DNA of 34,434 nt from Candidatus Methanoperedens sp. (GTDB taxonomy: Archaea > Halobacteriota > Methanosarcinia > Methanosarcinales > Methanoperedenaceae), in assembly GCA_026552975.1 (NCBI GenBank), contig JAPMTR010000090.1, forward strand, positions 1-34,434, in the 5' to 3' direction. Under the pieces are notes generated by a model. The model searched no databases. It was not told where the DNA came from and saw nothing but the letters and a program-made list of their open reading frames with translations. Each line of letters opens with the position of its first letter. The stretch's first letter is position 1. Made by a program: the position numbers and the translations under genes. This document shows positions 1 to 34,434 of this stretch, in pieces.

Positions 1-150
1 TCTATGGGAATTAATGATATATATGGGAACAGGTATAATTTTAAATTTCTTCAGTTTAATCCGTTATGAAAATTGAAATGTCCGAAAGTCATGTAATACT
101 TATCGTGATTGATTGACGTTATAAAGTTAATTAGAATGAAACTGATGAGC

Positions 151-166
151 ATATTATTATATAATG
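151..166 (+). promoter_or_regulatory. Putative TATA box for the radical SAM gene
   Basis: An A/T-only stretch (atattattatataatg) lies about 28 nt before the ATG at 188. That is the archaeal TATA-to-start distance for a leaderless or nearly leaderless message. No convincing Shine-Dalgarno sequence precedes the ATG. The rest of bases 1-187 shows no supported gene. Confidence 0.4.
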
Positions 167-187
167 ATTTCCCAGATAGTTGCCTGA

Positions 188-1198
188 ATGAAAAAAGTCA
201 GAGCTTCCATGGGAACACTAGGCGTCCTGGGTCTTGAAATGATCAAGATGGATACACCGCCTACTACTGCTTATCTTCAAATTTATACTGAAAAACGCTG
301 CAATGCGAATTGTCAGTTCTGCGCCCAGGCAAAAGGTTCTTCAGCAGACCTGAAACATATCGCAAGGGGTATGTACATCCCTTATGATATTGCATTAGTG
401 GTCAGTCGCTTATCAATGGCTTATGAGAGGGGCTATCTGGCACGCGCCTGTATCCAGACCGCTCTTTATAATACCTGGTGGTGGGATACTGTCCATCTTA
501 TCAAAATGATCCGGGAAAATTGCTCTATCCCTATATCCTTATCAGTTTTTCCCGTAAGCAACGAACGCCTGGAAGTTATAAAGTCATTAAAGGTAAACGA
601 GATCGTAATACCGCTTGACGCCTGTACGCCTGAATTATTTAACATGGTAAAAGGAAAAAGCACGGGGGGACCGTATTCATGGGAAACGCACCTGGACGGG
701 ATAAAAAGAGCTTCTGGCATATTTCAAAAAGTTGGAACTCATCTGATGATCGGTCTTGGAGAAACTGATGAGGATGCTATAAGGCTGATCCAGGAATTAT
801 GGAAAGATAATGTGAATACGGCTCTTTTTTCATACACATACATTCCGGGAACACAGTTTGAGGTAGCAAAAAGACAACAAAGTGAAATTATCAGGCATTT
901 CAGGGTCGTACAGCTTGCGAGGCACCTGATAATAGAAAAATTGGCACAGTACAGAGACATGCGGTTTGAAAATAATATTCTAATTGATCTTGGGGTCGAA
1001 GAGGATCTTCTATTATCAGTCATCGAAGACGGGGGAGCATTTCAGACCACGGGATGTCCGGACTGCAATCGTCCCATGGCAAATGAGACTTTTTCCCTGA
1101 TGTTCAATTTCCCGAAGAAGCCAGAGGATGGTGAGAAAGAAAAGATTAAAAGGGAGTTGGGTTTAAAAAGTAGTATATTAAAAAAAGATATACCATAA
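188..1198 (+). CDS. Radical SAM protein, biotin-synthase-like
   Basis: The 336-residue protein has the radical SAM iron-sulfur motif CX3CX2C at C38, C42 and C45 (KRCNANCQFCAQ), which reductively cleaves S-adenosylmethionine. The region after it resembles the biotin synthase/lipoyl synthase-like group (GLGETDEDA near residue 190). A second conserved pair, C290 and C293 in TTGCPDCNRP, sits near the C-terminus and may bind an auxiliary cluster. From memory, this C-terminal signature resembles archaeal two-part lipoyl synthases of the LipS1/LipS2 type, but I cannot confirm it and only one such gene is present here. The gene converges with the FMN glutamate-synthase-like gene. The fold is certain; the substrate is not. 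Confidence 0.8.
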   Translation: MKKVRASMGTLGVLGLEMIKMDTPPTTAYLQIYTEKRCNANCQFCAQAKGSSADLKHIARGMYIPYDIALVVSRLSMAYERGYLARACIQTALYNTWWWDTVHLIKMIRENCSIPISLSVFPVSNERLEVIKSLKVNEIVIPLDACTPELFNMVKGKSTGGPYSWETHLDGIKRASGIFQKVGTHLMIGLGETDEDAIRLIQELWKDNVNTALFSYTYIPGTQFEVAKRQQSEIIRHFRVVQLARHLIIEKLAQYRDMRFENNILIDLGVEEDLLLSVIEDGGAFQTTGCPDCNRPMANETFSLMFNFPKKPEDGEKEKIKRELGLKSSILKKDIP

Positions 1199-1254
1199 TC
1201 AAATTATATTTGAATGTGGTTTATCCTTTTATATATTCTCATTGATGAAGACGT

Positions 1255-2835
1255 TCAGGAATTCAATATGCCTTCTACATCATCCTTATCCATTTCCATT
1301 ATGTATGGAATCCCTGATACTTCAGCTGCCTCTTTTGTGAGAGCTGCAATATCGTTCCTTTCGATACAATTGAGCGCGAATTTCCGGTTCCCGGACATCA
1401 ATTGACGGGAACCTTGAGCAAGTCGCTGGAAATATGTATAAACGCCCATTGCGCCCGATGGTATCTCATCGAAGCTGCTACCGTATTGCTTCCTCAGTTC
1501 AGGTGCGCAGATGAATATCTCATCCACCGTATTGCCAAACCTGCTGATATAAACGGGTACATGCCCTTCTTTTATCTTTCTGCCTATGGTCTTTCCAACC
1601 ATTGCAGCAGCCAGTGGCGCTCGTGCCATTCCTACTATCTTGAAATATGGTGCACCTATAGAAAGTGCTTTAACGATCTGGTCCTCAAACGTGATACCTC
1701 CCGCTATAGCCACATCAGGTATAAATTCACCTTTTTCATCCAGTTTCTTAAGATACCTGTAAAGAAGTGAATATATTTCCACCTGCGGAACACCCCATTC
1801 ATTCATCATTCTCCAGGGGCTCATACCTGTGCCCCCTCCAGCGCCGTCAACTGTAAGCAGGTCAAGTTCTGCCTTGCTTGCATATTTAACGGCTCTTGCA
1901 AGATCTGAAGGTCTATATGCGCCGGTCTTCAGGAATATATGCTTTGCACCTGCATCCCTGAGTTCTTCAACACGATCCATGAAACCTTTTTCACTTACCA
2001 TGCCCACACGGCTGTGCCTCTCAAACTCATGGAAACTTCCCGCATTAAAAGCAGCAATAACATCAGGATCCATCGGGTCAGGAAGAACAACGTACCCCCG
2101 GCTTTTAAGAAGCTGGGCTTTTTTCAAAGAAGTGATCTTTACTTCTCCACCGATGTTCTTGGCTCCCTGTCCCCACTTCAATTCAACAGTATTAACATCA
2201 AGTTTTTCCAGGGCATACTCCTGAACTCCTAGATTTGTATCCTCTACATTTGCCTGGACTATTATATCTCCATAACCGTCTCTTTGCCACTTGTGGTACA
2301 TCTTGATTCTGCTTGCAAGATCAGGGGATTTTATTACTTTTCCTTTCTCGATTATTGAATCAGGGTCCATACCGCATACATTTTCACCTATTGTCAATGG
2401 GACACCGGCCATTGCAGAACCTATTGCCAGACCATCCCAGTTGTTTTTTGCAACAGCAGTACTTCCAAGCCCTGGAATAATTAAAGGAAGTTTTAACTTG
2501 ATGTCTTTTTCCTTACCGATCCTGACTTCAAGATTTACATTGGGAAAGATAGCAACTTCGCTGCTGGCTTCTATTCCGTGCGCTCCGACTGCTGTTCCAA
2601 GTATTGTAAAATGGGATAGATCAAGCGGATAATCTTTCTCTGAGCCTGCGGTAATTATTCCAAAAGGCTGGGGATAAATTACCTCAGCGCCTCTATATGC
2701 CGACTTTCCTATTTCGCACATACCGATACACCCGTCTACACAGGTGACGCACATGCCGCTTAATGGGCTTATTGAATCCTCTGTCCTGTTCTTTGTTAGT
2801 GTTGCTGCAGTTGCATTTATTCTTGTTAATGACAT
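1255..2835 (-). CDS. FMN-binding glutamate-synthase-domain protein (copy A)
   Basis: The 526-residue protein is homologous to the central FMN-binding synthase domain of glutamate synthase (GltB domain 2). It keeps the FMN/phosphate loop (GGGTGMSPWRMMNEWG) and the glycine-rich KWGQGAKNIGGEVK segment. The glutaminase domain and GXGXG domain are absent, so it cannot by itself be a classical glutamate synthase. The usual [3Fe-4S] motif CX5CX4C after the barrel is not seen. Instead the N-terminus has C29, C32, C36 and C40 (CX2CX3CX3C), a likely iron-sulfur site. A clear ribosome binding site (ggagga) lies 5 nt before the ATG. It is the last gene of the operon after NuoE/F/HoxU-like genes, which suggests it exchanges electrons with that module. 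A paralogue lies at 6218. Confidence 0.85.
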   Translation of the reverse strand: MSLTRINATAATLTKNRTEDSISPLSGMCVTCVDGCIGMCEIGKSAYRGAEVIYPQPFGIITAGSEKDYPLDLSHFTILGTAVGAHGIEASSEVAIFPNVNLEVRIGKEKDIKLKLPLIIPGLGSTAVAKNNWDGLAIGSAMAGVPLTIGENVCGMDPDSIIEKGKVIKSPDLASRIKMYHKWQRDGYGDIIVQANVEDTNLGVQEYALEKLDVNTVELKWGQGAKNIGGEVKITSLKKAQLLKSRGYVVLPDPMDPDVIAAFNAGSFHEFERHSRVGMVSEKGFMDRVEELRDAGAKHIFLKTGAYRPSDLARAVKYASKAELDLLTVDGAGGGTGMSPWRMMNEWGVPQVEIYSLLYRYLKKLDEKGEFIPDVAIAGGITFEDQIVKALSIGAPYFKIVGMARAPLAAAMVGKTIGRKIKEGHVPVYISRFGNTVDEIFICAPELRKQYGSSFDEIPSGAMGVYTYFQRLAQGSRQLMSGNRKFALNCIERNDIAALTKEAAEVSGIPYIMEMDKDDVEGILNS

Positions 2836-2888
2836 TTTAATCCTCCAAATATTTTATTTTTTTAACCGTATTTTAATTAATTCAATTA

Positions 2889-3605
2889 TTATGCTTTTAC
2901 ATCCTCTGGTTTTTTTATGCACGACAGGCATGGTACCATGAAGCACATAGCTTCGCCATAAATAGAAGCGCATACAGGTTCAGTATTGATACACCCGCTG
3001 CAAAGAGTTGTCTCAGCTTGCGGCCCCTGGCAGCGAAGTTCACACACAGGGCAGATAAACATGCATGCTCCGCATTTGCGGCACTCATCCGATGTCATGT
3101 CAAAAGGCGTTGTAATATACCGATCCATCCCGCGGCCAGCATATCCTATTGCTTTTGCTACCATCTGTTCTTCACACATTCGTACACATAGGCCGCACAG
3201 GATACAATCATCATTCAATGGATCGAACCTTACTTCCTTTAGCTCCAGCATTGCAGCCATATCCTGCAGTTTCTTCGAGCTGGGGCAGCGGGCGATGAGA
3301 AGTTCAAGTATCATTTTCCTGGTCTTTATCACTCTGCTGGTATGGGTGCGCACATTGAGGCCGCCGGTCACTGGATGCATGCAGGAAGCTACAAGTTTTG
3401 TCCTGTTCCCATTTCCGACTTCTACTACACACATCCTGCATACTCCATAAGGTGTGAGCCCTTCGTCGTGGCAAAGAGTAGGGATTGATATACCATAGAA
3501 CTGTATTGCCTCAAGCAAGCTCCATTTAGGATCTGCCTGCACCTCGGCGCCGTTTAACATGAACGATATCATTTCGCCTCTTGATTTTTCAACTTTTTTT
3601 GACAT
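2889..3605 (-). CDS. HoxU/NuoG N-terminal-like iron-sulfur protein
   Basis: The 238-residue protein begins with a plant-type [2Fe-2S] ferredoxin domain with ligands C45, C56, C59 and C75. Two [4Fe-4S] motifs follow: C134-C137-C140-C144 and C175-C178-C181-C185. The His-Cys cluster found between these regions in NuoG/HoxU is not evident (only RCPSS remains). The C-terminal tail adds eight more cysteines (188, 192, 202, 205, 212, 221, 226, 229), which could bind another metal site. Proteins of this type carry electrons in HoxEFU, Hnd and related diaphorase modules. The molybdopterin-like part of NuoG is absent. It starts 4 nt after the NuoF-like stop codon, with ggag just upstream, so it is translated as part of that operon. 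Confidence 0.85.
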   Translation of the reverse strand: MSKKVEKSRGEMISFMLNGAEVQADPKWSLLEAIQFYGISIPTLCHDEGLTPYGVCRMCVVEVGNGNRTKLVASCMHPVTGGLNVRTHTSRVIKTRKMILELLIARCPSSKKLQDMAAMLELKEVRFDPLNDDCILCGLCVRMCEEQMVAKAIGYAGRGMDRYITTPFDMTSDECRKCGACMFICPVCELRCQGPQAETTLCSGCINTEPVCASIYGEAMCFMVPCLSCIKKPEDVKA

Positions 3606-3609
3606 TTTA

Positions 3610-5460
3610 TCACTCCTTCCTCACAGCTTCGAACTTGCATACATCATAGCAGATCCCGCATTTGATACACTTTCCAGTATCAAGTACATGAGTCTGTTTC
3701 CTTTCACCATTGATGGCTTTAGGGGGGCAGTTCTTCTTACAAAGTCCGCAGCCAGTGCAGTTATCGGGATCGATACCGTAAGTAATAAGTTCCCTGCAAA
3801 CACCCGCAGGGCATTTGTGGTCACTGATATGGGCAACATATTCATCCCTGAAATATTTCAGGGTTGATATCACCGGATTTGCCGCAGTTGTGCCAAGACC
3901 GCAAAGGGAAGCGTCCTTTAACATTCCTGCCAGGTCCTCGATCAGTAAAATATCGTCCATCCTGCCTTTTCCTTCCGTAATGTCTTTTAATATATCACCC
4001 ATTCGCCTCAATCCTTCACGGCACGGTACGCATTTACCGCAGGATTCTTCCTGAAGGAAGTTCGTGAAGTATTTTGCAAGATCGACCATACAGGTATCCT
4101 CGTCCATCACGATCATCCCACCTGACCCCATCATTGACCCGACTTCTGTCAACCGTTCATAATCAACAGGGATGTCTAAAAGATTTTCCGGGATGCATCC
4201 ACCGCTGGGGCCTCCTGTTTGCACGGCCTTAAATGATTTGCCACCGGGGATTCCGCCGCCGATGTCAAAAATGATCTCCCGCAGGGTCATACCCATGGGG
4301 ACTTCTACAAGACCTGTATTGTTTATTTTTCCTACAAGACTGAATACCTTTGTTCCTTTGCTGGATTCTGTTCCTATATCCGAAAACCATTGCGCCCCTT
4401 TGTTTAATATCATGGGCACATTCGCCCAGGTTTCCACATTATTCAGGTTGGATGGTCTGTCCCATAATCCTTTTTCGGAAGTATGGATATATTTAGCCCT
4501 GGGCTCACCTGTTTTTCCTTCAAGAGAAGCCATAAGCGCCGTAGATTCTCCGCATACGAATGCTCCACCCCCCCGGTTCACTTTCACATCAAAACTAAAT
4601 CCTGAACCAAGAATATTATTACCCAGAATACCCAATTCCTTCGCCTGCTTAATAGCTAACATCACATTCTTAAGCGCCAGAGGGTATTCATTCCTGACAT
4701 ATACATATCCAACGCCTGAACCGATGGTATAGGCGCCGATTATCATTCCTTCAAGTACACTGTGAGGATTACCCTCAAGGATGCTGCGATCCATGAAAGC
4801 CCCTGGATCTCCTTCATCCGCATTGCATATTACATACTTTATATCACCGGGAGCGTCACGGGTTGCCTCCCATTTGCGTCCTGTATGGAAACCTCCTCCG
4901 CCGCGACCTCTGAGGCCAGACTTTTTGATTGCATCCAATACCTCTGGGGGATTCATGCTGCCTAGCACTTTTCCCAATGCAGAGTATCCCCCTATCGCAA
5001 GATAGTCCTCAATACTATTGGGATCTATCATGCGGTTGTTGCTAAGGATGAGTCTAGTTTGCATCTTATAGAAAGGTATGTCATTTTCCTTTTCGATCAC
5101 CTGTTTGGCCTCAACATCACTATATAACAACCGGGGAACTGTCTTGTTGTTGATCACTGTCTCCTCGACAATTTCAGCAACATCGTCGATCGATAATCTT
5201 TGATAGAAAATTCCCTGAGGGAATATCAAAGCAATAGGTCCACGTTCACAATACCCATGACAGCCTGTTGTTCGGATATCCACTTTGCTCTTTAGACCTT
5301 TTGCCGAAATTTCTTTAATAAATTCATCACGTACCTGTAAGCATTGCTTTGCCAGACATCCGGGTCCGCCACATACTGCAATGCAAGGCTTATCCAGATC
5401 TCTTCCGGACAGGATCTTTTTTCGCAGGTCTTCAAGTTCTTTTACTGAAGATAAATTCAA
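3610..5460 (-). CDS. nuoF: NuoF-like NAD(P)H-dehydrogenase subunit
   Basis: The 616-residue protein is built like HndC/HoxF-type NuoF proteins. It has an N-terminal thioredoxin-like [2Fe-2S] domain (C30, C35, C67, C71), then the FMN and NAD(H)-binding core (GRGGGGFHTGRKW, CNADEGDPGAFMDR), the N3 cluster motif ESCGKCVPCREG, and two C-terminal [4Fe-4S] ferredoxin motifs (CTGCGLCKKNC, CIKCGICYDVC). This subunit normally oxidises or reduces NAD(P)H and passes electrons to the HoxU-like partner. The start is TTG at 5460 with GGTGA 5 nt upstream; it begins 5 nt past the stop of the NuoE-like gene. No hydrogenase gene accompanies it, so the acceptor may be the FMN glutamate-synthase-like protein encoded downstream. 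Confidence 0.93.
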   Translation of the reverse strand: MNLSSVKELEDLRKKILSGRDLDKPCIAVCGGPGCLAKQCLQVRDEFIKEISAKGLKSKVDIRTTGCHGYCERGPIALIFPQGIFYQRLSIDDVAEIVEETVINNKTVPRLLYSDVEAKQVIEKENDIPFYKMQTRLILSNNRMIDPNSIEDYLAIGGYSALGKVLGSMNPPEVLDAIKKSGLRGRGGGGFHTGRKWEATRDAPGDIKYVICNADEGDPGAFMDRSILEGNPHSVLEGMIIGAYTIGSGVGYVYVRNEYPLALKNVMLAIKQAKELGILGNNILGSGFSFDVKVNRGGGAFVCGESTALMASLEGKTGEPRAKYIHTSEKGLWDRPSNLNNVETWANVPMILNKGAQWFSDIGTESSKGTKVFSLVGKINNTGLVEVPMGMTLREIIFDIGGGIPGGKSFKAVQTGGPSGGCIPENLLDIPVDYERLTEVGSMMGSGGMIVMDEDTCMVDLAKYFTNFLQEESCGKCVPCREGLRRMGDILKDITEGKGRMDDILLIEDLAGMLKDASLCGLGTTAANPVISTLKYFRDEYVAHISDHKCPAGVCRELITYGIDPDNCTGCGLCKKNCPPKAINGERKQTHVLDTGKCIKCGICYDVCKFEAVRKE

Positions 5461-5465
5461 TTAAC

Positions 5466-5933
5466 TCACCTTTTGGCAATTTTTGTACCTAACAGGCTTT
5501 CAACTTTAATGGGAGTCATCTGCCCGCGGTATTCTTCGTTCTTGACAACAACCGGACCTAAAGCACAGGCTCCAACGCAGTTGACGGTCTCCAGTGTATA
5601 TTCATTGTCCTGCGTTGTATCACCTGCTTTGATCCCCAGTTTGCGTTCAAGTTCTTCCAGGACCATTTTTGAACCCCTGACATGGCAGGCAGTACCCATG
5701 CATACGTGTATCTGCTGTTTGCCTTTGGGTTTTAGACTGAATGCCTTGAAAAAAGTTGCAACGCCAAACACCTGAACACGTGGAATTTGTAAACTCTTTG
5801 CCACATGATCCATCGCTTCACGGGGAAGGTACTTGTATTCTACCTGAATATCCTGTAATATTGATATCAATGAACCTTGTTCGTTATTATATTTCTTTAT
5901 TATTGAATCCAGTTTGGATTCATCAATTTTCAT
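5466..5933 (-). CDS. nuoE: NuoE-like [2Fe-2S] thioredoxin-fold subunit
   Basis: The 155-residue protein is the 24-kDa subunit of complex I type (NuoE/HoxE/HndA). It has an N-terminal helical domain (YKYLPREAMDHVA) and a C-terminal thioredoxin-like fold with the [2Fe-2S] ligands C78, C83, C119 and C123 (CX4C...CX3C). It passes electrons within the NuoE-NuoF pair. It is first in the minus-strand operon, preceded by a strong ribosome binding site (aggagga) 7 nt before the ATG. The length is normal for the family. Confidence 0.93.
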   Translation of the reverse strand: MKIDESKLDSIIKKYNNEQGSLISILQDIQVEYKYLPREAMDHVAKSLQIPRVQVFGVATFFKAFSLKPKGKQQIHVCMGTACHVRGSKMVLEELERKLGIKAGDTTQDNEYTLETVNCVGACALGPVVVKNEEYRGQMTPIKVESLLGTKIAKR

Positions 5934-5997
5934 ATGATTCCTCCTATTTTCGTGTTGTTACTGCTGAAATTTTCGATAATAATTGACAATTGTAGAC

Positions 5998-6011
5998 CTG
6001 CATTATTGCAG
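5998..6011. promoter_or_regulatory. Small palindrome upstream of the NuoE operon
   Basis: The sequence ctgcattattgcag has 5-bp arms (ctgca/tgcag) around a 4-nt centre, about 65 nt upstream of the NuoE-like ATG. It could be an operator for the minus-strand operon. Arms this short may also occur by chance. Confidence 0.2.
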
Positions 6012-6105
6012 AGGTTTAGACCGCTGATAAGGGTCATGTGCTAGCTCTTACCGATTATAAACTATTTAAATACAGATCATTTAATCAAAATAATATGTTG
6101 TTTAT

Positions 6106-6172
6106 ATAGAGGAAACGGAACTCCCCTTCCTTTAGCGTAATATTTAAATAGAGGAAATGACCTTCCGTTTCC
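6106..6172 (+). promoter_or_regulatory. Promoter with inverted and direct repeats (FMN protein copy B)
   Basis: The TATA box tatttaaata is at 6141-6150. It sits between the arms of a perfect 10-bp inverted repeat: ggaaacggaa at 6111-6120 and ttccgtttcc at 6163-6172. The 10-mer atagaggaaa is also directly repeated at 6106-6115 and 6148-6157, in both cases as the end of a TATA-like stretch. This layout suggests a regulator binding across the core promoter. The region also separates the divergent NuoE operon from copy B, so one protein could control both. The role is inferred. Confidence 0.5.
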
Positions 6173-6217
6173 TAGTTCGAAAAAGAACATTTTTAAACAC
6201 TCATCTGGAGGAAATAT

Positions 6218-7807
6218 ATGAATCTTAGACAACCAAATGCAAATGAAGCGACGCAGACCTATAATCGTTCAAAGAGCGTATCCCCTATGTCAGGGATATG
6301 CACACGGTGCCTTGATGGATGCCGCGGGAATTGCGAAATCTTCAAATCCTCTTTCAGGGGAAGAGAAGTAATTTACCCCGGTCCTTATGGGGCAATAACA
6401 GCTGGTGCAGACAAAAATTATCCAATAGATTATTCCCACCTGAACATACAGGGTTATGCAGTAGGCGCATGGGGACTTCCTGAAGGAGAAGAAGCAAATC
6501 CTGATACAGCCAGGTTCCCGCATGTAAATACCGAGACGGAATACGGCTGGGATAAGAAAGTCAGAATGAAAGTACCGATCTTCACAGGAGCGCTTGGCTC
6601 AACTGAGATCGCACGCAAGCACTGGGAGCACTTTGCAGTTGGCGCAGCAATATCAGGCATTACCCTTGTATGCGGAGAGAACGTATGCGGGATCGACCCC
6701 GGACTCGTTCTTGACAGCAATAAGAAAGTCACGAAATCTCCTGAAATGGATCGAAGAATTACGACTTATAATAAGTACCACGAAGGCTTTGGCGAGATCC
6801 TTGTCCAGATGAACGTTGAAGATACAAGACTTGGCGTGGCTGAATATGTATCATCAAAGCACAATCTGGATACCATCGAACTTAAATGGGGACAGGGCGC
6901 AAAATGCATAGGCGGGGAGATCAAAGTTAACACGATCGAACGCGCAGTTGAACTGAAGAAACGCGGATATATCGTTACCCCTGACCCAGAAGATCATGCT
7001 ATAAAAGCAGCATATAAAGACGGCGCAATAAAAGAATTCGAGAGACATTCAAGACTAGGATTTGTCACCAAAGATGCTTTTATGGATGAGGTTGACCGTC
7101 TCCGTGACCTTGGTTTTAAGAGAGTCACACTCAAGACAGGCGCTTATTCCATGGTCGAAGCTGCAATGGCAATAAAATATTGCTCAGAAGCAAAGATCGA
7201 CCTGCTTACTATCGACGGTGCACCAGGCGGAACTGGTATGAGCCCATGGCCAATGATGGAAGAATGGGGTATCCCGACCTTCTACCTCCAGTCACTTATC
7301 TATGAGTTCGCAGAAAAGATGAAAAAGAAAGGCATGAGAGTACCCGACCTTGCAATGGCAGGCGGATTCTCAAGCGAAGACGGCGTGTACAAGGCACTTG
7401 CAATGGGCGCACCACACTTCAAGGCAGTATGTATGGGAAGAGCACTCATGATCCCGGGATTCGTAGGCAAGAATATCGGCCAGTGGATAAAAGATGGCGA
7501 TCTCCCCAAGACCGTTTCCGAATTCGGAAGCAGGCCTGAAGAGATCTTTGTTTGCTATGAAGAACTCGCAGACCGCTTTGGCAGTGACATAAAGAACCTT
7601 CCTCTCGGAGCAATAGGCATTTACACCTATGCCCAGAAATTCAGGACTGGCTTGCAGCAGCTGATGGCCGGCTCACGAAGGTTCAATATTTCAACCATCG
7701 GGCGACAGGATGTCATGGCACTGACAGAAGATGCGTCAAAGGTCTCAGGCATTCCCTATGTGATGAATGCATATCGAGATGTAGCTGAAGCAATACTGGA
7801 TGAGTAA
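6218..7807 (+). CDS. FMN-binding glutamate-synthase-domain protein (copy B)
   Basis: The 529-residue paralogue of the protein at 1255-2835 is alignable along its whole length. It has an N-terminal CX2CX3CX3C motif (C28, C31, C35, C39) followed by a SSFRGREVIYPGPYGAIT segment shared with copy A, and the FMN loop GAPGGTGMSPWPMMEEWG. It too lacks a glutaminase domain, a GXGXG domain and the canonical [3Fe-4S] cysteines. The ribosome binding site ggagga is 5 nt before the ATG. It is transcribed alone and divergently from the NuoE/F/HoxU/copy A operon and ends in a hairpin plus T-tract. Its position suggests a related substrate or condition-specific alternative to copy A; the reaction is unknown. 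Confidence 0.85.
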   Translation: MNLRQPNANEATQTYNRSKSVSPMSGICTRCLDGCRGNCEIFKSSFRGREVIYPGPYGAITAGADKNYPIDYSHLNIQGYAVGAWGLPEGEEANPDTARFPHVNTETEYGWDKKVRMKVPIFTGALGSTEIARKHWEHFAVGAAISGITLVCGENVCGIDPGLVLDSNKKVTKSPEMDRRITTYNKYHEGFGEILVQMNVEDTRLGVAEYVSSKHNLDTIELKWGQGAKCIGGEIKVNTIERAVELKKRGYIVTPDPEDHAIKAAYKDGAIKEFERHSRLGFVTKDAFMDEVDRLRDLGFKRVTLKTGAYSMVEAAMAIKYCSEAKIDLLTIDGAPGGTGMSPWPMMEEWGIPTFYLQSLIYEFAEKMKKKGMRVPDLAMAGGFSSEDGVYKALAMGAPHFKAVCMGRALMIPGFVGKNIGQWIKDGDLPKTVSEFGSRPEEIFVCYEELADRFGSDIKNLPLGAIGIYTYAQKFRTGLQQLMAGSRRFNISTIGRQDVMALTEDASKVSGIPYVMNAYRDVAEAILDE

Positions 7808-7820
7808 GTATTCCTCAAGA

Positions 7821-7861
7821 TGCAGATCTTATTTTTTGAGATCTGCAGTTTAATTTTTTTT
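7821..7861 (+). terminator. Hairpin and T-tract after FMN protein copy B
   Basis: A perfect 9-bp stem (tgcagatct at 7821-7829, agatctgca at 7839-7847) with a 9-nt loop is followed by a run of T at 7854-7861. It lies just after the copy B stop codon and overlaps the 3' end of the convergent receiver gene. The plus strand is the likelier direction because the T-run follows the stem there. Confidence 0.6.
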
Positions 7862-8209
7862 GTATTTGTTCAGTTTTATCAAGAAGCTGGATATATCTAC
7901 AGGTTTGGAAACATAATCGTCAAAACCTGAAGCAATGAATCGTTCTTTATCCCCTCTCATTGCAAAGGAAGTCACGGCAATTATTGGGATATTCTTATAT
8001 TTTTCTTTGATTGTTCTTGCGACTTCAACCCCATTTATTCCTGGAAGTTCGATATCCATCAGAATAATATCAAAGTTTTCCTTTTCCATATTTTCTATGG
8101 CTTCTTTTCCATCAAAGGCACTATAGGCTTCAAAACCATTTGTCTTTAACATTACTAACATTAATTCCATATTCATCGGATTATCTTCGACAATGAGCAC
8201 TTTTGTCAT
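7850..8209 (-). CDS. Single-domain response regulator (CheY-like receiver)
   Basis: The 119-residue protein is one receiver domain with no output domain. The acidic pocket E8/D9, the phospho-acceptor D52 (LMDIELPG), the switch T80 and the conserved K102 (SKPVD) are all present, so it should be phosphorylated by a histidine kinase and act through protein contacts. GGTGGA lies about 5 nt before the ATG. No kinase gene is nearby, so the partner must lie elsewhere. The gene stands alone and converges with FMN protein copy B. Confidence 0.92.
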   Translation of the reverse strand: MTKVLIVEDNPMNMELMLVMLKTNGFEAYSAFDGKEAIENMEKENFDIILMDIELPGINGVEVARTIKEKYKNIPIIAVTSFAMRGDKERFIASGFDDYVSKPVDISSFLIKLNKYKKN

Positions 8210-8307
8210 ATCTTTCCACCCAAATTTTATTATAATGTATTAAACATCATTGAATACCAGATATTATACTGTCAACATATATCTATGTTTTAATTTAAAT
8301 AGTTACC

Positions 8308-9390
8308 TCAGATATTCTTCAACCCGCCTATCACTGCATCATACCTCTGGCATATCCTCTTTACAACATCCATTTGCGCATTCTTATGCGTGGGTATCAA
8401 AATTTCTGCCTCTGTGCCGATCTCTTTCCCTTCACCTGAAGTCCCGTAATCAGGCGCGATCTTCACTCCGCCCCCGGATATCCCCAGGCCCATCTCATTT
8501 ATCATACGTGATACCATTTCGGTCTGAGGCATCACCTTTTTTATTATAAAATTGGCTTTATCGATGTATTCATCCTTTAATTCTGTAATATATTCGATGC
8601 TATCTTTTGCTTTTCTCTTGCTTCCATATTCGGTAAGCATATTAATAGATGTGATCAGGTCTTCGAAAGTCGTTGCCTGCACTTCGATTATCCTTCCATC
8701 AAAATACGCGCCAACTTTTTCCTTATATCCCTTTGAGATGATAAGAACACCAAGTTCCTTCAGGCGTTCTTCCTCAGCCTGAGTGTACGGGTTCACAACA
8801 ATATATTCTTCAATACCGCAAAGCTCCATCAATGATTCATACATGGGACTCACGCCGATCCCCTGCTTTCCTAGCCATTTGTCAAGTCCCATCTTCTGCG
8901 CTTTTGCAAGTTCAATGATCTTTCGTTTTATGGCTTCAGGGTCGCTGGATTCAAGATTGAAATATTCCGCAAACCTTTGCGTTGTCTGAAGAAGTCGCGT
9001 TCTTCCCTGCGGCTGTGCCGATATGAACCTGCTCTCCTCAAGATCCCTCACATGATCATAAGCAGAAGGACCTCTTCTTTCCACAAGCTCGGCCACCGTT
9101 ATGGGTTGATGATATGCGACCATGGCAAGTGTTCGAAGGACCGGTGAGCGTAATTCCTTGGGTGCTATTGATTTAACTTTTTCAGCGAATTCAGATTTGA
9201 CCTGCATAATGAACCTTCCGTCCATTTCCTTTATCTCAAGGGCGCTTCCGCGCGCTGCATACTCGTCCATTAATTCCTGCACCAATTCATGAATGTTCTT
9301 TCCATGAACAAGGTTCTTGAGCTGTCCCATATCAAGAGGTTCGCCGGATGCAAAAAGCGCCGCTTCAATGATCTCCTTATCCCCGCTCAT
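8308..9390 (-). CDS. scpB: Segregation and condensation protein B, with long C-terminal extension
   Basis: Roughly the first 170 residues are ScpB: paired winged helices with the conserved VLRTLAMVAYHQPITVAELVERRG and GRTRLLQTTQRFAEYFNL segments. ScpB binds ScpA and, with SMC, condenses chromosomes. Bacterial ScpB usually ends near residue 180-200; this protein has 360 residues. The extra C-terminal half is a mixed alpha/beta region I do not recognise. The ATG overlaps the scpA stop by 4 nt (ATGA), so the two are translationally coupled. Confidence 0.9.
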   Translation of the reverse strand: MSGDKEIIEAALFASGEPLDMGQLKNLVHGKNIHELVQELMDEYAARGSALEIKEMDGRFIMQVKSEFAEKVKSIAPKELRSPVLRTLAMVAYHQPITVAELVERRGPSAYDHVRDLEESRFISAQPQGRTRLLQTTQRFAEYFNLESSDPEAIKRKIIELAKAQKMGLDKWLGKQGIGVSPMYESLMELCGIEEYIVVNPYTQAEEERLKELGVLIISKGYKEKVGAYFDGRIIEVQATTFEDLITSINMLTEYGSKRKAKDSIEYITELKDEYIDKANFIIKKVMPQTEMVSRMINEMGLGISGGGVKIAPDYGTSGEGKEIGTEAEILIPTHKNAQMDVVKRICQRYDAVIGGLKNI

Positions 9391-10082
9391 GATGCCGCCT
9401 TCCTGCTAATGAATATCTCACCAAAAAGTTCTTCCTGCTCCAGCCATATTTCCTTTCTTGTGGCCAGGAAAAGTATGGAAATATAAGCCATTACAAGTCC
9501 AGACCTGTCATGAGGAGTACAAATGTCTGAAAATTTAATGGAATTATGTTTTTCCAGCAAATCATTAATTAAATCCCTCATCCTGCCCATCCCACTTTCA
9601 ATATCTTCATCATGGGCAATGGAGAGAACTTCCTCGATAGTAGTCCTTCGTTCTTCTTTTTTGTTATCAGCACGATTTATCCTTTTCTTTTCCTGTACTT
9701 CAGCTTTTTTCAATTCAGTCAATAATTCTTCAAGCGTCACAGGCCTTCTTGAAGAACGGCGAAGCGGCATGACCGGGACCGGATAATCTGTTATTTCAAA
9801 ATTATCAGACTCAAAATCAATATCATCAGGTGGTTCTTCCACTTCCACGAGGGCATTTGATTTCATTCTCAATAATATCGATGCGTATAGGAGTGTTCGC
9901 CCGGATAAGCGCAGATCCATTTTCTCAAGTTCATCCAGTTTTTTCAGGAATTTATCAGTGAGTTCAACGATGTTGATATTCCATGGATCTATTTCACCGC
10001 TTTTGGCAAGATTTACGAGAATTTCAATTGGTTCTTCCAGTATGTTTTCACCTGTTATTGCCTCAACCTCGCCTTCGACCAT
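9387..10082 (-). CDS. scpA: Segregation and condensation protein A
   Basis: The protein is ScpA, the kleisin that bridges SMC heads: the N-terminal block EEPIEILVNLAKSGEIDPWN, the following LLYASILLRMKSNAL helix and a C-terminal winged helix (HDRSGLVMAYISILFLATR). The middle is charged and low-complexity, as is usual for kleisin linkers. I place the start at the ATG at 10082 (231 residues). A longer frame opens at GTG 10112, but a TATA box at 10101-10108 lies inside that extension and would put transcription start close to 10082. The gene is followed by scpB with a 4-nt overlap. Confidence 0.92.
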   Translation of the reverse strand: MVEGEVEAITGENILEEPIEILVNLAKSGEIDPWNINIVELTDKFLKKLDELEKMDLRLSGRTLLYASILLRMKSNALVEVEEPPDDIDFESDNFEITDYPVPVMPLRRSSRRPVTLEELLTELKKAEVQEKKRINRADNKKEERRTTIEEVLSIAHDEDIESGMGRMRDLINDLLEKHNSIKFSDICTPHDRSGLVMAYISILFLATRKEIWLEQEELFGEIFISRKAAS

Positions 10083-10097
10083 ATTTGCATTGATATA

Positions 10098-10108
10098 AGT
10101 ATATAAAA
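10098..10108 (-). promoter_or_regulatory. TATA box for scpA
   Basis: On the minus strand the sequence cttttatatac is centred about 23 nt before the ATG at 10082. This fits a leaderless scpAB transcript and argues against the upstream GTG start. It lies just past the stop codon of taw1. Confidence 0.5.
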
Positions 10109-10124
10109 GCACTTAAAGTTTTTG

Positions 10125-11048
10125 TTATATTATATTCTGCTTTTTCCCATCCTTTGAAAGCAACACCACCCGGCTTCCCCTGGAATCATCTGCGACCTGA
10201 TAATCCAAAGCCTGCGCAACCTGTCTTGAGAAATCAATAACCTCATCGTGCGAAGGCATGTTGTCCTGTGAAAGGCGTTTTCTTGAAAAACCAAGATGCA
10301 TATAGGCCTTCAATTCAACATAATCCGGTTGAGCGATCCCAATGATACGCGCGTAACCCTGTGGATCAAACATATTCACACCTTTTGTAAGGGTTATCCG
10401 GATAGCAGTTCTTGTCCCGGAATCCTTCAAGATCTCAAGCGACCGGAGAATGTTCTCCCATGAATTACCAATTGGCTGGCATGCTTTTTGGTATGTTTCT
10501 TCATCAGGTGCATTCAGACTGATATAAAGCTGCGTTGGATTAATTTTCCCCACCATCTCAGGGTTTGTGCCGTTTGTGACTACAAATGTGGTCATTTCTT
10601 TTTTATGGAATTCTTCAATGAGTTCAGGAAGGTATGGATATAATGTCGGCTCCCCGGAAAGTGAAATTGCCACATGTTTCGGGTAAAAGGCTTCTTTCCA
10701 TCTTGTTTTATCCATAAAGTCCGAGCCACCATAACCCGAAATAAGCCGCCGGTGTTCATCGAGAATCCCATTCACAATATCCTGCGGCAGATCCCATACA
10801 GGTGGAAATTCTACAGGAACTTCAACTGCCCGCCAGCAATGAAGGCACCTGTGGTTGCACACAAGCGTAGGTGTCATCTGGATACATCTGTGTGATGTCA
10901 TTCCATAGAATTTTGATTTGTAACATGCTCCGGTATTTCGCATGCTCTTGTTGAGCCAGAGGCAGGTTTTTACTGCGCCATGGGTTCCTGCAAGGTGGTA
11001 GCCGTGTTTTTTGAGGAGCGTTTTTGTGGTTTCGGATATGGAAGTCAT
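10125..11048 (-). CDS. taw1: 4-demethylwyosine synthase (tRNA wybutosine synthesis, TYW1/Taw1)
   Basis: The 307-residue radical SAM enzyme condenses pyruvate carbons with N1-methylguanosine-37 of tRNA-Phe to make the tricyclic wyosine base. The radical SAM cluster is at C64, C68 and C71 (VCNHRCLHCWR). Three N-terminal cysteines at 29, 42 and 55, spaced exactly 13 apart, match the second [4Fe-4S] site known in archaeal TYW1. The GEPTLYPYLPELIEEFH motif follows. The bacterial/eukaryal flavodoxin domain is absent, as normal for archaea. pheS, which charges the same tRNA, lies about 7 kb away but is not linked. Confidence 0.93.
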   Translation of the reverse strand: MTSISETTKTLLKKHGYHLAGTHGAVKTCLWLNKSMRNTGACYKSKFYGMTSHRCIQMTPTLVCNHRCLHCWRAVEVPVEFPPVWDLPQDIVNGILDEHRRLISGYGGSDFMDKTRWKEAFYPKHVAISLSGEPTLYPYLPELIEEFHKKEMTTFVVTNGTNPEMVGKINPTQLYISLNAPDEETYQKACQPIGNSWENILRSLEILKDSGTRTAIRITLTKGVNMFDPQGYARIIGIAQPDYVELKAYMHLGFSRKRLSQDNMPSHDEVIDFSRQVAQALDYQVADDSRGSRVVLLSKDGKKQNII

Positions 11049-11195
11049 TATTATATAGTCAAATAGAAGTTCGTTTCATTTCGTACCAGTTCGTTGCTTT
11101 TTCACTCGCATTATATTATCTGAGATAAATAGTTTGTGAGAAACAAAAAGTTATTATAACTAAATAGCATCAATTAAAGAAAAAGAGGCAATTAA

Positions 11196-12392
11196 ATGGC
11201 AAGAAACATTCGCGTGGAAAAAATCACACAAACCCCGATTGAAAAACAGGAGATTGAGATAGTTGAGAGAAAAGGTGTAGGACACCCAGACAGCATGGCT
11301 GACGGATTCGCAGAAGCGGTGAGTCGGGCGCTTTGTAACGAATATATCAAAAAATGCGGTACTGTCCTTCATCATAATACAGACCAGGTAGAGGTCGTAG
11401 CAGGACGTTCCCATCCACAATATAAGGGCGGTGAAATAATCTCACCGATGTATGTTTTGCTTGTGGGAAGAGCCACGAAAGAATTCAAAGATGTAAAGAT
11501 CGCAACTGACGCAACAGCGATAAGAGCTGCAAAAAACTACCTGAAAGCCACTCTTCCTGATATTGATAGCGAACACGATATTATCATTGACTGCAAACTT
11601 GGCGCCGGATCAACAGACCTTCAGAGCGTTTTTAAGAGAGGAAAAGCGCCAATGGCCAATGACACCTCGTTTGGTGTGGGTCATGCTCCCTTTTCAGAAG
11701 TGGAACAGATCGTTTATAATACCGAACGACAGATGGTATTAAATTTCAAGAAAGATCTTCCAGCTATAGGTACTGATATCAAGGTCATGGGTATGAGGAA
11801 GAATGAAAAAATAACCCTCACAGTTGCCTGTGCAATGATTGATAAACACGTTGACGATCAGGATCATTATTTCCAGATAAAGGAAAAGCTGCGCGGTAAA
11901 ATATACGATCTTGCAGGGAAATATACAGACCGCGAAGTAGAGGTCTTTGTAAATACTGGCGATGATGCAGAAGCAGGATCGGTTTACCTGACTGTTACAG
12001 GAACATCAGCAGAAATGGGTGACGATGGATCAGTAGGGCGCGGTAACAGGTGCAACGGGCTTATCACCCCGAACAGGCCGATGAGCATGGAAGCCACAAG
12101 CGGAAAGAACCCCATCAACCATGTTGGGAAACTGTATAACCTTGTTTCCAACCAGATCGCAAAAGATATTGCGGCTAACGTGTCCGGGATCGATGACGTT
12201 TATATCAGGATCCTTTCCCAGATCGGATATCCTATTGACCAGCCATTGATCGCAAGCGCCCAGGTGATCCCCCAGGATGGCGCAAATATGAACACAATTA
12301 AATCTGAATCTGAAGCCATCATTGATAAATGGCTCGCTGATATCACAAAGATAACAGAGATGATCGCAAAAGGACAGCTGGATACGTTCTAG
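11196..12392 (+). CDS. mat: S-adenosylmethionine synthetase, archaeal type
   Basis: The 398-residue protein is the archaeal MAT family, which differs strongly from bacterial MetK. It makes S-adenosylmethionine from methionine and ATP. The N-terminal [20 protein letters not shown] segment and [19 protein letters not shown] are diagnostic, and the length is typical. A Shine-Dalgarno gagg is 7 nt before the ATG. SAM made here would serve the window's radical SAM enzymes and Tsr3. The region between it and divergent taw1 (11049-11195) is A/T-rich and holds their promoters. Confidence 0.96.
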
Positions 12393-12444
12393 CTTTCCAC
12401 TATTTTTATAGGCTTTTTCATTATTACAAAGATATAGACTGCCA

Positions 12445-13059
12445 ATGGTGCCAAAAGGAAAGCTAATAACACTTGAAGGGATCGATGGGACCGGAAAATC
12501 AAGCGTAGCCAGGATGCTTGAGAACAAATTTCCCGATGCGGTTTTCACCCGTGAACCCACACATAGCTGGATAGGAAATGCTGTGAAAAGATCGATCGGT
12601 TCTGACACTGATCCTCTTGCTGAGCTTTTTTTATTTGTGGCAGACCATGCAGAACATATCGCAACGGTCGTAAAACCTGCATTAAATGCCGGGAAGAATG
12701 TTTTTTCGGACCGGTATTCAGATAGCAGATATGCATACCAGGGAGCAACACTGTCAAATATTTTCGATGATGCGATGGGATTCGTTCAAAATATCCATGG
12801 GGGATGGACTGTAGTTCCTGACCTGACTATTCTTTTCACGATCGATCCATTGATCGCAGTAACAAGATGTGCAGTTCGCGGTGAAAAAACAAAATTTGAG
12901 AAGATCGAATTTTTAAAGACCGTCCAGGGTAATCTTATAAAACTTGCAGAAAATGAACCTGATAGATTTGTGATAATAGAGGCGCAGAAGGAGCTGACAA
13001 ATGTTGAAAAAGAAGTGGAATTGGTGATCCATGAGTTCCTTGGATCATGTTCACCTTGA
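12445..13059 (+). CDS. tmk: Thymidylate kinase
   Basis: The 204-residue protein phosphorylates dTMP to dTDP. It shows the P-loop GIDGTGKSS near residue 11, the FTREPTHSWIGNAVKR segment after it, and the DRYSDSRYAYQGATL substrate-binding motif near residue 90. The length is normal. It follows the mat gene by 52 nt on the same strand and may share its transcript. The start ATG has no strong ribosome binding site. Confidence 0.93.
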   Translation: MVPKGKLITLEGIDGTGKSSVARMLENKFPDAVFTREPTHSWIGNAVKRSIGSDTDPLAELFLFVADHAEHIATVVKPALNAGKNVFSDRYSDSRYAYQGATLSNIFDDAMGFVQNIHGGWTVVPDLTILFTIDPLIAVTRCAVRGEKTKFEKIEFLKTVQGNLIKLAENEPDRFVIIEAQKELTNVEKEVELVIHEFLGSCSP

Positions 13060-13089
13060 GTTAAAAACTTATTAACATTAAGTAAATTA

Positions 13090-13371
13090 TTAGGGCATCA
13101 CCCCCGGAACAATACCATTCAGTCCATAAAGGCTCTGGCGCGCATCCTGGAAATAGAAACGCTCCTGCAATACTTTTTCTTCTTTAAGCCTGCTAAGTGC
13201 ATAACGCACTGTCCTTGCCGGGAGATAAGTATACTTTGCAATATCTTTCTGTGTCAAAAAGCCGTTCGATTCAAGAACCTTAAAAACAAGTTTTGCTGAT
13301 GGTGGTAAATGGTCTATCTTTATCGGTTTGGTATGCGGGCCATTAACAGCAAAGACGATTCCTTCTGAAAT
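13090..13371 (-). CDS. Small winged-helix DNA-binding protein with a damaged or non-canonical start
   Basis: An open frame of about 93 codons encodes a helix-turn-helix protein: LPPSAKLVFKVLESNG, then LTQKDIAKYTYLPARTVRYA (recognition helix region), then LSRLKEEKVLQERFYFQDAR. It looks like the small MarR-like regulators common in methanogenic archaea. No ATG, GTG or TTG precedes the conserved part in frame. The frame opens just after a TGA at the ATT codon at 13371. An ATG at 13375, with GGAG 9 nt before it, is in another frame and would join the gene if one T were removed. So either a 1-base frameshift (or sequence error) is present, or translation begins at ATT. Confidence 0.65.
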   Translation of the reverse strand: MSEGIVFAVNGPHTKPIKIDHLPPSAKLVFKVLESNGFLTQKDIAKYTYLPARTVRYALSRLKEEKVLQERFYFQDARQSLYGLNGIVPGVMP

Positions 13372-13440
13372 TCATTTGTAAATTCTCCAGCGTTAACTTG
13401 GATTTAACCTTAATAAACCTATTTATTCGGGCAACTTCCA

Positions 13441-14028
13441 TTACCCCAGATAATCACTCTGGATCTTTACAACCTCAGTGCTATCCTTCGCTTCTGAATA
13501 CCTCTCAAGCGGCTCCCTGTTAAGATCCAGGAATACAGGCCCCCATTTGAACTTGTTGAGTATGACCGCAGCCTGTTCTTTTTCCCCGAGTATATAGAGC
13601 GCTGCCGCAAAAGCTTCCACAGAACTTAACTTGAAAGGCTTCCCGAAATTCACTGCATTTGCAGCAACAAGGTATGGAAGAGCACGGTGCTTCAACATCA
13701 GTCTTTGAAGGATAGGAAATACCCTTTCAACCTCTTCCCATGAGCAGTCAAGGACAACTATACCTCGCCTGGCATCATCTGCAGGTGAAAGCGCCTGCTG
13801 GGCGAAAGGATCAAGGAATATCGCCTCCCGTGGAAGTGTCCTGGGGTTTTTATGGAGATATGCAAGATCGAACCTGGCAAGCTTTTTTCCCGTACATTTT
13901 TTGGGGTCGCACTGGTCAGCATGATAAAAATGAAGAGGAATAACACTATTCGAAGTATGCGGAAGGTCTTTCTGGAAGGGAGGCCTTGCATGCTGATTAC
14001 TTGATCTTGATACTGGTGTTATTTTCAT
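13441..14028 (-). CDS. tsr3: Tsr3-like rRNA aminocarboxypropyltransferase (DUF367)
   Basis: The 195-residue protein matches Tsr3, which transfers the aminocarboxypropyl group of SAM to a small-subunit rRNA nucleotide late in ribosome assembly. Family landmarks are [46 protein letters not shown] and [19 protein letters not shown]. About 28 residues precede the conserved start, slightly longer than typical, but no internal start codon fits better. The adjacent membrane-protein gene is upstream on the same strand with a 26-nt gap. Confidence 0.92.
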
Positions 14029-14054
14029 AAATATGATATATATTCACTTTGATT

Positions 14055-14723
14055 CTATTTGAATGGCTTATAGAAGAGGGAAAACCTGCGTTCATTATCA
14101 GGCTGTCGGTCTATTTTCCTGAAAAGAATGAATTCAGAAGATATATCAGATGACCTGAACCAGTACCAGGACATCCTGGTGTAGTTAAGCCTGACGTAAT
14201 CGCTTCCAAGATTTTGTTCTATGAAGTCTGCTTCAGTCCGATTCCTCTGGCCGTTCTTGACACGTTCTTCGAGTACCTTCCCCTCGTTAGAATCGGGAAC
14301 AATGATTAGCGGTGCATTGAATCTTGTATCCAGACTCACCTTCCATTTAACTTCAGGATATTGGTTGTCGTACTGTGAAGAGATCTCATCTATCTTTGAA
14401 ATGAAATGCGAAAATGTCTGCGACGGCTGCGATGCCTGTACCATTGGTTCAGCTGTACTGGCATAATTAACAAAATTTAATTGAATACTTGAATGTACCC
14501 GAATATAAAATACTCCAATGACCCCCAGCACAAAAAGAGGGAGTAATATGATAATAGAGGACTGGAGATAAGATACTGGCAGGAATTGTCTCACAAATTC
14601 AAATTTGTCTGCCAGGAGATGCATTAAGGCCACTGCCGACCAATATAGAAGTAATATCATCAAGAGCCTGCTTTTTTTCCTGCCGCTAAGGCCAAAATAG
14701 AACATTCCAGAAATTCCAAACAC
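14055..14723 (-). CDS. Hypothetical membrane protein, likely N-terminally frameshifted
   Basis: I do not recognise this protein. The 222-residue frame (GTG start) opens in the middle of a hydrophobic segment (LVFGISGMFYFGL), then has a basic loop (SGRKKSR), two more membrane helices (about residues 19-37 and 54-73) and a soluble C-terminal domain of about 140 residues. A separate frame from ATG 14821 encodes MILASAVKYAQAFDRDRL and continues to FLAGSRL. Adding one base near 14727-14732 would join it cleanly to the hydrophobic segment. That ATG is 27 nt from a TATA box shared with hdrC, so the true gene is probably 14055-14821 with a 1-base deletion or sequence error. Confidence 0.6.
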   Translation of the reverse strand: MFGISGMFYFGLSGRKKSRLLMILLLYWSAVALMHLLADKFEFVRQFLPVSYLQSSIIILLPLFVLGVIGVFYIRVHSSIQLNFVNYASTAEPMVQASQPSQTFSHFISKIDEISSQYDNQYPEVKWKVSLDTRFNAPLIIVPDSNEGKVLEERVKNGQRNRTEADFIEQNLGSDYVRLNYTRMSWYWFRSSDISSEFILFRKIDRQPDNERRFSLFYKPFK

Positions 14724-14843
14724 AAGCGTGATCCGGCAAGAAAATTATTGTTCAACAGCGAAACATTTAGCCTGTCCCTATCAAAAGCTTGTGCGTATTT
14801 TACTGCACTTGCAAGAATCATTTATTTTTATGTAAGGGTTTTT

Positions 14844-14852
14844 CTTAAATAC
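14844..14852. promoter_or_regulatory. Bidirectional TATA box between membrane protein and hdrC
   Basis: The element cttaaatac reads gtatttaag on the other strand; both are plausible archaeal TATA boxes. Its centre (14848) is 27 nt from the hdrC ATG (14875) and 27 nt from the minus-strand ATG at 14821. The symmetry suggests one TATA box drives both genes, each leaderless. Confidence 0.45.
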
Positions 14853-14874
14853 AATCACCAACATAAATCCCACA

Positions 14875-15318
14875 ATGAAAAATTCCGACATACTCACATG
14901 CTTCCAGTGCGGAGCATGTACGGGAAGCTGTCCTTCTGGAAAGTATACAAGCCTCAATGTGAGAAGGATCATTAAAGATTCTTTAAAAAAAGACATTTCA
15001 GACCATCCTGACCTGTGGATGTGCACCACATGCTACAACTGCCAGGAGCGATGCCCGCGGGGAATAAAAGTAACTGATGCCATACTTTCCCTTCGTGCAG
15101 AAGCTGCCAGGAAAGGACATATCCTGCCTGCTCACAGGGTCGTATGTAAATTCCTTATTGAAACAGGGCATGCGGTCCCTATAGATCAGATAAATATGAC
15201 AAAAAGGGAAAATATAGGACTTTTGGAAACTGAAACAGTCCGAAAGTACCCTAAAGCGCTCAAGGATGTCAGGAAACTCCTGGAATTGACAGGTTTTAAT
15301 GGGCTGATCCAGGAATGA
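14875..15318 (+). CDS. hdrC: Heterodisulfide reductase subunit C (soluble)
   Basis: The 147-residue ferredoxin-like protein has two [4Fe-4S] motifs, C9-C12-C15-C19 and C50-C53-C56-C60. HdrC carries electrons from HdrA to HdrB, where the CoM-S-S-CoB disulfide is reduced in the cytoplasm. It overlaps hdrB by 4 nt (ATGA). No hdrA is nearby, so the third subunit must be encoded elsewhere. The start is placed 27 nt downstream of a TATA box. Confidence 0.93.
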   Translation: MKNSDILTCFQCGACTGSCPSGKYTSLNVRRIIKDSLKKDISDHPDLWMCTTCYNCQERCPRGIKVTDAILSLRAEAARKGHILPAHRVVCKFLIETGHAVPIDQINMTKRENIGLLETETVRKYPKALKDVRKLLELTGFNGLIQE

Positions 15319-16223
15319 AGGAATACTCTCTTTACCTGGGATGCCTTATCCCCAACCGTTATCCTGGAATTGAAAAAGCCACAAAACTTGTTCTTGACCG
15401 GTTAGGAATAAAATGGAGTGAGTTAAAAGAGGCTTCATGCTGCCCGGCACCCGGAGTTTTCAGGTCTTTTGATCAAAACACATGGCTTACTCTTGCGGCA
15501 CGGAACATCATCCTTTGCGAGGAGAAAAATACTGATCTTCTGACGATCTGCAATGGATGTTTCAGTACGCTTGTTGATGCGAACAATATTTTGAAAAATA
15601 ATGGCGACCTGAGGGTTCAGGTAAATGACCACCTTAAGAAAATAGGAAAGGAGTTCAGGGGGACGATCCAGGTCAGGCACATTATAGAATTCCTGGACAA
15701 AGAAATTGGCGCAAAAATGATTGACGAGATGATCGAAAAACCCCTTGAACTAAAGGTAGCTTTACATTATGGCTGCCATCTACTTAAACCCACAAAAGAA
15801 AGAAAACTGGGAGGAGCAGAATTTCCCAAATTTTTTGATGGCCTGGTCGAAGCAACAGGCGCATTAAGCATTCCTTACGAGGGGAAAAACAGCTGCTGTG
15901 GCGCTGGAGGTGGGGTGAGGTCGGCAATGCTTGAAACATCACTCAAGATGACCGAATTCAAACTTGAAAGGATAAAAAAAGCAGGTGCCGACTGCATTGT
16001 TGAAGCGTGTCCATTCTGCCATTTGCAATATGATTCCGGCCAGGTCGAACTGGCAAAAGCTGGAAAGATCTTTGACGTTCCTGTGGTCCATTACAGCCAG
16101 CTGCTAGGGCTTGCGCTGGGTTATTCATTTGAGGATGTAGGTTTGCATCTGAATGCTACCAGGAATCCCGGTTTTGAAAGCAAGATCGCGCTTCTACAGA
16201 AAAAAGATGCATCCATAAAATGA
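15315..16223 (+). CDS. hdrB: Heterodisulfide reductase subunit B (soluble)
   Basis: The 302-residue protein carries two CCG domains, both complete. The first has C10, C42/C43, C79 and C82 (CX31CCX35CX2C); the second has C154, C194/C195, C232 and C235 (CX39CCX36CX2C). In HdrB these bind two non-cubane [4Fe-4S] clusters that split the heterodisulfide CoM-S-S-CoB. Intact ligands argue for an active enzyme. It is coupled to hdrC; an HdrB without a neighbouring HdrA may pair with a remote HdrA or another electron donor. Confidence 0.94.
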   Translation: MKEYSLYLGCLIPNRYPGIEKATKLVLDRLGIKWSELKEASCCPAPGVFRSFDQNTWLTLAARNIILCEEKNTDLLTICNGCFSTLVDANNILKNNGDLRVQVNDHLKKIGKEFRGTIQVRHIIEFLDKEIGAKMIDEMIEKPLELKVALHYGCHLLKPTKERKLGGAEFPKFFDGLVEATGALSIPYEGKNSCCGAGGGVRSAMLETSLKMTEFKLERIKKAGADCIVEACPFCHLQYDSGQVELAKAGKIFDVPVVHYSQLLGLALGYSFEDVGLHLNATRNPGFESKIALLQKKDASIK

Positions 16224-16241
16224 TCGAAGGATATAGGAGTT

Positions 16242-16280
16242 GTGGGCAGATTGGGTGGTGGTAAAAAAAGTTCTGCCCAC
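16242..16280 (+). terminator. Hairpin after hdrB
   Basis: A perfect 9-bp stem (gtgggcaga at 16242-16250, tctgcccac at 16272-16280) with a 21-nt loop follows the hdrB stop. There is no T-run after it, so it could be a terminator, an mRNA-stabilising hairpin or a protein-binding site. Confidence 0.35.
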
Positions 16281-16283
16281 TAA

Positions 16284-16299
16284 TTCGTATATATACGAA
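16284..16299. promoter_or_regulatory. 16-bp perfect palindrome upstream of the dihydrouridine synthase
   Basis: The sequence ttcgtatatatacgaa is its own reverse complement. It lies about 65 nt before the downstream ATG, near TATA-like sequence at 16304-16312. It could be an operator for a dimeric regulator. The A/T-rich core makes chance possible, but the flanking cg steps favour selection. Confidence 0.4.
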
Positions 16300-16364
16300 C
16301 ATTGTATTTAAACTTTACGAATGAATGTAATTTAAGTAAATACTTACAATTACAGTGAAAATAC

Positions 16365-17372
16365 ATGAAATCATTAACTATAGGAAAATTGAAGTTAAAA
16401 GGAAATCTTGTTCTTGCGCCGATGTCAGACGTAACAAACCTTCCATTTCGGCTTCTTAGCAAAAAGTATGGGGTATCTCTCGTTTTTTCGGAGATGACAT
16501 CTTCCGAAGCCGTGGTACGAAACAACCCAAAAAGCATAGAACGGGGATTTACCTGCAATGATGAAAGACCGATGGGGATCCAATTGATGGGTTCTATACC
16601 TGAAAACATGGCACGTTCTGCGCATTTCTTGCAAGGTAGATATAGACCCGAACTTATTGACGTAAATTTTGGCTGCCCTGCCCAGGAAGTAACTAAGAAC
16701 GGATGCGGATCAGGGCTTTTAAAAAAACCTGAACTTATTGGTAAGATCATGGAACAACTTTCACAAACACTTGACATACCGCTTACGGCAAAAATGAGGG
16801 TACTGGATGATCCCGGTGAGACTTTGAAGATCGCGCGCATCATTGAAAAGGCAGGAGCTCATGCTATAACAGTCCACGGACGGACGCAGAAACAGGGTTA
16901 TTCAGGAAGATCTGATCTTGATATCATAAGAAGTATCAAGAAAGGGCTTTCAATTCCTGTTATAGCCAATGGGGATATATGTGATGAGAAAAGCGCTGGA
17001 CATGTCCTGGAATATACAGAATGTGACGGGCTTATGATCGGGCGTGCTGCTATAGGATATCCCTATATTTTCAGGAGAATATCGCATTATCTTGATAAAG
17101 GGGAAATTTTGCCAGAACAGGAAAAATGTGAACGATTGGGGGATTTTTTCGAGTATGTTGCATTGTGCCAGAATTATGATTTGCTTTCATTTAATGATCT
17201 AAAGCTCAATGCCCAGTGGTTCACGAGGGGAATGGAAGATGCAAAAAAGACTCGTGTGGAAATAAATAAGACACAGAATATCGATTCTATAATGAAGATA
17301 ATTTACGGGCTGGATGATGCCTCGCAAATAAATAGTTGTAAAATAAATGAAAAACAATGGAAGCTCAAATAG
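16365..17372 (+). CDS. tRNA-dihydrouridine synthase
   Basis: The 335-residue flavoenzyme reduces uridines in the tRNA D-loop. Family marks are [20 protein letters not shown] at the barrel start, [20 protein letters not shown] with the catalytic-cysteine loop, [18 protein letters not shown] and the FMN-binding [10 protein letters not shown]...[15 protein letters not shown]-like taaatac is about 25 nt before the ATG, suggesting a leaderless message. The last 26 nt overlap a macro-domain remnant. Which uridine it modifies is not clear. Confidence 0.9.
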
Positions 17373-17556
17373 AGACGCCATAGTTAATGCTGCAAATCCG
17401 AGCTTATTGGGTGGGGGAGGAGTGGATGGAGCGATCCACAGGAAAGGAGGATCGAAGATACTGGAGGAGTGTAAGTTGATCAGAACATCCCTTCCAGATG
17501 GTCTGCCCATCAGGGATGCGGATGAAAGTAAAATATCATATCCACTAAAACCATAA
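17347..17556 (+). pseudogene. Truncated macro-domain (ADP-ribose-binding) remnant
   Basis: Sixty-nine codons begin inside the end of the dihydrouridine synthase gene. From about residue 10 they match the macro-domain core [20 protein letters not shown], followed by [20 protein letters not shown] and PDGLPIRDA, which correspond to ADP-ribose-binding loops. A working macro domain needs about 140-180 residues. Here the first strand is missing, because the sequence fuses directly to the upstream gene, and the frame stops after about 60 residues. It is probably a dead fragment of an O-acetyl-ADP-ribose deacetylase-like gene. Confidence 0.75.
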
Positions 17557-17787
17557 AAATTCCATGCGCTATCATTTCCTGAATGTTGGGACTGGGAGAA
17601 CAATGGAAAAATAGTTGATCCATGCAACATTAAATACAGCTTTAGGTATGAAGAAAAAACTGAGAGCAATCCCGCTTTCAGAGAGAATTACTGATTTGAA
17701 ATAGACAAATATGTTATATCCTGGCATGACTACCCGCGAATTGAAAAAACCCCCGCAATTTCCAAATCATTAAATATCCCGCTTCCC
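17557..17787 (+). pseudogene. Possible decayed coding sequence after the macro remnant
   Basis: The macro-domain frame continues past its TAA with protein-like text (ALSFPECWDWENNGK, DPCNIKYSFRYEEK), a TGA at 17692-17694, then KYVISWHDYPRIEK. No start codon serves it and I do not recognise the product. Composition and the shared frame suggest old coding DNA, perhaps the continuation of the same lost gene, but chance is not excluded. Confidence 0.25.
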
Positions 17788-17803
17788 ATTATTAACCTAT
17801 TTT

Positions 17804-19267
17804 ATGCCAATCACACAACCCCCAAACCTCACTAACAACGAAAAGCGCATCCTCCAGGCCCTCCTCACAAAAGATAAATTCTCACCAGAAGACCTCGCAA
17901 AATCAGCAGAATTGAACATAGAAGCCTCAATGCAATCTGCTTTTCTTCTCGCTGAAAAAGGCTTATGCGATGTTCAGGAAACCGTTACCGCAATATACAA
18001 ACTCACAAAAGAAGGGGAAATGTATGCGCAGGTCTCACTTCCCGAACGCCAGGTCATAAACTCGATCACATCTCCTGTCTCCCTCTCAGAATTAAAAAAG
18101 AAATTTCCGCCCCAGATGGTGGGGATCGCACTTGGGTGGCTTCGCAAAAAGAAATGGGTGAGAATCGAAGGGGATATGATCATCCCGGAAGGCAAAGCTG
18201 AGGTTGAAGAGGACGAATCCATACTTTCAAAACTCAAAAACGGTCCGCTATCAGACCTTCGCGATGCGGTCAAGGATCTCATTAAGCGAAATCTTGTTGA
18301 AAAAACAGAGAAAAAATCACGTATCATTACAATAAACGCAAAGGGAAAAGCGCTTGCATCGGCAGGTCTTGTGATCGAGGAAGAGATCGCCCAGCTCACA
18401 CCGACAATAATCACAACAGGTTCATGGAAAAACGCACGCATCCGCCCTTACGATATCCACACTCCCATAAAACCGGTTTATGGCGCAAAACTGCATCCTT
18501 ACCAGCGCCTCATAAACGAGATGCGCCAGATCTTCCTTGAGATGGGTTTTACTGAGATAAAAGGTGACATCGTCCAGAGTTCTTTCTGGAATTTCGATGC
18601 TCTTTTCCAGCCGCAGGACCATCCGGCGCGGGAGATGCAGGACACTTTCCATCTTTCAACTGAATGCGACCTTCCTGAAGTATATATTAAACCTGTAAAA
18701 GAAATGCACGAGAGTGGCAGCGGCATATCAAGAGGATGGGGGGGTAAATGGAGCGAGGATATCGCCCGAAAACAGGTGCTTCGAACTCACACCACTGCTG
18801 TTACGATAAAATACCTGGCAGATCACCCTGATGAGCCTGTCAAGGCATTTTGCATTGACAGGGCTTACAGGCGTGAAGCCATAGACCCGACGCATACGCC
18901 TGAATTCGAGCAGCTTGAGGGAGTCGTTATGGATAAAGGCGTGAGCTTCAACCATCTGCTGGGCTGTCTCACAGAATTCTATCACAGGATGGGATTTGAT
19001 GAAGTGCGCTTCAGGCCTGGATATTTCCCCTACACAGAACCAAGCGTTGAGCCTGAAGTGTATATCGAAAGCCGCGGAAAATGGGTTGAACTTGGCGGCG
19101 CCGGCGTTTTCAGGAAAGAGGTCACCTCACCCCTTGGTATTAAATATCCTGTCCTTGCATGGGGACTGGGCGTGAGCCGTGTTGCGATGCTTCGGCTTGG
19201 ACTTAAGGATCTGAGGGAATTGTACCAGAGCGATATCGACTGGCTCAGGAAGAGCACAGTAGTATAG
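17804..19267 (+). CDS. pheS: Phenylalanyl-tRNA synthetase alpha subunit
   Basis: The 487-residue protein is the archaeal/eukaryal-type PheS. It starts with winged-helix domains typical of this long form (residues 1-190) and has a class II aminoacyl-tRNA synthetase core: [20 protein letters not shown] (motif 2) and [20 protein letters not shown] (motif 3). It charges tRNA-Phe together with PheT, which is not in the window. A TATA-like attaaata at 17769-17776 lies about 31 nt upstream of the ATG. Confidence 0.95.
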
Positions 19268-19327
19268 GATATAAATTCGCTAAATTGGATGCGATATCAT
19301 ACATCATTTGCTAAAATGAAATTTGTG

Positions 19328-19415
19328 ATAGAACACAGATTGCACGGATGACGCGGATATTCACGGATATAATTATCAGTGAAAATCCGTCCGATCCGTG
19401 TCATCCGTGTTCTAT
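19328..19415. repeat. Imperfect inverted repeat between convergent genes
   Basis: The arms are atagaacac (19328-19336) plus cacggatgacgcggat (19343-19358), and atccgtgtcatccgtg (19394-19409) ending in gtgttctat (19407-19415). They pair with one mismatch in the 16-mer and a 6-nt insertion in the left arm. The cacggat unit recurs inside (19362-19368). Placed between pheS and the convergent dehydrogenase, it may serve as a shared terminator. The G/C-rich units in A/T-rich surroundings suggest a dispersed repeat family. Confidence 0.6.
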
Positions 19416-19445
19416 TTATACTGAATTTAATTTTAGATTTCAATT

Positions 19446-20462
19446 TTACTTTATCTTTTTAATTATTTCATCGACCATCTTGCTTGATTTTGCATTGCCA
19501 CCGAGGTCATAGGTCAGGTATTTGCCCTCAGAGATAACGTTTTCAGTAGCTTCAAATATTGCTTTAGAATTCTTTTTCTCACCCAGGTAATCAAGAAGCC
19601 ACGCCCCTGCAAGTACGGTTGCTACAGGATTTACTTTATCAAGTCCTGCATATTTCGGGGCAGAACCGTGTGCCGGCTCAAACATGGCATAATTGTCACC
19701 GATATTGGCCGAATAGATAAGACCGATACTTCCGACAAGCGCGGAACACTCTTCGCTCAATATGTCCATGAAAAGATTCGTAGATAACAGGACTTTCTGG
19801 TTGAATATCTGCGGATTCTTGATCAGCTGCTGTGCGATGTTATCAATGTGGTATTCCTCAACCTCAATGCCGGGATAATTCTTTGACATATGTTCAACTT
19901 CCTCAAGGAAAGTTCCGCATGTCATTTTGAGGATATTGCTCTTATGGATCGTAACAATGCTCTTCCAGCCGCGTCTTTTTGCTTCCTCGAATGCGTATTT
20001 GGCAACATTTCGACATGCTGGGCGCGTGATCTTTCTTATGGCGATATAAACATCATCTGTAAGCTGCACTTCTTTTCCAAAATAAAGTCCTTCCGTACCT
20101 TCTCTTACACACGTAAAATCAACATCTCCCAGTGGTTTCTGGGTATTCGGGAATGTTTTTATCGGCCTGACATTCGCATACAGGTTGAACTTTTGTCTGA
20201 TCGATACTGCAACGCTTTTTGGCGAACCTGCCCCCCCGGGAGTTGTTGTTGGGCCTTTAAAACCAGCATCTGTATGTGCAAGCACATCCCATGTCGCTTC
20301 AGGGATGAGTGAATCCCCGCCATTTTCTTTCCACCACTGCTCTCCCCCTTCACACATCACGAATTCAACTTTTGTCCCGACCGCTTCTGCTACCCGAAGC
20401 ATACTGTTAACAAGTTCAGGTCCAACGCCATCGCCTTTTATGACTGCTGCTTTCTTACTCAT
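19446..20462 (-). CDS. Isocitrate/isopropylmalate dehydrogenase family, probably NADP isocitrate dehydrogenase
   Basis: The 338-residue beta-decarboxylating dehydrogenase has the substrate loop SIRQKFNLYANVRPIKTF, VREGTEGLYFGKE, the metal-binding DIL and GDNYAMFEPAHGSAPKYAG. The K-Y pair in PKYAG and the following DKVNP match residues that select NADP in bacterial isocitrate dehydrogenase. Isocitrate is more likely than isopropylmalate because the substrate-binding loop is of the NVRP type with a serine at its start. Homoisocitrate (coenzyme B synthesis) remains possible. It begins 6 nt after the stop of the repeat protein gene, so they share a transcript. Confidence 0.8.
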   Translation of the reverse strand: MSKKAAVIKGDGVGPELVNSMLRVAEAVGTKVEFVMCEGGEQWWKENGGDSLIPEATWDVLAHTDAGFKGPTTTPGGAGSPKSVAVSIRQKFNLYANVRPIKTFPNTQKPLGDVDFTCVREGTEGLYFGKEVQLTDDVYIAIRKITRPACRNVAKYAFEEAKRRGWKSIVTIHKSNILKMTCGTFLEEVEHMSKNYPGIEVEEYHIDNIAQQLIKNPQIFNQKVLLSTNLFMDILSEECSALVGSIGLIYSANIGDNYAMFEPAHGSAPKYAGLDKVNPVATVLAGAWLLDYLGEKKNSKAIFEATENVISEGKYLTYDLGGNAKSSKMVDEIIKKIK

Positions 20463-20468
20463 GACCCC

Positions 20469-21197
20469 TCATTGATCTGAACCACTATTAAATTTATCCA
20501 GACACATTTTCAAAGATATCAATGAAAGCGTTGTTGAAATAATATCTTTCCAGCTGCCGTTGCCTTCCTGTTTTCCAAGAAGCCATGATATCGAAGGTGC
20601 AATTTCCTGCTCATCTAACCCTGAAATGAGAAGTGCCTGGATGACAAGGTTACTTGTAGCGATATATGTCCAACCTCCATCCTGCCTCTTTGATATGAGC
20701 CATTCAGCCCTGTCCTTAATAAAATCCTCGTATTTTTTTTTGTCCTGCTTTTCAAGCGCTGTGATTATGAGGCTTGTGGTTCCAGGATGTTCCCACTTCA
20801 CCCCGTAATTTCTAACCAGCCATTCGCATCCGTTTTCGTTTTTTATTCTGCCATCTCCCAGTGCCATGAGAGCATATGCAGTATCAATTTCATTGTTGTT
20901 CCAGTTGTCATCTTTCTGCTGGTCTTGTAACCAGCGCATCGATTCGGATTGGATATTTCCACCCATTGAAAGCGCGATGCATGACCTTGCAGTATCGTTT
21001 ACAGGTGTTTCAGTTTCCCAGTACCCATCTTTTTTCATTGATATCAATTTCTCAATGAGAAAAGATGCAGGTTCATCCCACAAAGAAAGCGCCTGGATCG
21101 AGCGGGAGATATCTTTGACAGTTTGCGGTTCCTGTTCTTTTAGCCAGGACAGTCCGCGCGAAGAGGTTGTGACAACTCTTTTTTTATCAATTCCCAT
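20469..21197 (-). CDS. Prenyltransferase/squalene-oxidase repeat protein (alpha-barrel)
   Basis: The roughly 242-residue protein has four or five alpha-alpha repeats ending in the QDGGW-type turn (KKDGYWET, QKDDNWNN, RQDGGWTY, QEGNGSWKD), as in terpene cyclases and protein prenyltransferases. It is much shorter than squalene cyclase (over 600 residues) and lacks the DXDD catalytic acid motif, so a catalytic role is unproven. The longer frame starts at TTG 21209; I prefer ATG 21197 because a TATA box (21211-21222) sits immediately upstream. It precedes the dehydrogenase gene in one operon. Confidence 0.8.
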   Translation of the reverse strand: MGIDKKRVVTTSSRGLSWLKEQEPQTVKDISRSIQALSLWDEPASFLIEKLISMKKDGYWETETPVNDTARSCIALSMGGNIQSESMRWLQDQQKDDNWNNNEIDTAYALMALGDGRIKNENGCEWLVRNYGVKWEHPGTTSLIITALEKQDKKKYEDFIKDRAEWLISKRQDGGWTYIATSNLVIQALLISGLDEQEIAPSISWLLGKQEGNGSWKDIISTTLSLISLKMCLDKFNSGSDQ

Positions 21198-21276
21198 AAT
21201 TTCCAACAATTATATTTTATACACTGTTTTTAATCTATAAAGCCATAAATATTTGGTTGATGCAAAAATTCATCAT

Positions 21277-21323
21277 TAATAATCAATATATTCATTTTAT
21301 ACTCTTTAGAAAGTCTTAAATAC
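21277..21323 (+). promoter_or_regulatory. Promoter of the first HyfB-like gene
   Basis: The TATA box cttaaatac (21315-21323) is about 30 nt before the ATG at 21349. The 12-mer taataatcaata begins 38 nt upstream of it. The same 12-mer and TATA box at the same 38-nt spacing occur before the second HyfB-like gene (24859 and 24897), so the duplication probably included the promoter. Confidence 0.5.
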
Positions 21324-21348
21324 AGAATATATTATAATCATTTCTCTC

Positions 21349-23370
21349 ATGCTTTCCTATCTCTTTTTAGGAGTAATCGCAGCATACCTTATCGGGTCTG
21401 TATCAGCCCTGATATTAAATAAAAAAGATCGTTCGTGTACATACGCATCATTTCTTAGCGCCAGTATTGCATCCATCCTTGGCATCGTTTTTTCATTTTC
21501 AGTGTTATCAGGAAAGAATTTTGAATTTACAGCAGCAAGCGACCTGCCTTTGACCTACGGTCTTTTTGTAGATAAATTATCTGCATTCTTCATTCTGGTC
21601 ATATCAATAACAGCGTTTGCAGTATCAATATATTCGATCGGATATGTCCGCGAATATTACGGAAAAAAAAATATCGGTTACCTTGGATTCCTGTACAATA
21701 TTTTTATCCTTTCAATGATTCTTGTCGTTTCTGCAAATAATGTTGTCATGTTCCTGATAGTCTGGGAATTGATGTCCATAATTTCATATCTGCTTGTGCT
21801 TTTCGAACATGAGAACAAAGAAGCAAGAAAAGCGGGTTTCATATATATTGTGATGACACATATCGGCACCGGATTCATTATTTTATCTTTAATGATCCTT
21901 GCAGGTTCAAGCGGAAGTTTCAATTTCAATACCTTCAATGCTGCTGCTGCAGCATTGTCGCCCGGCCTAAAAGATGCGGTTTTTATTTTTGCACTTATTG
22001 GTTTTGGTACTAAAGCCGGCATCGTTCCTTTGCATATATGGCTTCCGTATGCTCATCCTGCGGCGCCGAGCAATGTTTCTGCGCTCATGTCGGGTGTGAT
22101 GATAAAAACAGCGATCTTTATGCTTATTCGCGTCTTTTATGATTTTCTTGGGGCAGATGTTGCCTGGTGGGGCATGCTTGTTTTGATACTTGCGTCAGTT
22201 TCAGCGCTTCTTGGAGTATTGTATGCCCTGATGGAACATGATATGAAACGTCTTCTTGCATATCATAGCGTTGAGAATATCGGGATCATCCTGATAGGAG
22301 TTGGGGTATCCATGATATTTATGGCTTCAGGCCACCCCACCCTTGCAGCGTTTGGATTAATAGCAGGGCTTTACCATACGATCAATCACGCTGTATTTAA
22401 ATCGCTGCTGTTCATGGGAGCAGGCTCTCTTGTTTATGCAACGCACACGAAAAACATTGAGGATTATGGAGGTCTCATCAAGAAAATGCCATGGACTGCG
22501 CTCTTTTTCCTGATAGGGTCGATCTCGATCTGTGCTCTTCCACCCTTTAATGGTTTTGTGAGTGAATGGCTGATCTTCCAGGCTCAATTGTCAAGTATCT
22601 ATCTTTCAGACAATATCACGAAAATGCTCATCCTTTTTAGCGGTGCAGGTCTTGCCCTGACAAGTGCCCTTGCAGCAGCATGTTTTGTGAAAGCCTTCGG
22701 GGTCAGTTTCCTTGCCCTTCCAAGAAGTGAACACGCACGGCATTCGAAGGAAGCGCCTGTCCCAATGCTGATAGGAATGGGTATTCTTTCTCTTATGTGC
22801 ATAGTCCTTGGAGTTTTGCCTTTTTATTTCATCAGGATCTTTGATTCCATATCTTCACCGCTTGTGGGTGTAAGCGTCAGTTCCATGATCAATTCCGATC
22901 TATCGATGGCAACAATATCGGCTTTCCCTGCAACCATTTCGACGGCAGCCATTGCCGTTCTCGTATTTGTGGTTATACCGCTTCCAGTAATCATGTATTT
23001 ACTTCTAAAACGCACCCCAGAGCCGAAATATGAAACATGGGGCTGTGGGCAGCCCATCTCCACCGGAAGAAATGAATATACGGCAACAGCATTCTCAAAG
23101 CCATTCCGCATGTGGTTCGCAGGGTTATTCAGGCCTAGAAGGGAGATACAGACAACGTATTCGGATTCGTCGTTCTTTAAGGGAGGAGTGAGGTTCGAAT
23201 CACAGATCGAGCCAATATTTGAAAAATACCTGTATGATCCGATCATATGGGTAGTTGTGAATGTATCGCGGTTCATGAGGATAATTCAGACAGGGTATCT
23301 CCAGACTTACCTGCTCTATATTCTTATCACGCTTGTGATCTCATTGATCTATGTGGGAAGCGGGGGATGA
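21349..23370 (+). CDS. hyfB: HyfB-like antiporter subunit, copy 1
   Basis: The 673-residue membrane protein belongs to the NuoL/MrpA-type family as in hydrogenase-4 HyfB. It has about 14-16 hydrophobic helices. Conserved charged positions for ion transfer are visible: glutamate in FLIVWELMSIISYLLV, lysine in GFGTKAGIVPLHIWLP and lysine in LMSGVMIKTAIFML. The C-terminal YETWGCGQPISTGRNEYTAT resembles the HyfB tail. It should pump or gate protons or sodium in the Ehr-like complex. It is separated from the other subunits by an ATPase gene and closely resembles copy 2. Confidence 0.92.
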   Translation: MLSYLFLGVIAAYLIGSVSALILNKKDRSCTYASFLSASIASILGIVFSFSVLSGKNFEFTAASDLPLTYGLFVDKLSAFFILVISITAFAVSIYSIGYVREYYGKKNIGYLGFLYNIFILSMILVVSANNVVMFLIVWELMSIISYLLVLFEHENKEARKAGFIYIVMTHIGTGFIILSLMILAGSSGSFNFNTFNAAAAALSPGLKDAVFIFALIGFGTKAGIVPLHIWLPYAHPAAPSNVSALMSGVMIKTAIFMLIRVFYDFLGADVAWWGMLVLILASVSALLGVLYALMEHDMKRLLAYHSVENIGIILIGVGVSMIFMASGHPTLAAFGLIAGLYHTINHAVFKSLLFMGAGSLVYATHTKNIEDYGGLIKKMPWTALFFLIGSISICALPPFNGFVSEWLIFQAQLSSIYLSDNITKMLILFSGAGLALTSALAAACFVKAFGVSFLALPRSEHARHSKEAPVPMLIGMGILSLMCIVLGVLPFYFIRIFDSISSPLVGVSVSSMINSDLSMATISAFPATISTAAIAVLVFVVIPLPVIMYLLLKRTPEPKYETWGCGQPISTGRNEYTATAFSKPFRMWFAGLFRPRREIQTTYSDSSFFKGGVRFESQIEPIFEKYLYDPIIWVVVNVSRFMRIIQTGYLQTYLLYILITLVISLIYVGSGG

Positions 23371-23429
23371 GGGAAGGAAGTTTAATTTCTGGATAGATAC
23401 TTGAATTTGAACCGTCTCAAGGTTAAGGA

Positions 23430-23440
23430 TAACTATATAA
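23430..23440 (+). promoter_or_regulatory. TATA box for the ATPase gene
   Basis: The element actatataatc lies about 22-25 nt before the ATG at 23457, so the gene inserted between the two HyfB copies has its own promoter. Confidence 0.45.
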
Positions 23441-23456
23441 TCCTGAACCCTAATTC

Positions 23457-24695
23457 ATGAATATGGGTTCAGAGATTATATACAGGGATGAGTCCGATGA
23501 AATAAAAAAAATAAACGGCTGGATATTAATTTATGGAAGAAGAAAAGTAGGGAAAACATTCTTAATAAAAAACTTTCTGGAATATGATGTTTTTTTCAGG
23601 GTAAACAGGGACGGCAGTATCTTAGCCGAAAAGTTCGCCATCAGTAGGATTAACAATATGGACGATTTTTCAATGGCAGTATCAGAACTGCTTCTCGCTG
23701 ATAAAAAAGTAGTTATAGATGAATTCCAGAGACTTCCTGAATCTGTAATTGAGGGAATATCCAATCTTCATCCAGAAGGAAAGGTTATTTTTTCCGGCTC
23801 CAGCATGAGGGTAATAAAAAAACTGTTTGGAAACAAATCACCCCTCCTTGGACTGGCCATGCAGTACAGGCTTGGGTTAATAGGGCCGGCAAACATATTA
23901 CGGGAACTTTCAAGAAGAATGGATGCGATGCAGGCAATTGAACTTGCCCCATATCTTGCAGATGCATGGACCATCCCTTTTTTTTCAAAAGAAGGTACCA
24001 GTGAAAAGGTCATTTATGACCTTTTGAAATATTCAAAATTTACGGTACCTTCACTCGTTGGGGAGATATTTACGGAAGAAGAACGAGAGTTCACAAAGGT
24101 ATACGAGGCTATATTAAGGCTTATTGGAGCTGGCGAATTGGATTATAAGAATATAGCCTCAATCCTTGCCGGTAGAAAAGTGATCGAAAGGGCTGATAGC
24201 TCTTTGGTAATTCCATATATCAAAAATATGGAAGGTATGGGGCTGGTGGAATCCCTGTCAATTTTTTCCTCAAAGAAAAAAATGTACAGATTATCTTCGC
24301 CTATAATGGAGGCTTTTTTCTATCTTGCCGACAGATATGGTTTTGAAGATCGGGATGTCAGTTTTGAAGAAGCCAGGCCGACTATAGATAAACTAAGGAA
24401 TTTTGCAGTTCAAAATTTTATCGGGGATTTGTTCGCCATCGTTTACCACGGGAAAAAAGAATATTACGCGACCCCTTCGAAAGAGATGGATTTTATTATA
24501 ACTGTGAGAAATAAGGCGGTTATCATTGGAGAAGTAAAATGGGGAAAATACGACAGCAACGATCTAAAAAAATTTGTCGAAAAAACAACTTTCATCAAAG
24601 CAGAAAAAATATTTATAACTAAAACTAAAAACGAGACAAAGATGGACAAAGTTAAAATAATGGATATGGAAGATATTTTAGCCATGGTCAAATAG
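23457..24695 (+). CDS. Archaeal ATPase with C-terminal DUF234/nuclease-like domain
   Basis: The 412-residue protein is of the archaeal ATPase (STAND-type) + DUF234 family. Walker A is GRRKVGKT (about residue 27) and Walker B is KKVVIDEFQRLPE. A winged-helix region follows, and the C-terminal domain has a PD-(D/E)XK-like arrangement (EMDFII...IIGEVKWGKY). Its cellular job is not established. It has its own TATA box and sits alone between two homologous antiporter genes, so it is probably an inserted gene unrelated to the complex. Its downstream spacer (24696-24858) is G/C-richer than the surroundings. Confidence 0.85.
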   Translation: MNMGSEIIYRDESDEIKKINGWILIYGRRKVGKTFLIKNFLEYDVFFRVNRDGSILAEKFAISRINNMDDFSMAVSELLLADKKVVIDEFQRLPESVIEGISNLHPEGKVIFSGSSMRVIKKLFGNKSPLLGLAMQYRLGLIGPANILRELSRRMDAMQAIELAPYLADAWTIPFFSKEGTSEKVIYDLLKYSKFTVPSLVGEIFTEEEREFTKVYEAILRLIGAGELDYKNIASILAGRKVIERADSSLVIPYIKNMEGMGLVESLSIFSSKKKMYRLSSPIMEAFFYLADRYGFEDRDVSFEEARPTIDKLRNFAVQNFIGDLFAIVYHGKKEYYATPSKEMDFIITVRNKAVIIGEVKWGKYDSNDLKKFVEKTTFIKAEKIFITKTKNETKMDKVKIMDMEDILAMVK

Positions 24696-24858
24696 GGAAA
24701 ACCGTAACCTCAGTATTGATTCACCTATGTGAACCACGAAAAGTGACTCTGCACAGTTCTCAGTATCGCACAGCCCTCCGATTTTACTACCGCGCACATT
24801 GTCCGACGCGATTGTTAGATTGGCGCGAAACGGTTGTGTTCGTCCGTTTATCCCTCAC

Positions 24859-24950
24859 TAATAATCAATACACACCATTTCATTTTCTCAGGTAGTCTTA
24901 AATACCAAAACAAAGATGATACGTGGCTCTGTTGTTCATTAAATTAAATA
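24859..24950 (+). promoter_or_regulatory. Promoter region of the second HyfB-like gene
   Basis: The 12-mer taataatcaata (24859-24870) and TATA box cttaaatac (24897-24905) match those before copy 1, with identical 38-nt spacing. No start codon lies at the expected distance. A second TATA-like aaattaaata (24941-24950) is centred 28 nt before the inferred start at 24974, so it may be the working promoter. Confidence 0.4.
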
Positions 24951-24973
24951 CTTAAAGAAAGCTGGGATTTAAA

Positions 24974-26998
24974 ATTTTAAATTATTTGTTCTTCGGGATC
25001 ATCGCGTTCTACTTGATAGGCGCCGCGTCGGCTGTCGTTCTAAATAAGAAGGACAGGTTATGTTCGTATTCCTCTTTCATAAGCTCCGCAATCGCGGCGC
25101 TGCTGGGAATCATCTTCTCGATCTCAATAATTTTCGGTGATACATTTTCATATGACCTTTCAGGAGGATCATACCTGAAATTTGGCTTTTTTGTTGATAA
25201 GCTCGCTGCATTCTTCATCCTGGTCATATCCATATCCGTCTTTGCAGTCTCGATATACTCAACAGGATATGTTCGCGAATATTTCGGGAAAAAGAATATC
25301 GGCTACCTGGGTTCCCTGTATAATATCTTCGTTCTTTCAATGATACTTGTCGCATCCGCAGATAATGCGGTAATGTTCCTGATCGTCTGGGAATTGATGT
25401 CTGTGGTGTCTTATTTCCTGGTTGTCTATGAACACGAAAAACCCGAAACAAGAAAAGCGGGTTTTATCTATATAGTCATGACCCATATCGGAACTGGTTT
25501 TATCATGCTGTCATTCCTGCTCTTTGTGGGAACAAGCGCAAGTTACAGCTTCGCAACATTCGCAGAAGCAGGTAAAACGATGACACCGCTTCTTAAAGAT
25601 CTTGCATTCATATTCGCACTCATTGGTTTTGGGACAAAAGCCGGAATTGTTCCCATGCATATCTGGCTTCCATACGCTCACCCCGAAGCCCCAAGCAACG
25701 TGTCAGCGCTCATGTCAGGCGTCATGATCAAGATCGCAATTTTTATGCTCATTCGGGTTTTCTTTGATTTCCTTGGCGCAAGCCAGGCCTGGTGGGGTTA
25801 TCTTGTGCTTATTCTTGGCACGATATCTGCGATACTTGGAATTCTCTATGCGGTCGTGGAATCCGATATCAAGAGAATGCTTGCATTTAGCAGTATCGAA
25901 AATATCGGGATAATCCTCATTGGAATTGGCGCATCCATGATCTTTTTCGCAAGTGGAAAGCCTGTCCTTGCATCCATCGCCGCAGTAGCCGCTTTATATC
26001 ATTTGCTTAACCATTCCATATTCAAAGGTCTATTATTTATGGGTGCAGGCTCGATCCTTTATTCAACTCATACGAAAAACATCGAAGAATTGGGTGGTCT
26101 TATCAAGAAAATGCCAAAAAGCGCGATCTTAATCCTTATCGGGGTTCTATCGATATGTGCATTGCCGCCTTTTAGCGGTTTTGTGAGCGAATGGCTGACT
26201 TTCCAATCGCTGCTCCTGGGTTTCAATTTGAATGAATCCTTCCCCCGGATAATATTATCCATAAGCGCTGCGACCCTTGCTTTAACAGGAGCGCTTGCAG
26301 CTTATTGTTTCCTCAAATTTTTCGGGATAGGATTCCTGGCACTTCCAAGAAGCAAACATGCAGAACATGCAAAGGAAGCAAATACGCCAATGCTTATCGG
26401 AATGGGGATATTTGCAGCATTATCGATATTACTTGGCATCCTGCCATTTTATGTATTGCCTGTACTCGAAAGGATCGCAGCATCATTTACAGGGAACCTT
26501 GAATCGTTCACTTTCGGGGAATTTGCTACATTTTCTATCCCCTCAGGGGCTATCTCTTCGTCGACTCCGGTGATCCTGGCATTAATGATCATTTTTATAT
26601 TTATCCCATCAATCATCCTGTTCCTGAAATACAGGAAAGATCAACCGGTATATGAAACATGGGGATGCGGACAACCTGTATCCACATCAAGGAATGAATA
26701 TACAGCTACTGCTTTTTCAAAACCTGTGCTGATGTGGTTCAAGAACATTTATCGTCCCAAAAGAGAGATAGATATTACGTATTCCACATCTCCCTTACTT
26801 AAAGAATCCTTTAAATTCGAGTCCAGGATCGAACAGGTGATCGAACAATACTTATACGAACCAGTCGTCGGTTTTGTTATTTCAAGATCAAGGAAATTAT
26901 TGAAGATCCGCACTGGAAGCATCCAAACATATCTGGGTTACATTTTTGGCACATTAATTATACTATTCATGTATGTTATAACAGGAGGCAGCTCATGA
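24974..26998 (+). CDS. hyfB: HyfB-like antiporter subunit, copy 2
   Basis: The 674-residue protein is clearly homologous to copy 1 over its whole length. It has the same ion-path residues (FLIVWELMSVVSYFLV, GFGTKAGIVPMHIWLPYAHP, LMSGVMIKIAIFMLIR) and the HyfB tail YETWGCGQPVSTSRNEYTAT. Alignment with copy 1 (start MLSYLFLG) puts the N-terminus at ATT 24974 (then LNYLFFG); no ATG, GTG or CTG is suitably placed in frame. The first standard start is TTG 24986, which would remove four residues. The ATG of hyfC overlaps the stop by 4 nt. It leads the main subunit operon. Confidence 0.9.
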   Translation: MLNYLFFGIIAFYLIGAASAVVLNKKDRLCSYSSFISSAIAALLGIIFSISIIFGDTFSYDLSGGSYLKFGFFVDKLAAFFILVISISVFAVSIYSTGYVREYFGKKNIGYLGSLYNIFVLSMILVASADNAVMFLIVWELMSVVSYFLVVYEHEKPETRKAGFIYIVMTHIGTGFIMLSFLLFVGTSASYSFATFAEAGKTMTPLLKDLAFIFALIGFGTKAGIVPMHIWLPYAHPEAPSNVSALMSGVMIKIAIFMLIRVFFDFLGASQAWWGYLVLILGTISAILGILYAVVESDIKRMLAFSSIENIGIILIGIGASMIFFASGKPVLASIAAVAALYHLLNHSIFKGLLFMGAGSILYSTHTKNIEELGGLIKKMPKSAILILIGVLSICALPPFSGFVSEWLTFQSLLLGFNLNESFPRIILSISAATLALTGALAAYCFLKFFGIGFLALPRSKHAEHAKEANTPMLIGMGIFAALSILLGILPFYVLPVLERIAASFTGNLESFTFGEFATFSIPSGAISSSTPVILALMIIFIFIPSIILFLKYRKDQPVYETWGCGQPVSTSRNEYTATAFSKPVLMWFKNIYRPKREIDITYSTSPLLKESFKFESRIEQVIEQYLYEPVVGFVISRSRKLLKIRTGSIQTYLGYIFGTLIILFMYVITGGSS

Positions 26999-27948
26999 TA
27001 TCGGCATTGGTGTCCGTAATTTTTCAGATAATCATAATTCTTGCGCTTTCACCGCTTCTTAGTGGAATTATCAAGAAAACAAAAGCATTTTTCCAGATCA
27101 GGAAGGGGCCCAGTATATTCCAGCCATATTATGATGTTGCAAAACTTCTCAGGAAGGATTCCGTAATATCACAAAATGTCTCCTGGATATTCCATGCAGC
27201 CCCGATCATATCATTTGCTGCTGTCATGACAGCGGGTCTATTAATACCCATATTTATTACCCGGCTTCCCCTTGGTTTTGCCGGAGACCTGATCGCTGTA
27301 GTCTATCTCTTTGCACTTGCGCGCTTTTTCACCGCTCTTGCTTCACTTGATGCGGGCAGTTCATTTGGAGGCATGGGTGGAAGCCGTGAGATGTTCGTGG
27401 CAGCCATGGTAGAACCTGCATTGATGCTTTCGATATTTGCAGTGGCGCTAAATGTGGGTTCGACTAATTTGAGCTATATTTCACAGACAGTTTCAGGGTT
27501 GGGTATCGATGCATTATCCCCTTACCAGATACTGGCATTCGTTGCGCTGTTTATAATCGCAATAGCAGAAACAGGACGCATACCTGTTGACAATCCTTCT
27601 ACCCATCTTGAACTTACCATGATCCATGAAGCCATGATACTTGAATATTCAGGAAAACAGCTGGCCATCGTTGAACTTGGAGCCATGGTAAAGCAATTAC
27701 TTGTTTTTTCATTGCTTGCTAACATATTTTTCCCCTGGGGTATAGCATCTAGAGAAGCAGGTATTGTAACGATCGTATTAGCTCTTGTTGTTTATATAAT
27801 AAAAATCTTTATGATCGGGATAGCAATGGCTGTGGTTGAGACCTCAACTGCAAAATGGAGACTTTTCAGGCTTCCTGACCTGTTATCCATTTCTTTGATG
27901 TTCTCATTCCTTGCGCTTGTTTCATTTATTATTGTTAAAGGAGGATAA
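26995..27948 (+). CDS. hyfC: HyfC-like membrane subunit (NuoH family)
   Basis: The 317-residue membrane protein is the NuoH/HyfC family, with about eight helices. Conserved segments are RKGPSIFQPYYDVAKLLRK (first cytoplasmic loop), ETGRIPVDNPSTHLELTM (loop close to the peripheral arm) and MIHEAMILEYSGKQLAIVEL. In complex I and energy-converting hydrogenases this subunit anchors the peripheral arm and begins the ion path. It overlaps the second hyfB by 4 nt. Confidence 0.92.
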   Translation: MISALVSVIFQIIIILALSPLLSGIIKKTKAFFQIRKGPSIFQPYYDVAKLLRKDSVISQNVSWIFHAAPIISFAAVMTAGLLIPIFITRLPLGFAGDLIAVVYLFALARFFTALASLDAGSSFGGMGGSREMFVAAMVEPALMLSIFAVALNVGSTNLSYISQTVSGLGIDALSPYQILAFVALFIIAIAETGRIPVDNPSTHLELTMIHEAMILEYSGKQLAIVELGAMVKQLLVFSLLANIFFPWGIASREAGIVTIVLALVVYIIKIFMIGIAMAVVETSTAKWRLFRLPDLLSISLMFSFLALVSFIIVKGG

Positions 27949-27951
27949 AAA

Positions 27952-28611
27952 ATGGCTGAGATTATTTTTGGATCAAATACTATGCAGTTGTTGATAGCTT
28001 TGATACTTGTATCGACTTTTATGATCCTTGGATCGACAAGGCTTTATTCATGCATCCGTGATTTTGGGATCCAGTCATTCCTCCTTGCATGTGTTGCCGG
28101 GACTGTTGCATTTTCTACAGGAAAGGATGAAATATACATTATAGCGGTCCTGACTATTTTATTCAAATCAATAGTTATACCTTATTTCCTATTATATATC
28201 ATTCGTGAGATCAAAGTAAAAAAAGAGGTCGAACTATATGTAAAAATATCACCCTCTCTTATAATCGGAGGAATGCTGGTCGTAATATCATATTATTTGA
28301 TAAGATCCATTAATGTCATTTCTGAACTTTCAAGTTTTGCCCTTTCTGCTTCCGTATCCCTTGTATCAATCGGGCTTTTTATTATGATAAGCAGGAAAAA
28401 GGCCATAATGCAGATGCTGGGTATATTGATCATGGAAAATGGTCTTTTCCTGGGCGCTATATCCCTTACAAATGGGATGCCATTGCTTGTTGAACTTGGA
28501 ATATTCTTCGATGTTCTCATAGCCGTACTTATAATGGGAATATTGATATTCAGGATAAACAAGACCTTTGAAAGTATTGATACAGATCTGCTTAAAACTT
28601 TAATAGGTTGA
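27952..28611 (+). CDS. hyfE: HyfE-like membrane subunit
   Basis: The 219-residue membrane protein resembles HyfE, a NuoK/MrpC-related subunit with about seven helices. It starts 3 nt after hyfC and ends 5 nt before hyfF. No separate NuoJ/NuoA homologue is present, as is normal for hydrogenase-4-type complexes. Confidence 0.85.
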   Translation: MAEIIFGSNTMQLLIALILVSTFMILGSTRLYSCIRDFGIQSFLLACVAGTVAFSTGKDEIYIIAVLTILFKSIVIPYFLLYIIREIKVKKEVELYVKISPSLIIGGMLVVISYYLIRSINVISELSSFALSASVSLVSIGLFIMISRKKAIMQMLGILIMENGLFLGAISLTNGMPLLVELGIFFDVLIAVLIMGILIFRINKTFESIDTDLLKTLIG

Positions 28612-28616
28612 TATAG

Positions 28617-30071
28617 ATGATCGAATATCTCCTTTTTACTCCTATCTTAACCGGTATATTATGCTATTTTACTAGAAGCCGCAGACAGGTTGAGACAATA
28701 AGCATCCTGGGTTCATTGATGACTCTAATATTTGGCCTATCACTTGTCCTGGATGTTTACAGGAATGGTATTATTGTAACATGGCAGAATTCACTATTTG
28801 CGGATGCATTCAGCGCTTATATAGTCCTTATCGTCTCCATCATCAGCTTTGTTTCATCAATTTATTCAATAGGATATATGGGGCATGAGATCAGCCATAA
28901 TGTAATAGATCTGAAGCGATTGAAAATGTATTATGTGCTGTTCCATTTCTTCGTATTCACAATGCTCCTGGTAGGTGTTACCAATAACCTTGGCCTGTGG
29001 ATCGCTATCGAGATGACAACACTTGTGTCAGCACTTCTTATAATTTTTTACTCAAATAAAGCCTCGGTAGAAGCTGCATGGAAATACGTTATTATATCAA
29101 CTGTAGGCATTACATTCGCCCTTTTTGGAACGATCCTTACATATTACGCAGCAGTAAAGATCCTGGGAGAAACAGGTGATGCGCTTAACTGGACATCACT
29201 CATTGCTGTGGCCGGGCAGTTTGACCCTATGATCATGAAACTTGCCTTCATTTTTATTCTGATAGGATATGGCACAAAAGCAGGCCTTGCTCCTATGCAT
29301 ACCTGGCTTCCAGACGCATATAGCGAATCCCCGACCCCGGTGGGCGCGCTTCTTTCAGGAACTCTTGTTAATTGCGCTATGTATGGGATAATTCGATTTT
29401 ATTCAATAGCCACCAAATCAACAGGACCGGAATTCACAAGTAATCTTCTCATAATTTTCGGTCTGCTGTCTCTTGGTATTGCTGTGCCGTTCATTATCCT
29501 CCAGGAAGATTACAAGCGCCTTCTTGCGTATAGCAGCGTTGAGCACATGGGAATTATCGCGCTTGGTATTGGTTTTGGGGGTGTGTACGGGATATTCGGG
29601 GCAATACTCCACATGTTCAACCATGCTATGACAAAATCACTCATGTTCTTTGGCGTGGGAAATGTGCTTCTTAAATATGGGACAAAAGAGATCGATAAAG
29701 TCAGCGGAATAGTTAAAACAATGCCCATGACCGGAGCTATACTTCTGATAGGGGGACTTGCCATCACAGGTTCCCCTCCCTTTAGCATATTCATCAGTGA
29801 GTTTACTATCCTTTCCTCTGGATTCCTGGGAGGCCATATCATCGCATCAGTTTTATTCCTGCTGTTTATAATAATGATCTTTGCAGGCTTTTTCTATAAC
29901 CTGAGCAAAATGATCTTTGGAAACCCAACACCTGGGATAATTCCGGGTGAGGTTAGCAGGTGGACGCTGAGTGCTATGGTGATCCTTGTAGTATTCGTAT
30001 TTGTCCTTGGTTTTTACATGCCCCCCGCCTTTTACAAGATGATCATGAACGTGGTAGCAGTTGTGAGGTGA
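28617..30071 (+). CDS. hyfF: HyfF-like antiporter subunit (NuoM/NuoN family)
   Basis: The 484-residue membrane protein is the third antiporter-like subunit. The glutamate in LWIAIEMTTLVSALLI and lysine in GYGTKAGLAPMHTWLPDAYS are kept. The position that is lysine in HyfB (MSGVMIK) is asparagine here (LSGTLVN), as in several HyfF proteins. With two HyfB copies it would give three ion-translocating modules. It is 4 nt from hyfG. Confidence 0.92.
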   Translation: MIEYLLFTPILTGILCYFTRSRRQVETISILGSLMTLIFGLSLVLDVYRNGIIVTWQNSLFADAFSAYIVLIVSIISFVSSIYSIGYMGHEISHNVIDLKRLKMYYVLFHFFVFTMLLVGVTNNLGLWIAIEMTTLVSALLIIFYSNKASVEAAWKYVIISTVGITFALFGTILTYYAAVKILGETGDALNWTSLIAVAGQFDPMIMKLAFIFILIGYGTKAGLAPMHTWLPDAYSESPTPVGALLSGTLVNCAMYGIIRFYSIATKSTGPEFTSNLLIIFGLLSLGIAVPFIILQEDYKRLLAYSSVEHMGIIALGIGFGGVYGIFGAILHMFNHAMTKSLMFFGVGNVLLKYGTKEIDKVSGIVKTMPMTGAILLIGGLAITGSPPFSIFISEFTILSSGFLGGHIIASVLFLLFIIMIFAGFFYNLSKMIFGNPTPGIIPGEVSRWTLSAMVILVVFVFVLGFYMPPAFYKMIMNVVAVVR

Positions 30072-30075
30072 AAAG

Positions 30076-31644
30076 ATGAATAATGAGATCATAGAAAAGA
30101 TAAAAAAAGATCTTCATGATAACATTCTTGAAGAATCACGATCTCACAATGAAATATATTTCACTGTAAAAAAAGGATCGATCGTAAAATTATGCGATCA
30201 TATCTACTATCATTTGGACCTGCCGCTTGTTTCGATATTTGCTACCGATGAAAGAAAAATTGATGGGTCATTCAAGATCCATTATGTTTTTTCGATGGAC
30301 AGGAACGATGCCTTCATCATTCTAAGAATAAAAGTTGACAGTAAAGAATCATCATATCCTTCAATCACACCCAAGATCGCCTCTGCGAACTGGTATGAGC
30401 GGGAAATGCAGGACATGTTCGGCCTTGTTCCGCTGGGACATCCTGACCCCAGGAGGCTTATGAATTTTGAGGATTGGCCTGAGGAGATCCATCCCCTGCG
30501 GAAAGACTTTGATATCAAAACAAAACCACCCCGTGTCAAAGGCGAATATATTTATCGCCATGTAGATGGTGAAGGAGTTTATGAGATACCTGTGGGGCCA
30601 GTCCACGCAGGCGTTATTGAACCCGGGCACTTCAGGTTCAGTGTGGCCGGCGAGCCCATAATCAATCTTGAAATAAGGCATTTCTACACACATAAAGGTG
30701 TTGAGAAATTGTTCGAGAACATCTCGATAGATAAAGCTGTATTTCTGGCTGAAAGAGTCTCCGGTGATAACTCAGTGGCTCATGTTGTCGCATTTTGCCA
30801 GGCTATGGAAAAAATAGCTCTCATCAATGTTCCCCTTCGCGCAATATACATCAGGACGATCCTTCTTGAACTTGAACGCATATACAACCATCTCGCAGAT
30901 ATTGCCGGGATCGCAACAGATGTGGCTTTTGCATTCGGGGCTGCTCATGCTAACAAGTTAAAAGAAGAAGTATTGCAGCTCAACGAGCAAATAACAGGCA
31001 GCAGGATGCTTCGCGGCATGAACGCGATCGGAGGGGTGAGGCGCGATATTGGTGATAAGAAGAATATGATCTTACAAAAATTGTCCAATATCCAGCGTGA
31101 TTTCAGGAAATTAATGGAACATCTCACCTCTACACCTTCACTTATGGACCGGATAGAAAATACGGGGCGCATCTATAATGATATAGCAAAAGGATTGCAT
31201 GTGGTTGGGCCGGTAGGGCGAGCCTCAGGTTTAGACCGGGACACAAGGCGTGACCATCCTTATGCGGCTTACAAAGAATTAAATTTCAAAGTGCCGATTC
31301 AAAAAGCAGGCGATGTTCTTTCAAGAACGATAGTGCGGGCTGATGAAATATGTGAATCCGTGGCTTTGATCGAGCAGGCACTCTGGGCTCTTCCTGAAGG
31401 AGAGATCAGGGTACATCTTGACAGAATCCCCGACGGCCAGGCCCTGGGATATACAGAAGCGCCAAGAGGCGAGACCATTTACTGGATCAGGACGATCGGG
31501 AACAGGATCGAACGATGCAAGGTTCGAGACCCGTCTTTTTGTAACTGGCTTGCTATTGAGTATGCTGTTCTTGATAATATCGTTCCAGATTTTCCCATAA
31601 TAAACAAGAGCCTGAGTTTATCATACTCTGGTAACGATATGTAG
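30076..31644 (+). CDS. hyfG: HyfG-like large subunit (NuoC-NuoD fusion) without NiFe ligands
   Basis: The 522-residue protein joins a NuoC-like domain (residues 1-150, with NWYEREMQDMFGLVPLGHPD) to a NuoD/hydrogenase large-subunit domain. In group 4 hydrogenases the NiFe site is held by ERxCGxC near the middle and DPCxxC at the C-terminus. Here they read ERVSGDNS (residues 226-233; cysteines become S229 and N232) and LSLSYSGNDM (cysteines become S516 and G519). All four ligands are gone, so it cannot carry the NiFe centre. The same loss occurs in NuoD and in Ehr-type complexes, where a different substrate site is presumed. The ribosome binding site gaggtg is 6 nt before the ATG. Confidence 0.93.
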   Translation: MNNEIIEKIKKDLHDNILEESRSHNEIYFTVKKGSIVKLCDHIYYHLDLPLVSIFATDERKIDGSFKIHYVFSMDRNDAFIILRIKVDSKESSYPSITPKIASANWYEREMQDMFGLVPLGHPDPRRLMNFEDWPEEIHPLRKDFDIKTKPPRVKGEYIYRHVDGEGVYEIPVGPVHAGVIEPGHFRFSVAGEPIINLEIRHFYTHKGVEKLFENISIDKAVFLAERVSGDNSVAHVVAFCQAMEKIALINVPLRAIYIRTILLELERIYNHLADIAGIATDVAFAFGAAHANKLKEEVLQLNEQITGSRMLRGMNAIGGVRRDIGDKKNMILQKLSNIQRDFRKLMEHLTSTPSLMDRIENTGRIYNDIAKGLHVVGPVGRASGLDRDTRRDHPYAAYKELNFKVPIQKAGDVLSRTIVRADEICESVALIEQALWALPEGEIRVHLDRIPDGQALGYTEAPRGETIYWIRTIGNRIERCKVRDPSFCNWLAIEYAVLDNIVPDFPIINKSLSLSYSGNDM

Positions 31645-31652
31645 GTGGAAGA

Positions 31653-31991
31653 ATGCTTGAGATAATTAAGAAAACATTACGGACTGGTTGTCAAACTATT
31701 AAGTACCCGCAGGTTCCCGATATAGCCCCGGAAGGGTTTAGGGGGAAACCAGAGTTTGCCGCTGAAAAGTGCACCTATTGCGGAAATTGCATAAAGGTTT
31801 GTCCTCCAGGGGTTATATGGCTCTGTGAACAAAAAGGTGAAAAAAGGCTTTCATTATCCTGCTGTGGCTGCATATTCTGTGGAAGATGCGAGGAAGTATG
31901 CACGGCAGGCGCCATTAAACTTACTCTGGAATATGAACTTTGCGCAAAGAAAAAAGAGGATCTTTTATCAAGCATCAGGAGTAAGTCATGA
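31653..31991 (+). CDS. hyfH: HyfH-like ferredoxin subunit (NuoI family)
   Basis: The 112-residue protein has two [4Fe-4S] motifs, C40-C43-C46-C50 and C73-C76-C79-C83. In related complexes it links an electron donor to the proximal cluster in HyfI. The ATG lies 8 nt after hyfG, preceded by tggaag. It overlaps hyfI by 4 nt. Short length is normal for hydrogenase-4-type versions. Confidence 0.9.
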   Translation: MLEIIKKTLRTGCQTIKYPQVPDIAPEGFRGKPEFAAEKCTYCGNCIKVCPPGVIWLCEQKGEKRLSLSCCGCIFCGRCEEVCTAGAIKLTLEYELCAKKKEDLLSSIRSKS

Positions 31992-32476
31992 CAGTTGAAG
32001 ACGAGATCGAGATCATGGGGCAGCGAATGAATGATAAGATCAAAAAGATATTTGGCCGCTCCCTTCATATTCGTGAAGTTGATGCAGGTTCTTGCAACGC
32101 ATGTGAGGTAGAAGTAAATGCCCTCTCAAATCCCATATACGATATCGAACGATTCGGTCTGCATATTGTTGCATCCCCCAGGCATGCCGACATGCTGCTA
32201 GTTACAGGTCCTGTGACGAGAAATATGGAACTGGCGCTTCTTAAGACCTATAATGCCACCCCGTCTCCGAAACTTGTTGCCGCGATGGGATCATGTGCCT
32301 GCAATGGCGGTATTTTCGGGGATACATACGCAAGCTGCGGTGGCGTTGATAAGATCCTTCCGGTTGATGTTTATATACCTGGCTGTCCCCCCAGACCACA
32401 GGCTTTGATCTTTGGGATCATGGTAGCGATTGATAAACTTGAACAAAAGATAAAGAGAAAAGAGGCATTATCATGA
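31988..32476 (+). CDS. hyfI: HyfI-like small subunit (NuoB family)
   Basis: The 162-residue protein binds the proximal [4Fe-4S] cluster with C36, C39, C103 and C133 (DAGSCNACEVE, GSCAC, PGCPPRP). The CX2C arrangement is the hydrogenase-like form rather than the tandem CC of complex I NuoB. With its four ligands intact, electrons can still reach the HyfG interface even though HyfG lacks a NiFe site. It overlaps uspA by 4 nt. Confidence 0.93.
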   Translation: MTVEDEIEIMGQRMNDKIKKIFGRSLHIREVDAGSCNACEVEVNALSNPIYDIERFGLHIVASPRHADMLLVTGPVTRNMELALLKTYNATPSPKLVAAMGSCACNGGIFGDTYASCGGVDKILPVDVYIPGCPPRPQALIFGIMVAIDKLEQKIKRKEALS

Positions 32477-32907
32477 CAAAATATGAGATCCTTCTTGCCA
32501 CAGATGGAAGTGAATGTGCACATAAAGCTGAAATCGCAGCCATGAAGATCTCTAAATCATATAATATCAGGATGGCAGCGATCTATGTGGCTGTGGCCAG
32601 GAAGGATTCAGAACGAGAGGAACTTATTGCTCATGGCGAGGAAGTACTAAAGCGAGTGGTTGAAACAGGGGAAAATATGGGAGTTGATATCCATAAGATC
32701 CTCGTAGGGGTAAGCATCCAGCGGATGCCTGTAAAAGGAGCGCGTGCAGAGATCATTGCTCATTCGATCCTTGAAGCTGCCGGGAAATACGGGGTTCATA
32801 CCATCGTCATGGCCAGTGAGGGTGAAACTGAGCGGGACCCTGATCTTGGAAGCGTTGCACAGGCAGTAGTGAGAAAAGCGAAATGTACTGTGCTTGTGGC
32901 AAGATGA
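32473..32907 (+). CDS. Universal stress protein (UspA family)
   Basis: The 144-residue protein is a UspA-type Rossmann-like domain: YEILLATDGSECAHKAEIAA at the start and a GETERDPDLGSVAQAVV loop near the nucleotide site, close to the ATP-binding G-x2-G-x9-G(S/T) pattern but not a perfect match. Its ATG overlaps the hyfI stop (ATGA), so it is made with the Ehr-like complex and may sense nucleotides or link the complex to energy status. That link is an inference from position. Confidence 0.88.
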   Translation: MTKYEILLATDGSECAHKAEIAAMKISKSYNIRMAAIYVAVARKDSEREELIAHGEEVLKRVVETGENMGVDIHKILVGVSIQRMPVKGARAEIIAHSILEAAGKYGVHTIVMASEGETERDPDLGSVAQAVVRKAKCTVLVAR

Positions 32908-32936
32908 AATTAGAATAATGAAAAAATAACTATATA

Positions 32937-32951
32937 CAAAACAAAAAAAAA
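32937..32951 (-). terminator. T-tract terminator after rpl11
   Basis: On the minus strand a run of nine T (32943-32951) directly follows the L11 stop codon, then GTTTTG. Archaeal transcription often ends at such U-tracts without a hairpin. The same site separates rpl11 from convergent uspA. Confidence 0.55.
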
Positions 32952-33434
32952 TTATAGCGGCTCGGAGAATTCCGAGTCGAATTTGCCGCTATTTATAACG
33001 CCTATGGCTTCCTTGGGCTTGATACCTTCAAAAGTAACGCCCAGTGGAACACATGAACCTACGACCTCTTTTACTGCATTTTTCAATGATTTTGCAAGTG
33101 TGTCGCTCTTTTTCATGCGGGCTATTTTCACTGCCTGCTTGGCCGTGATATTGCCAACTGTCTGGGTATTTGGTGTCCCTGAACCTTTTTCGATACCAGC
33201 CTCTTTTATTATAAGAGCTGATGTGGGCGGGGTGCCAACGGTTATTGTGAATTGTTTCTTATCATCAATAATTACTTTGATCGGAACCTGCATTCCCTTA
33301 AACGCTGATGTCTGTTCATTTATTTTGTCTATGATCGCTTTTACGTTCACACCAAGAGGACCAAGTGATGGGCCAAGTGGTGGACCTGCGGATGCTGAAC
33401 CGCCTGAAACTAATGCTTCTACAACGCTTACCAT
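32952..33434 (-). CDS. rpl11: Ribosomal protein L11
   Basis: The 160-residue archaeal uL11 binds the GTPase-associated centre of 23S rRNA. The N-terminal GGSASAGPPLGPSLGPLGVN loop, GTPPTSALI and the C-terminal RNA-binding region (GNITAKQAVKIARMKK) are typical. GGAG is 8 nt before the ATG. It follows spt5 by 21 nt. L1, L10 and L12 genes, which usually follow L11 in archaea, are absent here. Confidence 0.96.
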   Translation of the reverse strand: MVSVVEALVSGGSASAGPPLGPSLGPLGVNVKAIIDKINEQTSAFKGMQVPIKVIIDDKKQFTITVGTPPTSALIIKEAGIEKGSGTPNTQTVGNITAKQAVKIARMKKSDTLAKSLKNAVKEVVGSCVPLGVTFEGIKPKEAIGVINSGKFDSEFSEPL

Positions 33435-33455
33435 TTTTATTATCTCCAGTTAATA

Positions 33456-33923
33456 TTATTTATCTTCATCTTCTCTTCTTAATATTCGAACATTATCGCC
33501 TCGAACTGTGACCGGGATGGGTACCATCGCCTCGAACAGTTCTACTGTGATCTCTTCATGAGTTGCATCAATTCTTTTTACCCTGGCTTTTTCTCCTTTA
33601 AAAGGACCCGATATCAGTTCAACAATACACCCTTCAGTAATGCCTGTTACCGTGAGTTTGGGTGTAAGGAAATGTGAAATCTCCTCAAAGCTTGACTGAC
33701 CTTTGATCATTGTCCTTGCGTGAGGGACATTCTGGATGACCTGATCTACATCTTCAGGGGTCGCCGCTTCAACAAGAACATATCCTTTTAATTCATCGGG
33801 GGCAAGGACTGCATGAATTCCCAGGTGCTCTTTCTTTGTCACTTTTTCGATCAGGTTCGCAACCGCTCTTTCCTGGTTGGCTGTGGTCTTGATGACAAAA
33901 ATACCGGGGAATTCATCGTTCAT
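33456..33923 (-). CDS. spt5: Transcription elongation factor Spt5 (NusG-like)
   Basis: The protein has an NGN domain (FVIKTTANQERAVANLIEKV, residues about 5-85) and a C-terminal KOW domain (VELISGPFKGEKARVKRID). Archaeal Spt5 with Spt4 clamps RNA polymerase on DNA. I place the start at ATG 33923 (155 residues) because it overlaps the secE stop as ATGA with a GGATG 7 nt upstream. An ATG at 33932 would add three residues. Confidence 0.94.
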   Translation of the reverse strand: MNDEFPGIFVIKTTANQERAVANLIEKVTKKEHLGIHAVLAPDELKGYVLVEAATPEDVDQVIQNVPHARTMIKGQSSFEEISHFLTPKLTVTGITEGCIVELISGPFKGEKARVKRIDATHEEITVELFEAMVPIPVTVRGDNVRILRREDEDK

Positions 33924-34120
33924 TTGAACCATCCTGGCATCACTGTAATTAAAATATAAATAATAAATCCTATGAACCCTACTAAAAGTATGCCTGCGCC
34001 TGCAACTTTTGCAATGACTGAGAATTCCTCTTTTGTAGGTTTCCTGGTCAGCTTGAGCACCCGTATATATTCTCCCAGTCTCAGAGGAACATTGCCTGGT
34101 GTTTCGTTATTGTCGAACAA
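33920..34120 (-). CDS. secE: Protein translocase subunit SecE (Sec61-gamma)
   Basis: The 66-residue protein has an amphipathic N-terminal helix (LGEYIRVLKLTRKPTKEEF) and a single membrane span (about residues 40-62, GAGILLVGFIGFIIYILITV). It clamps SecY in the membrane. The start is TTG at 34120 with GTGA 7 nt upstream; no ATG fits in frame. A TATA-like tttatataat (about 34160-34170) lies upstream. Gene order secE-spt5-rpl11 is conserved in archaea. Confidence 0.9.
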   Translation of the reverse strand: MFDNNETPGNVPLRLGEYIRVLKLTRKPTKEEFSVIAKVAGAGILLVGFIGFIIYILITVMPGWFK

Positions 34121-34434
34121 TATATTTCACGTCCATAATTTTAATAAATCAAATAAATTATATAAAAGCTATCCTAAAATAATAGCTATCTTAAATTGGG
34201 TTATACATAAAAATAGTTTTTGGTCGGAATTCATTCGCCTTTTTTCCGTTTTATTTTCAAAACCATTTTGGTAAAACCTTCTGGTAAAATAGGATAACCC
34301 TATAATAAAGGTTTTGGTTATTCAATGCTGCTTTTGCCATACCGTCATGATTCGCTTGGATTATATAAATAACTACTAATAAATTCCTTCCACACTCGCT
34401 TCTATCATAAAATGGATTGAAGAACAGGCTGGAT
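34121..34434. other. Right-end region with no supported gene
   Basis: This 314-base stretch is A/T-rich and lacks an open frame I can support. It holds the secE promoter, an 8-bp inverted repeat (aaaacctt at 34273-34280, aaggtttt at 34308-34315) and TATA-like ttatataaataa near 34360. A plus-strand frame open at the window edge (IIKWIEEQAG) has no start codon and could be the beginning of a gene continuing outside. The ftsZ gene often found upstream of secE is not visible. Confidence 0.4.

Follow-up and report, generated by a model that had tools for sequence, protein, structure and literature searches.

A group 4 hydrogenase-like complex without NiFe ligands in Candidatus Methanoperedens, and a sister branch that also lacks small-subunit cluster ligands

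A hydrogenase-like gene cluster of Candidatus Methanoperedens encodes a large subunit, HyfG, in which all four cysteine ligands of the NiFe centre have been replaced in place. The resulting cluster-bearing complex of the Ehr family is not a hydrogenase, and we consider it about an even bet that it instead oxidizes ferredoxin, hands the electrons to an acceptor other than protons and translocates H+ or Na+. Two aspects of the family appear to be new. The Methanoperedens form keeps the Fe-S ligands of its small subunit, HyfI, and adds HyfH, a subunit with two [4Fe-4S] motifs, such that electron entry should be possible, and a sister branch found in methanogens and Dehalococcoidales has lost all four HyfI cysteines as well. 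We tentatively propose that the Ehr clade includes two machines built on one frame. One would be the ferredoxin-oxidizing ion pump of Methanoperedens, with a third kind of pocket that is neither a NiFe nor a quinone site, filling the ferredoxin step of ANME-2d metabolism. The other would be a six-subunit, complex-I-like assembly that is conserved in methanogens and Dehalococcoidales although it has no recognizable redox cofactor ligand left, which would imply ion movement without electron transfer.

The window (the whole stretch of 34,434 nucleotides that was analysed, our contig C99) is part of a 2.57 Mb Candidatus Methanoperedens (ANME-2d) genome. Ten codirectional genes occupy positions 21349-32907 of the forward strand, in the order HyfB1, ATPase, HyfB2, HyfC, HyfE, HyfF, HyfG, HyfH, HyfI and Usp. 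HyfB2 (24986-26998, with a TTG start as called) is a NuoL-like antiporter subunit, and HyfB1 (21349-23370) is a second NuoL-like subunit with 61% identity to it. Between the two lies an AAA_14-type ATPase gene (23457-24695) that is unrelated and stands outside the complex. Three further membrane subunits follow, namely the NuoH-like HyfC (26995-27948), the NuoK-like HyfE (27952-28611) and the antiporter-like HyfF (28617-30071), and then the HyfG/EhrL-like large subunit (30076-31644), the ferredoxin-like HyfH (31653-31991), whose two [4Fe-4S] motifs are intact, the small subunit HyfI (31988-32476), the first 4 bases of which lie within HyfH, and a universal stress protein (Usp; 32473-32907), which shares 4 bases with HyfI. 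Because the intergenic gaps from HyfB2 to Usp measure -4 to +8 bases and Shine-Dalgarno-like sequences precede most starts, this stretch qualifies by sequence criteria as a single operon. Where the contig of a Methanoperedens copy is long enough to show it, the Usp gene nearly always comes after HyfI. An earlier reading of this DNA, here called the original prediction, described the operon beyond HyfG as intact, which needs amending in that the two HyfB genes are split by the unrelated ATPase and that the HyfA, HyfD and HyfJ proteins of Escherichia coli have no counterparts in the window's operon. Neither a maturation protease gene nor a partner dehydrogenase gene was found in the operon.

The HyfG reading frame runs without interruption for 522 amino acids and joins a NuoC-like part (residues 1-150) to a NuoD/NiFe-large-subunit-like part (residues 169-522). 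Its best match in a phmmer search of the PDB is E. coli HycE (7z0s_E; E 4e-100, aligned over residues 24-521), and the same chain is closest to its predicted fold (Foldseek E 1e-37, TM 0.90, 34% identity). The model is a single chain with a mean pLDDT of 81.8 that falls below 50 at residues 158-206 and 517-522, and the geometry of the pocket is therefore left uninterpreted. The first CxxC motif (ERVCGxC, or DRVCGIC in hydrogenase 3) is replaced by ERVSGDN (residues 226-232, positions 30751-30771), with S229 and N232 at the cysteine positions. The second (SLDPCxxCTDR, or SLDPCYSCTDR in hydrogenase 3) is replaced by SLSLSYSGNDM followed by the stop codon (residues 512-522, positions 31609-31641), with S516 and G519 at the cysteine positions. 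Neither of the two CxxC motifs that mark a group 4 [NiFe] hydrogenase is present, and the loss of all four cysteines in place, as originally predicted, is borne out by both the PDB and the family alignments; the motif quoted at the time as SLSYSG was correct as far as it went. The four ligands are likewise replaced in 42/42 relatives in the whole-family alignment. The last residue of HyfG aligns with the final residue of CTDR in hydrogenases, and there is no extension beyond it; we take this CTDR end to be the cleavage site at which mature hydrogenases such as HycE, processed by HycI, terminate.

Conserved cysteines displaced to other parts of HyfG had been named in advance as evidence that would count against the loss of the metal site, and none found in the alignment would rescue it. 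C241 and C489 are each conserved in 37 of the 42 ligand-less rows, but they are single cysteines that form no CxxC pair, and both are shared with other proteins (C489 occurs in FqoD, in 5/6 Fqo/Nuo rows, and some Fpo and NiFe proteins have C241). We also reject the notion of a pseudogene or a decaying hydrogenase. The residues that replace the ligands are near-invariant, SLSLSYSGND is essentially invariant among the copies in the genus that reach the C-terminus, and HyfG has dN/dS values of 0.05-0.07 against three relatives (with dS near saturation for two of them), which together point to strong purifying selection.

The HyfG-like gene is present in 29 of the 31 genomes of the genus, the exceptions being G023 (74% complete) and G024 (99% complete). 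HypD, which is required to make the NiFe(CN)2CO group, has a far narrower distribution. It was found in 9/31 genomes, eight of which have the complex, and went undetected in 21 of the 29 that carry the complex. Many of these 21 are 97-100% complete, and although the incompleteness of metagenome-assembled genomes could account for a few absences, it could not account for 21. The organisms concerned should therefore be unable to make the cofactor. Furthermore, a PF00374 search of 21 genus genomes returned the HyfG-like gene as the sole match in 14, none of which has HypD, and found further, true NiFe large subunits in the other seven, all of which have it. This split indicates that HypD goes with the true hydrogenases rather than with this complex. 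In the genome of the window itself, HypD is present together with true NiFe hydrogenases on another contig (C20), and so the argument against a hydrogenase there rests on the ligands. HypA proved uninformative as a test of cofactor synthesis, since it is widespread in genomes without HypD (it occurs in nearly all Methanoperedens genomes) and may have a role in another nickel enzyme.

In a tree computed with the motif columns left out, all 33 ligand-less HyfG proteins form one clade with support of 100/100. These rows come from Methanoperedens, other Methanosarcinales, Methanoregula-type methanogens, Dehalococcoidales, a Woesearchaeote, rhizobia, Methylocalor and Meiothermus. The clade lies inside the hydrogenases as the sister of the group 4a HycE/HyfG proteins and does not branch with FqoD, NuoD or FpoD. 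As the ligand-less proteins form a single clade, the NiFe ligands were lost once in this sample. Ehr complexes of other bacteria are defined by the lack of Ni- and Fe-binding residues (PMC6349859, PMC10284858, PMC7304191), and we file the Methanoperedens complex in this family on the basis of shared features, the tree rows being without a named Ehr protein such as Geobacter EhrL. The twofold judgement of the original prediction, that this is not a hydrogenase and that it is of Ehr type, is thus supported by ligand replacement in every aligned relative and by a single clade apart from the group 4 hydrogenases, and its first half also by the distribution of HypD. Ehr clusters of six genes were also seen on plasmids of the aerobic Methylocalor, Bradyrhizobium and Rhizobium (L099, L100 and L102), with intact HyfI ligands and no HyfH, and so the electron donor there must differ.

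Several known systems offer useful comparisons. The Ehr complex of Geobacter sulfurreducens (EhrA-1, C, L and S; GSU0739-0745) is related to Ech and Hyf, and its physiological role is uninvestigated (PMC7894505). By its published make-up it shares with the Methanoperedens complex two NuoL-like subunits, a HyfE-like EhrC and a large and a small subunit, whereas HyfH, which is not listed for Geobacter, and the Usp gene are found in Methanoperedens. Other subunits of the Geobacter complex presumably bear the names EhrA-2, EhrB and EhrD. Hydrogenases 3 and 4 of E. coli (HycE/HyfG, group 4a) are the closest in sequence and predicted fold and have the same NuoC-NuoD fusion and HyfH- and HyfI-type partners, but the Methanoperedens complex is without the four NiFe ligands, the C-terminal extension, HyfA, HyfD and HyfJ, and a maturation protease gene. 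Fpo and Fqo (F420H2 dehydrogenases of the complex I family) share the modular build, and FqoD is encoded in the same genomes; in contrast to them, Ehr groups with hydrogenases, lacks the quinone-binding His and Tyr and has small-subunit ligands of the CxxC type rather than the CC type. The similarity of Methanoperedens HyfG to the Pyrococcus Mbs/Mbx complexes (6u8y) is lower than its similarity to HycE.

The original prediction that the small subunit keeps its cluster ligands was accurate, as HyfI retains CNAC (the hydrogenase-type motif), GSCAC and PGCPP. Together, HyfI and HyfH of the Methanoperedens form keep 12 cluster ligands. The four HyfI cysteines are also kept in neighbours of the genus, in a genome of another family (G067), in rhizobia and in Methylocalor. 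Elsewhere they are replaced in place by the conserved sequences GSDNxxE, GDDAC and PGNPP. This is the case in the f5 genomes (genera g18 and g19 of the same order, apparently Methanosarcina-like by kinship and by their Fpo and Ech genes), in Methanoregula and other Methanomicrobiales, in Dehalococcoidales and in the Woesearchaeote (the HyfI genes of L046-L053 and L077-L093). In this cluster-less branch none of the six subunits has been lost and the HyfG signature persists, which makes it a conserved six-subunit complex without any recognizable cofactor ligand. On the plasmid pMESIL01 of Allomeiothermus silvanus (Meiothermus; L098:13308-14180), the HyfI ligands instead read GNTGLDD, GNEAI and PGSPA after a degenerate ferredoxin-like N-terminus. 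The tree requires two losses of HyfI ligands, and the one in Meiothermus is independent of that in the other cluster-less lineages. We found no description of HyfI ligand loss in Ehr, or of a cluster-less branch, in open-licence papers.

Residues beside the ligand positions have changed in step with the cluster. All 19 cluster-bearing rows have the arginine of ERxxGxx (R227), as hydrogenases do, whereas 22 of the 23 cluster-less rows have lost it. H236 follows almost the same pattern, being kept, again as in hydrogenases, in the cluster-bearing branch and almost wholly lost in the other. The HyfG signature (G179, I181, S229, G230, D231, N510, K511, S512, S516, Y517, G519 and D521) is, by comparison, common to both branches. 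Natural fusions of HyfH to HyfI occur at L034, L037, L040 and L134 (the last in G067), which suggests that electrons pass between the two. The membrane arm has up to three antiporter-like subunits (HyfB1, HyfB2 and HyfF), all with the Glu of TM5, the Lys of TM7 and the Glu of TM12, and this triad is retained in cluster-bearing and cluster-less branches alike. HyfB1 and HyfB2 go back to an old duplication, with a single copy lost in some lineages.

These observations constrain, to different degrees, what the Methanoperedens complex might do. A true [NiFe] hydrogenase with other ligands would accord with an earlier annotation as an Ech hydrogenase (PMC4683180) and with the presence of HypA in the genus, but it is strongly disfavoured and in our estimation extremely improbable, given that HyfG has no spare conserved CxxC and ends at the final motif without a C-terminal extension, and that HypD is missing from 21 genomes with the complex. 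The original prediction also suggested a possibly membrane-soluble acceptor (methanophenazine or quinone), and an enzyme that passes electrons from ferredoxin to menaquinone at a quinone site like that of complex I would suit both the complex-I-like architecture and the use of menaquinone as the membrane carrier of Methanoperedenaceae (PMC7327174). However, every Ehr row in the alignment has Ile181 and Gly230 where NuoD-type proteins have a particular His and Tyr, a pair that is retained by the FqoD of these very genomes (Fpo retains the Tyr). We take this His and Tyr to be what holds the quinone headgroup in NuoD and FqoD, as in complex I, and their replacement makes a canonical quinone site unlikely. 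In addition, the search for NuoD-type genes in G067 found two group 4 hydrogenases and a cluster-bearing Ehr but no FpoD, so that the acceptor in that genome does not have to be a lipid carrier. Hence the part of the earlier interpretation that excluded a hydrogenase and favoured Ehr stands, and a canonical quinone site is disfavoured; we regard this form of the proposal as rather unlikely.

A complex that translocates or antiports ions without net redox catalysis, with its hydrophilic arm serving as scaffold or sensor and the Fe-S clusters of the Methanoperedens form as a gate instead of an electron relay, would draw on the sister branch, where six subunits and the HyfG signature persist with every HyfI ligand replaced, such that the architecture can evidently outlast its redox cofactors. 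The antiporter residues kept in both branches and the Usp gene coupled to the operon also fit. Even so, we think it unlikely for Methanoperedens, where 12 cluster ligands, a cluster-adjacent arginine and a dedicated ferredoxin subunit are hard to explain without electron transfer. Mbs of Pyrococcus is a known precedent for a group-4-like, ferredoxin-oxidizing complex that is not a hydrogenase, and HyfG does match 6u8y_L (E 4e-43), yet an Mbs/Mbx-like enzyme that reduces sulfane sulfur, polysulfide or another soluble acceptor strikes us as quite improbable because Ehr is closest to HycE and not to MbxL by sequence and fold, a comparison of overall similarity and not of active-site residues. Mbx has itself been named as a hydrogenase-related complex (PMC6349859).

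The preferred reading, a ferredoxin-oxidizing ion pump, would operate as follows. Reduced ferredoxin from formylmethanofuran oxidation and from the CO dehydrogenases of Methanoperedens would deliver electrons to HyfH, whose presence is our reason for proposing ferredoxin as the donor, and these would move on to the cluster of HyfI, next to the altered pocket of HyfG, and exit to an acceptor other than protons, while the energy released would drive H+ or Na+ through HyfB and HyfF. Judging from physiology, our best guess for the final acceptor in Methanoperedens is the menaquinone pool, reached through a site that does not resemble the one in complex I. Three observations count against this reading. 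The quinone ligands are absent, and the pocket signature is shared with cluster-less relatives; since SGD and NKS..SY.G.D also occur in proteins whose partner has no HyfI Fe-S ligand, the pocket residues do not necessarily act on a redox substrate. In addition, the ‘Ech’ transcripts were low in one enrichment (RPKM 52-80, against 946-1396 for HdrDE; PMC4683180).

In current models, the ferredoxin of ANME-2d is re-oxidized either by an ‘Ech hydrogenase’ or through electron confurcation. Our PF00346 search of the genus found only FqoD and the gene described here, including in the strains BLZ2 (G017/L044) and ANME-2D (G014/L036), and the same search finds EchE-type proteins with intact ligands in methanogens examined as controls. 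Because the genus holds only these two NuoD-type genes, the Ehr complex described here is almost certainly what was published as the Ech hydrogenase of ANME-2d. In Ech the NuoC-like subunit is EchD, and with NuoC fused into HyfG it would look missing. This identity agrees with later papers in which related strains were found to lack Ech or a functional hydrogenase (PMC12246660, PMC13079737). An ‘Ech’ that is an Ehr unable to make H2 indicates that H2 should be removed from ANME-2d models. Methanoperedens has no Rnf, its ferredoxin route is unsettled and it uses menaquinone (PMC7327174, PMC4683180); as a candidate for energy conservation linked to ferredoxin, the Ehr complex is both specific and genus-wide, and it may be the missing route for unloading ferredoxin. 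Furthermore, with NiFe and then Fe-S ligands lost in two steps within one clade, comparison of the branches makes it testable for what purpose a complex-I-like machine needs electrons.

Some neighbouring genes deserve mention. The window carries diaphorase-like genes resembling NuoE/HoxE, NuoF and HoxU and two proteins with glutamate-synthase domains (1255-5933 on the reverse strand and 6218-7807 on the forward strand), a group that is possibly an NAD(P)H module; its NuoE/NuoF/HoxU-like genes (2889-5933) lie about 15 kb from the operon on the opposite strand. An HdrC and HdrB pair is found at 14875-16223 on the forward strand (TIGR03290 and TIGR03288, above cut-off). The gap between HyfB1 and HyfB2 is a site that collects insertions, and at L021:2812-4341 (reverse strand) an inverted second copy of HyfF sits where the window has its ATPase gene. 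At L134 in G067, the Ehr operon lies between F420-hydrogenase-like genes and genes for a FocA-like transporter, a formate-dehydrogenase-like protein and a beta-carbonic-anhydrase-like protein, as judged by eye from the translations.
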